From the IMG/VR virus record IMGVR_UViG_3300046522_000083, positions 1-50,217 of that record: 50,217 nucleotides of DNA. One strand, written 5' to 3'. Position numbers and translations under genes: made by a program. Shown here one piece after another: positions 1 through 50,217 of the stretch. The notes beneath the pieces were generated by a model. That model was not told where the DNA came from and ran no database searches. It saw nothing but the letters and a program-made list of their open reading frames with translations. This DNA is from a virus. Numbering within the stretch: the stretch's first letter is position 1; the number at the start of each line of letters is the position of its first letter.

Positions 1-127
1 AGATCGCGAAGGCCATGGGCTGCGAGGCGAGCGCGGGGTCCAGAGGCGTGAGGGGAGCGGGGCCCCCACCAGCGCCCAATGGGGTCCCCTTGAGGCCTGC
101 GCCATTCTTGGTGTTACCCCGCCAGTC
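1..127. repeat. Terminal direct repeat, copy 1 (assembly closure)
   Basis: These 127 bases are identical to 50091-50217. Joining the two copies gives one uninterrupted reading frame, so the molecule assembled as a circle of 50,090 unique bases. The odd length of 127 is a common assembler k-mer size. The repeat lies within a gene, so it is most likely an assembly overlap and not the virion's terminal repeat. Confidence 0.95.
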
Positions 128-151
128 TAGCGGGGCATTGAAGTTTGCCAT
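1..151 (-). CDS. N-terminal part of the 791-aa LamG-like/SASA esterase protein (continues at 50090)
   Basis: The gene whose body lies at 47866-50217 really begins here. The ATG is at 151, after a GAGGAATACCA leader that carries the ribosome-binding site. The first residues read MANFNAPLDWRGNTKNG, and the frame runs through base 1 into 50090 without a stop. This adds 24 residues to the part readable at the right end and gives 791 aa in total. A start read only from the right end (TTG near 50169) would be an artefact of the linear cut. The full description is given with the 47866-50217 entry. Confidence 0.9.
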   Translation of the reverse strand, partial: MANFNAPLDWRGNTKNGAGLKGTPLGAGGGPAPLTPLDPALASQPMAFAI

Positions 152-160
152 TGGTATTCC

Positions 161-316
161 TCAGGCAGCTTGCGCCTTGGCCTTGCGTGTCCGCTTAGCT
201 GGGGCAGCCACCTCCTGTAATGCGGAGTGGGCGGCTTCGAGGGCCTCCCTGATGCTCTGCGCAATGGGGGCCATGGAGACCCCACCATGCGGGGAGGGTG
301 CGAGGTTAAGGCTCAT
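161..316 (-). CDS. Small hypothetical protein with basic tail (51 aa)
   Basis: Unrecognised 51-residue protein starting MSLNLAPSPHGG. The middle is an alpha-helical stretch (IAQSIREALEAAHSAL) and the end is lysine/arginine-rich (KRTRKAKAQAA). The ATG at 316 lies 4 nt after the stop of the preceding gene, with ACAGGTGA as ribosome-binding site, so translation is probably coupled. It sits directly upstream of the esterase-like gene. The basic tail could bind nucleic acid, but nothing in the sequence proves a role. An upstream extension in the same frame overlaps the previous gene and has no ribosome-binding site. Confidence 0.6.
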   Translation of the reverse strand: MSLNLAPSPHGGVSMAPIAQSIREALEAAHSALQEVAAPAKRTRKAKAQAA

Positions 317-320
317 GGGG

Positions 321-638
321 TCACCTGTAGAGAGTGATCTTGGCAGAGCCGCCATCGGCTGTGGCCCACCGACCGTAGACCGCACCCTTGTAGGATGGGT
401 CCAGCTCGAAGTAGCCACCAGCTGCGATCTCGACGGTCTCCTTGCCTGCGGTCATGGCTGTATCCGCTGCTACTGCGTCTAGGGACCCAGCTGCGAGGAT
501 GGTCAAGATGGCCGTGGACTTGTTGAAGATGGACCCACCAACGCGGGTGGCGTCCTTGTCGAACAACAGCGTGGTGCCGGTGGCTGCCGTGATGACAGGG
601 AGGAGGGTGTCAAAGGACTGACCGGAAAGGAAGCGCAT
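321..638 (-). CDS. Hypothetical beta-rich protein (105 aa)
   Basis: Unrecognised 105-aa protein starting MRFLSGQSFDTLLPVITAATG. It is rich in G, A, T and V with alternating hydrophobic residues, and ends in a strand-like GSAKITLYR, so it looks like a small beta-structured protein such as a virion accessory. Its ATG overlaps the SSB stop (TAATG), so it is probably translationally coupled to SSB. With the 51-aa gene it forms a pair between SSB and the esterase/spike gene. One reading is that these two genes and the esterase are one insertion. Function is not assigned. Confidence 0.7.
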   Translation of the reverse strand: MRFLSGQSFDTLLPVITAATGTTLLFDKDATRVGGSIFNKSTAILTILAAGSLDAVAADTAMTAGKETVEIAAGGYFELDPSYKGAVYGRWATADGGSAKITLYR

Positions 639-1285
639 TAGTAGTCGCTTTCCTCGCTGGCAGCACCCTTGTCGTCCGCACCATCGAACGGGGCATCGCC
701 GGGGTTGTCCTTCTGGGCGCGCTTGGTGTAGCCGCCATCGACCTTGCCGAAGCCGCCGCCCGTGCCTTCTGCCATCTTGGAGACCTGCACCATCGAGAAG
801 TCCAGACGGACACCGACCTGCTTGTTGGTCTTCAGGGTGATGGCCCGGAAGGAGTGGCGGACCCGGAGGGTAGACCCGAAGCGCACGAGGTCAGTCATCT
901 CATCGCCGTTGGCATCATAGAGGCCGATCTGGACGTTCTTGACGCCATCGCGGGTCCGGATGATGGAGTTCTGCTTGTAGTCCACAGCGATGTCGCCGGT
1001 CTCGTTGCCCTCGTCGTCTTCGACCACAGCGTAAGGCTTGTAGACGGACCACTTCTTGCGCTCTGCCGGGGTCAGCTTGGAGCCGTCGCCATCAGTCATG
1101 AAGGCGTCGAAGGCTTCCTGTGCCTTGGCGTCGATCAGCTCACGCTCTGAGATGGCATCAGCGCCAGAGTAGGTGACTTCAAGGTGGAACGGAGGGTTCT
1201 CCTTGTTGAACTTGTCATCGGGCTTGTTGACGTGGATGTTCTTCGCGATGCCGAAAGGGCTGTCACGGTATGTGTTCTTTGCCAA
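638..1285 (-). CDS. ssb: Single-stranded DNA-binding protein, T7 gp2.5-like
   Basis: A 215-aa protein matching the T7 gp2.5 type of SSB in size, position and architecture. A beta-barrel-like body contains the stretch VGVRLDFSMVQVSKM, and a flexible acidic tail ends in EESDY. In this family the acidic tail with an aromatic last residue contacts DNA polymerase and primase-helicase. I place the start at TTG 1285 (MAKNTYRDSPFG), because AAGGAGA lies 7 nt upstream. An ATG at 1336 in the same frame has no ribosome-binding site. It follows a 287-nt leader with a strong inverted repeat and overlaps the next gene by TAATG. It would coat ssDNA during replication and recombination. Confidence 0.82.
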   Translation of the reverse strand: MAKNTYRDSPFGIAKNIHVNKPDDKFNKENPPFHLEVTYSGADAISERELIDAKAQEAFDAFMTDGDGSKLTPAERKKWSVYKPYAVVEDDEGNETGDIAVDYKQNSIIRTRDGVKNVQIGLYDANGDEMTDLVRFGSTLRVRHSFRAITLKTNKQVGVRLDFSMVQVSKMAEGTGGGFGKVDGGYTKRAQKDNPGDAPFDGADDKGAASEESDY

Positions 1286-1572
1286 TGGGTCTCTCCTTGT
1301 TGGCGTTGCGAATTGGGCTGCGGCTGTCCATCCCATATTAAACTTAGGGCACCGTAGCGTCTTCCATCAGACCGAAACATAACGGCGGGTGGCCATTGCC
1401 CGCGCCATACCCCTGATGGAAGGATGTCTTTGGCAGCGTACTCTTCCCCCACTGCCGGGGTTCCCTAGGTGGTAGCCTAAGGGGTCCTCAGTTTATCACT
1501 CCCCTCCTTTTGTCACTACCGGAAGATGACCCTCAAGGCCATACTTCAGGAGGGGAGGCCATAAGCCGAGGC
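1286..1572 (-). other. Gene-free leader of the SSB gene with nested hairpins
   Basis: No credible gene is seen in these 287 bases. A perfect 10-bp inverted repeat (CTTCCATCAG at 1361-1370, CTGATGGAAG at 1413-1422) encloses a second hairpin (GCGGG at 1385-1389 with CCCGC at 1399-1403). On the minus-strand transcript this would be a long branched stem about 75 nt upstream of the SSB start. T7 mRNAs are cut by RNase III at comparable intergenic stems, so this could be a processing site, an mRNA-stabilising element or a translational regulator. There is no U-run, so a simple terminator is less likely. Confidence 0.55.
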
Positions 1573-1905
1573 TCAGTGGATGTCTTGGCGGGTTGCCCTA
1601 GCAAAGACAATGGTGTCGGCCTTTGGGTTGACCACAAGGGTACCCAATCCGTCATGAAGGTTCTGCTCCATGCCTTCGTGCAGGGTGCCACCCATCTCGT
1701 GGTAAATCTTCCGGGCCCACAGGTGAGCAGGCCACAGCTGACCCTTGTAGAGGTACGCTATGTCAGTGTTGTGGTGCCGTTCCCCGGCGAAGGGGTCCGG
1801 AATGGTACACTTGGGGTCCCATGTACCGATGCCACTGGTCTCCCCGAAGAAGGTGTAGCGGAGCCAGATGAACAGCAAGGGCAGGGCGATGCTGTATAGG
1901 AGCAT
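1573..1905 (-). CDS. Membrane-anchored hypothetical protein (110 aa)
   Basis: Starts MLLYSIALPLLFIWLRY, an N-terminal transmembrane segment, followed by a soluble domain containing LYKGQLWPAHLWARK and HEMGGTLHEGM. The ATG at 1905 overlaps the stop of the 35-aa membrane gene (TGATG). A GTG five codons upstream is possible but would overlap that gene. It is the last gene of a five-gene membrane/lipoprotein run (3008-1573) downstream of the phage promoter that follows the RNA polymerase gene. The histidines in the soluble part could bind metal, but no family is recognised. Confidence 0.65.
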   Translation of the reverse strand: MLLYSIALPLLFIWLRYTFFGETSGIGTWDPKCTIPDPFAGERHHNTDIAYLYKGQLWPAHLWARKIYHEMGGTLHEGMEQNLHDGLGTLVVNPKADTIVFARATRQDIH

Positions 1906-2012
1906 CACGATCCAAACCACCAGTCGGCCAGCTTGATGCCGATATAGGCCCCAATGATGGACCCTAGGGCCCAGCCTATGAGGGTTGAGATGATCTGTGC
2001 TGTCTCACCCAT
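1905..2012 (-). CDS. Membrane microprotein with glycine-zipper helix (35 aa)
   Basis: Reads MGETAQIISTLIGWALGSII, then GAYIGIKLADWWFGS. It has one transmembrane helix with small residues (G, A, S) spaced as in self-associating helices. Start and stop both overlap neighbours (TGATG at each end), which supports a real, coupled gene. It lies between a lipoprotein gene and a membrane-anchored protein. Function unknown; helix oligomerisation would be compatible with a membrane-perturbing or superinfection-blocking peptide, but that is inference. Confidence 0.65.
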   Translation of the reverse strand: MGETAQIISTLIGWALGSIIGAYIGIKLADWWFGS

Positions 2013-2416
2013 CAGTCGAACTCGACGCTTGGCACAAGGGTCTCGGGACGGAGGATCACACGGCTGTGCCTGTCGGATGCCGCTGCGGTCTTGCCCTGCT
2101 GGACCATGTAGCTGATGGTTGAGGCGTCGAACCCGAGGAAGTATTTGGAGAACTGCCCCTCGCCGTCCTTGCAGGTGACCGTGAGTTCGCCCGCGCTGTC
2201 ATTGTTGCCGAGTGAGCACTTGCCCTCGATCACGGCTAGGTACTCTACGCCCTTCATGGGGACGACGGCGAAGAAGGTGATCCTGCGGTTGACCTCGAAG
2301 TTGTCTGCCGCGATGGAGACGTTGCGGGAGGCCACGTTGGCTGCGGGCTCACAGGCTGCGAGGAGCATGAGTGGGGCCAAGAGGAGGCCCACGAGGATAT
2401 GCTTGATGTACTTCAT
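2012..2416 (-). CDS. Phage lipoprotein, beta-sandwich type (134 aa)
   Basis: The N-terminus is a lipoprotein signal peptide (MKYIKHILVGLLLAPLMLLA, then AC, lipid-anchored Cys22). The mature part contains NVASRNVSIAADNFEVNRRI and CSLGNNDSAGELTVTC, a strand-rich pattern I associate with small phage lipoproteins annotated as beta-sandwich lipoproteins; I cannot verify that match here. The two further cysteines could form a disulfide in the periplasm. The ATG at 2416 has AAGGAAACCGCAC upstream. Phage lipoproteins made early or mid-infection often block superinfection by acting on receptors. Here that is inferred from the class of protein and the neighbouring membrane genes. Confidence 0.7.
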   Translation of the reverse strand: MKYIKHILVGLLLAPLMLLAACEPAANVASRNVSIAADNFEVNRRITFFAVVPMKGVEYLAVIEGKCSLGNNDSAGELTVTCKDGEGQFSKYFLGFDASTISYMVQQGKTAAASDRHSRVILRPETLVPSVEFD

Positions 2417-2439
2417 GGTGTGCGGTTTCCTTGTCGTGG

Positions 2440-2721
2440 TTATGGCTTGAAGCAGGCCATGGTGGGAGCGGTGAGGTCCCGGTAGACCACACAGAGGTAG
2501 TCCGGGGCCAGCTTGGGGTGAAACTCATAGAGCCCAGAGGTGTCCCACCGGTTCTGCAAGAGGGCAGAGCTTGCGGGCTCCACGATGGTGCGCCCATCAG
2601 CCCTATCCGGGGTGGGTGTTGTGGCCTGCGGGGGCGGACCCCCACAGCTGGCTAGGAGGAAGGCCGGGAGGCTGAGGAACATGAGCATGATCCCCGTGGA
2701 GAGCTTGTCAGTGCTGCTCAT
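2440..2721 (-). CDS. Second small lipoprotein (93 aa)
   Basis: Starts MSSTDKLSTG, followed by a hydrophobic segment (IMLMFLSLPAFLLAS) and a lipobox cysteine before GGPPPQATTPTP. This is a typical lipoprotein export signal and a Pro/Thr-rich linker. The C-terminal domain contains SGLYEFHPKLAPDYLCVVY and ends PTMACFKP; its two cysteines may pair. The ATG at 2721 overlaps the stop of the upstream gene (ATGA). No family recognised. Two lipoproteins within 700 bp next to membrane proteins suggest a function at the host envelope. Confidence 0.68.
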   Translation of the reverse strand: MSSTDKLSTGIMLMFLSLPAFLLASCGGPPPQATTPTPDRADGRTIVEPASSALLQNRWDTSGLYEFHPKLAPDYLCVVYRDLTAPTMACFKP

Positions 2722-3008
2722 AGGCGGTGCCAATCCCCTCTGCGTTTCATTCTCTCTGCCACGTCCTGCGCCTCATGGGCAGTCAGGTCGTCACCATACG
2801 GCCAGCTCGCGTTGACCGCCGTGGCGCACGCGATGGAACCATCCGGGTCATCAGCCCACAGGGCGTAGTAGGTGCCCGGAAGCCGTGCCTTGTTGACCGG
2901 CTGGGGTGGCCGACTGGCCCGCGTGAAGGACCATGCGAGGAGTGCCAGACCCCAAGCTATCGTCCCGAAGAGGGCGACCGCGATGAGGACTTGAGGGAGG
3001 GCGTTCAT
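2718..3008 (-). CDS. Membrane-anchored hypothetical protein (96 aa)
   Basis: An N-terminal transmembrane helix (LIAVALFGTIAWGLALLAW) is followed by a soluble region with TYYALWADDPDGSIACATAV and a charged helical end (AHEAQDVAERMKRRGDW). Start and stop overlap neighbours by ATGA. It begins the membrane/lipoprotein cluster. Function unknown; the topology resembles a bitopic protein with a roughly 70-residue soluble domain. Confidence 0.65.
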   Translation of the reverse strand: MNALPQVLIAVALFGTIAWGLALLAWSFTRASRPPQPVNKARLPGTYYALWADDPDGSIACATAVNASWPYGDDLTAHEAQDVAERMKRRGDWHRL

Positions 3009-3337
3009 AGGTGACCTATCGAGTGGCGGGGCTGGATGGACTTGGGCTCGGAGGTTTGGACCTCGCCGGTGTCCACCCCGAGGGTGTACTTCAGGGTATC
3101 CAGATCGGCGTTGATGCGGCCCAGCTCGTTGAGGATGTCCCCGAGGTCATTGACTGCCTTGCCCACGATGGGCCCTTGGTAGTCACCCGTCGGGGTCTCC
3201 TTGTCGCTGTCATTCCACCCGACTAACTCACCCCTGATGAACGCCAAGCGGCGGCGGGTCTGCGAGGCCTCGAAGGACACCTGCTCGATCAGGCTAAAGA
3301 TGGTGGTGGGGCGTGTGTCTACTACTGACATTACCAT
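3005..3337 (-). CDS. Hypothetical helical protein (110 aa)
   Basis: Unrecognised soluble protein with helical heptad-like stretches (IFSLIEQVSFEASQTRRRL and LGDILNELGRINADLDTLKY) that may form a coiled coil. The ATG at 3337 follows GGAAGGGATACCAC; a second ATG at 3331 overlaps the upstream stop (TAATG) and is an alternative. It overlaps both neighbours slightly, so it belongs to the middle-gene operon after the RNA polymerase. Confidence 0.6.
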   Translation of the reverse strand: MVMSVVDTRPTTIFSLIEQVSFEASQTRRRLAFIRGELVGWNDSDKETPTGDYQGPIVGKAVNDLGDILNELGRINADLDTLKYTLGVDTGEVQTSEPKSIQPRHSIGHL

Positions 3338-3702
3338 ATCGTGGTATCCCTTCCGGCCAGTGCCGTTGATGCGAAGTCCCTCAGAGACTCCAGTGACCGC
3401 GAGGCCGTGTGGTCCTCGTCAGTGATAGCGCGGATGACCCGAAGGCCCATAGCGTGGGTCTCATCGGGGTCGAGCCCGAGGGTGTTGCAGATGGTGGCGA
3501 AGAGGACGGCTGCCCCCATGATCTGTTCTTCAACCGGCTTGTCCTGAAGCTGGAACAGAGCGAGGTGCGCTGCGTCTGCGGCCTTGTTTCTTGGGAGCAT
3601 CATGAGACGCGTCCTGTCGTACCCCTTTCCCAGCGGCACCCCCTGCGCGGTGTGCGTCTTGGGTGGCGGGGCGGGGGCCCTTTCGGTGATTATGTTTGCC
3701 AT
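3331..3702 (-). CDS. Hypothetical protein (123 aa)
   Basis: Unrecognised. The N-terminus is Pro/Lys-rich (ERAPAPPPKTHTAQG) and the rest looks helical, with AADAAHLALFQLQDKPVEEQ and DEDHTASRSLESLRDF. The start at 3702 has the strong leader GGAAGGGAAACCAC. The first 173 nt overlap the end of the previous gene in another frame, which is unusual in a genome where overlaps are normally 1-8 nt. Confidence 0.6.
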   Translation of the reverse strand: MANIITERAPAPPPKTHTAQGVPLGKGYDRTRLMMLPRNKAADAAHLALFQLQDKPVEEQIMGAAVLFATICNTLGLDPDETHAMGLRVIRAITDEDHTASRSLESLRDFASTALAGRDTTIW

Positions 3703-3931
3703 GTGGTTTCCCTTCCTTCTTGGCGGGTGGTGGTGACTTGAGGTCTAGGGCAGAGGCGATGAGCCTTGCACCATCGGTCAGCCTCTGCGTGGCCTTGTCG
3801 TTGGCCTCGCGCTGAGCATGGGTACTACGGGTCCCATACTCCCGTGCAGGCAGGGCCCAGTGGTCCGTGCCTATGGTGAGGTCATTGTGGGCAGCGCCCA
3901 TGCGGATGATTATTGTCGGCTTATTCTTCAC
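3530..3931 (-). CDS. Hypothetical protein with abnormally long 3' overlap (133 aa)
   Basis: The first 70 residues look like a normal small phage protein (MKNKPTIIIRMGAAHNDLTI, later ATQRLTDGARLIASALDL). From the point where the next gene starts the frame becomes a basic, low-complexity stretch (KKQGRRRSAPRSVPASGQAG), as expected from reading another gene out of frame. Either the protein really carries this basic tail, or a single-base difference removed an earlier stop. It is the first gene after the promoter that follows the RNA polymerase gene. Confidence 0.5.
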   Translation of the reverse strand: MKNKPTIIIRMGAAHNDLTIGTDHWALPAREYGTRSTHAQREANDKATQRLTDGARLIASALDLKSPPPAKKEGKPHGKHNHRKGPRPATQDAHRAGGAAGKGVRQDASHDAPKKQGRRRSAPRSVPASGQAG

Positions 3932-3955
3932 AGGGACCTCACAATGGGTTGATGG

Positions 3956-4000
3956 AACAAAACAGAAAGCCCGGAGTTACCATTACGGCAAACTCCGAGC
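3956..4000 (-). terminator. Terminator-like hairpin after the RNA polymerase gene
   Basis: On the minus strand a 10-bp stem (GCTCGGAGTT with AACTCCGGGC, one G-U pair, 12-nt loop; 3969-4000) is followed by the U-rich run TTTCTGTTTTGTT. It lies just downstream of both the RNA polymerase stop and a phage promoter. It could end host-polymerase transcripts, like the T7 early terminator. On phage transcripts it would be a 5' stem-loop. Confidence 0.7.
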
Positions 4001-4006
4001 TTCGAC

Positions 4007-4027
4007 TTCATATAGTCAGTACCAACT
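4007..4027 (-). promoter_or_regulatory. Phage RNA polymerase promoter, copy 3
   Basis: On the minus strand the block GGTACTGACTATATGAA with flanking bases is identical at 4007-4027, 10809-10829 and 14921-14941. Its core ACTGACTATA matches the T7 promoter core ACTCACTATA at 9 of 10 positions. This copy starts 2 nt after the RNA polymerase stop codon and would drive all middle and late genes from 3931 onward, through the window junction. Confidence 0.85.
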
Positions 4028-4029
4028 TT

Positions 4030-6759
4030 TCAGGCGAAGAAGTACGTACTTTCCAGCACTTCCTCAATTTCCAGATCGCCAAGCGAAATTCTCCCGGCGA
4101 CTTTATCCAATTCGTCTGAAGCCAGTTGGCGGGCCTCAATGGGGTCTACGCGGTTCTGCTCGATATAGACAGGCATCATCACGTCAATGCAGCTCTCCCT
4201 GAAGGACCCCAGCAAGTCATGCTTGTGGACATTCACGAAGGCCCTGCGGAGGTTACGGTTGAGGATGTCCATGTTCCCTGCATGGGTCCCCATGTCGTCA
4301 TGCACTGAGGTTAGGGAGGTGACCCCATCATCGACGCAGAGGTTGATGGTCCCTGAGCAGGACGCACCATCCAGAGAGTGGATGTAGTTCGGAGCTATCC
4401 CTTGCTTCTGCTCCTTGAGGCTGAGCCTGTTGTCCCGTTCCCATGCGTACAGCTGAGTGCGCTGCCCGTCTAGGAGGGTCTCGATGGCCTTCCTCTTTGG
4501 CGTGCCGTAGAAGTGGCGGACTACCATGTCGTTAGGGGTGACCCAGAAGATCGGTTGGTCCCCACCCATGGCGGCTGCCGAGGCGCAGTCCTTGAGCCAC
4601 TTCATTACCAGCTGAGCGCCGCGAGTGTGTCGACCTACGGCTTCCCACATGAGCTTCCCTAGGAAGCCTACGTGTTTGCCAAGGGTCTCCCCATCAAGCT
4701 TCGACCATCTGGGGTCCATGTCGTGGTACTCGGTGAGCCACTTGCGGATGTACTGGAAGAAGCTGTCCTTGGTGCCACCATAAGGTACCACCATGACCTG
4801 CCTTTTAGTGAGCGAGCGGGGGAGGTCCCAGTCGCACATCTCCATCCAGAATACCGCACTGTCCCAGCCTACGAGACCCTTGTGGATCATGTCCTCAAGG
4901 ACCTCCTGAAGATCAACAGCTACCACCTTGTAGATGTCGTGCTGCTTACTGTCGGGCACGAGGTTGACCAGTCGGCCTGCCTCGCGGTCCCTACTCAGGG
5001 CTGAAAGGTGCTGGATGCCATTGCATGTGCCATCGACGTGGACCGGGAGGTTGGACAGGAAGCCGTCCCCATGGCGCACGAAGTTGACCCATTCGATGGT
5101 AGCGGCTAGGGCTTGGAACGGCTTGTCACAGTCGTCCTTCGTCCAGTCTCGCGCGCAATCGTAGCCGTCATGTTCTCCTGTAGGATCGTCAGCGATCTTC
5201 TCGAAGCGATCCCACTGGCTTCTGGTCCACTCGATGCGCTCGGGCATGGGAAGCTTGTCTTTTCCCCAGACATTGGCAGTGTGGATAGCAAGCCAGTCAT
5301 CACCATGGTTTCCAGCCGAGACCGGTACCCCGGCGGCAAAGGTAAGGAGACCTTTGGGTAGATCGTTACCTTGGGGCTGGAGGCCTGAGGGGATCGGGTA
5401 GAAGCGTCCCCGCCAGTCGAGCTTATGGGGGAAGTAGATGGCTTCACGGGAGGCGTACCCATTGGCGACCTCCAAGGCCCCCTCAGTCCCTCTTGTGCGA
5501 CCAACGACGCGATTGTTGAAGGCTTTGACTTCGGATGCTTCACGCTTCCACTCCTTGATCTCGTCTGCGAGTGCGCCTTCAGGGGGAGGGAGCTTAATGC
5601 CCCTCCGGGCTGCTTCCCTTCTTGCATTCCGGTCCTCTTCCATGCGTGGAGACCGTGCCGGATAGTCGCGTTCCTTCTGCGCTGGGAGAGAAGCAAACTC
5701 GCACTTCTCCAACCACAAAGCATTGGCTGCCTCTAGGACAGGTACGTTGATCTTCCATGGGGTCTCCTGTAGGGCGTGGATGGTCTTGTAGACCCCCGGC
5801 ATGTCCAAGGCGTCATACTCGTCGGCTGCATTCTGGCCTGCCGTCTCGGCAAGCTTCTTGAAGTGGATGAGTGCTGGGCCGTGGGCGTAGGGGGTGTGGT
5901 ACCCTCCATTCCTCGTGCCCTGCCAGCGCTTCGGGGGGATGACCGTGGGCCAGAGCTTGGGGCTGGTAGCCTCAAGGAGGTCCATGGCGTTGCCGAACTT
6001 GGCGAGAAGCTCGGGCCTGAAGACTAGGACAGTGCTGCCATAGTCCCCCGGCTTGAACGTCTCCGCTACGTGCTCCTTGGTGGTCACAAACCAGCCGGTG
6101 CCCTTCATGACCGCATCTATGAGCATGAAGCCCACGCGGCGCTTAGTCATCTTGGACCACTTATCCCAGTCGATACCGTGGGCAGCGAACGGGGAGGTGG
6201 TGTCCGACTTGGCCTCCTTCAGGAGGTGTGAGAAGGCCCCCTTGTTGACCAGCATCCGGTGCCCGTTGGTCGAGCCCTTGGTGTCCTGATCCTTCTGGAG
6301 GGCGTAGAAGCTCTCTGGGTTCTTGGCCTCCCAGAGGCGCACCTGAAGCTCATGCTCGACGGTAGCCCCTATCTCGTCCGCGAGGGTCAAGATGGTGGCC
6401 TTACCGGCTCCTATGTGGTTCAGGATGTGGCGTACTGCGATGAGTGCTAGGACGTTCTTGTCCGTCCCCCGGCAAAGCTCGAAGGCGTCCTGCTGGGCAC
6501 CTCCACGGCGGTTGTCGTAGTCCCGGTAAGCCTGCTTGATCTGCTGGCCTACCTGTGGGGTCCACTCTTGGATCATGCGACGTACAGGCGCAAGGGCATT
6601 CATACGGTCCTTGGCCTTTGCAGTGATGACTGTATTGCGGAAGGCCTCAGCCCCCGCTTCCATCATGTCCCTTTCCAACTGGACCTGTTCAGGCCACAGG
6701 GGATGGGCTTCCGGGTCCATTCCGGGGACCCAGATTGCAGTCGTATCCATGTAACTCAT
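4030..6759 (-). CDS. Single-subunit DNA-directed RNA polymerase, T7 gp1-like (909 aa)
   Basis: The defining enzyme of this phage group, which transcribes middle and late genes from phage promoters. It has 909 residues (T7 has 883) and all core motifs. DWRGRFYPIPSGLQPQGND precedes motif A (VDGTCNGIQHLSA, catalytic Asp near 576). Motif B is KRQVMVVPYGG (Lys652, Tyr660). APNYIHSLDG corresponds to the T7 His784 region. Motif C is SVHDDMG (catalytic Asp near 821). The C-terminus ends FFA, like the hydrophobic foot FAFA of T7. The start MSYMDTTAIW at 6759 lies 21 nt after the preceding gene, with a modest AAGGGCA site. A phage promoter begins 2 nt beyond the stop, so the polymerase is early and does not depend on that promoter. 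Confidence 0.98.
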   Translation of the reverse strand: MSYMDTTAIWVPGMDPEAHPLWPEQVQLERDMMEAGAEAFRNTVITAKAKDRMNALAPVRRMIQEWTPQVGQQIKQAYRDYDNRRGGAQQDAFELCRGTDKNVLALIAVRHILNHIGAGKATILTLADEIGATVEHELQVRLWEAKNPESFYALQKDQDTKGSTNGHRMLVNKGAFSHLLKEAKSDTTSPFAAHGIDWDKWSKMTKRRVGFMLIDAVMKGTGWFVTTKEHVAETFKPGDYGSTVLVFRPELLAKFGNAMDLLEATSPKLWPTVIPPKRWQGTRNGGYHTPYAHGPALIHFKKLAETAGQNAADEYDALDMPGVYKTIHALQETPWKINVPVLEAANALWLEKCEFASLPAQKERDYPARSPRMEEDRNARREAARRGIKLPPPEGALADEIKEWKREASEVKAFNNRVVGRTRGTEGALEVANGYASREAIYFPHKLDWRGRFYPIPSGLQPQGNDLPKGLLTFAAGVPVSAGNHGDDWLAIHTANVWGKDKLPMPERIEWTRSQWDRFEKIADDPTGEHDGYDCARDWTKDDCDKPFQALAATIEWVNFVRHGDGFLSNLPVHVDGTCNGIQHLSALSRDREAGRLVNLVPDSKQHDIYKVVAVDLQEVLEDMIHKGLVGWDSAVFWMEMCDWDLPRSLTKRQVMVVPYGGTKDSFFQYIRKWLTEYHDMDPRWSKLDGETLGKHVGFLGKLMWEAVGRHTRGAQLVMKWLKDCASAAAMGGDQPIFWVTPNDMVVRHFYGTPKRKAIETLLDGQRTQLYAWERDNRLSLKEQKQGIAPNYIHSLDGASCSGTINLCVDDGVTSLTSVHDDMGTHAGNMDILNRNLRRAFVNVHKHDLLGSFRESCIDVMMPVYIEQNRVDPIEARQLASDELDKVAGRISLGDLEIEEVLESTYFFA

Positions 6760-6780
6760 TGCCCTTGCGCCCCTATGCGC

Positions 6781-7107
6781 TTAACGGATGTAGTTGGCCT
6801 CGTTCATGTGATCCACAGCATCCATCAGGGCTTTCTCAAGCTCTTCGGGTGTGGAGACAACCGGGTGGGCGGCATAGAACTTGCCTGTGGGAAGGACCGG
6901 TCGGTATCGCGGGGCGGGAGGGGCTTGCTTGGTGATCCATGCTCTGCGGGCTGCGTTGGCAGCGTTGACCTTATCTTCGCGGTCGGGAGCATCGGAGGGA
7001 GGGTAGGGGTAGCGTTTGGCTGCACGTGCTGCGAGCTTCTGCATCTTGTCATAGACGTGGAAGTCCTCAGCATGGCGGCGCTTCATGACCTGCCTGCTTG
7101 GGGCCAT
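6781..7107 (-). CDS. Hypothetical basic early protein (108 aa)
   Basis: Unrecognised. The N-terminal half is rich in Lys/Arg with helical segments (MKRRHAEDFHVYDKMQKLA, then AARAAKRYPYPP). The C-terminal half has a strand-helix pattern (TGKFYAAHP, ELEKALMDAVDHMNEA). The ATG at 7107 has AAAAGGAAACCACGAG upstream. It is the last gene before the RNA polymerase and the first after the terminator hairpin at 7198-7221, so it shares any transcript that makes the polymerase. Confidence 0.7.
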   Translation of the reverse strand: MAPSRQVMKRRHAEDFHVYDKMQKLAARAAKRYPYPPSDAPDREDKVNAANAARRAWITKQAPPAPRYRPVLPTGKFYAAHPVVSTPEELEKALMDAVDHMNEANYIR

Positions 7108-7134
7108 CTCGTGGTTTCCTTTTCACAGTGATGG

Positions 7135-7163
7135 ATTAGTACGGAGGGAGGAGAACTACGCAA
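7135..7163 (-). promoter_or_regulatory. Weak sigma70-like promoter candidate upstream of the polymerase unit
   Basis: On the minus strand TTGCGT (7158-7163) and ACTAAT (7135-7140) are separated by 17 nt. It lies between a terminator and the gene preceding the RNA polymerase, where a host promoter would be useful. The hexamers match the consensus only partly, so this is tentative. Confidence 0.3.
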
Positions 7164-7184
7164 AAAGTATTAGACCCTCCCACT

Positions 7185-7221
7185 AAAAGCAAAATGACCC
7201 CCAAAGCTTTCGCCTTGGGGG
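7185..7221 (-). terminator. Intrinsic terminator between early genes and the RNA polymerase unit
   Basis: On the minus strand CCCCCAAGGC, a GAAA tetraloop and GCTTTGGGGG form a 10-bp stem with one G-U pair, followed by the T-rich stretch TCATTTTGCTTTT. It should stop or attenuate host transcription of the early genes before the phage RNA polymerase gene. Confidence 0.8.
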
Positions 7222-7271
7222 CCACTAGAGGGCTCGACTGTATGTAGGAGGACTACAGGAGCCCTTGGGAG

Positions 7272-7868
7272 TTACTTCTTGACGACCCAGAAGCGGACGC
7301 CGGGGCCGAACTGCTCGAAGGCCTGATCGTTACCCGTGAAGCCTTCCGCGCGGTCCGCGAACTTCAGGGTGACGAGCTTGCGGTCAGCCGGGGCATTCTT
7401 CTCGTCCTGCCACTTCTTGAACTGGTCGCTGACCTTGGAGCGGACCTCGCCGAGCTTGAGCTTGCGGGGTTCGTTGCCGTGGGTCTTGGCGAACTGGTCC
7501 GTGATGTGCTGGTGGAGACCCAGAGGCGCGAAGGAGTTGGGCGTGAAGTATTTGCCCTCTTCGCGTTCGGTCAGAGCCTTGCCGTAGTTCGCCGTGAAGA
7601 AGGCGCGGTAGGGCAGCTGAGGGGTCGGGCCACCAATGCCCACGAAGTCCTCGTCTTCCGGCAGCTCTTCGTCCAGCTGGACCTCAAGGGAGAAGCTGGA
7701 GAAGTCCGTGGTGGCGGGCTTACGCGGGGCAGGGTCCTGATGCTGCTCGCCTTCCGGCTGCTGGCCTTCAGGTGCCTGCGTGTTGTCGTTGTTGGTGTCC
7801 GGAGCCTGCTCGTTGTTGACTTCCGGGGCGGTGATCTGCTGATCTTCAGTCTTAGGTGTCTTAGCCAT
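7272..7868 (-). CDS. Hypothetical early protein with disordered acidic N-terminus (198 aa)
   Basis: Residues 1-50 are low-complexity and rich in Q, N, E, T and P (NNEQAPDTNNDNTQAPEGQQ), so probably disordered. An acidic patch (EELPEDEDF) follows. The remainder looks folded, with GGPTPQLPYRAFFTANYG and LKLGEVRSKVSDQFKKW. GGAAGGGAAACCCGCA precedes the ATG. It is followed by a strong terminator, which marks the end of an early unit. No family recognised; the acidic nature would suit a protein-binding or DNA-mimic role, but this is speculation. Confidence 0.75.
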   Translation of the reverse strand: MAKTPKTEDQQITAPEVNNEQAPDTNNDNTQAPEGQQPEGEQHQDPAPRKPATTDFSSFSLEVQLDEELPEDEDFVGIGGPTPQLPYRAFFTANYGKALTEREEGKYFTPNSFAPLGLHQHITDQFAKTHGNEPRKLKLGEVRSKVSDQFKKWQDEKNAPADRKLVTLKFADRAEGFTGNDQAFEQFGPGVRFWVVKK

Positions 7869-7926
7869 TGCGGGTTTCCCTTCCGGTGGTGGCGGTGTGT
7901 TGCGAGGGCGCTATTGCCCCCGCTGT

Positions 7927-8190
7927 TCAAGACATATAGGGAGGTGTCCCATAGTCGTCAAGAGGGGCATCAAAGATTTCTCCGTAGATCGGAGTGCCAT
8001 CCTCCCGGTGCCCCATGACCTCAAGCTCAGGCTCGTTGTACGGTCCCCCGACGAAGGCCTCAAAGATGAGCCTTTCGAACTCTCTCAGGAAGGCCTCACT
8101 GACCCTCGCATCAAACTCCTCCTTGGTCTCCTCGAAGGGCTTGCCTCCATAAGGCACAAGCATCATGTTCATTCTAGCGGCGTCTGTCAT
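7927..8190 (-). CDS. Hypothetical acidic protein (87 aa)
   Basis: Unrecognised acidic protein: MTDAARMNMMLVPYGG, a helical central part (EEFDARVSEAFLREFERLIF) and an end with REDGTPIYGEIFDAPLDDYG. Its ATG lies inside the last codons of the 53-aa basic gene (17-nt overlap). That ties it to the integrase operon. Confidence 0.68.
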   Translation of the reverse strand: MTDAARMNMMLVPYGGKPFEETKEEFDARVSEAFLREFERLIFEAFVGGPYNEPELEVMGHREDGTPIYGEIFDAPLDDYGTPPYMS

Positions 8191-8335
8191 GGTACTGTCT
8201 CCTAAGCTTGGCCCCGAACCCTTTGAGCAGAGCCTTGATGTTTCTGTACTGGGTGAGCCTGTACTTTCGGAGACCGTGCCGCCTGAAGAATAAGACCCGC
8301 TTGCACTTGCGGCCTACTCTACTGGTCACGGCCAT
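8174..8335 (-). CDS. Very basic 53-aa protein coupled to the integrase; possible excisionase
   Basis: Starts MAVTSRVGRKCKRVLFFRRH and continues GLRKYRLTQYRNIKALLKGF, ending in QYHDRRR. About a third of the residues are Arg, Lys or His. The ATG at 8335 lies inside the final codons of the integrase gene, with GGAGG 8 nt upstream, so it is translated from the same message. Small basic proteins next to integrases are often recombination directionality factors or DNA-binding repressors. No helix-turn-helix can be demonstrated by eye, so the function is inferred from charge, size and position only. Confidence 0.6.
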   Translation of the reverse strand: MAVTSRVGRKCKRVLFFRRHGLRKYRLTQYRNIKALLKGFGAKLRRQYHDRRR

Positions 8336-9089
8336 CTAGGTACCTCCGCATCTCGTTGGTGCGGTAGCCCCCTGTTAGATGGAGATAGCCCATGGTGGTG
8401 TCAATATCGGTATGCCTCAAATACTGGCGGACCATATCGAGAGGCATCCCTAGGTCACTGTGGAGGTGCCTAGCTGCATTACGCCTAAGGGCCTTCAAGG
8501 TGCACGTGTGGTCCTCAGTCTCCCCGAGGATGGCCTTGCAGTCGTCCCACATGCGCTGTAGGGCCCTGAGGTGGATCGCAAACGGCACGTGCCCCCAGCC
8601 TGACCCTAGGGCCTCCACTGCGGCCTGAGAGAGGGGCAGGGTGGCCTGAGAGCCGTGGGTCTTGAGACCGGGGACTGTCACCTCGCGGCGCACTAGGTCG
8701 AGGTTCTTGCGGGTGTCTAGCCTAAGGTTCTCCTCGACGCGAAGGCCCGTGGCGGTGGTCCAGCCTATCCAGCGCTTCATAAGGTCTGGGACCTCAGGGC
8801 TGGCGAGGAGGGTGGCCTTGGCGTTGTCGTTAAGCCACCACTTCAGGCCGTTGTCCAGCTTAGGGCGGTGACCCTTCACGTCCACACCCATCTTGCTGAG
8901 ACAGTTGAGGCGCTTGCGTACTGTGGCCGGTGCCAGATGGCCCCAGCCCCCTTTGGTTTCCTCTAGGTCTCCCTCGGCGTCACAGTAGTCCTCTAGGGCT
9001 AGCTGGGCTTGGGTCTTGAGGGTCTTGCTTGCTGTGCCATAGTGCAGCTTGAAGGCTGCCCATAAGGCTAGGTCCTCTTGGCTTTCCAT
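8319..9089 (-). CDS. int: Tyrosine integrase / site-specific recombinase (256 aa)
   Basis: The C-terminal catalytic domain has the tyrosine-recombinase signature: Arg117 in TGLRVEENLRL, Lys143 in the beta-hairpin (GLKTHGSQ), Lys199-x-x-Arg202 (KALRRNAARHL), His226 (YLRHTDIDTTMGYLHL) and the nucleophile Tyr235. The first box-II residue is Lys where His is most usual, a substitution known in the family. The N-terminal 100 residues are a helical core-binding domain, with no obvious arm-binding domain, so it is a short integrase. It lies upstream of the RNA polymerase, as in integrase-bearing marine T7-like phages, and suggests lysogeny. GAAAGGAGACCCT precedes the ATG. The attachment site is not identifiable here. 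Confidence 0.93.
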   Translation of the reverse strand: MESQEDLALWAAFKLHYGTASKTLKTQAQLALEDYCDAEGDLEETKGGWGHLAPATVRKRLNCLSKMGVDVKGHRPKLDNGLKWWLNDNAKATLLASPEVPDLMKRWIGWTTATGLRVEENLRLDTRKNLDLVRREVTVPGLKTHGSQATLPLSQAAVEALGSGWGHVPFAIHLRALQRMWDDCKAILGETEDHTCTLKALRRNAARHLHSDLGMPLDMVRQYLRHTDIDTTMGYLHLTGGYRTNEMRRYLDGRDQ

Positions 9090-9137
9090 AGGGTCTCCTT
9101 TCCCGAAGAGCGTTCCTATCTAAAGGCAAAAGGACCC

Positions 9138-9181
9138 CTCCTAGCCTAGAGACGCGATACGTGCTGCATCTAGGTGAGGAG
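9138..9181. repeat. Interrupted inverted repeat upstream of the integrase
   Basis: CTCCTAGCCTAG (9138-9149) and CTAGGTGAGGAG (9170-9181) match as inverted arms at 10 of 12 positions around a 20-nt spacer. On the minus strand the second arm is followed by GGGTCCTTTTGCCTTT, so it may act as a terminator for the upstream gene. An integrase binding site or attP is the alternative. The 132-nt gap (9090-9221) holds no gene; a shorter hairpin TCCCC(ATCACT)GGGGA is near 9195. Confidence 0.45.
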
Positions 9182-9221
9182 AGGCCAAGGTGTCCCCATC
9201 ACTGGGGATCACGGGATGGTG

Positions 9222-9818
9222 TTATTCGCCGGAAGCCGAAGCGACCTTGGAGAAGCCTTCGCGGCGCGCGCGGTCCTGCTCTTCCAGCTCTTCCTGCGAG
9301 CGGTAGTTGTCGGCGTTCAGGGCTTCCGAGAGGTCGATGGTCATCGTGTCCGTGCTCACGGTCACAGAGCCGGAACCGAATGCCTCGCCATTTAGAATGG
9401 CCGCTTCGATGGCCTTGATGTCGCCGGAGATTTCGAGGACCTGAGCGACAACGCCCGAGCGGAAGTCTTCGTCAGCGTTCAGCTCGAAGTGCTCGAAGCC
9501 ATCATAGTTCGGATCGGCAGCGATGGCTGCATCAACGTCGTGATCTTCAGGCAGTGCGCGAGCGCCGAGCCAGTCGAGGTCTTCGAAGGCGAGAACCTGC
9601 GGAACCTTCATCTCGGAGGTGTACTTGTCGCCGAGAGCCTGCGAGTAGAACTTGTGGCGCTGGGTGACCTGAGCGACCGTGAGGCCTTCAGCCCATTCCG
9701 GCTTGTCGCCAAGAAGGGAGAGAACTTCACCGGAGATCGGATCGATTTCGATAGCGCCTTCAGCGCCCGACTTGTGGACGACAGAGCGGAGACCGCTGGT
9801 ACCAAAAGAAGATGTCAT
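9222..9818 (-). CDS. Hypothetical early protein (198 aa)
   Basis: Unrecognised soluble acidic protein: MTSSFGTSGLRSVVHKSGAE, a middle part with LAFEDLDWLGARALPEDHD, and a charged helical end (RSQEELEEQDRARREGF). Codons are dominated by GAA, GCC, ATC and TCG, a stricter bias than in neighbouring small genes, which hints at high expression. It sits between its own structured leader (terminator and hairpin at 9854-9925) and the integrase. The GAGGAATACCACAAC leader precedes the ATG. A role early in infection is likely from position only. Confidence 0.75.
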   Translation of the reverse strand: MTSSFGTSGLRSVVHKSGAEGAIEIDPISGEVLSLLGDKPEWAEGLTVAQVTQRHKFYSQALGDKYTSEMKVPQVLAFEDLDWLGARALPEDHDVDAAIAADPNYDGFEHFELNADEDFRSGVVAQVLEISGDIKAIEAAILNGEAFGSGSVTVSTDTMTIDLSEALNADNYRSQEELEEQDRARREGFSKVASASGE

Positions 9819-9853
9819 GTTGTGGTATTCCTCTAGCTAGATGGCCCTCTTGG

Positions 9854-9883
9854 ACCCCACCGGGCGGGCCTTGGCCGTGGGGT
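9854..9883 (-). promoter_or_regulatory. Leader hairpin of the 198-aa early gene
   Basis: A perfect 7-bp inverted repeat (ACCCCAC at 9854-9860, GTGGGGT at 9877-9883) encloses a GC-rich loop. It lies between the terminator at 9903-9925 and the ATG at 9818. No U-run follows, so it is more likely an mRNA 5' structure than a terminator. Confidence 0.4.
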
Positions 9884-9902
9884 ATGCGCAGATGTAGGAA
9901 CG

Positions 9903-9925
9903 AAAAAGGGGCCCGTCAAGGCCCC
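9903..9925 (-). terminator. Intrinsic terminator after the 190-aa early gene
   Basis: On the minus strand GGGGCC, the loop TTGACG and GGCCCC are followed directly by TTTTT. This is a compact textbook terminator, 30 nt after the stop at 9955. It separates the upstream early operon from the 9818-9222 gene. Confidence 0.85.
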
Positions 9926-9954
9926 ATGGAGTTTAATCGCGCGGTTCTTAGCGC

Positions 9955-10527
9955 CTAGTGCTTTGTCGCGGTGGTGGCCTCTTGGGCCGCTTCGTACTTC
10001 TCGATGGCCTTGAAGGCGGACATCTGGCTAAGCAGGTGCGCGCCTTGGCAGATTGCCGAGAGGGTCCGCGAGGAGTGGTTGATTACCTCATGAACGGATG
10101 CCGCTCGGCTGGCGTCCAGTTCCAAGGCGTCTTTGCCCGCCTCGGCTTCCTTGGTGGCGCGCTTGTCCATCATGAAGGCGGCAGACCTCAGGCCCTCGCC
10201 AATGTCGCGGATCGCGTCAGCGGTAGCCAGCAAGGCTTCCGTGAGGGAATGCAGAGCGGTGTAGTCAGCGGGGCAAGCTTCAAGCGGGCTGCCGGTTTCC
10301 CGGAAGCGTTCAACAGCCTCCTCGCTCATCTCTGTGGCGATGACGCCCTCAGGGGCTTCAACCTCGCCGGGGTAGGCCTGCGCAAGCAGGGTGTCCACGA
10401 TGGCTGCCTTGCGGTCTGCCGGAAGGTCTGCGAGACCCTCAAGAGCCATGAGAACGGGGCGGGCATCCTCAGCCGTGGCGCAAGCCGTGAGGTCAACTTT
10501 GCCCAAGTCGATTGTCTTGATGTTCAT
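9955..10527 (-). CDS. Hypothetical helical early protein (190 aa)
   Basis: Unrecognised. From ATG 10527 it reads MNIKTIDLGKVDLTACATAE, then long Ala/Glu-rich helices (MALEGLADLPADRKAAIVDT, LHSLTEALLATADAIRDIG), and ends AQEATTATKH. The start is chosen because GGGAAATCACAG lies just upstream; ATGs at 10545 and 10590 have no ribosome-binding site. An intrinsic terminator follows, so this is the last gene of its unit. Confidence 0.72.
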   Translation of the reverse strand: MNIKTIDLGKVDLTACATAEDARPVLMALEGLADLPADRKAAIVDTLLAQAYPGEVEAPEGVIATEMSEEAVERFRETGSPLEACPADYTALHSLTEALLATADAIRDIGEGLRSAAFMMDKRATKEAEAGKDALELDASRAASVHEVINHSSRTLSAICQGAHLLSQMSAFKAIEKYEAAQEATTATKH

Positions 10528-10603
10528 CTGTGATTTCCCAATCATCAAAGAGAGACCCACGGGGCACCATTGCCCCATGAGGGTATGCACTCAAGTGGTG
10601 ACC

Positions 10604-10909
10604 CTAAAACCAACCGGCAAGGGCCCCCACGATACAAATTGAAATAGCCGCCAAGCCGCCACAGATGGCCCACAGCGCTAACGAAGCGTCGGGGGCTACT
10701 GGTACAGCCGGAGGAGGCGGAAGCAACTGTATGGCGTTCTGTGGTCTGTGCACGATGGTGCGGCGACCGTCTGGACTGACGCCCAAAGGCAAGCTTTGAG
10801 CTTCACCTTTCATATAGTCAGTACCAACTCCAGAAACGCCAAAAGCCGCCCCATGAGGAGCGGCCTTTCGGTTAGTCTTTTCGCGGGGGAAGCGGATGAC
10901 TTCACCCAT
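10604..10909 (-). CDS. C-terminal-anchored membrane protein containing a phage promoter (101 aa)
   Basis: Begins MGEVIRFPREKTNRKAA, has a proline-rich middle (QLLPPPPAVPVAPD) and ends in a transmembrane segment (LALWAICGGLAAISICIVGA). The phage promoter at 10809-10829 and a terminator-like hairpin at 10841-10868 both lie inside the frame; the promoter encodes the segment VGTDYMKGE. It is unclear whether the whole frame is translated or only a product from the internal ATG just below the promoter. The ATG at 10909 overlaps the upstream gene by 8 nt. Confidence 0.5.
   Translation of the reverse strand: MGEVIRFPREKTNRKAAPHGAAFGVSGVGTDYMKGEAQSLPLGVSPDGRRTIVHRPQNAIQLLPPPPAVPVAPDASLALWAICGGLAAISICIVGALAGWF
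10809..10829 (-). promoter_or_regulatory. Phage RNA polymerase promoter, copy 2
   Basis: Identical to the copies at 4007-4027 and 14921-14941 (core ACTGACTATA). The transcript would start near 10808 and almost at once form a hairpin (GCTCAAAG, loop CTTGC, CTTTGGGC; 10781-10801). It can drive the early genes below it, including the integrase and the RNA polymerase itself, giving positive feedback. It lies within a coding frame. Confidence 0.85.
10841..10868 (-). terminator. Terminator-like hairpin directly upstream of promoter copy 2
   Basis: On the minus strand AAAGGCCGCTCC, loop TCAT and GGGGCGGCTTTT form a 12-bp stem with two wobble pairs; its 3' arm ends in TTTT. It ends 11 nt before the phage promoter, so it may stop upstream transcription and insulate the promoter. 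It lies within the coding frame of the 101-aa gene. Confidence 0.5.
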
Positions 10910-11024
10910 GCTTTTTGTCGTCCTGAGGCTTGTTGTAGTGGTCTTGAACGCGATGGCCTACCATGAGCCCCAGCCAGAACATGAAGCCAAGGGACATTAG
11001 GTAATTCATGAGGTCTGTGGTCAT
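10902..11024 (-). CDS. Membrane microprotein (40 aa)
   Basis: Reads MTTDLMNYLMSLGFMFWLGL, then MVGHRVQDHYNKPQDDKKHG: one Met/Leu-rich transmembrane helix and a short charged tail. The ribosome-binding site AAAGGAAGGAAAC is strong. It overlaps the next gene by 8 nt. Function unknown. Confidence 0.65.
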   Translation of the reverse strand: MTTDLMNYLMSLGFMFWLGLMVGHRVQDHYNKPQDDKKHG

Positions 11025-11036
11025 GTTTCCTTCCTT

Positions 11037-11144
11037 TCAGTCCAGCCAATCTGCTAGGGCCCTGAGGCCCATAGAGACTGACGCGATGATGACATATACA
11101 GAGACGGCAGTCACCAAGCCGTGTATCCAGAAAGCCCAAGTCAT
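11037..11144 (-). CDS. Membrane microprotein (35 aa)
   Basis: Reads MTWAFWIHGLVTAVSVYVII, then ASVSMGLRALADWLD: a single transmembrane helix. The ATG overlaps the upstream stop (ATGA), so it is probably translated by coupling. It ends 12 nt before the next small gene. Function unknown. Confidence 0.6.
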   Translation of the reverse strand: MTWAFWIHGLVTAVSVYVIIASVSMGLRALADWLD

Positions 11145-11335
11145 TTCGATTTGCCTTTGCGCACTTGTTTGACCATGGAGATGTCAGCCCATTGCAGGGC
11201 CGCATTGTCGCCTAGGGTGACATCGCGCACAGAGAGGTTAGGACCCATGACGGACACCACTTCAAACCAAGCGGCGTCTTCAAGGGTGTTCATGGCTACT
11301 TCGCAACCGGGCGTAACGATGAGTTTCTTGCTCAT
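11141..11335 (-). CDS. Hypothetical small protein (64 aa)
   Basis: Unrecognised: MSKKLIVTPGCEVAMNTLED, then WFEVVSVMG and LQWADISMVKQVRKGKSK. Short strands and a basic end fit a small beta-barrel-like fold. The ATG at 11335 overlaps the preceding stop (ATGA). A longer frame beginning at 11368 lies inside the previous gene and is rejected. Confidence 0.65.
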   Translation of the reverse strand: MSKKLIVTPGCEVAMNTLEDAAWFEVVSVMGPNLSVRDVTLGDNAALQWADISMVKQVRKGKSK

Positions 11336-11847
11336 GCTGCATTTCCTTCGAGTGCGGTTGCGCTCCAATTCATGCTGAGGGCTTGGCCGGGGTTGGCGAT
11401 ATAGGCGAGGTCAAAGGCCCTTTGGTTGTCCACAAAGGCCTTGTACTTGGCCCAATGCTTGGCCTGTCCCATGATTTCAGCATCGATCAGCCTGCAAAGC
11501 CAGTCGGCATCAGACCCATTGTAGCGGGCCCTTACCATGTCGCATTGCAGCTGGCAGGCTTCAGCCTCGCTGTCCACGTTGAACGACTTGCCGCCCACTT
11601 GAAGGTGTGCCCAGTCGTGCCACGCCCTGAAGTCAAGATTGACGCCATGGTCATCAAAGATAGTCTTTGAGGAAGCCCCAGAGAATACCGTGATGCGGCC
11701 TCGCTTGGTGTACTCCTCCTTGAGGGCCCTGAAGGTCTCAGGAGCATCAAGGGCGGTATCGTAGCCTTGCGGCCACACCTTGCGGGCAAACATCTGGACA
11801 GCGCAGTTAAGCATTCCAGATACGGGATTTACGATGAGTTCAGACAT
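11332..11847 (-). CDS. Conserved-looking early protein with HD-x-x-H motif (171 aa)
   Basis: Contains KRGRITVFSGASSKTIFDDH, followed by NLDFRAWHDWAHLQVGG (His77, Asp78, His81). I recognise this as a pattern seen in other phage proteins of unknown function, but cannot confirm it by search. The histidine/aspartate cluster could bind a metal. The C-terminal half is helical (RLIDAEIMGQAKHWAKYKAF). CTGTAGGAGGCTATGTT precedes the ATG, after a CTAGC hairpin, a leader type shared with two other early units. Confidence 0.72.
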   Translation of the reverse strand: MSELIVNPVSGMLNCAVQMFARKVWPQGYDTALDAPETFRALKEEYTKRGRITVFSGASSKTIFDDHGVNLDFRAWHDWAHLQVGGKSFNVDSEAEACQLQCDMVRARYNGSDADWLCRLIDAEIMGQAKHWAKYKAFVDNQRAFDLAYIANPGQALSMNWSATALEGNAA

Positions 11848-11933
11848 AACATAGCCTCCTACAGCTACCTAGCACAAGCGCTAGCCTATGAGGCCCCCGA
11901 AAGGGCCCCTAAGGGTAGGGCTTAGAGCCTTAC

Positions 11934-12011
11934 TCAATGTTCAGGACGGGTAATCAGCGCCAAGAGCAGAACCATGGCGAAAGGGTACATGATGATTGCC
12001 AGAGCTATCAT
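11934..12011 (-). CDS. Membrane micropeptide (25 aa)
   Basis: Reads MIALAIIMYPFAMVLLLALITRPEH, almost entirely one transmembrane helix. Its ATG overlaps the stop of the upstream gene (ATGA). Real translation depends on coupling, because no ribosome-binding site of its own is obvious. The rest of 11848-11933 is a leader containing a CTAGC hairpin (11869-11884) and no further gene. Confidence 0.5.
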   Translation of the reverse strand: MIALAIIMYPFAMVLLLALITRPEH

Positions 12012-12220
12012 GCGGTTGCCCTCGCGTATTCTCTGAGGGTCCTAAGCTTGGCCAAGTGCTGACCCTTAGGTGCCCTCCAGAGCACAACGTCTGTGCCCCC
12101 TTGCTTCTGCCCTAGGTAGCGCCCTAGAGCAGTTCCAGCCTTGACCCATTGGCCCGGATGGATGGCTTTGCGTTCGGCCTCAGTCATGGCCCATATGTCG
12201 ATTGTGGGTCCGTACTTCAT
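12008..12220 (-). CDS. Hypothetical early protein (70 aa)
   Basis: Unrecognised basic protein: MKYGPTIDIWAMTEAERKAI, then HPGQWVKAGTALGRYLGQKQ and LRTLREYARATA. The central G/W-rich part resembles a small beta-barrel. AGGAACACCAAGCC precedes the ATG. It overlaps the 25-aa micropeptide at its 3' end. Confidence 0.65.
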   Translation of the reverse strand: MKYGPTIDIWAMTEAERKAIHPGQWVKAGTALGRYLGQKQGGTDVVLWRAPKGQHLAKLRTLREYARATA

Positions 12221-12420
12221 GGCTTGGTGTTCCTCTCAGCCCTTAGCCTGTCCCAAAGGTCCCAAGCAGCATCCGCGCTGTTGCGACCCGTGAAGACTTG
12301 CACAAACTTGTCATCCTTGAAGATGGCATGGCTGCCACCCTCAGTAAGCCAAAAGGCTATGCCGTCGCGCTCCTCAATTAAGCGGTGCTGGAGGCGTGAC
12401 TTTGTTGGTGATTTGGTCAT
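12217..12420 (-). CDS. Hypothetical early protein (67 aa)
   Basis: Unrecognised: [20 protein letters not shown], then SHAIFKDDKFVQVFTGRN and a helical end AAWDLWDRLRAERNTKP. Start and stop overlap neighbours by 4 nt, so it is part of the tightly packed early operon. Confidence 0.62.
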   Translation of the reverse strand: MTKSPTKSRLQHRLIEERDGIAFWLTEGGSHAIFKDDKFVQVFTGRNSADAAWDLWDRLRAERNTKP

Positions 12421-12809
12421 GCCCTGCCCCTACCGTTAGAGGCCCAGCGGACCCATGAAGTCACCATGTCAAGGGTCACCTCTTCAGGCAGCCCCTTCAT
12501 GTATTCCCCACGGGCCTGCCCTATGACAAGCGCTGTGCCTGCCATTGCGTAGTCACCGACGCCCATATGAGGGTAACCCCGGAAGAAAAAGAAGGCGTTG
12601 TCTTTAAGCAAGCCCTCTTCGTCAATCACAAGGTCAACGTTGTGGCTCAAGGTGGGCTTGCCACAATGGACAAGCTCTATGAGGTCACACCCGTTGCCTA
12701 TCTCATGGTAGAGGGCTTGCAGCACCTGCCTTGAGGTCTTTGCCGTATCGTCTGGCAAGGTGACCTCAGTGATAGTGCGGTCATGAGGGTTGATCTTAAT
12801 TGCTCTCAT
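12417..12809 (-). CDS. DUF3846-like early protein (130 aa)
   Basis: Begins [20 protein letters not shown] and continues with [18 protein letters not shown], the layout of DUF3846-type phage and actinobacterial proteins of unknown function. The C-terminal part has [20 protein letters not shown] and [21 protein letters not shown] chose ATG 12809, which overlaps the upstream gene by 14 nt. A longer frame to 12968 is mostly a shadow of that gene. Confidence 0.68.
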
Positions 12810-13020
12810 GGCAAAGGCCCTCCGCGATAAGCTTTGAGGCCAAGCGGCCATAACGACCTTGAAGCGTCCACGCCATGCCCGTATCGATGAGGCTTTGAAA
12901 GAATGTGACCGTCTGGTCATCATCCATGCATCCCTCTTCGAATAGCATGATGTTGGACACCAAGTCATTTATGACTGTGGTTGATCCGTCCTGATTTACG
13001 ATGTCAATAGAGCGTGTCAT
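12796..13020 (-). CDS. Hypothetical early protein (74 aa)
   Basis: Unrecognised: [20 protein letters not shown], an acidic middle ([19 protein letters not shown]) and [20 protein letters not shown]. It looks like a small helical domain after a short strand. TTGTAGGAGAGACTAAGACC precedes the ATG, following a perfect CTAGGCC hairpin in the leader. Confidence 0.65.
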
Positions 13021-13041
13021 GGTCTTAGTCTCTCCTACAAG

Positions 13042-13063
13042 ACTAGGCCGTGAGTGGCCTAGT
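13042..13063 (-). promoter_or_regulatory. Perfect 8-bp leader hairpin with ACTAGGCC arms
   Basis: ACTAGGCC (13042-13049) and GGCCTAGT (13056-13063) are exact inverted arms around a 6-nt loop. On the transcript the stem ends 3 nt before TGTAGGAG, the ribosome-binding site of the 74-aa gene. Similar CTAG-containing stems precede TGTAGGAG at 13953-13968 and 11869-11884. Function unknown; RNase III cleavage or ribosome-site control would fit. The rest of 13064-13188 holds no gene. Confidence 0.5.
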
Positions 13064-13188
13064 GGATGCTCGCGGGCCCTCCTTAGAGGCTTACCCGCAA
13101 GTCACCATTAGGTCACGTGATGTAGTGGCATAAAGCATGGGACCTCAGGCTTTCGCGCCCTGTCCCCTTGTGTCAGTACGTCTAGGCC

Positions 13189-13362
13189 TCACTCGGCCCA
13201 AACCCAAATGATTGTGGTCATAAGGTTGATGCCGGTGACTAGCTCTTGCCAGCCCGGCCACCAGTATGACCCAATGATTGCCGCCATGGTCCCAAAGGTC
13301 ACTGAGAGTTGAACCTTGCGGTGCCTCTCAAGCTTGCGGACTGCCTTGATGGTCGCCCTCAT
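13189..13362 (-). CDS. Small membrane protein (57 aa)
   Basis: A basic N-terminus (MRATIKAVRKLERHRKVQLS) precedes two short hydrophobic segments (FGTMAAIIGSYWW and VTGINLMTTIIWVW). The positive-inside rule would place the N-terminus in the cytoplasm. The ATG overlaps the upstream stop (ATGA). Function unknown. Confidence 0.62.
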   Translation of the reverse strand: MRATIKAVRKLERHRKVQLSVTFGTMAAIIGSYWWPGWQELVTGINLMTTIIWVWAE

Positions 13363-13589
13363 ATCTGGTCGACCTCCCCAAGCATGTCCCGTGAGGCTAT
13401 CACAAAGCCACAAAGCTTTGCTGCCATCTCGTTCGGGTCAAGGTTATCAGCATCCCTTGCCGCATCAATCTCATTGGCTAGCTCAATGAGCCTGTCAATG
13501 ATGGTTTCCTTTGCGGCTTGCTTGACGCGGCCCTTGATGCCTCCCCTATCGGAGACATAGGCTTGATACTCCGCTTCAGTGTGAGCCAT
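13359..13589 (-). CDS. Hypothetical helical early protein (76 aa)
   Basis: Unrecognised: MAHTEAEYQAYVSDRGGIKG, then RVKQAAKETIIDRLIELANE and CGFVIASRDMLGEVDQI. Mostly amphipathic helix. AGGAGGCATGAGGCC precedes ATG 13589, so the start is well supported; an extension to 13685 lies inside the preceding gene. Confidence 0.65.
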   Translation of the reverse strand: MAHTEAEYQAYVSDRGGIKGRVKQAAKETIIDRLIELANEIDAARDADNLDPNEMAAKLCGFVIASRDMLGEVDQI

Positions 13590-13593
13590 GGCC

Positions 13594-13800
13594 TCATGCC
13601 TCCTGCTCAAAGTGCAAGAAGATGTCGGCAATGGAGAGGCCAAAGAGCACAAGGCCCATAGCGCCATAGAGCCCGTGGGCTTCAAGGCCTACAGACCCAA
13701 AGTAGCCAATGTGTGCAGCCTTGTAAGACTGCTTGGCGAGGCCCTTGCGGGTTGGCAGCCTGAAGTGTGCGCCTTTGATCTTGGTGATAAGGGTGGCCAT
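13594..13800 (-). CDS. Small membrane protein (68 aa)
   Basis: Basic N-terminal region (MATLITKIKGAHFRLPTRKG) and a C-terminal hydrophobic helix (YGAMGLVLFGLSIADIFLHF). GGGAGGTCTGAGAG precedes the ATG. Second gene of the early operon; function unknown. Confidence 0.62.
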   Translation of the reverse strand: MATLITKIKGAHFRLPTRKGLAKQSYKAAHIGYFGSVGLEAHGLYGAMGLVLFGLSIADIFLHFEQEA

Positions 13801-13803
13801 CTC

Positions 13804-13908
13804 TCAGACCTCCCAAAGCACGGAAACAACGAAGCGGAGGCCCATATAGGCCATGGCGGCTGCCGGTGCTAACACATGCAATATGTGTGCTTGCTCTACA
13901 ATATTCAT
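13804..13908 (-). CDS. First early gene: membrane microprotein (34 aa)
   Basis: Reads MNIVEQAHILHVLAPAAAMA, then YMGLRFVVSVLWEV, with a single hydrophobic helix. It has an excellent ribosome-binding site (GTAGGAGGAGC) and is the first open frame after the gene-poor region, so it should be among the first products of infection. Its stop is 3 nt before the next start. T7 uses this position for host-takeover proteins, but no similarity is visible. Confidence 0.6.
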   Translation of the reverse strand: MNIVEQAHILHVLAPAAAMAYMGLRFVVSVLWEV

Positions 13909-13952
13909 GGGTGATGCTCCTCCTACAGAGTGTTACCCGTTGTCAAAGAACG

Positions 13953-13968
13953 CTAGGCTAGTGCCTAG
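13953..13968 (-). promoter_or_regulatory. CTAGGC leader hairpin before the first early gene
   Basis: CTAGGC (13953-13958), a 4-nt loop and GCCTAG (13963-13968) form a perfect stem. About 25 nt downstream on the transcript comes TGTAGGAGGAGC, the ribosome-binding site of the first early gene. It is the same arrangement as at 13042-13063. Confidence 0.4.
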
Positions 13969-14100
13969 TAGTGAATGCCTCCGGGGCTGGGCCTTTGAGG
14001 AGAAGTGGCCAGCTCGTTGTTAACGGTCGGGCCTCGCTTCCATCCCCTCGGGGTCTGTATCCCTTTGGTCTCGCGTCCTGCCCCGCTATGTGTTGGATGT

Positions 14101-14128
14101 AACCGCCAGTCCAACCGCTCGCCAGTCC
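14101..14128. repeat. Short tandem repeat in the junction region
   Basis: AACCGCCAGTCC (14101-14112) is followed at once by AACCGCTCGCCAGTCC (14113-14128): the same 12 bases with a 4-base insertion. The first unit also forms a 6-bp stem with GTTGGA at 14092-14097. Purpose unknown; it may be a protein-binding site or part of a structured leader. Confidence 0.45.
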
Positions 14129-14204
14129 TTACGTGCTTAGGCTTCCCGACTTCGTTGCTACCCTAGGGGCCGGTGAAGTGGTCCGGTCGTTTCCGATGAC
14201 CAAA

Positions 14205-14233
14205 CCATTAAAGTGATTTGCTGAGAGGGTCAA
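14205..14233 (-). promoter_or_regulatory. Sigma70-like early promoter candidate
   Basis: On the minus strand TTGACC (14228-14233), a 17-nt spacer and TAATGG (14205-14210). It is about 290 nt upstream of the first early gene, where host RNA polymerase must begin transcription. The -35 is 5 of 6 to consensus; the -10 is weaker. Other hexamers in the region were less convincing. Confidence 0.5.
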
Positions 14234-14488
14234 GCCCCTCAAAGAAGAAAAGTGCACAGACCCTCACTCAATCATTGGTCGGTCACTCATAGCCCAAGCT
14301 GATGCCCTGCCTTAGAGTGGCCTAGTGGGTCTAGTCCCCTGATGGCCCACTACCTGCCCCAACCACATGCTATCCATCAGGCCCCCTACCCTATGAGGTG
14401 TAGACCCTTCCCTCTGTACTCAGAGTGTCCAAGTGGCATAGGCACAGATGTATTCTCAAGGCCAAGCCCAATGCACACCCAATGAGGA

Positions 14489-14561
14489 GAGGACATGACA
14501 GGCCCCTCAATGCCCTACTGCCCGCCTGCCCTCATGTCGTGTCCTCAGGTAAGGACATGAC
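14489..14561. repeat. Three copies of an 11-bp GAGGACAYGAC element in the junction region
   Basis: GAGGACATGAC at 14489-14499, its inverted form GTCGTGTCCTC at 14536-14546, and AAGGACATGAC at 14551-14561. The spacing and mixed orientation look like binding sites for a protein such as terminase or a replication/transcription factor. The position, in the expected packaging junction, fits a pac-like role. This is inference. Confidence 0.45.
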
Positions 14562-14804
14562 GCGCCGCACCTCAGGGTAGGCCCAAGGGCCAAAGGGTGG
14601 CACCCCGCCAACCCCTGAGTGTAAAGGCACGGGCGGGAGGCGGCACGGGGGGAAATCCCGCTCGGCCCTACCACGAGGAGACCTCTGAGATACGTGACCC
14701 CTAGGGTACTTCGGGGTAGGCATGGGGTGCTAGGCTTCAGGGGTCTATCCCTCATCACTGGTGTGTCCCCTCTGGTGTGCCTTGAGGGGTAGGCTACTAG
14801 GTCA

Positions 14805-14868
14805 CTCTGAGCAGGGCTACTGTCTCTTAAGGTCTTACCTCTTGCTCAGAGGGAACACCTTAAGGAGA
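14805..14868. repeat. Two interlocking inverted repeats near the presumed genome end
   Basis: CTCTGAGCA (14805-14813) pairs perfectly with TGCTCAGAG (14843-14851). TCTCTTAAGGT (14823-14833) pairs with ACCTTAAGGAGA (14857-14868) with one extra base. The two stems overlap, so they are mutually exclusive. They lie just downstream of promoter copy 1. Palindromes near the T7 right end are involved in making the terminal repeat, which is one possible role. Confidence 0.5.
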
Positions 14869-14920
14869 CTAGATGATGATAAGGGTCTATCACACTAAGG
14901 TATAGACTTTGAGACTCCCC

Positions 14921-14941
14921 TTCATATAGTCAGTACCAACT
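14921..14941 (-). promoter_or_regulatory. Phage RNA polymerase promoter, copy 1
   Basis: Identical to the copies at 10809-10829 and 4007-4027. It lies 92 nt beyond the large terminase stop and points into the gene-free junction. The new transcript can form GTCTAT...ATAGAC (14885-14907). By position it resembles T7 phiOR, which helps replication and packaging, and it can also read into the early genes. Confidence 0.85.
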
Positions 14942-15032
14942 CCCCCGATTTGTATATGTCCCCGCCGAGTTACAACTTTTTGGTTGCAGTCCCGGCGAGG
15001 AGAATTTTTCTCATGGAAAGCTTGCGCGAAGC

Positions 15033-16973
15033 TTACCGTTGCTGGATGCGAGCAGCGTTTACACGAGTGTCCTTACGCTGGCCCTCAGAGCCCCGCATAA
15101 CGGCTTCGTCGTGTTCCCGTAGTATCTGCTCTAATATGTCCTCCTCGCGCTCCTGTCGACGCTGGCGGGCCATTCCAACGGGATCAATCCCCAGCTTTTC
15201 AGCTAGCATCCCGATGGCGCACGCGAGGGCTTCTAGGCGGTCGTCTTCGCGAAGGGAGTCCTTCTCCTTGGTCAGGTGGGTGAACTGGTAGAACAGGGAG
15301 TAGTATTTCCGGTTCTCCTCGCCGTCCACGTCCTCCAGCGACCTCAGGTCACTATTGATCACCTCGCGGTTTACAACGAGCCTGTGGCCTTGTGTGACCG
15401 GCTCAAGCACACTCAGAATGCGTTGTTCCTTGAACTGGTTCCCCGATTTGACTTCCGTGATGGTCGTCCCACCATGCTCGGAGGTCTTGTGGTTCTCGTT
15501 CCACCGGGCCCACGCTTTGTGGACTGCGGGGCTCACAAGCTTCAAGAACATGCCATCACCGAAGTTGCCTTCAATGAACAGCTCGGAGATGCGGTACCTC
15601 ACGCACAAGGACCCGATGGTATCCAAGGTGCTGTCCTCGTAGCCCTTCCTCGTTGCGTAGACGCGCTGGAGGAAGACCCGACCGTTGAGCAGGGAGAGGA
15701 CAATCATGGCCGTCTCGTTGGCCCCTCGCCCCGAAGGGTCCACGAAGCCAATCGTCAGGTCATAGGGCGCGAAGTGGTCGCCAACGTAGACCGGCTGATG
15801 GTAGAAGTCCCCATCGAAACCGGTAAGCGGAAGGTCGAGGTCCCGGTGGGTAGTGCCCCATGCCAGCTCCTCGGGGCCCCGCTTGTCTTCGAGGTCCATG
15901 ACAATAAGGTCCCGAAGCTTCAAGGGATACTTGTCGCTGTCGTTCAGGGCCATGTTGAGCATGAACTGGAGGCGGAACTCCGAGAGGCCCATAGCGGCGC
16001 GGCGCTGGGCTAGGTCCTCGTCGGTGAAGCGCATCGGCATGGTAGACTTACCGATACACGTGGGGCCGAGCTTCCTGATCTGCGCATCGATGTACGGGGC
16101 GAGCATCCCCTTGTAGACCTTGCGCTCTTCCTCGGAGGGATAGAGGGCTGTCCAGATGCGAGCCTGATAGACCGGAGACCCATCATCATTCTTGAGAGCC
16201 AAGAGGTGGAGATACAGGGACTCGGCATCGTGTGGGGTGCCAAGGTACTTGATCTCACCACCGGGGACCAGCACGGACTCGAACTCCTTGACGGCCTCGC
16301 GTATCTTCTCGCGCATGACCACAGTGAGAGAGTTCGTCTGGGTTTCCACGTCGTCAGGGATGATCAACGAACCACGGAAACCGACAAGCTGGCCCCCGAT
16401 GCCGAAGGCTGTAAAGGATGCAGACTGTGCAGGGACGCAGTTGCCCACGTCGAACATGGTGGCCGACTGTCTGTTGTTGGCCTTGGGCCTCAGCTCCGCG
16501 AGGATGTCCATCGTCATGATCAGCGAGAGGCACCAGTTGGAGGTTGCCTGCGCACGCATGAGGGAGCCGGAGACCACCATCACCTTCTCGTTTGGGTCCC
16601 TCAGGAGCCGCCACAGAGCATACGCCCCGGTGATCCAGCTCTTGGAGAAGCCTCGGAAGGCCATGATGATCGACCGCGAGGGCCCATGCTGGAGCCAATA
16701 GGCCATGTCCAGCTGGATGGGGTTCGGGTCGTTGCCTAGGAGATGCCGCCAGACGAGCGTGAGGAAGACCCGGAAGTCGCCTTTGACCCTCTCCATGAAG
16801 GTCAGGCCGGGGAGCTTCTGATCCGCCGGGTGCGGGCCTGTCAGCTCATAGCTCGTGGGGTTGGAAAGCTGCTTGTGAGGGGCCAGAGGGAGAGCAAGCT
16901 CAGAGGCCAGCGGTTCGCCAGCCTCCTTGCGTGCTTCCTTCAGGACCTTCAGGGGGTCTTTGAAGTTAGCCAT
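15033..16973 (-). CDS. terL: Terminase large subunit, T7 gp19-like (646 aa)
   Basis: DNA packaging motor and nuclease. The ATPase domain has a T7-type variant Walker A (FRGFSKSW, Lys near 111) and an acidic Walker B (LIIPDDVE, about 203-210). The C-terminal nuclease shows GFVDPSGRG (Asp near 412) and LFIEGNFGDG. It ends with a charged tail (MARQRRQEREEDILEQILRE). At 646 aa it is slightly longer than T7 gp19 (586). The ATG at 16973 overlaps the previous stop by 8 nt. It is the last late gene, followed by a hairpin-rich region and promoter copy 1, as in T7. Confidence 0.95.
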   Translation of the reverse strand: MANFKDPLKVLKEARKEAGEPLASELALPLAPHKQLSNPTSYELTGPHPADQKLPGLTFMERVKGDFRVFLTLVWRHLLGNDPNPIQLDMAYWLQHGPSRSIIMAFRGFSKSWITGAYALWRLLRDPNEKVMVVSGSLMRAQATSNWCLSLIMTMDILAELRPKANNRQSATMFDVGNCVPAQSASFTAFGIGGQLVGFRGSLIIPDDVETQTNSLTVVMREKIREAVKEFESVLVPGGEIKYLGTPHDAESLYLHLLALKNDDGSPVYQARIWTALYPSEEERKVYKGMLAPYIDAQIRKLGPTCIGKSTMPMRFTDEDLAQRRAAMGLSEFRLQFMLNMALNDSDKYPLKLRDLIVMDLEDKRGPEELAWGTTHRDLDLPLTGFDGDFYHQPVYVGDHFAPYDLTIGFVDPSGRGANETAMIVLSLLNGRVFLQRVYATRKGYEDSTLDTIGSLCVRYRISELFIEGNFGDGMFLKLVSPAVHKAWARWNENHKTSEHGGTTITEVKSGNQFKEQRILSVLEPVTQGHRLVVNREVINSDLRSLEDVDGEENRKYYSLFYQFTHLTKEKDSLREDDRLEALACAIGMLAEKLGIDPVGMARQRRQEREEDILEQILREHDEAVMRGSEGQRKDTRVNAARIQQR

Positions 16974-17442
16974 TGAGTTTCGCGTAGTCCTCAGGCGTCA
17001 GGTAATGCAGGAGGTCATCAGCGTCGCGGGTTACGCCCTTTCGGCCCTTCAGCTCAGCGGTGACATCGATCTTGATGCCGCCCGTAACCTGCCGGGGGTT
17101 GGTGTGCGTTGTGGTGTAAGTCTCCTCATCACCAACGACATCATGCTTGGACTCCGAGTCAAACCGGAGGTAGGGCTTGCCGGGATGGATTGCCTTGACG
17201 ACACCAAACACAATGCCAGAGCCGCGCCGACCGCCAATGTGCCAGCACACCTTGTCGCCGACCTTGATGGGAATGCCCTTCAGGTCAACAGGCTCAGAGG
17301 TGTCAGGAACCGGATCAGGCAGGACCTCGGGGTAGACGTTGACGAAACGCCTCGTCTTGATGCCATCACGATAGCCCGGAAACTCCTGCGTCGTGGAGAC
17401 ATAGAGGCCTCCCCAGTTGTTAGTCTTTGTGTTCTGAGCCAT
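16966..17442 (-). CDS. Hypothetical protein with SH3/KOW-like barrel between the terminase genes (158 aa)
   Basis: Residues 55-95 (IKVGDKVCWHIGGRRGSGIV, then KAIHPGKPYLRFDS) have the alternating strand pattern of a small KOW/SH3-like barrel. The N-terminus (NNWGGLYVSTTQEFPGYRDG) and a helical C-terminus (TRDADDLLHYLTPEDYAKL) flank it. It lies between the small terminase and the large terminase, where T7 has its spanins. This is no spanin, since it has no signal or membrane segment. A DNA- or protein-binding role in packaging is possible but not shown. Confidence 0.7.
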   Translation of the reverse strand: MAQNTKTNNWGGLYVSTTQEFPGYRDGIKTRRFVNVYPEVLPDPVPDTSEPVDLKGIPIKVGDKVCWHIGGRRGSGIVFGVVKAIHPGKPYLRFDSESKHDVVGDEETYTTTHTNPRQVTGGIKIDVTAELKGRKGVTRDADDLLHYLTPEDYAKLNG

Positions 17443-17515
17443 CGCGGACCCCAGCCTTGAGGAGGAGCCAATTGGCCACGTAGATCACAGCTGCCCAAAT
17501 CGGGTAGAGGTTCAT
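17420..17515 (-). CDS. Membrane microprotein after the small terminase (31 aa)
   Basis: Reads MNLYPIWAAVIYVANWLLLK, then AGVRDGSEHKD: one transmembrane helix and a short tail. The ATG overlaps the small terminase stop (ATGA), and the 3' end overlaps the next gene by 23 nt. Function unknown. Confidence 0.5.
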   Translation of the reverse strand: MNLYPIWAAVIYVANWLLLKAGVRDGSEHKD

Positions 17516-17808
17516 TGCAGATACTCCGGGGTCTCGAAGTCGGGCAGCTCAAGGGGTTCCCTTATCGGGGGCCGTTGAGTACTGTCCGGAAGGGTTAGCC
17601 CGAGGGTGAGACCATTGTCCCTCAGGATGTTGCGGAGGATCGCCATCTCTTGGTGAGAGGCAGTCCCAAGGCGGCACTTGCCGACGAGCCTTGCGAAGAG
17701 GGCCTTTCGACCCTCCTCAAGGATTTCCTCAAGGGACTTGCCCATGAGGTCATCAAACTCGGACTGCTCCGCCTTGTTGTCGGTGAAGTCGTCCTCGCTG
17801 TCCGCCAT
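17512..17808 (-). CDS. terS: Terminase small subunit, T7 gp18-like (98 aa)
   Basis: Acidic N-terminus (MADSEDDFTDNKAEQSEFDD), then a helical core (SLEEILEEGRKALFARLVGK and ASHQEMAILRNILRDNGLTL) as in gp18-type packaging proteins. T7 gp18 has 89 residues. The position, two genes before the large terminase, agrees. It would recognise the concatemer and assist the packaging motor. Confidence 0.8.
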   Translation of the reverse strand: MADSEDDFTDNKAEQSEFDDLMGKSLEEILEEGRKALFARLVGKCRLGTASHQEMAILRNILRDNGLTLGLTLPDSTQRPPIREPLELPDFETPEYLQ

Positions 17809-17810
17809 GC

Positions 17811-18251
17811 TTAGTAGCCGACTGCCTTGGACAGGTCGATGGTATCGCGGATGCGAACTGCACCACGCACAGCGCCGCCACCATTGAAGGCAGCATCGAC
17901 GTTGATGGCGATGAGGTCACCGGCGAGGACCTTGCGCAGAGCAGAGCCGTTCTCGGTTGCCTCGGCCTTCTGGCGGAAGCCAGCCTCAGCCGCGTTGGCG
18001 ACCGTGATGGTAGCGCCGGGTACGTCTGCAAGGGCAGCAATGGCGTCAGAGCCATCAGCAATGCCCGTGGCGCGCTGCACCTTGATGACGCCGCCCGTGA
18101 CGATAACCGTCTGGACCACGAGGTCGATGCCCTCGATGTAGCCATCAGTCGGTGCATAGAAGTATTGCGGGGTGCCTGCGGAGAGGTCCGTCGCGTTGAC
18201 TTCGAACGGCACGCGGACGACGGTACCGGCCTTGAGGGTATTCTTGCCCAT
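17811..18251 (-). CDS. Probable virion protein, beta-rich (146 aa)
   Basis: Gly/Ala/Val-rich with strand pattern: MGKNTLKAGTVVRVPFEVNA, VVQTVIVTGGVIKVQRATGI and RGAVRIRDTIDLSKAVGY. Codon use is strongly biased (GGC, ACC, ATC), as in the capsid gene, which suggests abundant expression. It lies between a holin candidate and the small terminase. It could be a head decoration or fibre protein, but no specific family can be named. Confidence 0.7.
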   Translation of the reverse strand: MGKNTLKAGTVVRVPFEVNATDLSAGTPQYFYAPTDGYIEGIDLVVQTVIVTGGVIKVQRATGIADGSDAIAALADVPGATITVANAAEAGFRQKAEATENGSALRKVLAGDLIAINVDAAFNGGGAVRGAVRIRDTIDLSKAVGY

Positions 18252-18262
18252 GAAGGGACTCC

Positions 18263-18556
18263 TTACTTGATGAGAGCTATGACCCCGAGCAACACGCCCG
18301 GGAGTGACAGCAGGATGGGAACTAAGTAGCCCGCGAGGTCAAACCCCCCGGACTGCTTTTGGGCTTGGGCCTCCAGAGCCCTGAGGCGAACCTCATGGTC
18401 AGCCGTCACCTCGTCTTGGACTTTGGTGAGGTACTCGATGCCCATAAGGGCCTTCTGGATGCCAAGGGAAATCTCCTCGACCTTCTCGTAGGTCAGGGAG
18501 GCATAGGGTGGACGGCCCCGGCGTGGGGCCTCCATGTCTTCTGTGGTGTCAGCCAA
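18263..18556 (-). CDS. Holin candidate at the T7 gp17.5 position (97 aa)
   Basis: A charged helical N-terminal part (SLTYEKVEEISLGIQKAL, then VTADHEVRLRALEAQAQKQ) precedes a C-terminal membrane segment (AGYLVPILLSLPGVLLGVIA). T7 places its holin gene 17.5 between tail fibre and small terminase, and this gene holds that position. The likely start is TTG 18556 with GGAGGT 8 nt upstream; an ATG seven codons later is the alternative. The C-terminal-anchor topology differs from a classic holin, so a coiled-coil membrane accessory is also possible. Confidence 0.6.
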   Translation of the reverse strand: MADTTEDMEAPRRGRPPYASLTYEKVEEISLGIQKALMGIEYLTKVQDEVTADHEVRLRALEAQAQKQSGGFDLAGYLVPILLSLPGVLLGVIALIK

Positions 18557-18968
18557 CGTCAGGGACCTCCATCTGGGCTGCCCACATCCACAGGCTGTCC
18601 ATCTCGGCTGGGGTCAGACCCATGGCCGTTGCGAGGAGGTTGATCCTTGGGTCTTCCCGATGGTACTCGGTGACATCCTCGATCATGATCCGGATGCCCT
18701 CCTTCTCGAACTCCGAGAGCGGCATTGCGGCGATGGCCTGATAGACATCCTGCTTGGTGACCGGCGTGCCCAACTGGAGGGCGGTAAGCCACAGCTGCCA
18801 CTTCTTGAGAGCCGGAAAGGCTTCTTCGAGACCTAGAGGATCGCGCAGGTATTTCGCAATGGCTGGCTCTTGGTCGTCGTGAGGGCTCAGGGCAAGGCCC
18901 GCCTGTGGCGACCAGTAAACCCCGGTGATCTTCCCGAGGCTATCCGATTGTACGTAAACTGTGGTCAT
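18549..18968 (-). CDS. Tail-fibre-associated protein, possibly chaperone or attachment adaptor (139 aa)
   Basis: Starts MTTVYVQSDSLGKITGVYWS, with a strand-turn repeat followed by PQAGLALSPHDDQEPAIAKY. This is the style of small proteins that follow tail fibre genes. The rest is helical (VTKQDVYQAIAAMPLSEFEK, INLLATAMGLTPAEMDSLWM). The ATG at 18968 overlaps the tail fibre stop (ATGA), which ties its translation to the fibre. A role in fibre assembly is inferred from place only. Confidence 0.62.
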   Translation of the reverse strand: MTTVYVQSDSLGKITGVYWSPQAGLALSPHDDQEPAIAKYLRDPLGLEEAFPALKKWQLWLTALQLGTPVTKQDVYQAIAAMPLSEFEKEGIRIMIEDVTEYHREDPRINLLATAMGLTPAEMDSLWMWAAQMEVPDVG

Positions 18969-20509
18969 CCCCAAAGCCTCTTGCATTGATAATCGATCCA
19001 CCCGCCACTGAAGAAGGATACCGAGAAGGACCCTGCCCCGCTGATTGAACGTGCCAGCTGCCCGGAGGTATTAGTGGTTACCGGTACGAAGCTGGCCTCT
19101 GCTCTATCAGAGCCATCTGACCCTAGGCGCGTGCCTATTGTGCATCCCCCTAGGACCGTTGTGGGGCCTACAGTTGATGGCCCAACATAGGCAACAAGGT
19201 CTGGTGACCCTGCGGCGTTACTGACGCTAGCCGAAGCCGAGATCAGGGCCCGCACTGAGATGCCAATCGGGATAGTGGTGAGGGTGAACAAAGCCCATGC
19301 GGCACTTGAACCGGTGGTGAACAGGGCGGTAGCCACAGTCCGAACTTGATTGCCGTCCTGCACGAATGGCATTATCTGCCCTGAGCTGTTAGTGAGGATG
19401 CACCCCACCCTGCTCCCCGAGAGTACCTCCCAGCCAGTCAGGTTGGTCATGTTGACCCCACCCTCGGTGGCAGACAAGGAGGCGACGAAGCCGGTGTTGC
19501 CCGTGGATATCTGCCGCACAGCGTACACGAAGTACGTCTTGCTGGCCTGAAGGACACCAGTGTCCAAGCATCCAGAGCCAGACCCGAAGACAGCTGCAAG
19601 GCTGCATGTGGTGCTGCCTACAGTGAAGTGCTTCTTGCCCCCGAAGAACCCGAAGCCAGCCCCAACGGTAAACGCTGTGGTGGTCGAGTAGGCGGGTACG
19701 AAGCCGGTCATGAAGTCCAGCAGGAGGGTGCCCCCAAGCCATTGCAGGAAGCCAAACCCCCAGCGTCCCTTCTTGGGTGCAAAGGAGGCTGCGCTGTCAA
19801 GCAGCAGGAACTCATCGGCATCAACGGGGGTCTTCTCGGCGTAGCCGTGGATGGTAGTGCTTAGAGCATTGACCACATAGGCATAGGCCTTCTGGGCCCA
19901 GTGGAACGCGGAGTATTGCCCACCAGAGACAACGGAGTCTTCTGGGTTGTTGGCCCACTGCTGTGCCAAAGAGGCAGAAGCCGCTGCGTTGGCCTCGGAG
20001 ATGTCCGCCTGTATTGACGCGTTGACCGCATCGGTGGCAGCGGCAGCAGCCCCAGCAATGTCCGCCACGTCGAAGCCGGGGATGATATTCCCATCAGCAT
20101 CAAACATCGCTACATCACCGTCACCGCCCTTGGTGATAGTGCCACCACGTCCTGCCGCTGCGGTTATCCACCCACCAGCCTCAGAGTCACCCTGCCGGTC
20201 GGCAGCTTCCGCCGCAACGAAGAGTGCCTGAAGGATGGCATAGTTGAGGTCCGAGGAGTCGAGGTTGCCCGGTTGGAATTCCGTGAGGGGATCGCCGGGA
20301 GTGGTTCTCCGCACCTCGCCGGGAGTCCCATTGACTGGGGCCCCCGCCGTGATGTGTATGGTGGCCTCATCGGTCCACGTGTAGGCGCTCGGGTCGATCA
20401 GCACACCGTCAACCTTGAGGGAGACATGCGACTGGTCTAGGTACCCGAAGGTCACCGCCACGTTCGCCGTGGTGCCGTCGAAGGTAAATTTACGGTAGCT
20501 GCTTGCCAC
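18965..20509 (-). CDS. Tail fibre protein, T7 gp17-type N-terminus (514 aa)
   Basis: The first 150 residues match the T7 tail-fibre attachment domain: FGYLDQSHVSLKVDGVLID, RRTTPGDPLTEFQPGNLDSS and YAILQALFVAAEAADRQGD. This part docks on the tail. The rest is Ala/Gly/Ser/Val-rich and beta-structured, with no catalytic motif visible, so it is a receptor-binding part. With 514 residues it is near T7 gp17 (553). It lies directly after the gp16-like core protein. Confidence 0.9.
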   Translation of the reverse strand: MASSYRKFTFDGTTANVAVTFGYLDQSHVSLKVDGVLIDPSAYTWTDEATIHITAGAPVNGTPGEVRRTTPGDPLTEFQPGNLDSSDLNYAILQALFVAAEAADRQGDSEAGGWITAAAGRGGTITKGGDGDVAMFDADGNIIPGFDVADIAGAAAAATDAVNASIQADISEANAAASASLAQQWANNPEDSVVSGGQYSAFHWAQKAYAYVVNALSTTIHGYAEKTPVDADEFLLLDSAASFAPKKGRWGFGFLQWLGGTLLLDFMTGFVPAYSTTTAFTVGAGFGFFGGKKHFTVGSTTCSLAAVFGSGSGCLDTGVLQASKTYFVYAVRQISTGNTGFVASLSATEGGVNMTNLTGWEVLSGSRVGCILTNSSGQIMPFVQDGNQVRTVATALFTTGSSAAWALFTLTTIPIGISVRALISASASVSNAAGSPDLVAYVGPSTVGPTTVLGGCTIGTRLGSDGSDRAEASFVPVTTNTSGQLARSISGAGSFSVSFFSGGWIDYQCKRLWG

Positions 20510-20514
20510 CTACG

Positions 20515-23500
20515 TTACTCCTGTGTGTCTTGAGGTGCTGCGGCAGCTGGGCTGTCCGTAAGCTCACCCGCCATGCCATCCACCATGCTCTTCAGGGCCT
20601 CTACGCCCTTCTTGGGGGCTGGCCACTCAGGGTGCTTGGCACGAACCTTCGGGAACTGCGTGAGGTCCCTCTGGGTCTGCTTCATGATGGCCTTGCGGAA
20701 CTCGGGGTCACGCCGCATCAGGCCTAGGGCCCTCTTGCTTGCGACCTCCCGGCGTCCTGCTAGCAGGTTAAGCTTGGTGCCGTGCACATCGGCTGGGCCA
20801 TCAGGGGCATTCCGGTAAGCTTCCGACTTCATGAAGTGCGCCATCTGCTGACGCATGTTCTTCATCCCCGGAGCCTGCCAGATGAGTTCCTGATAGCGGT
20901 CATAGGCATTCTTGCCATCGGACATCTTAACCGTGGTGAGGTCCACCCCAAGCTGCTGCTTAGGCATGGCCGAGAAGGTAGACCCATTCTGAAGCTGAAG
21001 GCGCTCCATCTCGCGGTCCACAAGGCTGTTCTCAGCGGTTGACATCATGCCCGGATGTGCAACCATAGGCTCGCCCATCCAGTTGCGCTTGTAGGGCAGC
21101 TCGTCAGAGAAGCCCGGAGTGACCTGCATCAGGGCATCCACCATGGAGCGGGCATCCCTGAGGTGTTCGTCACCAGAGAAGCCGTTCTCATAGCGCGTGA
21201 AGCCCGAGAGTGGCACCATGGACTGAGCCTGAGACTTCAGCCAGTTGTTGAGGGCTGCCTGCTTGCCTTCGGTCCCTGCGGACTCGACTGCATCCAGCAC
21301 CTGAGCGATGCCTTGGAGGTAGCTCTTCTGCTGAAGCTGCTTGACGGTTGCCAGACCGATTGACCCGAAGGCGCTCATTAGCTGGGCACCCATGGTTTCC
21401 TCGTTGCCATCGTACTCAATGGCGTGCATAGCATCCACTACGTCTGCCACCATGCCGAACACGGAGGCTACCGGGTCAAGGCGCTGGAGGCTGTAGAAGT
21501 CCCGCTTACCATCATCACGCTCATGGACGAACGCATAGGGCTTCCACCCTTCGGCTATCATCTGTGCGCGCTGCTTGGGGTCCGTTGGGCCACCGCCTGT
21601 GAACTTCCCGGCCAGCACGAGGCTTGCAGCAGTGCCCAAGAAGGCAGTACCCAAGGCCATCTGACCCATTGCCTGTGCCCGAATGGTCGCATCAGGGCTA
21701 GCCAGCATCCCACGGTACTCCTTCTGGAGGAGATTAAGCACCGGGGTGTACTTTACGCCATACCTGAGGGCATTCGTCGGGGTCTTCACGAACGGGATAA
21801 AGAACTTCGCCGTCCAGTGGTTGTTCCTGAAGTTCATGATGCTCTTGCCCCAAGACCCCGGAAGGAGGTCCTGCTGGAGAGTAGCGATCTTTGCCTCAGT
21901 TTCAGCCCCCGAGTTGGTCGCCCTGCCCTCAGCGTCGAACGCTGTGGAGAGAGCATCGTTGACTTTGCCCTTGATGTAGGCCTTTTTGCCAGCTGCATTC
22001 AAGCTTCCATCCGCCATAGCCTCAAGGGAGGCCTTCACGTGTGCCTCTGCGGCCACTTTCGAGCGGTAGGTGATCTGCTTGGCCAGCTCATCCGCACCAT
22101 TGAGCAACCTTGTGGGTGTCCCAAGGAGCGTCATGGGCACGCTCACCGTGTTGTAGATGATATTGCCGATGCTGTCGAAGGGCCTGAAGTACCCTGCCCC
22201 GATGGGTTGGGCACCGGGGATGTCCGTTTGGAGCCTGCCACCCATGCGATCCGGGTTGGCTTGGCTGAAGTGTGGGCTCAAGATGCTGTCACCACGGAGC
22301 ATAGCCCGGATGGAGGTCTTGAGGGAGTCCATGATGCCGGTAGCTGCGTAGCTGTACTGGAGGGCAGCCTCTTTGGCCACCCCTAGGCTTGCTGCGCGGC
22401 CCCTGATGGCCTGAACCCCTGCGTCGAGCGGAGACCCGATCAACCGTTCAGCCGGTCGTAGGATGCCGAGAACCGTGTTGCCGATGGTGTTGGACATGAT
22501 GGTCACCGGGGACGAGATCAGGTTGTTCACCCGCATGTACGTCGCGATGTCCTGCGCCTTCTCGACCCACGTGGGGTTCCGAAGGAGCTGCGTCATGCCA
22601 CCGGGGTTGCCCTTGGTGTCCAAGATCATGTCGACCAAGGCACTCGGGTCCGAGTTCTTGAGGAGCCTTGCGAAGTCCTTGCCCTTGATGTTGTCGAAGG
22701 GCAGCACGTCACGGCGCATCATCCGGAGCATCCGGCCCGCGTTGGACGAGAAGTTGTCCATGACCCCACCGAGGCTGGCCGCGATGCTCATCTTCTGGCG
22801 AAGGCTCTCAATGATCAGCGGGTCTGTGAGGGACCCTTCAGCTTTCATCTTCGAGGCTGTCCGGTAGACATCCATCTGGGCCGAAGAGTACATATCCATG
22901 ACGGCATTCATCTTGGCCGACATCAGGTTGAGGTCCCTGCCCTCCTGCTGGAGAGCTGCGAGGCCTGCCGATGCGTCACGACCGAAGGCGAGCTTGTACT
23001 TGGTGGCCAGCGCCTTGGTGGCGTCGTCCCCCTGCACTCCCCCGCTGTATGCCTCAATGCGGTCACCCGCCTGCTGCATCACGCGCGTCATGAAGTTCTC
23101 GAAGTCCTGATCCGAACGGAACTTGCCATAAGGGATGTGATCCGAGTTGCCGAAGTTGTGGCCGTTGATGACAGCACCGTAGTACCCATCACCCTCGTAC
23201 ATCGCCTTGGCGTCCTCGGAGGCCTTCTTCAGGACTGCCGCCGTGTCCTCGGTAGAGAAGTCGATGATCGGCTTGTATGCTGCGGTCCCCTTGGTGGGGT
23301 CTACAGGACCACCGACCTCGCGGTACTTACCCACTGCCTCTGAGGGCCCGCCCGGAAGTACGTCCGTGGCTGCACCGGGTGCCGCATTGTCGCCGGGAAG
23401 TCCTTGGCCCGCCACTGGCTCTCCAGACTGCTGTGCTGGAGGTAGCTCACCTTGGTTCCCTGCTGGTATAGCGTCACCGGGAGCCCCTGTGGGACCCGGA

Positions 23501-24495
23501 GCACCATCGCTCGGTACATCGACGCCATTACCCGTTGGCGTAGCTTCAGGGGCATTCCCTCCGGTAACTCCATCGGGCTGAGGAACCTCAGTAGGCGATC
23601 CTCCTGCTTGAGAGGGGTCAACGGTATTTTCGGCACTAAGCTCCCTCCGCTGCTTGGCCTTGAAGGCGGCAGCTTCTGCTTGCGCCCCAGCGGTATCCCC
23701 GTGCTGGAGCATCTTGTAAATCTTCAGGGAGGTCCCTAGGGTTCCCACGATGACGGTATCGAGACCGAGAGACTCCATGGCCCGCTTGGTGCGCGCCCAC
23801 GCCTCACTGTCGTTAGGGTCGGACTGGAGGAATGACGTGACCGGGTTGGCCAGAGGGGTGCCCTGAAACATGTCGCTGACGTTGGCGTCATGAGGATCGA
23901 AGGCGATAGCGTTAGCTGCTGCCGCCTCCCCTGCCTGAGCCACAATGCGCGGCACTGCGCCAACCGCCTTGCCTACCCAAGGGAGGGCCTTTGCGGCTTC
24001 CCCGAGGCCACCGGCTGCGAGCATCCCGAGGGTGAACTCCCCGAGGCCAGACGCGAGGGTGCCCTTGACGGTCCCCGCATCCTTGATGGCCTGATCGTTG
24101 AGGTCCGTGATGGCTCCCCTCACGGGGTCCATCTTCTCCCTCGTGGGGTTCTCGCCCCAGAAGAAATCGGACATCTCGAAGACGCCGCGCATTGCACCAG
24201 TAGCTCCAGCCGTAACCGTAGCGCCAGTCTCAAGGGCGTCCTGCCCCGCACTCTGAGCTACCGCCCCAGCGGCTTGCTGGACGGCCTGCCCGAGGCCCTG
24301 ACTGGGCTTAGGCTGGAGGTTTGGGTCCGTGGCGTGACGCTGGTCCGCCGTGCTGATCTCTGTGCCCAACCGGTCGAAGAAGTCCCCAATGGAGCCAAGC
24401 ACACTCTGGTCCTCCCCTTGCGGAGCGGCTTGCTGGGGCTGGGCCTCTTGGGGCTGCTGCTGTGGAAGGAGCTTGTCGAACTCTGCTTGGTCCAT
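20515..24495 (-). CDS. Internal core / DNA-ejection protein, T7 gp16-like (1326 aa)
   Basis: Size (T7 gp16 is 1318) and position between the gp15-like protein and the tail fibre identify the large ejection protein that extends into the host envelope. The N-terminus is Gln/Pro-rich (QQQPQEAQPQQAAPQGEDQ) and contains no transglycosylase motif, unlike T7 gp16. A Gly/Pro-rich, probably disordered region lies around residues 290-390 (SDGAPGPTGAPGDAIPAGN). The C-terminal two thirds are long amphipathic helices. Cell-wall hydrolase activity appears moved to the neighbouring gp15-like protein. Confidence 0.87.
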   Translation of the reverse strand: MDQAEFDKLLPQQQPQEAQPQQAAPQGEDQSVLGSIGDFFDRLGTEISTADQRHATDPNLQPKPSQGLGQAVQQAAGAVAQSAGQDALETGATVTAGATGAMRGVFEMSDFFWGENPTREKMDPVRGAITDLNDQAIKDAGTVKGTLASGLGEFTLGMLAAGGLGEAAKALPWVGKAVGAVPRIVAQAGEAAAANAIAFDPHDANVSDMFQGTPLANPVTSFLQSDPNDSEAWARTKRAMESLGLDTVIVGTLGTSLKIYKMLQHGDTAGAQAEAAAFKAKQRRELSAENTVDPSQAGGSPTEVPQPDGVTGGNAPEATPTGNGVDVPSDGAPGPTGAPGDAIPAGNQGELPPAQQSGEPVAGQGLPGDNAAPGAATDVLPGGPSEAVGKYREVGGPVDPTKGTAAYKPIIDFSTEDTAAVLKKASEDAKAMYEGDGYYGAVINGHNFGNSDHIPYGKFRSDQDFENFMTRVMQQAGDRIEAYSGGVQGDDATKALATKYKLAFGRDASAGLAALQQEGRDLNLMSAKMNAVMDMYSSAQMDVYRTASKMKAEGSLTDPLIIESLRQKMSIAASLGGVMDNFSSNAGRMLRMMRRDVLPFDNIKGKDFARLLKNSDPSALVDMILDTKGNPGGMTQLLRNPTWVEKAQDIATYMRVNNLISSPVTIMSNTIGNTVLGILRPAERLIGSPLDAGVQAIRGRAASLGVAKEAALQYSYAATGIMDSLKTSIRAMLRGDSILSPHFSQANPDRMGGRLQTDIPGAQPIGAGYFRPFDSIGNIIYNTVSVPMTLLGTPTRLLNGADELAKQITYRSKVAAEAHVKASLEAMADGSLNAAGKKAYIKGKVNDALSTAFDAEGRATNSGAETEAKIATLQQDLLPGSWGKSIMNFRNNHWTAKFFIPFVKTPTNALRYGVKYTPVLNLLQKEYRGMLASPDATIRAQAMGQMALGTAFLGTAASLVLAGKFTGGGPTDPKQRAQMIAEGWKPYAFVHERDDGKRDFYSLQRLDPVASVFGMVADVVDAMHAIEYDGNEETMGAQLMSAFGSIGLATVKQLQQKSYLQGIAQVLDAVESAGTEGKQAALNNWLKSQAQSMVPLSGFTRYENGFSGDEHLRDARSMVDALMQVTPGFSDELPYKRNWMGEPMVAHPGMMSTAENSLVDREMERLQLQNGSTFSAMPKQQLGVDLTTVKMSDGKNAYDRYQELIWQAPGMKNMRQQMAHFMKSEAYRNAPDGPADVHGTKLNLLAGRREVASKRALGLMRRDPEFRKAIMKQTQRDLTQFPKVRAKHPEWPAPKKGVEALKSMVDGMAGELTDSPAAAAPQDTQE

Positions 24496-24504
24496 TATGG
24501 GTCC

Positions 24505-27423
24505 TTAGATGGTTGAGTAGCCCGCGATCTGCTTGAACCAGTCCGGTGCATTGTTCATGTTCCGGGCCGACTTGTCATGCATGAAGTAGGGCTGCCCGTT
24601 GCCCCGTTGGTCCTTGAGGTCCACATGGAGCATATCCGGGTACTTGCTGTACGTTATGAAGCGCTTGGCTCCCCTTGCCCTAAGAGCTTGGACAAGCTCG
24701 GCTCGCTGAGTGTCGGACAGACCTCGAAGGGAGACATCCATTGCGTTGCCGTGGGTGTGTTCCCCGCCGCCCGACGCTTTGCCCGCTTCTGCCGGGTGAT
24801 CGGGAGAGCGATACCCAGAGATGACTTCCGGGTTGTCAACGCCAATGTCCGCGTATGCTGACGAGACGATGCCTTTGAGTTGGCTCCGCACCCCGGCTTC
24901 CTGCTCTGGATGGTCGAAGGTGAGGTTTCCAATGGGCTGTCCATCATACTCGTTAGCTCCATAGCTAGCTGGCGTGAGACCCAGAGCATCATAGACCTGT
25001 GAAGTGGACACTCGGGAAGCGTTTCCAGCACTGTCACCAGCGTAGAAAGATCGTCCAGTGTTAGGTGATGGCAGCGAAGCCCATTCTTGAGATAGTCGGA
25101 GAGCAAAGGCCCGTTTAGATATCCTTCCGGCCTTGTACTCCTGATACCCTCGTCGATCCAGAAGGCTACGTCCTGCGCGTTCCTGAAGCTCGGGGGTGAA
25201 CTTCTCATCTCCTCGAACAGTCCCGTCCGCCTTGAGGCTGCTGAGGGTCTTGTAGAGGAGCTGATACTTTCCGACTGCCGTGCTGGGATATCCGTGCTGT
25301 CTTGCCCACTGCTGTCTGGCGAGGATGTCATCGACTGTAAGGCCTGAGAGATCAACATTCTGCTGGCCTCCGTTTCCTGCAACAGCGTTGTAGTTTCCAT
25401 TGGTACCCTCGCCGTTACTGATGAGGGTAAGCAGTCGTTCGGCATCGTCACCTCCCGTGGTTGACCTGAGTTCGTTGAGGTAGCCCTCGGCCATACTCTG
25501 GGTCATCCCAGCGCCCTGCCTGTCGCCTTCCCCGAGGTCCCCATCATTGGGGTTGTACGCCATGGGGCGAGCGATGGAGCCCTGATCCATGAGCCGCTTG
25601 ACCATCTCGTTGGACCGGTCCCCGTAGGTATCCTTCCACTTCTTGGCCTGCTCAGGGGTCAGACTGTCTAGCCACTTCTGGGCCTGCTGGTCCGTACTTG
25701 CTGCAGCTGGTGCCCCGTTCTTCTGGGGAGGCTGCTCCTTGGGAGCCGCCATGGTGTCCTCGTTGTCACCCGCATCGGAACCTTCGAGGGGCTGCGTGGG
25801 CTCCCCGGTGTTCTTTGGCCCGGAGACTGCTGCGGGTCCGACCTGCTGCTCAAGCGCCGGGTCACGGTTGTAGGTCCCCTCCCCGGTGTCGCCGAGCGCC
25901 TTGTCGGGTGCTGAGAGACGGTTGAGGATGGAACTGCCGATCTCGTTCTGCGCCTTGGCAAGCTCGATAGGGTCGTTCGCCTTCTCGGGGTTCTTGAGTA
26001 TCCACTGCGTCATCAACATCCGGTAGTCGGACTGCGCGTTGATAGCTGCGTCAGAGACCCCCGGAACTAGCGACATGGCGTCGTCCACGGAGCGTGTCCG
26101 CGAGGCGAAGGTGTCCATGTACGTCTTCGAGGCTTGGTTCTCAAGGATCGACTTAACGAGGGGCTGCTCACCCTTCACCGACTGGCCGAACCGGAAGAGG
26201 GACTGAAGGTCCTCCGTCCGTCTGATCTTGTTGGCGTCTAGGCCCCGCTGGATGTAGACCATGGGGTCCACGTTGGGGTTCTGCACGATCTCGCGCGTGA
26301 TGGCTAGCATCTCATTGGTGTCAGACGACTCGCCTGCCGTGAGGTTCTTGCGCCACTCGGTCAGCTTGGTGCGGATCGTCGGGTCGCCATTCTGCTCAGC
26401 CTTCTTCAGAAGCTCCTCGGGCACCTGATCCACCGGGTTCGCCATCAAGGCTTGCACGATGCCAGACTGTGCCTCATCAAGGTTCTTCTTCATCTCCAGC
26501 TTCTTGGCCTCAGCCTCATTGGTCTGCATCTGGCCGTAGATGACCTCAAGGGTCTTCTTCGTCTGGATACCGAGCTGTTGGCCATCAGGGGTCTCCCCGA
26601 AGGTGTAGCTCTGACCGGGGACCTTGGTTTTGAGGAAGCTGTCCATAATCCGAGGGTCCAGCTCCTTGATGGCCAGCCCCGAGATGCCCTGCATGAGGGC
26701 CTTGTCTGCGTCTGCCTCGTTGCCACCCACCTTGAGGTAGGCCGCACGCTTGGCCAACACGCCATCCATCAGGGTCGCATAGTCCGGGCCCTTCTCGTCC
26801 GCTAAGGCATCATCGAGGCGCGTCTGGACATCCTGAATGGCCCCTGCCCCGAAGGTGTTCAGGGCTTGGGTCTGGAGGGTGTTGTTCTGGTGAGCGATGA
26901 ACTTGGCGCGAGCGTTCTGCTCCAGCTCATTGACCTTAGGCAGGAGACCACGGAGGGTGGCCTCAGAGGCGTTCGGATCGATGTTCTTCTTCATGAAGTC
27001 CATAAAGAAGTCGTGGAAGCCGCCCTCGTTGTTCAGCTGGTCCTTGCCGGGCCACTGCTCGAAGGCCTGATCGAACTTGACCTGAAGGTCGCCACCGGCC
27101 AGTTCACCTTGGGAGGCTTCGAACTGGTTGATGTAGTCCGGGGAGAACTGAGCCGGTGCCGTCTTGTCCCTGATCATCTTGGCGATCTCAGGGGCCTTCT
27201 CGGAGTAGGCGTCAGCCTTGGCCTTGATGATGTCCTTCTTGGCCTGCTGCTCGTGCTGGAACTCGAAGTATTGCTGGAGGTTCTCGTTGACCCCTGAGAG
27301 GGACTTGGCGAGGTCCCGAAGCCCCGACTGGCTCTTGGGCTGGACGAACGTATCAACCGGGCTGGCTACCGGGGTAATGCTGTCAGTCTTGCGGATGAGC
27401 TGACGAGGGTCACGGGATGCCAT
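24505..27423 (-). CDS. Internal core protein, T7 gp15-like, with C-terminal transglycosylase and M15 peptidase domains (972 aa)
   Basis: Residues 1 to about 640 are helical and charged, like T7 gp15 (747 aa), and sit between gp14-like and gp16-like genes. Residues 660-795 look like a lambda-R/GH104-type muramidase: ISNGEGTNGNYNAV with catalytic Glu672, STAVGKYQLL, and LSQEWASLP. Residues 860-940 look like a zinc M15 peptidase: ISGYRSPDHP, EHTHGNAMDV (His889/891, Asp896) and MLHVDLK (His933). Both would open peptidoglycan during DNA ejection. The hydrolase segment uses codons (GGA, CGA, GCT, TCT, TAT) unlike the rest of the gene, which suggests acquisition by recombination. Confidence 0.88.
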   Translation of the reverse strand: MASRDPRQLIRKTDSITPVASPVDTFVQPKSQSGLRDLAKSLSGVNENLQQYFEFQHEQQAKKDIIKAKADAYSEKAPEIAKMIRDKTAPAQFSPDYINQFEASQGELAGGDLQVKFDQAFEQWPGKDQLNNEGGFHDFFMDFMKKNIDPNASEATLRGLLPKVNELEQNARAKFIAHQNNTLQTQALNTFGAGAIQDVQTRLDDALADEKGPDYATLMDGVLAKRAAYLKVGGNEADADKALMQGISGLAIKELDPRIMDSFLKTKVPGQSYTFGETPDGQQLGIQTKKTLEVIYGQMQTNEAEAKKLEMKKNLDEAQSGIVQALMANPVDQVPEELLKKAEQNGDPTIRTKLTEWRKNLTAGESSDTNEMLAITREIVQNPNVDPMVYIQRGLDANKIRRTEDLQSLFRFGQSVKGEQPLVKSILENQASKTYMDTFASRTRSVDDAMSLVPGVSDAAINAQSDYRMLMTQWILKNPEKANDPIELAKAQNEIGSSILNRLSAPDKALGDTGEGTYNRDPALEQQVGPAAVSGPKNTGEPTQPLEGSDAGDNEDTMAAPKEQPPQKNGAPAAASTDQQAQKWLDSLTPEQAKKWKDTYGDRSNEMVKRLMDQGSIARPMAYNPNDGDLGEGDRQGAGMTQSMAEGYLNELRSTTGGDDAERLLTLISNGEGTNGNYNAVAGNGGQQNVDLSGLTVDDILARQQWARQHGYPSTAVGKYQLLYKTLSSLKADGTVRGDEKFTPELQERAGRSLLDRRGYQEYKAGRISKRAFALRLSQEWASLPSPNTGRSFYAGDSAGNASRVSTSQVYDALGLTPASYGANEYDGQPIGNLTFDHPEQEAGVRSQLKGIVSSAYADIGVDNPEVISGYRSPDHPAEAGKASGGGEHTHGNAMDVSLRGLSDTQRAELVQALRARGAKRFITYSKYPDMLHVDLKDQRGNGQPYFMHDKSARNMNNAPDWFKQIAGYSTI

Positions 27424-27432
27424 GATGTCTCC

Positions 27433-27942
27433 TTAAGAGGGTAGCGGTGTGGTGGCCTTCTTGTATCCCGTAAAGGCCGAGATACCAGAGGACGCGATCC
27501 CCGCGATCAGGCTCAATGGGCTCGGTGCCGACACGGAGTTGATCCGGCCTTGCGCCTGCGTGTTGATGCCCTTGGACTGCTGGGATAGCTGCTGCATGAT
27601 ATTGAAGGTGTTCTCCTCCTCGATCTGCCTGTTGTAGGCCGCTCGTCGGGAGACATCCGATAGGAGGTTGTCAACTGATATGCCGCTCACCCCAGCAGCT
27701 GCCGCACTGACGCTGACATCGGCCTGTGCCTCTGCCTGCTCAAGTCTGCTCTGGCGCTCCTTCTGGGCGAGGGCCTGTTGCTCCTGCATACGGCGCTGGG
27801 TGATCTGGGCCTGCTGGTCCTTCCACGCGGACACCGTGTTCTTGGCGTTGTCGTTGGCCTCCCTCCTCTGAGCACTGTACTGGCTGATAGCCTGCACGGT
27901 ACCCACTGCAAAGGTGAGAAGCCCTAGGGCTAGCTGGCCCAT
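27433..27942 (-). CDS. Internal virion protein, T7 gp14-like (169 aa)
   Basis: A hydrophobic N-terminus (MGQLALGLLTFAVGTVQAIS) is followed by a long Gln/Glu/Arg-rich coiled-coil helix (TQRRMQEQQALAQKERQSRL) and a Gly/Ala/Ser-rich C-terminus (LIAGIASSGISAFTGYKK). T7 gp14 has 196 residues, a similar membrane-active layout and the same place before gp15. In T7 it inserts into the outer membrane during ejection. Confidence 0.85.
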   Translation of the reverse strand: MGQLALGLLTFAVGTVQAISQYSAQRREANDNAKNTVSAWKDQQAQITQRRMQEQQALAQKERQSRLEQAEAQADVSVSAAAAGVSGISVDNLLSDVSRRAAYNRQIEEENTFNIMQQLSQQSKGINTQAQGRINSVSAPSPLSLIAGIASSGISAFTGYKKATTPLPS

Positions 27943-27946
27943 AGCT

Positions 27947-28420
27947 TTATGTCCTTACATAGAGATGCGACGGTACGGGAACATCGTGGGTCCCCGGCGC
28001 ATAGGTCTCGACGTGATGGAAGCCTAAGGCCTCATGCCACCGGTCATCCCTGTGGATGGTGATGGCGCTGAGGGCATCGTACTTCTGGTCCATCTCCTTG
28101 AGGAACTGCCGATGGAACCGGTGCAGCGCCTTGCCTTCCTTCTGGCCAAGCTCTGTGCCGATTAGCCATCCGGTAGCCAGTGATGGGTCCAACGTATAGG
28201 GGAAGACCCCGAACATGACGAGGATATTGTCCGCATCATTCAGGGCCACCCTCACGTCAGTCCACCCGGAGTCCCGAGCCTGAAGCTGGACCCACGGGAG
28301 ATTTCCCCCGAGGGCCACCCATTCGTCAATGTCTCGCTGGCGAAGGCGATTGATGCCCAGCCTGTGGTCCAGCTCAAGGGACACTAGGTCCCTCTTGTTG
28401 GCTTGTCTTAGGCGGATCAT
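27947..28420 (-). CDS. Virion assembly/internal protein, T7 gp13-like, GNAT-related (157 aa)
   Basis: Starts MIRLRQANKRDLVSLELDHR, the beginning of a GNAT acetyltransferase-like fold, and ends HEALGFHHVETYAPGTHD, where such folds show the GF strand. T7-like phages carry a related gp13 between tail tubular B and gp14, needed to assemble the core. The acetyl-CoA loop is not clear, so it may be non-catalytic. ATG 28420 overlaps the previous stop (ATGA). Confidence 0.72.
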   Translation of the reverse strand: MIRLRQANKRDLVSLELDHRLGINRLRQRDIDEWVALGGNLPWVQLQARDSGWTDVRVALNDADNILVMFGVFPYTLDPSLATGWLIGTELGQKEGKALHRFHRQFLKEMDQKYDALSAITIHRDDRWHEALGFHHVETYAPGTHDVPVPSHLYVRT

Positions 28421-30819
28421 TTCGCTCCCTTCCAGCCTACTGCGTCGAAGTCCCATGAGACGTTCTGCCACGAGGAGGGCAAGAAGTGGTCATTCACGAG
28501 ACGGATGGAGAAGTCCGAGGACTTGGCCTCAATGGCGATATCCAAGGTGGTGTCCTGAGGTGCGGGCGTGCCGGTGACCCCCGAAGGAGACCCGAGGACC
28601 CTGCCCTCAAAGCTCTGCGTGGAGACCTCACCTCTGTGGGTCATCTCTATCCGAGTGTACGCCGTGTTGTCCATGGACACCTTGTAGCGGTTCACCGTGA
28701 TCTCGTCCACAGGTTCAGGCCCATTGTCCGACCTGATGAAGAAGCGGCTCTCTGTCCGCTCGGCGTTGATCTGTTGGCCTATGTAGAAGAAAGACCCTAC
28801 GAGGTTCCCCTGCACGGTCACCACTGCGCCGACCACGCTGATGATCTTGTACTCCCTGCCCCGTGAGTATGTCGCATTGTCCACCCTGAGGGCTAACCTC
28901 AGGGGGTTCACGTCCGTGCCTGTCGGGGTGTACGGGAGGGTGAAGCTGCTGGTCTTGGTGGTGGCGTTGTAGGCCAGCCCAGTGACTTGGGCCTCAGTGC
29001 ACCGAATGTCCAATCTGGTCCGGTAGAGGGCACCTGCATCGTCATCCGTCAGCTGCGGGGAGAGATTGAAGCTCAAGAGAGCCACACCCTCAGGGCGCTG
29101 CTGGAGGACTCGAAGCATGTTCCCATTCTGGGAGCACCAGAGGATGTTGCCGCCGGGAATGCGCCACTCGTTGATGGCCGTCTGGATGAAGCCATCAGAA
29201 CCGGAGTAGGTCCAGTTGAAGAGATACAGCGATGTCCTCTTGCCATCCGTCTGCACGAAGATAGTTCTGAGGCTATCGTTGGAGGTGATCTCCCTGATGC
29301 CCTTGGGGATGTACTTAGGGGCGTGGGCGAGAACGTCCGTGTCCCCTGCTCCCTTGCCATTGGCGAACTGGAGGACCTTCATGGTCGCCCACTTGCCTAC
29401 GTCAACACCCATGAACAGGAAGGAACCTACCGGGGCTGGCTTGGACAGCGGGGCGTACTCGTAGGCCATAGCCGCCTTGACTTCCACCGTGTCCTGCTTG
29501 AAGGGCTCAGTACCACTCTCTACGCGGAACTGCTCCTTCTGGGACCAGAGGTAGATGGACTCGTTGAACTGCATCGCGAAGTCCAAGATGGGAGGACCCT
29601 TGCGGCTGCCCCCGGCCACCTTCGTGTCTATGGGCGCTGTGGCTAGGACCGTCTGCACCGTGTCAGGGAAGAAGCTGTAGGGGTTGTCCGTCTTGGAGAA
29701 CACCGAGCCACCCTGCCAGATCATGCCTAGGCGGCGCTGGTAGTACGTCACGTCCACGATAGGCTTGCCGATGAAGCCGGGGTCCTTGGCCGTGTCCACA
29801 CCATCTCCTGCGATACGGGTTCCCCAGATGGGCTTCCTCACCTCGAAGGTGTTCAGGTTGGTACAGACCATGACGTGGGGCATAGTGGTGCCGTCAATGG
29901 TAGTCTTGATGGCTGGAGCTACGACTTCCTGCCAATAGCCCGTGGAGGCGTCACCGGCAAACTGGACCCAGTAGTTATCGTCCCCGTTCAGTTTCTCACC
30001 GATCACCTTGATCTTGAAACCGGGGTAGCCCTTGAGAGGCAGCCGGTCGATGCTAGAGACCTGATCCTTGAAGACCCTAAGGTAATCATCCCCGTTGCCA
30101 TCCGAGGCGTTGATGCTGAAGGGTCTGCCATCGCTACGCGCAATGATGAAGATAGAGCCGAGGACAGCACACGTGTAGCCATTGACCCCATGGATCGAAG
30201 CTGCCAGAGCACTAGCAATGGTGGCCGTGGGATCAACCACTGTGGCGCTAGTGGTCCGGCCCGCTGAGGCGGAAAGGTTTGATCCGTCCGTTGTGGTCAC
30301 ACCCACGGAGTACGTTGTGCCGAACGAGGTGGCTCTCACGAAGACTAGCGCCTCGTTGGGAGCAGCTGCCCCGGTAGGTGAGTTGGCCATGGCTGGGGTT
30401 ACGGCCTTGTTGGTGATGAAGGTGAAGTCGTCCACCACCTGTGCCCTCATCTTGTTCTTAGGCGGGGCGGCACCTGTTGCCCAATACGTAGCGGCTGCGC
30501 CGGAAGAGGTATCAGTCACCGTGCACACTGCACCAGTATCTAGGTTGATGGCCTTGGCCTGACCGCTGGGGAGGACGAAGCACACGTAGTTCTCTGTCCC
30601 GTGAAAGGTCTCCGAGAAGTACGCACCATCCCAGTTAGCAGCGGCGTACATGGCCACGAGGTCGCCCTCAGGCCGCGCTGTGGCACCTTCTAGTACCGAG
30701 TTGACCATATCATACTGGGACTGGCACTGCGGCTCCTTGCGCTGCTGTGGGGCCTGCTGAGAGACGCCCTGCACCAAGTTAGGTACGACGATGGTCCGAG
30801 AGATTGATGGGTTAGCCAT
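28417..30819 (-). CDS. Tail tubular protein B (nozzle), T7 gp12-like (800 aa)
   Basis: Begins with the family start VPNLVQGVSQQAPQQRKEPQ and has the usual length (T7 gp12: 794). The body is beta-rich with conserved-looking segments such as YYQRRLGMIWQGGSVFSKTD, resembling the T7 nozzle propeller region. It forms the distal nozzle of the tail tube. ATG 30819 is 3 nt after the stop of gp11. Confidence 0.95.
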   Translation of the reverse strand: MANPSISRTIVVPNLVQGVSQQAPQQRKEPQCQSQYDMVNSVLEGATARPEGDLVAMYAAANWDGAYFSETFHGTENYVCFVLPSGQAKAINLDTGAVCTVTDTSSGAAATYWATGAAPPKNKMRAQVVDDFTFITNKAVTPAMANSPTGAAAPNEALVFVRATSFGTTYSVGVTTTDGSNLSASAGRTTSATVVDPTATIASALAASIHGVNGYTCAVLGSIFIIARSDGRPFSINASDGNGDDYLRVFKDQVSSIDRLPLKGYPGFKIKVIGEKLNGDDNYWVQFAGDASTGYWQEVVAPAIKTTIDGTTMPHVMVCTNLNTFEVRKPIWGTRIAGDGVDTAKDPGFIGKPIVDVTYYQRRLGMIWQGGSVFSKTDNPYSFFPDTVQTVLATAPIDTKVAGGSRKGPPILDFAMQFNESIYLWSQKEQFRVESGTEPFKQDTVEVKAAMAYEYAPLSKPAPVGSFLFMGVDVGKWATMKVLQFANGKGAGDTDVLAHAPKYIPKGIREITSNDSLRTIFVQTDGKRTSLYLFNWTYSGSDGFIQTAINEWRIPGGNILWCSQNGNMLRVLQQRPEGVALLSFNLSPQLTDDDAGALYRTRLDIRCTEAQVTGLAYNATTKTSSFTLPYTPTGTDVNPLRLALRVDNATYSRGREYKIISVVGAVVTVQGNLVGSFFYIGQQINAERTESRFFIRSDNGPEPVDEITVNRYKVSMDNTAYTRIEMTHRGEVSTQSFEGRVLGSPSGVTGTPAPQDTTLDIAIEAKSSDFSIRLVNDHFLPSSWQNVSWDFDAVGWKGAK

Positions 30820-30822
30820 TAC

Positions 30823-31431
30823 TCAGATGTTCCTGCGACCCATATAGCCGAAGTGAGGGGAGGTGTCCTTGAGGGTCTCGGTGCCAAGCTCTTCAACCTC
30901 GTACTCCAGAGCGTCCTGCTCACACTTGTTCAGGAACTCAGCGGTGTACTGGAAGACGGCACCGGAGGGCAGCTTGGAGCGACACCACCGGGAGGCCGCG
31001 AGGGCGACGACCCAAGCCTTGATGGGCTCAGGGAAATCCTCGAAGGGTAGGCCAATCACGCAGTCCACCGTCACGCTGGCATTGAGGGTGAAGGTGTTGT
31101 TCCGGTTGTCGTATATCTTCCGGCCCCGGACGTAGAGCCTGCGATCATCCGAGGTGTACTTTACCTTGGTCACCTTTAGGGCATTGTTCGGGAGTGGCAC
31201 CGTGCCGTCCGTATCTGGGAGGAGCACTAAGCCGAAGTTGGTGTTGAACTGCCACCCACGGGTCAGGACCTCACGGGCAACATCATCGAGTGCCTTCTTG
31301 GCCCCGGCAGCATCCGTGTCGTTCTCAGCGGCCTGCAAGGAGTGAATGGGCTTGATGCGGACCTCGCGGAGAAGCATGTTGATGGCTTCAAGGAAGGTCT
31401 GCGGGGTAGTCGGTGTGGTGGTAGTGACCAT
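30823..31431 (-). CDS. Tail tubular protein A (gatekeeper), T7 gp11-like (202 aa)
   Basis: Contains TFLEAINMLLREVRIKPIHS near the start and later RGWQFNTNFGLVLLPDTDG and WVVALAASRWCRSKL, the pattern of gp11 (T7: 196 aa). It joins the portal to the nozzle. AAGGAGATAAGAACTC precedes the ATG. It is the first gene after the capsid terminator. Confidence 0.94.
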   Translation of the reverse strand: MVTTTTPTTPQTFLEAINMLLREVRIKPIHSLQAAENDTDAAGAKKALDDVAREVLTRGWQFNTNFGLVLLPDTDGTVPLPNNALKVTKVKYTSDDRRLYVRGRKIYDNRNNTFTLNASVTVDCVIGLPFEDFPEPIKAWVVALAASRWCRSKLPSGAVFQYTAEFLNKCEQDALEYEVEELGTETLKDTSPHFGYMGRRNI

Positions 31432-31521
31432 GAGTTCTTATCTCCTTAGGTGAGACGTGAGGGGCATCGCTTTGGGGGAAACCACAAAAAGTGCCATTGC
31501 GTAGCCGCGCCCCACGCCTCG

Positions 31522-31550
31522 CTTAAAGAGACCCCCATTGCTGGGGGCCT
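31522..31550 (-). terminator. Terminator after the capsid gene (T7 T-phi position)
   Basis: On the minus strand AGGCCCCC, loop AGCAAT and GGGGGTCT (one G-U pair) are followed by CTTTAA. It lies 18 nt past the capsid stop, exactly where T7 has its late terminator T-phi. Partial read-through would make capsid more abundant than tail proteins. The gap 31432-31567 holds no gene. Confidence 0.75.
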
Positions 31551-31567
31551 CAAGCTTATAGCGCCGA

Positions 31568-32524
31568 TCAGGTGCGGTTCGTGGACAGCTCGTAGGAGCA
31601 CTCGCCACGCAGAACGCCATGGCCATTGAGCTGGCTGGCGATCATGATGGTGCCGAGACGTTCTTCCTGCTGCTTGACCGTCAGCTGCATTGCCTTGCGC
31701 TCCAGCGAGCCCACAGCCATGCGGTTGCCGATGTGGCCAACAGTGCCCGATGCATCGAGCTGGTACTTGGACGGACCAGTCGTGATGTTGGTCTTCGGGA
31801 TGAAGTTGGTGCCGACCGTGCTGATGCCAGCGATCTGGCCGAGCGTGCCGGTGACGCGGTTACCCGAGCCAGCGCCCTCGCGGGAGTTCTGGACCGTATC
31901 GGCGACACCGAGGTTGCGGGCCAGCAGGAGGACCTGAGCCCACGGCAGACGTGCGGAGACTTCGGCACCGGAGATGTCGTTCTCGTGGAGGAACTGGACT
32001 GCGGCGAAGTATGCCGTTTCCAGAGCGCTCGGGGAGGTCTTCATGTTGGCGTCGGTGGAGAAGCTCGGGGTCGGCTGGTCCTGCTTGGCGGCGCTGCGGG
32101 ATGCGAGGATGTGCATCGAGGCAATGCGCTTGGCCTGAAGCGAGCCGAGGGACTGACCCAGCTGGGTGGCGTACGGGCCACGTACGTCATAGTGGTTCAG
32201 CAGCTCATCGAAGTCTGCGACGAAGATGGAGTCGAAGACCATGTTGTCGATGGTGATCTCGACCTGATCGTGCAGGATTTTGCCGCCGAGGATCAGTTCG
32301 CCCGGTTCGTGTTCTGCTGCGTCACGCTTGCGGCCAATGACCGGGAAGGTGTCGCTCTTGCCCTGAGTGATCTGCTTGATCCAGCGCATAGCGTCGTACT
32401 GCTGGATGGCTTCGAGGTAGCTGGTGATGACCATGCCACCGAACTCGGTGAGGAACAGCTGCTTGACGTCACCTGTGCCCTTCTGCTGGCCAAGGCGCGA
32501 TACAGAGTCCGTATACTGAGACAT
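31568..32524 (-). CDS. Major capsid protein, T7 gp10-like (318 aa)
   Basis: Shows the T7-type coat layout: FLTEFGGMVITSYLEAIQQY near the N-terminus (cf. E-loop/N-arm), FDELLNHYDVRGPYATQLGQ in the middle and NRMAVGSLERKAMQLTVKQQ near the end. Shorter than T7 gp10A (345). Codon choice is very strict (ATC, CTG, GGC, GCC), as expected for the most abundant protein. No frameshift extension (10B) is apparent, because an in-frame stop is followed by the terminator. Confidence 0.95.
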   Translation of the reverse strand: MSQYTDSVSRLGQQKGTGDVKQLFLTEFGGMVITSYLEAIQQYDAMRWIKQITQGKSDTFPVIGRKRDAAEHEPGELILGGKILHDQVEITIDNMVFDSIFVADFDELLNHYDVRGPYATQLGQSLGSLQAKRIASMHILASRSAAKQDQPTPSFSTDANMKTSPSALETAYFAAVQFLHENDISGAEVSARLPWAQVLLLARNLGVADTVQNSREGAGSGNRVTGTLGQIAGISTVGTNFIPKTNITTGPSKYQLDASGTVGHIGNRMAVGSLERKAMQLTVKQQEERLGTIMIASQLNGHGVLRGECSYELSTNRT

Positions 32525-32554
32525 GCGTAGTCTTTCCTTCTAGGAGGTTGTGCC

Positions 32555-33544
32555 TTAGACCTTGAGGCCCTTGGCGATGCTGCGAGACAACTTCTGCCGT
32601 ACAGCGTTGATCTTGCTCTGGTCCCGAGACGCGATGGCCTCGTTCTGAGCGATGCGGTGCTCCTCGGTGCTGGCGAACACGGAGGTGTCCGGAGCTGCCG
32701 GGGCGCGTGTGGTTACCCCATTGCCTGCCGTCTTGACAGGGCTTGAAGGGCGACGAAGGCGACCTGCGCCTACGGTATTCTGCTTGGAGGCCGGGGCCTT
32801 GAGACCCTCGAAGCCTGCCCGCTGGGCCCGGAGGCTCAGGAGGTCGATCTGCTCGAAGAGGTCCGTGAAGTCGCCCTTGGCTGCCTTGGCGGCTGCCGCA
32901 TTGTAGGCTGCCTTCTGGGCCGCATTGTACTCCTTCGCGGCGAACTCATGGAGGGCCACGAAGTTCTCCTGCGAGCCTGCATGAGCGAAGATCTTCTCGT
33001 CAGAGGCGGCTGCCTTGGCTACGAGACCCTCGATGTGCTGGTCGATGAGTTCATCACTGACGCCCATGGTGGCCTTGACGTATGCCCGCTCATCAGCGGA
33101 GATGTCCGTCTTGCCATCCTTGAAGTTCTTCGAGATGGAGTCGTTGAACGCGTCGAGGTTGATGACCTTGTGGCCATCCGGACCCTCGGCGAGGTACTTG
33201 GCGTCGTAGGCCGCGATGACTTCCTCATTGCCGAGGTCGAAGGCCGGGAGGGGTTCACCCTCTTCAGAGGCAGAGGTATCCGTTTCGGTCTCGGACTTCT
33301 CGGCACCATCCGCAAGGACATCCTCTTCGCTCCCCTCCTGAAGCTCCAAAGGGAGTTCGTCCCCATCAGCCTCCTGCGGGTTCCCGACATCTTGGGAGAT
33401 GGTGTCAAAGGACTCCTCGACGGAGTTGTCCGCTGAGTCAAAGCTCAGGGTCGGGACGGAGGTGGTTGCCTCCATGGTCGGCACCGGGTTCTGGTTACCA
33501 GTGGTCTGGCTTACCGGGCCCTTGTTCTGCTGTTCGTCAGCCAT
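32555..33544 (-). CDS. Capsid scaffold protein, T7 gp9-like (329 aa)
   Basis: Highly acidic N-terminal half (ELPLELQEGSEEDVLADGAE), helical C-terminal half, and a basic C-terminus (NAVRQKLSRSIAKGLKV) that would contact coat protein. Position between portal and capsid and length (T7 gp9: 307) agree. It guides procapsid assembly and is then released. Confidence 0.9.
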   Translation of the reverse strand: MADEQQNKGPVSQTTGNQNPVPTMEATTSVPTLSFDSADNSVEESFDTISQDVGNPQEADGDELPLELQEGSEEDVLADGAEKSETETDTSASEEGEPLPAFDLGNEEVIAAYDAKYLAEGPDGHKVINLDAFNDSISKNFKDGKTDISADERAYVKATMGVSDELIDQHIEGLVAKAAASDEKIFAHAGSQENFVALHEFAAKEYNAAQKAAYNAAAAKAAKGDFTDLFEQIDLLSLRAQRAGFEGLKAPASKQNTVGAGRLRRPSSPVKTAGNGVTTRAPAAPDTSVFASTEEHRIAQNEAIASRDQSKINAVRQKLSRSIAKGLKV

Positions 33545-33553
33545 GAAGTCTCC

Positions 33554-35251
33554 TTATTGGGGCGGCTGTTGAGGTTGACCTCCAGCTGCTGAAGGGTCAC
33601 CCGAGAGTGGGTTACCTCCCTGCTGCTGCAAGGCGTCTGCGATACCCTTGACGGCAGGCGTTGTGCCCTTCTCAAGGAGTGTCTGCTGCATCTGCTCCTG
33701 CTTGGCCTGAGCCTGCGCCTGCTGGACCTCCCCTGTGGACTTGATGAGCCCATCGGGTCGGACAGCCTTGGAGGCAGCCAAGCGGGTGAAGAATGCACCG
33801 GGGTTGTGGTACGCTTCGAAGGACTGCGGGAAGATCGTCATGGCAGCCTGACCGTATTCCATGAGGTTGTCATAGTCGGTAGAGTTGCCAAGAGCGTCAA
33901 TGCCCGTGATGACCCGGATGGAAGCGAACTCCCTCGGGGGCTTAGGCAGGTCCTTCTCTTCCTCCTCGTGGAGGTTGACTGCGCGGGTGATGATGACCCT
34001 CTGGTTGCCTTGGCCGATCTCCGTGTAGAGACCACCCATAGCCTTGTCCAGCGCGGCACCAAGCCTCTTGATCTCCTCAGCGGTCACACGCTCTGCATTG
34101 CGCTGGATGCTCTCCTGCATGAGGAAGGCACTCTCAAGGCGCTGCTGAGCGAGCTGGAACCATTCGAGGACGAAGCTGAAGTCGCCCTGCTTCTCAGACC
34201 GGAAGACAGACAGCTCCTCGGCAGACCCCGGAAGGACGCTGAGGTTGCGGGCTTCCCGGATAGCCTTGATGGACGGACCACCGGGCTTGGCGAAGAGGAG
34301 GGCGAGGGCTGCAAGGGATGCACCATCGTTTAGCGCGGAGGCGTTGGTCTCGGTGATGAAGAGGTCCCCGATGTACTCGTAGCAATACGAGATACCCCAG
34401 TTGTTGCCATAGCTCGGGATGAGCCAGCCAGCCCACATGGGAGGGTTGTCCGCATCGGCTTCCACCTCGGTCTCTTCGAGGGTGATGCCGTGGGTCTCTT
34501 CCCAGTAGCACCATGTCACCTCACCGTCATCGGCCACCCAGCGGCGCTGGCAGTCGTAGACTTCGACCTCAATCTCCCAGTCCCGCTTGAGCTTGCCCTT
34601 CTCGTACTTCTTGGCATCACTGAGGACCTCCCATACCTGCTCCCTGTGGTCCCCATCGAGCTGGTCCAGTGTGACGCAGCGCTTGTGGATGATGACCAGA
34701 GGGTTGCCGGGGAAGTCACGCTTGACGACGTAGTTCCGCATGGTCGAGTAGGTCGGCTCGTCCAGCTTCAGGTGCTTCCACAGGGCATTGCCCGCGATGA
34801 TCAGCTGCTTGATGTAGCCCACGTAGGCAGTAGCCAGAGGGGTCGCTTGGAAGCGCTCCCGGTGGGTGATCTCCAGCTCAGCGAGGGCAAGGACCGTGTT
34901 GGCGTAGAACTCCGGGTCCTGCTTGATCTCGTCCCTGATCTTGTAGGTGGCTACCTGCCACTTGAAGATGGGCTGCCCCGGAGGGAACGCCATGAACATG
35001 AGAGCGGAGGCTAGGCTATTCACAGCCTTGGTACCCATCGACTGGTTATTGCTCGGGAGGCGATCTCCCGGCTTCCACCCGAGGGGAGGGAACGCAGCGG
35101 GGATAGTCATCTCTGCGATAACCTCGGCCTGCTGCATGACCCCTTGCTTTACACCATCGGCCTCGTAGTCCTTGTAGGCGTCCTCAGCTTTGTACCGGAC
35201 ACCACCCTGTGCGTCCTCCCCAAGTGTGAACTTGTCGGAGTCATACGCCAT
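33554..35251 (-). CDS. Portal (head-tail connector), T7 gp8-like (565 aa)
   Basis: Recognised by length (T7 gp8: 536), position, and conserved stretches such as SNNQSMGTKAVNSLASALMF, FQATPLATAYVGYIKQLIIA and SIQRNAERVTAEEIKRLGAA. The C-terminus is Gln/Pro-rich. It forms the dodecameric ring at one capsid vertex. It is followed directly by the scaffold gene. Confidence 0.95.
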   Translation of the reverse strand: MAYDSDKFTLGEDAQGGVRYKAEDAYKDYEADGVKQGVMQQAEVIAEMTIPAAFPPLGWKPGDRLPSNNQSMGTKAVNSLASALMFMAFPPGQPIFKWQVATYKIRDEIKQDPEFYANTVLALAELEITHRERFQATPLATAYVGYIKQLIIAGNALWKHLKLDEPTYSTMRNYVVKRDFPGNPLVIIHKRCVTLDQLDGDHREQVWEVLSDAKKYEKGKLKRDWEIEVEVYDCQRRWVADDGEVTWCYWEETHGITLEETEVEADADNPPMWAGWLIPSYGNNWGISYCYEYIGDLFITETNASALNDGASLAALALLFAKPGGPSIKAIREARNLSVLPGSAEELSVFRSEKQGDFSFVLEWFQLAQQRLESAFLMQESIQRNAERVTAEEIKRLGAALDKAMGGLYTEIGQGNQRVIITRAVNLHEEEEKDLPKPPREFASIRVITGIDALGNSTDYDNLMEYGQAAMTIFPQSFEAYHNPGAFFTRLAASKAVRPDGLIKSTGEVQQAQAQAKQEQMQQTLLEKGTTPAVKGIADALQQQGGNPLSGDPSAAGGQPQQPPQ

Positions 35252-35256
35252 GGTGC

Positions 35257-35490
35257 TTACATCAGCTTCAGGCCAGAGCCCGAAGTCCCGACGCTGGAGG
35301 ATGAGACACCCGTGGGCCTGTCGACCCGGAGGTCAGGCTGCTGGGTGCCGTAGTTCGTTGTGTCCTCAGCCTTCTTGGCGCTGCCCACAGAGGCAGTGTC
35401 AGCTACAGGCTCAGGCTGCGGGACGGTCTGCTGAACAGTGTCCTGCGCTTTCTCGATGGTCTTGGTACCACCACCCAAAAGGCCACCCAT
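35257..35490 (-). CDS. Small virion protein, T7 gp7.3-like (77 aa)
   Basis: Gly-rich start (MGGLLGGGTKTIEKAQDTVQ), low-complexity middle and a Ser/Gly-rich end (SSSSVGTSGSGLKLM). It lies immediately upstream of the portal, as T7 gp7.3 does (99 aa, virion protein needed for adsorption, ending GGGINI). Sequence similarity is weak, so the call depends on position and composition. GAAGGAGGTGCCTA precedes the ATG. Confidence 0.65.
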   Translation of the reverse strand: MGGLLGGGTKTIEKAQDTVQQTVPQPEPVADTASVGSAKKAEDTTNYGTQQPDLRVDRPTGVSSSSVGTSGSGLKLM

Positions 35491-35774
35491 TAGGCACCTC
35501 CTTCTTGTGTTACGTGTTTGGCGTCAGGGTCGAGGCCGAAGGCCACCGTGTCCTTGCCATTCTTGATGCCCCGGAGCCACTTGATGAACTCCACGATGCC
35601 AGCGTACTTCATGTGTTGGTATTCGGGGACCAGCGCTGGGTTCCAACACTCCGGGGGGTAGTCCTTCTCGAAGCGGGCGAGGAGTTCCTCGGGGATGGCC
35701 GGATAGTCCGCGATGAAGGCTTCGTTGCTGAAGTAGCCGTGAAGGGCCTCATCCGAGCTGGGGAGCCTATTCAT
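35490..35774 (-). CDS. Hypothetical protein (94 aa)
   Basis: Unrecognised: MNRLPSSDEALHGYFSNEAF, PAIPEELLARFEKDYPPECW, then GIVEFIKWLRGIKNG. A compact, mixed-charge soluble protein. ATG 35774 overlaps the stop of the 23-aa micropeptide; a GTG 10 codons upstream is inferior. It is the last small gene before the virion block. Confidence 0.65.
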   Translation of the reverse strand: MNRLPSSDEALHGYFSNEAFIADYPAIPEELLARFEKDYPPECWNPALVPEYQHMKYAGIVEFIKWLRGIKNGKDTVAFGLDPDAKHVTQEGGA

Positions 35775-35838
35775 CGAGCAGACCCCACAGGAGCATTGCG
35801 CCACCCATCAGGATCATGAGAGCTGCGAGTACGTTCAT
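35767..35838 (-). CDS. Membrane micropeptide (23 aa)
   Basis: Reads MNVLAALMILMGGAMLLWGL, then LDE: one Met/Leu/Gly-rich helix. It starts 6 nt after the previous micropeptide and overlaps the next gene by 8 nt, with no strong ribosome-binding site of its own. Support is positional only. Confidence 0.45.
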   Translation of the reverse strand: MNVLAALMILMGGAMLLWGLLDE

Positions 35839-35844
35839 GGTGCG

Positions 35845-35907
35845 TCAGTCCGCAAAGAAGAGGTAGTAGATGATCCACACCCACAGGCCGAAGAAGATCA
35901 GTTCCAT
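35845..35907 (-). CDS. Membrane micropeptide (20 aa)
   Basis: Reads MELIFFGLWVWIIYYLFFAD, a single aromatic-rich helix. The ATG overlaps the upstream stop (TAATG), so translation would be by coupling. Evidence is limited to position and a hydrophobic composition preserved in frame. Confidence 0.45.
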   Translation of the reverse strand: MELIFFGLWVWIIYYLFFAD

Positions 35908-36317
35908 TATCGCCACCAATCCGGGTCACCTTCGACCCACTTGATGAACATGGTCAGGTACCTCTGGGCCTTCTTCAGGTCCTCAAGGCCGTTCTTCGCG
36001 TCGTACCTCATGATGTACTTGACGATGTTCGCTTGAAAGAAATTGAGCTTGTTCTCGATCACGAAGCGGATCGGCTCAATGGTGAAGCGGGCATAGTGGT
36101 CCGGAAGGGTCACCATGTCCTTAGGGAGCTGCTCGACGGACTCGATCACGTTGCCGATCTTGGCGATAAGCTCAGCCTCGGCTGCCGTGGGGACCATCTC
36201 CGTGGTGGCCCACGTGGGGTCCTCGAAGGTTACCTTGGCGGCACCCACATGCACTTGACGTGGCATCATGTCATTCCTTTGCAGCTCTTCTTCCATCCAC
36301 TCAGTGATGGGTTCCAT
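35907..36317 (-). CDS. DUF3310 protein (136 aa)
   Basis: The C-terminal 65 residues show the DUF3310 pattern: DHYARFTIEPIRFVIENKLN, FFQANIVKYIMRYDAKNG and LEDLKKAQRYL. The domain is common in phages, often near nucleotide kinases, with unknown activity. The N-terminus is acidic (MEPITEWMEEELQRNDMM). The start overlaps the stop of the P-loop kinase-like gene (TGATG), which fits joint action in nucleotide metabolism. Confidence 0.85.
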   Translation of the reverse strand: MEPITEWMEEELQRNDMMPRQVHVGAAKVTFEDPTWATTEMVPTAAEAELIAKIGNVIESVEQLPKDMVTLPDHYARFTIEPIRFVIENKLNFFQANIVKYIMRYDAKNGLEDLKKAQRYLTMFIKWVEGDPDWWR

Positions 36318-36853
36318 CAGGTCTCCCCGACTATCCAGTTGTAGATTTCCCAGCAAGTGCCAACGTGGGTGTTAAGCTCCAAGGAGAACTCCTCCTCGGT
36401 AGCGATGGCCGTGTGGAAGATGTTGTCCAGAACGTTGTCCAGCTTGGCAGCTTCGAGGGCCGTCTGGTTGCGCCCTATGGGTTGGTACTCCCGGTTCCCC
36501 CTGTGGAGGAGGACGTGGTAGTTCTCATACCTGTCGTAGAGGTCCCAAGCCATGTCATCGAGACCCACCTCCAGCCACTCGTCACCCATGTAGGCGATCT
36601 GGCCGGGGAGGGGACTGTCAGAGATGGCCCACTCGACCTTGCTCATTTCCAAGCGCCACAGCCGGTAGTCCTGAGCTGCGAGGATAGAAGGCTGGTGGCC
36701 TAGGCCCATCCAGTTCTTCTCCCACGTCAGGTCCTTGGCGACCTCCGTGACCAGCTCGACGTTGTGGCCTCGGGTCTTCATGATGTTGAAGAGGCCTGCT
36801 GCCGTGGTGCTCTTGCCTGCACCGGGTCCGCCGTAGAGATTGATGACCTTCAT
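36317..36853 (-). CDS. P-loop nucleotide kinase-like ATPase (178 aa)
   Basis: Begins with a Walker A motif (GGPGAGKST, residues 8-16). SDSPLPGQIAY could be a Walker-B-like part, and later come charged lid-like segments (YENYHVLLHRGNREYQPIGR). This is the AAA_28/NadR-like class of small phage ATPases, often annotated as deoxynucleoside monophosphate kinases. It lies between the exonuclease and the DUF3310 gene. Substrate cannot be read from the sequence. Confidence 0.8.
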   Translation of the reverse strand: MKVINLYGGPGAGKSTTAAGLFNIMKTRGHNVELVTEVAKDLTWEKNWMGLGHQPSILAAQDYRLWRLEMSKVEWAISDSPLPGQIAYMGDEWLEVGLDDMAWDLYDRYENYHVLLHRGNREYQPIGRNQTALEAAKLDNVLDNIFHTAIATEEEFSLELNTHVGTCWEIYNWIVGET

Positions 36854-37047
36854 TAGAGTTCCCCGCGAAAGAGTTCAAGGAGTGCATACCACAGGCCCCA
36901 GATGATCCCCATGAAGATGCAGATGGCCAGAAGGGCTATCATGGTGTACAGCACTGCACCGAACGTGAGGCACAGGACAAACAACACCACAATGAGGATC
37001 GTGGAGACCGTGGCCTTCACAACCGGGCTCAGAAGGAAGTCCATCAT
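36853..37047 (-). CDS. Small two-span membrane protein (64 aa)
   Basis: Two hydrophobic helices (ATVSTILIVVLFVLCLTFGA and TMIALLAICIFMGIIWGLWY) with a short charged end. Its ATG overlaps the exonuclease stop, and its stop abuts the kinase-like gene. Function unknown; it could be one of several holin-type or inner-membrane modulators. Confidence 0.65.
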   Translation of the reverse strand: MMDFLLSPVVKATVSTILIVVLFVLCLTFGAVLYTMIALLAICIFMGIIWGLWYALLELFRGEL

Positions 37048-37931
37048 GCGTACTTTATCCTATCCGGGGTCCAGAGGGTGATCGTGCGGTCCTCCCCATA
37101 CTGGTCGGCATGGAGGATGTTCGCCACACGGGCGTTCAGGAGGGCATCGTCCTCGGTGAGGCCTGCCTTCTTGTAGTGCGTGACGACCGCTTCCCACAGG
37201 TCCGTGGTCGGCTCAGAGACCCACTTGACGGTCGGGTCCCCCTTGTTCTTGCCAGAGGTCTTGACCCCATGAGTGGCCCGGAGCATGACCGGATGATCGA
37301 GCAGCTCGTTGGCCCTCGTGTCCCCCATGCCGGGGCACCCCGGATAGCCATCCGTTGGGTCGCCCTTGAGGGTCTGGAAGAGGTGGAACCTTGTGGCCTG
37401 CCACGGGGTGATCTCGTTGACCAGAGGGTTACCCTTGGCGTCGAAGTCCTTCAGTCTGTGGTACTTGCCGGGGACCGTCTTGAAGTCCTTGTCTTTACCA
37501 CAGATAATACGGTCGCCCTCGTGGGGCTCGGTGGATCGTATAGCGAGACTATCATCTGCCTCAAGCTCGGGCCAAAAGGCAGCCCCGTACTTGGTGACAA
37601 GGTAGTCCTTGATGTGAGGCAGGGCGAGAGGACGAACCTGTCCTGCGAAGTCTTCTGCACGGTTGCCCTTGTAGGTGGGCATGATGTCCTTGCGCCAGTT
37701 CTGCTTTGGGTCACTGAGATGTACCTCGAAGCTTTCCGTGGAGAAGCCACTGAGCAGGCCCCCGATGAGGTTGTCCGCGATGGCCTCGGCCTCTTGCCTG
37801 TGGACGAAGGGCTGGATGATCCCGAAGCGGTCCTCGTAGACCTTCTGGGCTGCTGCCGCTGCGGTGAATGCTATCACGTCTCCATCAATGAGGAGGTGAG
37901 GCGGCTTGTAGGTAACGGGTCTAAAGCCCAA
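37044..37931 (-). CDS. 5'-3' exonuclease, T7 gp6-like (295 aa)
   Basis: FEN/5'-nuclease fold with the metal-binding acids LLIDGDVIAF near the start, LEADDSLAIR, CGKDKDFKTVPGKYH and GDPTDGYPGCPGMGDTRANE (helix-hairpin-helix). T7 gp6 has 300 residues. It removes RNA primers, degrades host DNA and processes concatemers. I prefer the start TTG 37931, because AAGGAG lies 7 nt upstream. The ATG at 37958 lies inside the upstream gene with no ribosome-binding site. Confidence 0.92.
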   Translation of the reverse strand: MGFRPVTYKPPHLLIDGDVIAFTAAAAAQKVYEDRFGIIQPFVHRQEAEAIADNLIGGLLSGFSTESFEVHLSDPKQNWRKDIMPTYKGNRAEDFAGQVRPLALPHIKDYLVTKYGAAFWPELEADDSLAIRSTEPHEGDRIICGKDKDFKTVPGKYHRLKDFDAKGNPLVNEITPWQATRFHLFQTLKGDPTDGYPGCPGMGDTRANELLDHPVMLRATHGVKTSGKNKGDPTVKWVSEPTTDLWEAVVTHYKKAGLTEDDALLNARVANILHADQYGEDRTITLWTPDRIKYA

Positions 37932-38160
37932 GTGTGGTCTCCTTATGTTGCAGGGCATCGAGCCCCATCAGGGTTATGTTCCATTTGGGGGTCCATGTGA
38001 GCCCGGAGACGGACACCACGGATATGTACCCCAAGGAGGCCGCGAGGGCCACCTCGGGGGCGAGGGCTCTGGCGAAGTCTCCCTTGAGAGCTATGCCGCC
38101 CTCATGTGCAGCCTCTAGGACATCCCAGAGACCCGGAGGTACTTCGCCTTGGTAGATCAA
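37921..38160 (-). CDS. Hypothetical winged-helix-like protein (79 aa)
   Basis: Helices (LWDVLEAAHEGGIALKGDFA) and a strand pair (YISVVSVSGLTWTPKWNITL) followed by MGLDALQ resemble a winged-helix end, but this is by eye only. The best start is TTG 38160 overlapping the previous stop (TTGATC), since no ATG occurs until residue 64. AAGGAG near its 3' end serves the exonuclease start. Confidence 0.55.
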   Translation of the reverse strand: MIYQGEVPPGLWDVLEAAHEGGIALKGDFARALAPEVALAASLGYISVVSVSGLTWTPKWNITLMGLDALQHKETTLGL

Positions 38161-38276
38161 TTGTGGGGACCTAGGAACTTCTTGAGGAAGAACAGGAAGG
38201 CCCCATAGCCGACCACCCCGAGGATGATCAGGTAGGGGATAGCCACCAAGGCATACAGGAGGGCGAACTCAATCAT
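38157..38276 (-). CDS. Membrane microprotein (39 aa)
   Basis: Reads MIEFALLYALVAIPYLIILG, then VVGYGAFLFFLKKFLGPHN: hydrophobic throughout with a basic end. The ATG overlaps the previous gene by 8 nt. Function unknown. Confidence 0.58.
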   Translation of the reverse strand: MIEFALLYALVAIPYLIILGVVGYGAFLFFLKKFLGPHN

Positions 38277-38388
38277 CCCCGAGTATCCACTCAACGATCT
38301 TCACGGCAATCCCAAGGGCAACACCCATGACGATGACGGCGGTGGCGATTGCTACGAGTAGGGCTAAGAATGCCAGTATCGTGAACAT
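38269..38388 (-). CDS. Membrane microprotein (39 aa)
   Basis: Reads MFTILAFLALLVAIATAVIV, then MGVALGIAVKIVEWILGDD: one long Ala/Val-rich helix or a hairpin, with an acidic end. ATG 38388 overlaps the previous stop (TAATG). Function unknown; it pairs with a similar microprotein just downstream. Confidence 0.58.
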   Translation of the reverse strand: MFTILAFLALLVAIATAVIVMGVALGIAVKIVEWILGDD

Positions 38389-38591
38389 TAGTCGGCCTTT
38401 CTCTCTTTGAGAACCCATGCGTAGCCCACCGAGTAGCCGTCGGAGGCGGAGCCAGAGCGCATGGCTAACCAGTCCTCCCACGAGATGATCCTCTGAGGGA
38501 CACCATTGAGGTACAGCAAGTGGGCATGAACCCTGTAGTAGGTCTTGAGGGACCCATCGGGATTGGCCACGTAGTTGAGTCGTCCACTCAT
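38388..38591 (-). CDS. Hypothetical protein after DNA polymerase (67 aa)
   Basis: Unrecognised: MSGRLNYVANPDGSLKTYYR, YLNGVPQRIISWEDWLAMRS and VGYAWVLKERKAD. A mainly beta-like small soluble domain. ATG 38591 overlaps the DNA polymerase stop (TAATG), so expression is tied to the polymerase. Confidence 0.62.
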   Translation of the reverse strand: MSGRLNYVANPDGSLKTYYRVHAHLLYLNGVPQRIISWEDWLAMRSGSASDGYSVGYAWVLKERKAD

Positions 38592-40903
38592 TAGTGGGTC
38601 TCCGCCCAGTTCAGCCCCGTGACGCCAGCAGTTCGGCACACGCCGCGAAGGCCAAGCAATGCGCCTGCCTCCTTGATGGCATCAAGGGCTATCTTGATGA
38701 TGATGGGTCCTAGACCCGGCTTATGCGTCCACTGCACTTCATCGTGCACGTCGAGGAGCTGCTTGTAGTCCACCCCATGGATGAACCCGAGGGCTCGCAT
38801 CTTGCGGTGCATGAGGACCTTCCAGATTTTGCAGATCATTGCGCCTGCTGACTGGAGGATCGTGTTCAGAGCGGCATGGGCCTTGCGGACGTGCAGCTTA
38901 GAGCCATCCATCCCCTTGAGCCAGCCCTTCTCGGCTGCCCCGGAGATGCCTTCCTTCAGGTCCTTGATGCCCGGAATGCCCTCCTCGAAGCCGACAATGA
39001 TCTTTCGTGCCTTAACGATGCGAGCCTTTTGAGCGTCATCGAGTTTCGCCACGAAGTCGTCGTCAAACCGTTTGGCAAGCGAGCGGAGGAGCATGGGTAG
39101 ACCACGGTACTGGAGCAGGTCAACAATCTCATCTTCCTCCACGGTAACGGCAAGGCTGAGCTTGTAGGCAGAGCCCCCGTAGATGTAGAGGTAGGTGGCC
39201 GTCTTGGTATCCGAGCGCGTAATGGCAAACTTGGAGACCGAGTAGATGAGGTCGGCGTGCTCTTGGTGCGGGTCCCTAGAAGGGTCGCACACACGGTCCC
39301 TGAACGCACCACTGTCAAACGGCACAAGGTAGTGGCCGAGAGTAATGAGTTCCAGCGCAGTAGCATCAACACCAGTGAGTTCCCAACCCTCGTCCGCCGC
39401 GAAGAGGGCACGACACTCATAGCCGTACCTGCCTGCAAGGCCATAGAGGGTGATCTCTTCCTTGGTCCCATCATCATGGACAATCTTCTTGTGCGCGATG
39501 GAGGGCACCTGTGAGAGGTTCGGACTGGAGTGGGTTGTCCGTCTGGTAACTGCCCCAGCGGAGTCCATGCGACCATGGATGCGACCATCAACCTCGACCT
39601 TGTTGGCCCAAGCTTGTGTGCCTTGAGCCACCATCCCGAGAGTCTTATTGACCACGAAGTAGTCGAGGATGAGCTGCCTGATGTCCTTCGGAAGGACGGC
39701 TTCCGGGATTTCTTCGAGGACGCTCTCATCTACGGTTGGTTTGCCGGTGCTGCCAAACTTCTTGGGCTTCCACCCAAAGACGCCCTGAAGGCGCAGCGCG
39801 AGATGCTCACGGGAAGATGGATTGTACCGAACACGCGTGATAGGGGTATAGGGGCCATCAGTAGAGTAACGCTCCATGGGAGGGCCGACGTAGGGCTCAA
39901 GCGTCTTGCCGGTCTTCTCAGATACTCGGGGGATGGTAACGTCAGGTAAGTCCTTGCGGAATACATTGCGGTTGGCTCCGGGGGTTACGACCTTTCCGCC
40001 CAGCCAGAAGTCACCGAAGGTCTCATAGAGCTTCTTCTCGATCTTGGCACGGGTGTTCTTGAGGTCAGCCTCCAAGGCGACCAGCTTGTCCATGTCGATA
40101 CGGATACCGAACTCCTGCTGCTCAGCAAGGATGGTGGCATACTCGTGCTCGTACTCGAAGGTGAAGGGCGACCAGACCAGCTGTCCGGGCTTGGGGTCTA
40201 CCCAGCCGATGCGCTGCTCGATCATCTTCCAAAGCTTGATCATGGGAGGGATGTCCTGCATACCGTAGACGGCCATGTAGGGGTTCCACTCTTCCCAGCG
40301 GCGGGCATAGCGCTCTTCAGCGTTGATGTCCTTGCCTGCCTCGTCGTACTCGATGGGGAACTTGTCGTAGTCCCCTTGGTAGTCGTCCTTGTTCTCCCCG
40401 AGGCGGTAGCCCCAAGCCTTCAGCGAGTGGGACTTCAGGAGCCTCATGGGCATCTCGCCCCGCTTGGCTCGCTCGTAGTCCGGACCCATCAAGACATCGT
40501 AGGGCCAGACCAGCTTGGCAGCCACGTAGGTGTCTCGCTGGACCACTTGGGACCAGTCGATATCCTTAGGCCCGAACCTGCGGAGTGCCCTGTAGTCGAA
40601 GTCACAGCCGTTGTGGAAGACTGTTAGGGAGGCATCGGCAAAGAACTGGTAGCCCTTGCTTACGGGGCCCGTTGGGTTGGCCAGCAGCTCGCTGATATCC
40701 TCGCGCCCTTGGTTCTCTGGCATGTCCCATACGGGGTGGTCCTTGGCCACTGGAGGGCCGAAATAGAATGGCTCAACCGTGTCCATGTCCATGGCACTCA
40801 TCATGTGCACTTTGGTCATGGCGGGAATGCCCCCTGAAGGTCTCAGGAGGCCGTTGCTTTCGATGTCACCCCCGAGGCGGCGACCGTGGCGGTTATTGTC
40901 CAT
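38591..40903 (-). CDS. DNA polymerase, family A, T7 gp5-like (770 aa)
   Basis: Contains the 3'-5' proofreading domain (GGDIESNGLL with Asp13/Glu15; VFHNGCDFDYRAL; LLKSHSLKAWGYRLGENKDD) and a family A polymerase domain. Motif A is GVDATALELITLGHYL, motif B is DTKTATYLYIYGGSAYKL, and motif C is LLDVHDEVQW (Asp near 721). It is longer than T7 gp5 (704), with extra residues mainly in the middle. I place the start at ATG 40903 (MDNNRHGRRLGG), 10 nt inside the preceding zinc-ribbon gene. A longer frame to 41152 is a shadow of that gene. It would use SSB, primase-helicase and host thioredoxin if a binding loop is present, which is not evident. Confidence 0.96.
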   Translation of the reverse strand: MDNNRHGRRLGGDIESNGLLRPSGGIPAMTKVHMMSAMDMDTVEPFYFGPPVAKDHPVWDMPENQGREDISELLANPTGPVSKGYQFFADASLTVFHNGCDFDYRALRRFGPKDIDWSQVVQRDTYVAAKLVWPYDVLMGPDYERAKRGEMPMRLLKSHSLKAWGYRLGENKDDYQGDYDKFPIEYDEAGKDINAEERYARRWEEWNPYMAVYGMQDIPPMIKLWKMIEQRIGWVDPKPGQLVWSPFTFEYEHEYATILAEQQEFGIRIDMDKLVALEADLKNTRAKIEKKLYETFGDFWLGGKVVTPGANRNVFRKDLPDVTIPRVSEKTGKTLEPYVGPPMERYSTDGPYTPITRVRYNPSSREHLALRLQGVFGWKPKKFGSTGKPTVDESVLEEIPEAVLPKDIRQLILDYFVVNKTLGMVAQGTQAWANKVEVDGRIHGRMDSAGAVTRRTTHSSPNLSQVPSIAHKKIVHDDGTKEEITLYGLAGRYGYECRALFAADEGWELTGVDATALELITLGHYLVPFDSGAFRDRVCDPSRDPHQEHADLIYSVSKFAITRSDTKTATYLYIYGGSAYKLSLAVTVEEDEIVDLLQYRGLPMLLRSLAKRFDDDFVAKLDDAQKARIVKARKIIVGFEEGIPGIKDLKEGISGAAEKGWLKGMDGSKLHVRKAHAALNTILQSAGAMICKIWKVLMHRKMRALGFIHGVDYKQLLDVHDEVQWTHKPGLGPIIIKIALDAIKEAGALLGLRGVCRTAGVTGLNWAETH

Positions 40904-41168
40904 AGACCTGTTCAACTCTCCTGAAGTCTGCCAGCGGGATTGCCATCCGGAGGGGAGGGCCCACCTTGTCACACTCGGGGCAGAGCACTCGGCTGTCGCC
41001 CTGTACCCAGTCCCTTGCGTGCATGTTGTAGTAGTGGTTGACCTGAAGGACGGCATCCTCAGGCCTGAAGAACTCGTCACATTCCCCGCACTCGAAGCGA
41101 TACGTTGGGAACGACACCTTGTCAGCGTCTGGGGTCTGCTCTGTGTTCTCAAGCCTGATGATGCGCAT
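40893..41168 (-). CDS. Zinc-ribbon protein (91 aa)
   Basis: Four cysteines in two CxxC pairs (FECGECDEFF, Cys27/30; VLCPECDKVG, Cys63/66) mark a zinc ribbon. Between them lie helical residues (VNHYYNMHARDWV). It lies directly upstream of DNA polymerase and overlaps it, so it may be a replication accessory. A general nucleic-acid or protein-binding role is likely for the fold; the target is unknown. Confidence 0.75.
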   Translation of the reverse strand: MRIIRLENTEQTPDADKVSFPTYRFECGECDEFFRPEDAVLQVNHYYNMHARDWVQGDSRVLCPECDKVGPPLRMAIPLADFRRVEQVYGQ

Positions 41169-41173
41169 TTGGG

Positions 41174-41479
41174 TCAGTCCTTCTTGGGTTTGTTGGTGAG
41201 TGAGAATTGCTTCCGTCTGACTGCGGCCTGAATGGCGTGCTCAAGGCGTATCAGCCAGCCCGTAGTCTTCTCCGCGCCCTTGTCGGGTTTCAGCTTCACA
41301 GCCTCATCCAGATCACCCATGTCCTGCCACTCGGGGAGGGACTTGAAGTTGACCCCCCAGTTCAGGAGTGCGTCGTATGCCGTAAGCAGGACCTTCGAGA
41401 ATGTCTGGTAGGCCATGAGGCGGGCCCTCAAGTCCCCAGAAGTCTCCTTCAGGTAGTCCTGCTCGTCTTTCAAGATCAT
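41174..41479 (-). CDS. Hypothetical helical protein between helicase and polymerase (101 aa)
   Basis: Unrecognised: MILKDEQDYLKETSGDLRAR, LMAYQTFSKVLLTAYDALLN, then LIRLEHAIQAAVRRKQFSL. All-helical with a basic end (TNKPKKD). The ATG at 41479 starts just inside the end of the primase-helicase frame. Its position among replication genes suggests a replication role. Confidence 0.65.
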   Translation of the reverse strand: MILKDEQDYLKETSGDLRARLMAYQTFSKVLLTAYDALLNWGVNFKSLPEWQDMGDLDEAVKLKPDKGAEKTTGWLIRLEHAIQAAVRRKQFSLTNKPKKD

Positions 41480-41480
41480 G

Positions 41481-43199
41481 CTAGTAGTCTCCACCTCCGG
41501 TCTGGCCGAAGGGCTCATCGCGGGTCTTACCCGTGCCCTTAGTGCCTGCCTTTGGGAATGGCTTGTTGGTGGGAGAAAGTCTCCCGGTCTTGGGGTCGTA
41601 CTCAAGGACCATGATCGCGCCAGTCCGGCTGCGGGGCCTGTTCTTGAGGGACCTCAGTTGGGTCAGCAGCTCTTCCCCTTCGGGGGCCTGCTGGTTTCGC
41701 TCGTGGCCGATCACGATGGTGGCGAAGGCGGCTAGGCCTCCTGACCCTCGGATGTGGTTGAGCGAGGTTGGCGCTCCTTCCTCATGGCCCGGTCCCTGTG
41801 AGGGGCGGGAGAGGTGGTGGCTGATCTGGATATGGACACCTAGCTCCTTGGCCATTGCCGCGAGGTTGCGACCCACAAGGTCAAGTCCTCTGCGCTCATC
41901 CGTCTGCTGGTCCATACCTGCCACCATGAAGGACAGCGGGTCAACGAAAAGCACCTGACACTCAAGTGCCTTGGCGCAATACCTGAGGTACCCCTCAAGG
42001 GCCTCAAGGTTCCACTCGGCTGTCTCGGGGTCGAACATCTCGATCTGCCCGGAGCCAAAGAACTTGTCGTGAAGCTTGAGCATCACCTCATCGGGGAGGG
42101 GCTCTAGGTCAATCCTCTTGCCTTCAACGACCGTGAGGAGACCCATCTTGATCTCGCGTCTGGTGCCCTCGAATGAAAAGAAGCCGATCTTGGCTCCCTG
42201 CTTCACAAGGGTCTCGACAACGTGGTAGACCGCTGTGGTCTTGCCTACGCCCGTGCCTGCCACATGGTAGACCTGCTGGCCGGGGATGATGTAGCCGAAC
42301 CACTCATTGAGCTGGGGCCACGGCCAGTGGAACCGGAAGACCGAGGAGTCCTCCTTCGGGGCCAAGACATCCTCACGGTTATCCCGTGCGTTCACTATGC
42401 CCTTGGGCTTGTACTTGACGGCGCTGTAGAGGGTCGTCTTGATGTCGCCCGGAAGGTCGTTCTGCAAGCAGTCCGATGCGTCCTTGAACTTGGGGTGCTT
42501 CGCGATCTTGACCTTGCCGATCTTGAACAGCGGGGCGCACTCGGCGACTGCCTTCTGGCCTGCCTCGTCGTTGTCGAACCAGAGGATGATCTCCTCGAAG
42601 CGGTCCACCCAGAGGTAGTTGGCTTGAAGGGATGCCTTGGCGCTGCCTGCCCCACCGGGGATGGACACCACGGCAATCTTCTGGCCGGTCTCTTGGACTA
42701 CCGCCTTGACATCCTCTTCGCCTTCACAGATGACTAGGGTCCGGTTGAAGCGGTCGCCCCAGATGTCTTGGGCCCAGAGCTTGCACTTGGCGATGGCAGG
42801 GGCACCCGGTCGGTGGATCGTAGGGAAGGACTTGTCGGGCTTCCTGATCTTCTGGTGGGCCAGCTCATCGTCTTGGTCCACGTACTGGTAGACCGGGAGG
42901 CGCTCCCCATGGTAGTCCCCGAAGAAGGTCTTCAGGAACCTCAGGGTCTCGACTGTGATGCCTCGGCTCTTATGTCCGCTCTTAGGGTACGCAGCTGCAT
43001 CTGCCTCGATAAAGCCGAGAGCCTTGTCCTTGGGGGAGACCTCGACGGCAGAGAACGCTTCATCTCGTCCACGATGGCCACAGCCAGCAGTAAAGCAGAA
43101 AGTATGGCCGTCAGAGTAGACTGCCATGTTGTCCTTGCCACACTCCGGGCATAGGTCGTCTTTGCGGATGAGGGTGCTTTCCTCATATTCCTTGGTCAT
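41481..43199 (-). CDS. Primase-helicase, T7 gp4-like (572 aa)
   Basis: The N-terminal zinc-binding domain (LCPECGKDN and CFTAGCGHRG; Cys17, 20, 35, 40) recognises primer sites. The TOPRIM primase domain has LVICEGEEDVKAV and ILWFDNDEAG (Asp209/211). The C-terminal RecA-like helicase has Walker A GTGVGKTT (315-322) and LECQVLFVDPLSFMV as Walker B. Length matches T7 gp4A (566). The C-terminal tail (DEPFGQTGGGDY) is less acidic than in T7. It unwinds DNA at the fork and makes primers for the DNA polymerase. Confidence 0.97.
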   Translation of the reverse strand: MTKEYEESTLIRKDDLCPECGKDNMAVYSDGHTFCFTAGCGHRGRDEAFSAVEVSPKDKALGFIEADAAAYPKSGHKSRGITVETLRFLKTFFGDYHGERLPVYQYVDQDDELAHQKIRKPDKSFPTIHRPGAPAIAKCKLWAQDIWGDRFNRTLVICEGEEDVKAVVQETGQKIAVVSIPGGAGSAKASLQANYLWVDRFEEIILWFDNDEAGQKAVAECAPLFKIGKVKIAKHPKFKDASDCLQNDLPGDIKTTLYSAVKYKPKGIVNARDNREDVLAPKEDSSVFRFHWPWPQLNEWFGYIIPGQQVYHVAGTGVGKTTAVYHVVETLVKQGAKIGFFSFEGTRREIKMGLLTVVEGKRIDLEPLPDEVMLKLHDKFFGSGQIEMFDPETAEWNLEALEGYLRYCAKALECQVLFVDPLSFMVAGMDQQTDERRGLDLVGRNLAAMAKELGVHIQISHHLSRPSQGPGHEEGAPTSLNHIRGSGGLAAFATIVIGHERNQQAPEGEELLTQLRSLKNRPRSRTGAIMVLEYDPKTGRLSPTNKPFPKAGTKGTGKTRDEPFGQTGGGDY

Positions 43200-43426
43200 T
43201 CGTCTCCGTCCTCTACGATCTTGAAGCGCCTTAGCTTGAACTTAGGCATGAGGGCTTCGATCTCTTTGAGGGTTCTGTGGACAGTGTACCCATCGGGCTT
43301 CGGCTCGTAGCGAAGGTACGTCTGGATTGCCACCTTGGCCAACATGGGGGAGGTTTGCAGGGCGGTATAAATCTTCCCTGTCTTCTTCCCAACGTAGGCG
43401 TAGAGGCTAGCTGTGTGGCTGATCAT
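43196..43426 (-). CDS. Hypothetical protein between ligase and primase-helicase (76 aa)
   Basis: Unrecognised basic protein: MISHTASLYAYVGKKTGKIY, TALQTSPMLAKVAIQTYLRY and MPKFKLRRFKIVEDGDE. Short strands and one helix. ATG 43426 overlaps the ligase stop (ATGA), and its stop overlaps the primase-helicase start, so it is locked into the replication operon. Confidence 0.65.
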   Translation of the reverse strand: MISHTASLYAYVGKKTGKIYTALQTSPMLAKVAIQTYLRYEPKPDGYTVHRTLKEIEALMPKFKLRRFKIVEDGDE

Positions 43427-44610
43427 ACATCTCGTCCACCAAACCAGATGGCCTTCGTCTTGCCAAACCTCAGCTTGCCCTCGGGGGTGTAACTGAAGAA
43501 CTTCACGGTAGCCTCGATGTTCGGGCTCGGGGTGCTGGCGTCGAGGAAGAGCCAAGCTTGGTATGCAGCCCAAATCTCCCGGCAATACTCCCGGTCACCC
43601 TTGATATCAACGTCGCAGGTGTTTCCATTGGGAAGCTGTACCGTAGCAGATCGAGCAGCGCCACGGTAGTTGCCAATTCCTTCCCGTATCTCAAGGACGG
43701 GGAACTCCGCATCCTGCCACTCCTTGCGCTTCTCTAGGGTCTTCGACCGCTTGCCCTGCTCGTAGGGTCCATCCTTGCGGACCATCTGACCCTCATAGCC
43801 TTGGCTCAGGTAGTTCTGATACAGGGCGTCGAGCGCTAGGGCGTTGCTGATGGTATGCGTCTGGACACACACGATGGGCAGGGAGGTGACCCGGTTAAGG
43901 ACCCCCTTGAGCCAGCTAGAGCGCCACGAGAAGCGGTCGATGTGTCCGGGGAGGATGCAGTCGTAGACGTGGAACTGGACGAGCTTGGCTTCCTCTACGC
44001 GGCCACCCTTGACGGCAGCCACGATACTGGGGAAGTCCTCGCGGAACTCGTGGTTATACAGCTCCCCATCAAGCGTCACCTCGGGCCACCTCTGGAAGAA
44101 GGGCACTAGGGCCTCCTTGATGTGGTCCATGTGCTCGTGCTCGTTGCCGGGGCGGGTCTGCAAGCGGATGGACTCAACGCTAACCTCGGGGTGCCGTGGG
44201 TCGTGGTACGCCAAGCAGCGTAGGCCATCAAGCTTCGGTTGGCAGAAGAACGTAGAGCCCTCAATGAAGTCCGTGGGCTTGTACTCGACTGCGAGCATTG
44301 GCCACTTGCGGATGTCATCATGGTCCACGCCTGAGGGGTCCGTTACGTACTTGCCCTTGAGCTTCTTGTCGTAGGCCGCATCGGCTTCCGCACGGGCTTG
44401 CTCATAGGGGCTCAGCTCATTGCGCTTCCCGACGTTCTTGGCCGTGGTGTAGGTCCAGTCCGAGGTGGTCTCCTTGTGGCCAACGTAGCCGTGGATGGTC
44501 CGCCAGCCTGAGAGGCCTCGATCACCATCCGTGGTAGCTTCGGCCCTCCAGAAGGCTACCTTACCATTGGCCTTCTTGTAGAGGACATCGGTCTTGTATA
44601 GGAGGCTCAT
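43423..44610 (-). CDS. ATP-dependent DNA ligase with an N-terminal extension (395 aa)
   Basis: The nucleotidyltransferase core has motif I CQPKLDGLRC (Lys126 is the adenylation site), LDGELYNHEF (motif III region), GYEGQMVRKDGPYEQGKRSK (IV/V) and an OB-fold end. It seals nicks during replication. The first 110 residues are extra compared with T7 ligase (359 aa, motif Lys34): LYKTDVLYKKANGKVAFWRA and RTIHGYVGHKETTSDWTY, a beta-rich domain reminiscent of WGR-type DNA-binding folds. In T7 ligase is early gene 1.3; here it follows the lysis cassette. ATG 44610 overlaps the previous stop. Confidence 0.92.
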   Translation of the reverse strand: MSLLYKTDVLYKKANGKVAFWRAEATTDGDRGLSGWRTIHGYVGHKETTSDWTYTTAKNVGKRNELSPYEQARAEADAAYDKKLKGKYVTDPSGVDHDDIRKWPMLAVEYKPTDFIEGSTFFCQPKLDGLRCLAYHDPRHPEVSVESIRLQTRPGNEHEHMDHIKEALVPFFQRWPEVTLDGELYNHEFREDFPSIVAAVKGGRVEEAKLVQFHVYDCILPGHIDRFSWRSSWLKGVLNRVTSLPIVCVQTHTISNALALDALYQNYLSQGYEGQMVRKDGPYEQGKRSKTLEKRKEWQDAEFPVLEIREGIGNYRGAARSATVQLPNGNTCDVDIKGDREYCREIWAAYQAWLFLDASTPSPNIEATVKFFSYTPEGKLRFGKTKAIWFGGRDV

Positions 44611-44801
44611 CGCCAGAAACTCGAAGCGAAGCCGATGATGACGGCCAGCAGGATGATGAAGACAGCCCACAGGAACCAGAGGACCCCGATGCCGACCGCG
44701 ATGGCTGCCGGGATGAAGACCCATAGCCACGGGATGGCGACGAAGAGCTTGAAGATGAAGAGGACGAAGCTCGCGAAGAGGAGCAGGAGGATGAGAGGCA
44801 T
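44607..44801 (-). CDS. Small two- to three-span membrane protein (64 aa)
   Basis: Almost wholly hydrophobic: MPLILLLLFASFVLFIFKLF, VAIPWLWVFIPAAIAVGIGV, then LWFLWAVFIILLAVIIGFAS. The start at 44801 overlaps the previous stop (TAATG) and has AAAGGAAACCACC upstream. Adjacent to the lysis cassette, it could be a holin or antiholin, but the topology alone cannot decide. Confidence 0.6.
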   Translation of the reverse strand: MPLILLLLFASFVLFIFKLFVAIPWLWVFIPAAIAVGIGVLWFLWAVFIILLAVIIGFASSFWR

Positions 44802-45013
44802 TAGGTGGTTTCCTTTAGCTTGATGAAGCCGATGTGTCCGAGCTTCTTGGATTGATACGGGATGGGGTCTCCCCACTGGTCGAGGAGCTTGGAGACCTCT
44901 GGCTCTTCCTCCTCAAGGACTTCTAGGGTAGGCTCTAGGCCGTAGTCCTCATCGATTGAGGGAAAGGTAGCCACGGAGGTCGTCCATCCTGAGGGCAGGG
45001 CAGGGGTAGTCAT
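44801..45013 (-). CDS. Hypothetical acidic protein (70 aa)
   Basis: Unrecognised: MTTPALPSGWTTSVATFPSI, then an acidic run (LEPTLEVLEEEEPEVSKLLD) and a basic end (YQSKKLGHIGFIKLKETT). It overlaps the amidase 3' end by 65 nt. The first 20 residues may be partly an out-of-frame reading; a later start is not obvious. Confidence 0.5.
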   Translation of the reverse strand: MTTPALPSGWTTSVATFPSIDEDYGLEPTLEVLEEEEPEVSKLLDQWGDPIPYQSKKLGHIGFIKLKETT

Positions 45014-45446
45014 GCTTGTGCTGGTGCCGCCCCAGCTCCGTGTGGGCAGCTACGAGGAGAGGCCCGTAGTTTCCCTCAAGGTGGTCAACAAGCCAATGAA
45101 GTCCCTCAAGCTGTTCCTTTGAGAAGGTGTCAGCTGGTCTGAGGAGGATTTCTCCGTCCTCCCCCGAGACCTCTCTGCGTCCGCCAGCAAGGCAGATACC
45201 CACGGAGTCGTGATTGAAACCCGGTGTGTGAGAACCAACCGTATCATGTGGGCGGGTCATCCAGTGCTGGCCGTCCTCTAAGACGAGGAAATGATATCCG
45301 ATTGAGAGCAGCCCTTGGCGTCTCCCCTCCAGCGTCAGCCAGTTCTTCAGGTCGAACCTCCCCGGCACTGTATGGCTGTCGTGGAGGATCAGCCGCTTGG
45401 TGCTCAGGCGCTTTCGGTACTTCAGTTGCGGGAACGGGATTGTCAA
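44949..45446 (-). CDS. N-acetylmuramoyl-L-alanine amidase, T7 gp3.5-like (165 aa)
   Basis: Zinc amidase_2 fold: LILHDSHT (ligand His22), GYHFLVLEDG (active-site Tyr), VGSHTPGFNHDSVGICLAGG, then VAAHTEL (second His) and YPCPALR (Cys ligand). These match T7 lysozyme H17, Y46, H122 and C130; the lysine two residues before the Cys in T7 (K128) is not at that place here. In T7 this enzyme also slows the phage RNA polymerase. The best start is TTG 45446 with GGAG 7 nt upstream; an ATG at 45515 has no ribosome-binding site. The first half overlaps the lipoprotein frame. Confidence 0.88.
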   Translation of the reverse strand: MTIPFPQLKYRKRLSTKRLILHDSHTVPGRFDLKNWLTLEGRRQGLLSIGYHFLVLEDGQHWMTRPHDTVGSHTPGFNHDSVGICLAGGRREVSGEDGEILLRPADTFSKEQLEGLHWLVDHLEGNYGPLLVAAHTELGRHQHKHDYPCPALRMDDLRGYLSLNR

Positions 45447-45597
45447 CGTGGCACTCCGGTAGCATGTCGCATAGTCTCTTCTCCCAGCCGGGGTCCCCGA
45501 TGTACTCGGGCCCATAAGGCTCGTGCACGCAGGCTACCAGCCCGATGCTGAGAAGGCCTACCACGAGGGCCACCCCGAGGAAGTCGAGGTACCGCAT
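45244..45597 (-). CDS. Lipoprotein overlapping the amidase gene (117 aa)
   Basis: A clear lipoprotein signal (MRYLDFLGVALVVGLLSIGL, then VAC) is followed by VHEPYGPEYIGDPGWEKRL and a Pro-rich C-terminus (PVPATEVPKAPEHQAADPPR). AAGGGGTGACCCCG precedes the ATG, six bases after the o-spanin stop. About 200 nt of its 3' part run through the amidase start region in another frame. It resembles a second o-spanin (Rz1-like) by signal and proline content. The in-frame tail may be functional or just an overlap that remains open. Confidence 0.6.
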   Translation of the reverse strand: MRYLDFLGVALVVGLLSIGLVACVHEPYGPEYIGDPGWEKRLCDMLPECHVDNPVPATEVPKAPEHQAADPPRQPYSAGEVRPEELADAGGETPRAALNRISFPRLRGRPALDDPPT

Positions 45598-45602
45598 CGG
45601 GG

Positions 45603-45863
45603 TCACCCCTTGCTGCTGTTGATGATGTCGCACTTCTGGTAGTGCTTGTCGAGGTCGATCACCCACGTCGCGGTGTTCGGGTCTTTCCTCGCCTGCAAAG
45701 CTAACACGTCCAGTGTCGACTCGGGGGCGGGGCTGAGGGGTGGGCACTTCCACTTGACCACGGTCGTGCACCCGGACAGGAGGGCTATCAGGCCCCCGAA
45801 GACTGCCAGAAGTATTACCACTGACGTGATGAACTTGAGAGTGTCGGACCAGCTGGGGGTCAT
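45603..45863 (-). CDS. Outer-membrane spanin (Rz1-like) lipoprotein (86 aa)
   Basis: N-terminal hydrophobic signal (FITSVVILLAVFGGLIALLS) with lipobox GC, then CPPLSPAPESTLDVLALQAR and a C-terminal helical region with a cysteine (KHYQKCDIINSSKG). It overlaps the i-spanin stop by ATGA. It should be lipid-anchored in the outer membrane and join the i-spanin to fuse the membranes in the last step of lysis. Confidence 0.75.
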   Translation of the reverse strand: MTPSWSDTLKFITSVVILLAVFGGLIALLSGCTTVVKWKCPPLSPAPESTLDVLALQARKDPNTATWVIDLDKHYQKCDIINSSKG

Positions 45864-46099
45864 TGCTTGGGAGGCTCCTTGGCCCGCTTACGCAGCCGCT
45901 CAAGGCTAGCGTCAAGGTCAGGACGCTGAGCATCCACCTTAGTGATCTGGTCATTGACCTTACGTTCCTGCTTGTTGATGGACGTGACGACAGCCTCCTT
46001 GCCAGACTTCCGGCCCTTGAGGAATGCCACGGCGATGGCCACGATGATGGCACCGGCCACTGCGAGGTAGGCTTGGAGTTTGCCGTAGAGCCAGCTCAC
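45860..46099 (-). CDS. Inner-membrane spanin (Rz-like) (79 aa)
   Basis: N-terminal transmembrane helix (LQAYLAVAGAIIVAIAVAFL) and a charged coiled coil (INKQERKVNDQITKVDAQRP, LDASLERLRKRAKEPPKQ), the Rz layout. The start is GTG 46099 overlapping the previous stop (GTGA). It lies directly upstream of the Rz1-like lipoprotein, forming a two-component spanin. Confidence 0.75.
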   Translation of the reverse strand: MSWLYGKLQAYLAVAGAIIVAIAVAFLKGRKSGKEAVVTSINKQERKVNDQITKVDAQRPDLDASLERLRKRAKEPPKQ

Positions 46100-46266
46100 T
46101 GATCGTCCTCCTCAGCCTTGGTGGCCCGGAGGTAGTCCGAGTAGGTGTCACCCTCGGTGTAGTCAGGCTCGGTGCTGACGATGTAGCTGTCCAAGTAGGC
46201 GGCCAAGATAAGACCAACCACGACCCCAATGACGATCAGGAGGATGTCGAAGAATGTTTCAATCAT
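46096..46266 (-). CDS. Small membrane protein in the lysis cassette (56 aa)
   Basis: An N-terminal helix (FFDILLIVIGVVVGLILAAY) and an acidic tail (STEPDYTEGDTYSDYLRATK, then AEEDDQ). It lies between lysozyme and spanin genes, with overlaps at both ends. It may be a holin, antiholin or lysis modulator; nothing distinguishes these. Confidence 0.62.
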   Translation of the reverse strand: MIETFFDILLIVIGVVVGLILAAYLDSYIVSTEPDYTEGDTYSDYLRATKAEEDDQ

Positions 46267-46807
46267 GCTGGGCTGCTCCTTCGAGGCACTGCTTGGCCTC
46301 TGCTTGGCGGCGCGTGGTCAGGCCCTTGATGCGGACCTTCTTGCCGTTGATGGTGCCCTTGTCATACATGAGCATAGCCTTGCAGCCTTCCACGAGACGG
46401 CCCCGAGCGAAGAGCTGCCCCACGCTGCCCTTAACGGTAGCCTCCACGCCCACGTTGTAGGCAAAGCGGGTGGTGGCTATCTGGGTCGGAATGGGGAAGC
46501 TGCCGAAGCCGGGGATGCGGGCTACGAGGGGCCCATAGTAGGACCGCTCGATCTCCTCCGCGAGGATGGTGCGGCACTCCGCCTTGGTGCGGTGGAGGGA
46601 CAGGCGGACCTTGTAGGGTCCCTGCCCAGAGTTGCCGAAGCAGTCGGTGAGTACACCAACAGCATCATAGTAGGGCTTTGAGTTGCCCTGCGCGTCAGCA
46701 ACGAAGCCTTCGTCCTTGACGAGGTACGGGACCACTGAGGCTACCACAAGGGCAGCGGCACCTACGCCACCCGCGAGGGCAGCATTACGCTTAGTCGCGA
46801 GGGACAT
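46259..46807 (-). CDS. Phage lysozyme, GH24, SAR-endolysin type (182 aa)
   Basis: The N-terminal segment (NAALAGGVGAAALVVASVVP) is a weak, Ala/Gly-rich membrane helix as in signal-arrest-release endolysins. The active site follows: KDEG (Glu33), then YYDAVGVLTDCFGNSG with Asp and Thr as in T4/P21-type lysozymes. It cuts peptidoglycan glycan strands. The ATG at 46807 has AAGGAG 9 nt upstream, better than the ATG at 46816. The SAR helix means it can be exported by the host Sec system and activated when the membrane is depolarised. Confidence 0.9.
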   Translation of the reverse strand: MSLATKRNAALAGGVGAAALVVASVVPYLVKDEGFVADAQGNSKPYYDAVGVLTDCFGNSGQGPYKVRLSLHRTKAECRTILAEEIERSYYGPLVARIPGFGSFPIPTQIATTRFAYNVGVEATVKGSVGQLFARGRLVEGCKAMLMYDKGTINGKKVRIKGLTTRRQAEAKQCLEGAAQHD

Positions 46808-47018
46808 GGGGGTCATCTCCTTGGGGCATGACGCGGAGGACCGCCACCACGATGGTTAGGACGAGGAGGACAGTCTTCAGCCAGTCAGGCGAGGAGTAGT
46901 CCACGATGAGGGGAGCGAACCGGTCGATAGCTTCGAGCAGGGCCATGAAGTACAGGCCGTACATGCTCCAAGCCCTCGACGCGATGGCCTTCCATTCGGG
47001 GTGAAGGAAGTTATGCAC
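46791..47018 (-). CDS. Holin candidate of the lysis cassette (75 aa)
   Basis: Reads MHNFLHPEWKAIASRAWSMY, GLYFMALLEAIDRFAPLIVD and DWLKTVLLVLTIVVAVLRVM. Two hydrophobic segments and an N-terminal WKAIASRAWS stretch resemble phage holin-like proteins found next to SAR lysozymes. The start is GTG 47018, overlapping the stop of the upstream 56-aa gene. It overlaps the lysozyme start by 17 nt. It would time lysis by collapsing the membrane potential. Confidence 0.7.
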   Translation of the reverse strand: MHNFLHPEWKAIASRAWSMYGLYFMALLEAIDRFAPLIVDYSSPDWLKTVLLVLTIVVAVLRVMPQGDDPHVPRD

Positions 47019-47181
47019 GGGGCACCACTCCTCCCTCCCAGACGAACCAGAAGGTGCAGCATGGGAGCAGGTTCACGCAGAGCCGCTTGTTGTAGCTGGC
47101 ATAGTGTGCGCCCACCCACAGGCTGCCCCAACGGAAGATGAAGCCCGCCTTAACTGGGGCGAGCGAAGCCAAACGGGCCAT
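47011..47181 (-). CDS. Conserved-type small aromatic protein (56 aa)
   Basis: Reads MARLASLAPVKAGFIFRWGS, LWVGAHYASYNKRLCVNLLP, then CCTFWFVWEGGVVPRA. I recognise the pattern of LWVGAHYSPYNRR-type phage proteins of unknown function, small and Trp/Tyr/Cys-rich; this is by memory only. ATG 47181 has GGAGG 9 nt upstream and lies in the end of the endonuclease gene; its stop overlaps the holin start. Its beta-hairpin look and position suggest membrane or virion association, not demonstrated. Confidence 0.68.
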   Translation of the reverse strand: MARLASLAPVKAGFIFRWGSLWVGAHYASYNKRLCVNLLPCCTFWFVWEGGVVPRA

Positions 47182-47632
47182 TCTTGATGACCTCCATAGG
47201 GTCTTTGTCTGGACCCTTCTCTCTCAACCAATCATCGGGAGGGAGCTTGTCGCAGAACTTGATGTCATGCTTCTTGCACCACATGGCGTAGGTCGTCTTG
47301 GACCCCTTGGTGATGGGTGCTGAGCTGCGGGTGAATACGAGCCTGATGTCAAGCTCTGGGTACTGGGCCCTGACCAGAAGGTGCTTGGCCCGGTCGGATG
47401 CATCAAAGATACCCTTGCCCTCAAGGATGATCCCATTGGGCAGGAGGAAGTCCGGGGTGTACTTGTGCTCCGACTGCGGCATGATGTACGGTATCTTGAA
47501 GTCCTCGAAGCGGACCTCTAGGCCCGCCCCGTGTATCTTCGCCGCGATCTTCTCTTCGAGGCCCGAGCGGTAGCCAAACTTAACGCCTCTGGCTTGCCGC
47601 TCTTTGGCCCACTGAGGGACGGCTCTTGGCAT
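47150..47632 (-). CDS. Endonuclease I / Holliday-junction resolvase, T7 gp3-like (160 aa)
   Basis: Active-site series as in T7 gp3: YRSGLEEKIA (Glu26), KYTPDFLLPNGIILEGKG (Asp61, Glu71, Lys73). T7 gp3 has 149 residues with E20, D55, E65 and K67, a constant shift of six. It resolves branched DNA before packaging and degrades host DNA. The C-terminus (PMEVIKNGPFGFARPS) overlaps the start of the 56-aa gene. Confidence 0.94.
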   Translation of the reverse strand: MPRAVPQWAKERQARGVKFGYRSGLEEKIAAKIHGAGLEVRFEDFKIPYIMPQSEHKYTPDFLLPNGIILEGKGIFDASDRAKHLLVRAQYPELDIRLVFTRSSAPITKGSKTTYAMWCKKHDIKFCDKLPPDDWLREKGPDKDPMEVIKNGPFGFARPS

Positions 47633-47634
47633 GT

Positions 47635-47856
47635 CTACTTCGCGCTGGAGAGTGCCACAGCTGCCAAGATCATCCGAGCCTGCTCAAGCTCATACTGGAG
47701 GGTGTCCCGCTCCTGAGTGATGCTTGCGAGGCGAACCTCGAAGTCGGTGATCTGGTTGCGTATGGTCTCCTGAAGCTGCTCGTTGTCGGCCCTCAGGCTG
47801 TCCCGCTGTTCGGTGACATCCGCGAGGGATGCCTCCAGTTCTGCTTTCGTTGCCAT
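47635..47856 (-). CDS. Coiled-coil protein (73 aa)
   Basis: Nearly continuous heptads: MATKAELEASLADVTEQRDS, LRADNEQLQETIRNQITDFE, then RLASITQERDTLQYELEQAR, ending AVALSSAK. CTAAGGAGACCCG precedes the ATG. It lies between the esterase-like gene and endonuclease I. A dimerising scaffold or an adaptor for the esterase-like protein is possible; unknown. Confidence 0.72.
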   Translation of the reverse strand: MATKAELEASLADVTEQRDSLRADNEQLQETIRNQITDFEVRLASITQERDTLQYELEQARMILAAVALSSAK

Positions 47857-47865
47857 CGGGTCTCC

Positions 47866-50217
47866 TTAGGCTGCGAGTGGCTGTGAGGTTGCCAGTGGCA
47901 TTGCCTCGATTGCGTTGTTGTCCACGATCTGGTTGCGGACGTTAGAGCCTACCACAGAGCCAGACGCGAAGTTGGGCTCGTAGTAGACCGTCACGGCACC
48001 AGCTGGCAGAGCCGAGGCTAGGGTGATCCGGACCGTCGTAGAGTTGACCTTCGATACCGAGCTGACGGTCAGATTGCTCGTGCCATCATTGACACGCCAT
48101 CCACCGTACTGCCCCGAGGGTGTCGAGAAGTCGGTGCCTGCACATCCAGCTGGGTAGCTGATGGTCACGTCGAGGGTGTTAGACCCCGAGCGAGCCGCTG
48201 AGACTGCTTCAGGCCCACGCCACGCCACGGAGGTGACCCCAAAGGCGAAGGCTACGGCCTTGGCGTTCTGCCTTGCAGCCCGCTGGTAGCCATCGTCTGC
48301 GCCGCCTGTGGTCGCATCGAAGTTGATCATCGGCCCTAGGTGCGCCCCGTAGTTGGACGAGTTGCCACAGGCTAGGTGCCCGGTGTCAGCTGCGATCCAT
48401 ACGTTGTGCCTGAGGCCCATGGAGTACCGCTGGAGGCGAACCATGTCATTGACGTTGATGACATCTGAGGCGTACCTAGCGCACGGCTGGATGATGATCG
48501 GTGCATCGGGCTGCCCGTAGGTCGTCCTGATGTCATCCAGATGCAGGTAGCTTTCGGCATCCCACGTCTGCTTGTGGCTGTAGTTAGCCGGGTTGATCGT
48601 GTGGGCGTTCTCCTCGCACTGCGCGTGGAGGATGAAGAGCTTCGAGTTCCGGACCTCTTCGATTGCGTCGAGGGTAGGGAACAAGCCGCCTGCATAGGTG
48701 CCCGTGATCGTGCAGCCCGTACCAGTGCCACCTGTCGTGGTGGTGCCATTCGGGGGCAGGACCGTGTAGTTGCCAATGGCGTTGACAGAGACCGTGAGTA
48801 CAGCCCCGCCTCCACCAATCGTGGCGACCGTTACGCTTGCCCCAGTCTGGCCGGGGACCACAGTGCCACCATCTAGGGGAAGTACGTCGCCTACCGTATA
48901 GCCAGCACCACCAGCAGCCACGATGGCAGACCCGAGGATCATACCGTTGCCGAGGTTACCTCTGACGTGGGCTGTCTCATCTCGCCAGTATTGGCCGTAA
49001 GGGGTCAAGTCGCCGGGGTTGGCATACTTCAGCATCGAGGTGCCCCCGACGCATGTCCTGTTGCTGACACCCACGGTGAACCGGCCCTGATGCTTGCCCA
49101 AGAGGGTAGCCAGTGTCGGGATGAAGGAGCGCTGAATGGAGTTGGAACCTGTGGTGCCATCCCCGGAGCCGCTGTCAACGAACTGGAAGGCCATGTTGGA
49201 CTGCCCGGAGCCCACGCCCCAGTAGCGCCAATCCCAGAAGGTGTTCTGCCCGCTGTAGTAGTCGTTCAGCCACATCGAAATGCGCTGGCACTCTTCGTTC
49301 GACATCGGGGTGGCAGACTGGAAGACGATGGTCTCCGCGATCTGCCCGTTGAACTGAGCGGACGATGCGCCCGAGGAGCCGAGCACGAAGCGCTGACCTG
49401 TAGCCGACGCGACGTTGTGCTTGCGGCCTGACCAGTGCATACGGTCATCACCACCACCAGCCATGGTGTCACCGGTCTGGTTAAACCACGTGACCTCCCA
49501 CCCGTTGGTGTCGCTTGGGGCACTCTCATCCAGTGAGAGGGACTTGGGCTTATTATAGACGCACTCGGAGACACCACCAATCGGGTCGTTACCCGTGGTA
49601 GGCGTGGAGGCGATCAGGATGCCGTTGCTTGTGGTGCCGTAGCCTACGAGGACCGAGATGGCCGAGGCTGAGGCAACTCCGGGGCGGGGCAGGGGATTGG
49701 TCGCTGAGGCAAAGCCTAGACGCTTGTGCACCACGAAGACCGTGAGGTTAGCCGTGCCGCCCACGTCCATCCAAGCAGCCGTGGTGGCTAGCGTGAGGCC
49801 CGTGTTGCCGTAGTCGATATACGCGCCATTGTAGTTCGCCGGGGCATTCGGGAAGATCAGCTTCGGGCGGGTGCCTGAGGTGGCGAAGTTGCGGGCATTG
49901 CCACTCTGGTCATTGGCGTTGGCGATGGTGAAGTTGATGCCATCACCACAGCTTGCCCAATCGGTGCCGGGGACAGGCGGACCTATAGACCCATCGGCGA
50001 GGAAGCTGGCAGTTCTCAGGGTGTTGCCACTGTCACGGACCTGAAACATCTGGCCGGTGCCATAGGCTGCCCTGATGCGGCGACCCGTAGAGATCGCGAA
50101 GGCCATGGGCTGCGAGGCGAGCGCGGGGTCCAGAGGCGTGAGGGGAGCGGGGCCCCCACCAGCGCCCAATGGGGTCCCCTTGAGGCCTGCGCCATTCTTG
50201 GTGTTACCCCGCCAGTC
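47866..50217 (-). CDS. Body of the 791-aa LamG-like/SASA esterase protein (starts at 151 across the junction)
   Basis: After residue 24 (encoded at 151-80), residues to about 330 look like a concanavalin/LamG-type beta sandwich (ANANDQSGNARNFATSGTRP, GQIAETIVFQSATP). A SASA/GDSL-type esterase follows, with GVGSGQSNMAFQF (nucleophile Ser348) and a candidate His in DTGHLACGNS. Inserted Gly-rich strands (AGGAGYTVGDVLPLDGG) resemble repeats of tail spikes, and the C-terminus is a beta domain (VSKVNSTTVRITLASALPAG). It may deacetylate host surface polysaccharide as part of the virion. It is encoded between SSB and endonuclease I, not with the tail genes. Stop at 47866. Confidence 0.85.
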   Translation of the reverse strand, partial: DWRGNTKNGAGLKGTPLGAGGGPAPLTPLDPALASQPMAFAISTGRRIRAAYGTGQMFQVRDSGNTLRTASFLADGSIGPPVPGTDWASCGDGINFTIANANDQSGNARNFATSGTRPKLIFPNAPANYNGAYIDYGNTGLTLATTAAWMDVGGTANLTVFVVHKRLGFASATNPLPRPGVASASAISVLVGYGTTSNGILIASTPTTGNDPIGGVSECVYNKPKSLSLDESAPSDTNGWEVTWFNQTGDTMAGGGDDRMHWSGRKHNVASATGQRFVLGSSGASSAQFNGQIAETIVFQSATPMSNEECQRISMWLNDYYSGQNTFWDWRYWGVGSGQSNMAFQFVDSGSGDGTTGSNSIQRSFIPTLATLLGKHQGRFTVGVSNRTCVGGTSMLKYANPGDLTPYGQYWRDETAHVRGNLGNGMILGSAIVAAGGAGYTVGDVLPLDGGTVVPGQTGASVTVATIGGGGAVLTVSVNAIGNYTVLPPNGTTTTGGTGTGCTITGTYAGGLFPTLDAIEEVRNSKLFILHAQCEENAHTINPANYSHKQTWDAESYLHLDDIRTTYGQPDAPIIIQPCARYASDVINVNDMVRLQRYSMGLRHNVWIAADTGHLACGNSSNYGAHLGPMINFDATTGGADDGYQRAARQNAKAVAFAFGVTSVAWRGPEAVSAARSGSNTLDVTISYPAGCAGTDFSTPSGQYGGWRVNDGTSNLTVSSVSKVNSTTVRITLASALPAGAVTVYYEPNFASGSVVGSNVRNQIVDNNAIEAMPLATSQPLAA
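50091..50217. repeat. Terminal direct repeat, copy 2 (assembly closure)
   Basis: Exact copy of bases 1-127. It lies within the esterase-like gene. Collapsing the two copies closes the map. Confidence 0.95.

Follow-up and report, generated by a model that had tools for sequence, protein, structure and literature searches.

An arm-less tyrosine recombinase upstream of the RNA polymerase gene in a T7-like phage genome and its relatives

Integrases encoded upstream of the RNA polymerase (RNAP) and temperate T7-like phages are already known (PMC10134795, PMC8776855), and low-frequency integration, with no stable lysogens, has been described for T7-like cyanophages (PMC8776855). In the collinear genomes of phages P-SSP7, S-TIP37, HTVC019P, Pasto and LUZ100, a tyrosine recombinase gene lies immediately upstream of that of the T7-type RNAP. 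The genome analysed here has the same organisation, but its enzyme differs from the integrases of these phages in having no arm-binding domain and a KxxR box II, and the genome has neither a tRNA-Leu attP nor a MarR-like gene. Simple recombinases have no arm domain, and arm-less integration has a precedent in the mycobacteriophage Brujita, the Int of which integrates and excises without the need for a recombination directionality factor, or RDF (PMC8138268, PMC7194413), whereas P2-type integrases, the closest in sequence profile, carry the arm-binding domain that is lacking here (PMC8138268).

A T7-like genome with a recombinase of simple domain composition

The window, that is, the whole stretch of DNA analysed (50,217 nucleotides), is a complete T7-like genome of 50.2 kb, circular or end-redundant, with its main genes on the minus strand. 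Genes were found for TerL, capsid, connector, DNA polymerase, helicase-primase, ligase and RNAP (909 aa; positions 4030-6759, minus strand; PF00940). The single-subunit RNAP, T7-type TerL, capsid, connector, helicase-primase and collinear gene order place the genome among the T7-like phages (Autographiviridae in the broad sense), with an RNAP displaying at most ~30% identity to the best phage records; no close relatives of the integrase, the RNAP or the 53-aa ORF described below were found in viral contigs. The terminal repeat is 127 nt long and probably corresponds to the assembler's k-mer rather than to a physical terminus, because the repeat of a relative (G004) has exactly the same length. 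Another feature of this genome is a 16-nt element, GTACTGACTATATGAA, present in three exact copies on the minus strand (0.09 expected), located after the RNAP (4007-4022), upstream of the X-int-RNAP genes (10809-10824) and after TerL (14921-14936); these T7-promoter-like copies are candidate phage-RNAP promoters. The last of them lies within ~1.2 kb after TerL (13801-15032) without clear minus-strand genes, which is possibly a genome-end or packaging region.

The recombinase gene (8319-9089, minus strand; 256 aa) lies 1.6 kb upstream of the RNAP, in the relative position reported in the initial annotation, and is the only tyrosine recombinase gene of the genome. Its product matches Pfam Phage_integrase (PF00589, E=9.5e-12) and a PHROG integrase family (E=1.4e-14) and has a complete R-K-H/K-R-H/W-Y active site (R117, K143, K199, R202, H226 and Y235), on which grounds it was assigned to the tyrosine recombinases. 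The six catalytic positions are invariant in the alignment of short enzymes (17/17), and box II has the form KxxR, with K199 in place of His, a replacement common to all 17 homologues. The C-terminus (YLxLTGGY) is intact, the frame is open and codon-position GC is coding-like; for the one close pair of short enzymes, from two chromosomal elements, dN/dS was 0.08. CTAG is crowded in this gene (13 in the 1 kb at ~8218-9217, versus ~2 per kb overall), which also has many CTA leucine codons.

The initial annotation described this integrase as complete, which is true of the catalytic domain, with its six active-site residues, and of the core-binding domain, but not of the arm-binding domain, which is absent: 82 residues precede the catalytic domain, and the open frame (266) allows at most 10 more. 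The enzyme thus has the make-up of the simple, Brujita-type recombinases, with core-binding and catalytic domains only, rather than that of the arm-binding, or complex, integrases. The nearest folds and profiles, based on a structure model of moderate confidence (mean pLDDT 70.7, weak at the C-terminus), are those of the simple recombinases XerD, XerA, Cre and Brujita Int (Foldseek match to 5vfz, E=4e-4, 19% identity in the fold alignment). Brujita infects a different host phylum, and the likeness is one of domains and fold, so that membership of the IntBrujita subgroup is putative; moreover, in related mycophage systems attP lies inside a repressor gene, whereas no repressor was recognised in the window. 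The Xer and Cre proteins have the same domain make-up and provide the best profile and fold matches, but the gene considered here occupies a phage early-gene locus and no dif/lox-type site was identified. The best PDB sequence-profile match was the integrase of P2 (IntP2 subgroup; 5c6k, E=5e-10). P2 needs a directionality factor.

No core-type inverted repeat common to the clade was found near the arm-less gene. In the window, an imperfect inverted repeat (9138-9181, minus strand; arms of 11/13 nt, 18-nt spacer) lies between gene X and the integrase and is more likely to be a terminator than a recombinase core, because its spacer is too long for such a core and TTTT follows. In the relative G005 (L028, ~2660-2710), the region upstream of int contains CTGGGCAACTA-GGTTTCGT-TAGTTGCCCAG, a perfect inverted repeat (arms of 11 nt, 8-nt spacer) that resembles a recombinase core site and was not found in the other members.

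Phylogeny and neighbouring genes of the arm-less clade

Searches with TerL and RNAP identified many collinear phages, and a recombinase was matched at more than 20 of the RNAP-bearing loci, usually immediately upstream of the RNAP. In the recombinase tree, the short enzymes formed a clade of 17 members (support 97/92), of which ten come from virus records, including the window, two from prophages and five from chromosomal elements. Its sister group (99/94), joined to it with support of 100/97, contains the full-length integrases of L033, L035, L037, G010, G015 and G020, which have ~100 residues ahead of the SAM-like core-binding domain. A tRNA-Leu adjoins the integrase in four of these six (L033, L035, L037 and G010), the other two lying outside the tRNA scan. 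This topology indicates common descent of the window enzyme and the tRNA-Leu integrases encoded upstream of the RNAP in temperate T7-like phages, and a supported clade of arm-less recombinases, sister to full-length integrases, is new as judged from these sequences; narrow queries of a partial library found no paper on the arm-less clade or on its coexistence with second integrases.

The window has an integrase upstream of the RNAP, as in the temperate T7-like module, but neither tRNA nor T-arm fragments were found in it, and there is thus no tRNA-Leu attP beside int. MarR_2 matches, weak and below the family cut-off, occur upstream of int in G015, G016 (=L035) and G020, and clearer MarR-like genes in the more distant marine-type relatives G025 and G026; the family scan gave no such match in the window. 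The corresponding place, occupied by a MarR-like gene in the marine-type relatives L057 and L061, is taken by gene X (9222-9818, minus strand; 198 aa), a conserved protein encoded directly upstream of the integrase, which has no known domain and no significant family match, and for which identity with a known regulator was rejected. The earlier statement that no repressor is recognisable was upheld for the main modules and the early region, where no match to a repressor family, not even to a MarR-like gene, was obtained; the helix-turn-helix scan covered part of the small ORFs of the window.

A 53-aa very basic ORF (8174-8335, minus strand; pI 12) overlaps the integrase stop codon. It starts inside the end of the integrase gene (by ~16-17 nt) and is preceded by a GGAGG site, as previously noted; this site is 7 nt from the ATG. 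The 53-aa ORF ends 17 nt within the next ORF (7927-8190, minus strand), which encodes an acidic 87-aa product with no significant family match and has its own Shine-Dalgarno sequence (AGGAG). The 53-aa ORF is probably a lineage-specific gene, because its codon-position GC (0.48/0.44/0.76) resembles that of real genes. Its proposed function as an excisionase or directionality factor, by contrast, was not supported: no homologue was detected in 50,697 phage records or in viral contigs, there was no Pfam or PHROG family match, and the single-sequence model consisted of one low-confidence helix rather than a winged-helix fold. Nor do the relatives retaining the enzyme conserve the frame, an outcome that the initial annotation itself had taken to count against the proposal; at the recombinase stop codon, G003 (88 aa), G005 (69 aa) and L041 (47 aa) each have an overlapping or adjoining ORF for a different protein. 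Overlap with the integrase is therefore characteristic of the position rather than evidence for a dedicated partner. Many relatives, G004 among them, share a small ORF (pattern LPLxRSF...G...RRDPxTGL) between int and gene Y; the possibility that the 53-aa ORF is a frameshifted copy of it was rejected, as there was no match. Gene Y (7272-7868, minus strand; 198 aa), which is close to the recombinase gene in phages and immediately adjacent to it in chromosomal elements, is a more constant neighbour of the short enzyme than the 53-aa ORF and is present also in G004, which lacks the enzyme; it has no significant known family, and identity with a known regulator was again rejected.

Integrated relatives and second recombinases

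The initial annotation had suggested a search of bacterial genomes for the integrated phage, and a genome scan with the short-enzyme alignment yielded two T7-like prophages with identifiable att cores. In Aminobacter sp. HY435, the prophage extends over two contigs, with the RNAP split between them, and its contiguity is therefore inferred; the core, TATGTCAATA, lies just upstream of phaC, and the flanks meet without interruption, as an empty site, in seven relatives. In Methylobacterium ajmalii, the prophage sits between two copies of a 22-bp core, ATCATGCAAAGGCTGCACGAGC, and the joined flanks give a continuous frame resembling the terminase large subunit of another prophage (named by sequence reading alone). 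The T7-like prophage thus interrupts the terminase gene of another prophage (G007 C106, 17560 and 68072; loci L118 and L121).

The existence of these prophages indicates that relatives of the window phage are temperate; for the window enzyme itself, integration is a candidate role. However, the recombinase at the junction is not the short enzyme in either case: it is a 567-aa protein with a DUF6538 domain, ~55 nt from the core, in Aminobacter, and a 430-aa protein beside the 22-bp core in Methylobacterium. The short enzyme (301 aa in Aminobacter) is encoded upstream of the RNAP in both prophages, with the junction ~2.5 kb away in Aminobacter and ~10 kb away in Methylobacterium. From their positions, we infer that the junction-adjacent enzymes did the integrating. 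The suggestion that the arm-less enzyme is the lysogeny integrase is therefore weakened, the part of it that stands being the temperate nature of the relatives. In G004, a 565-aa relative of the Aminobacter 567-aa enzyme is the sole recombinase, the short enzyme being absent. The record of G005, from an isolate dataset, has an ATG at its start and a stop codon at its end; it was not used as proof of integration, because there is no correspondence between its ends and the junctions of the Aminobacter prophage.

Among the ten virus records with a short enzyme, some of which are fragments, seven carry that recombinase only (G000, G003, G005, G012, G013, G021 and G022) and three carry a second one (G011, G017 and G019). 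In all six genomes with chromosomal copies (G007, G008, G085, G156, G009 and G122), a second tyrosine recombinase was found nearby. The difference between chromosomal copies and free viruses (6/6 versus 3/10; p ~0.01, for related lineages, some incomplete records and a post hoc grouping) suggests that stable integration requires more than the arm-less enzyme.

Some of the chromosomal copies belong to conserved elements of Hyphomicrobiales (G085 C1, 2220881-2235278; G156 C18, 189079-199940; G122 C32, ~14161-28367; G009 C92, 50205-65766) that share gene Y, the arm-less recombinase, another integrase and a gp16-like protein of 1.5-1.6 kaa, a relative of the internal virion protein of T7-like phages. 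The large protein of G085 has a weak ADP-ribosyltransferase-like segment, and the arm-less recombinase of the G009 (Labrys) element is present as a tandem pair. The interpretation of these elements as prophages was rejected, since neither TerL nor RNAP was matched in them and their content is limited to recombinases, Y and the gp16-like protein; they are possibly phage satellites or remnants.

Possible roles of the arm-less enzyme

The explanation that we consider best, albeit tentatively, is that the window phage has an active arm-less recombinase conferring weak or transient, reversible integration. The enzyme would recombine short core-type sites, with neither arm sites nor a directionality factor, as Brujita integrase does, and the 53-aa protein would then not be needed for direction. 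In the window phage, which has no other tyrosine recombinase, integration would occur at a non-tRNA site, whereas stable lysogeny in the clade, where visible, would come from a second, canonical integrase that this phage lacks. The second recombinase near every chromosomal copy and the lack of a core-type inverted repeat common to the clade speak against this explanation. The likeness to simple recombinases, the RDF-free action of Brujita Int and the low-frequency integration of cyanophages led us to favour this explanation over one in which the arm-less enzyme no longer integrates and serves in Cre/Xer-like circularisation or dimer resolution, any second integrase performing the integration. 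This alternative is possible, although somewhat less probable. It would account for the different integrases at the att junctions of both integrated relatives, for the retention of all catalytic residues by an arm-less gene lying at a distance from those junctions, and for the association of this gene with Y in those chromosomal elements where a further integrase is present, but most members have no lox/dif-like site near the gene, the exception being the 11-8-11 repeat of G005, seven virus records carry this recombinase alone, and the gene remains at the former integration locus.

Two further explanations appear improbable. The window phage might be a classical temperate phage with an ordinary integrase, the 53-aa protein as its excisionase and an attP that escaped recognition near the gene, as could be suggested by the location upstream of the RNAP, for which T7-like phages such as P-SSP7 and LUZ100 offer parallels (PMC10134795, PMC8776855), and by the good Shine-Dalgarno sequence of the overlapping basic ORF; the lack of an arm-binding domain, a tRNA att and a MarR match in the window argues against it, as does the replacement of the 53-aa ORF, itself without homologues or family, by other ORFs in relatives. 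It is equally unlikely that the phage is now lytic and keeps the gene as a decaying remnant of a lysogeny module that it has lost: the N-terminal domain, att site and MarR gene are indeed missing, and the branch in the tree is long (1.06), but the active site and C-terminus are intact, in an open frame with coding-like GC.

It is conceivable, if somewhat doubtful, that this T7-like clade of Hyphomicrobiales uncoupled an old integrase from lysogeny, with the loss of the arm domain and tRNA site, retention of the enzyme for circularisation or resolution, and lysogeny through separately acquired integrases, one of which targets the terminase gene of a rival prophage. For T7-like phages, lysogeny cannot be concluded solely from an integrase gene beside the RNAP, a point that is currently disputed. 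The graded series running from full integrases with a tRNA, through arm-less enzymes alone, to arm-less enzymes accompanied by another integrase makes the gain and loss of lysogeny testable, and two of its att sites are defined, in sequenced isolates of Aminobacter and Methylobacterium. The arm-less clade may also be a source of a simple recombinase, independent of an RDF, from phages of Alphaproteobacteria.
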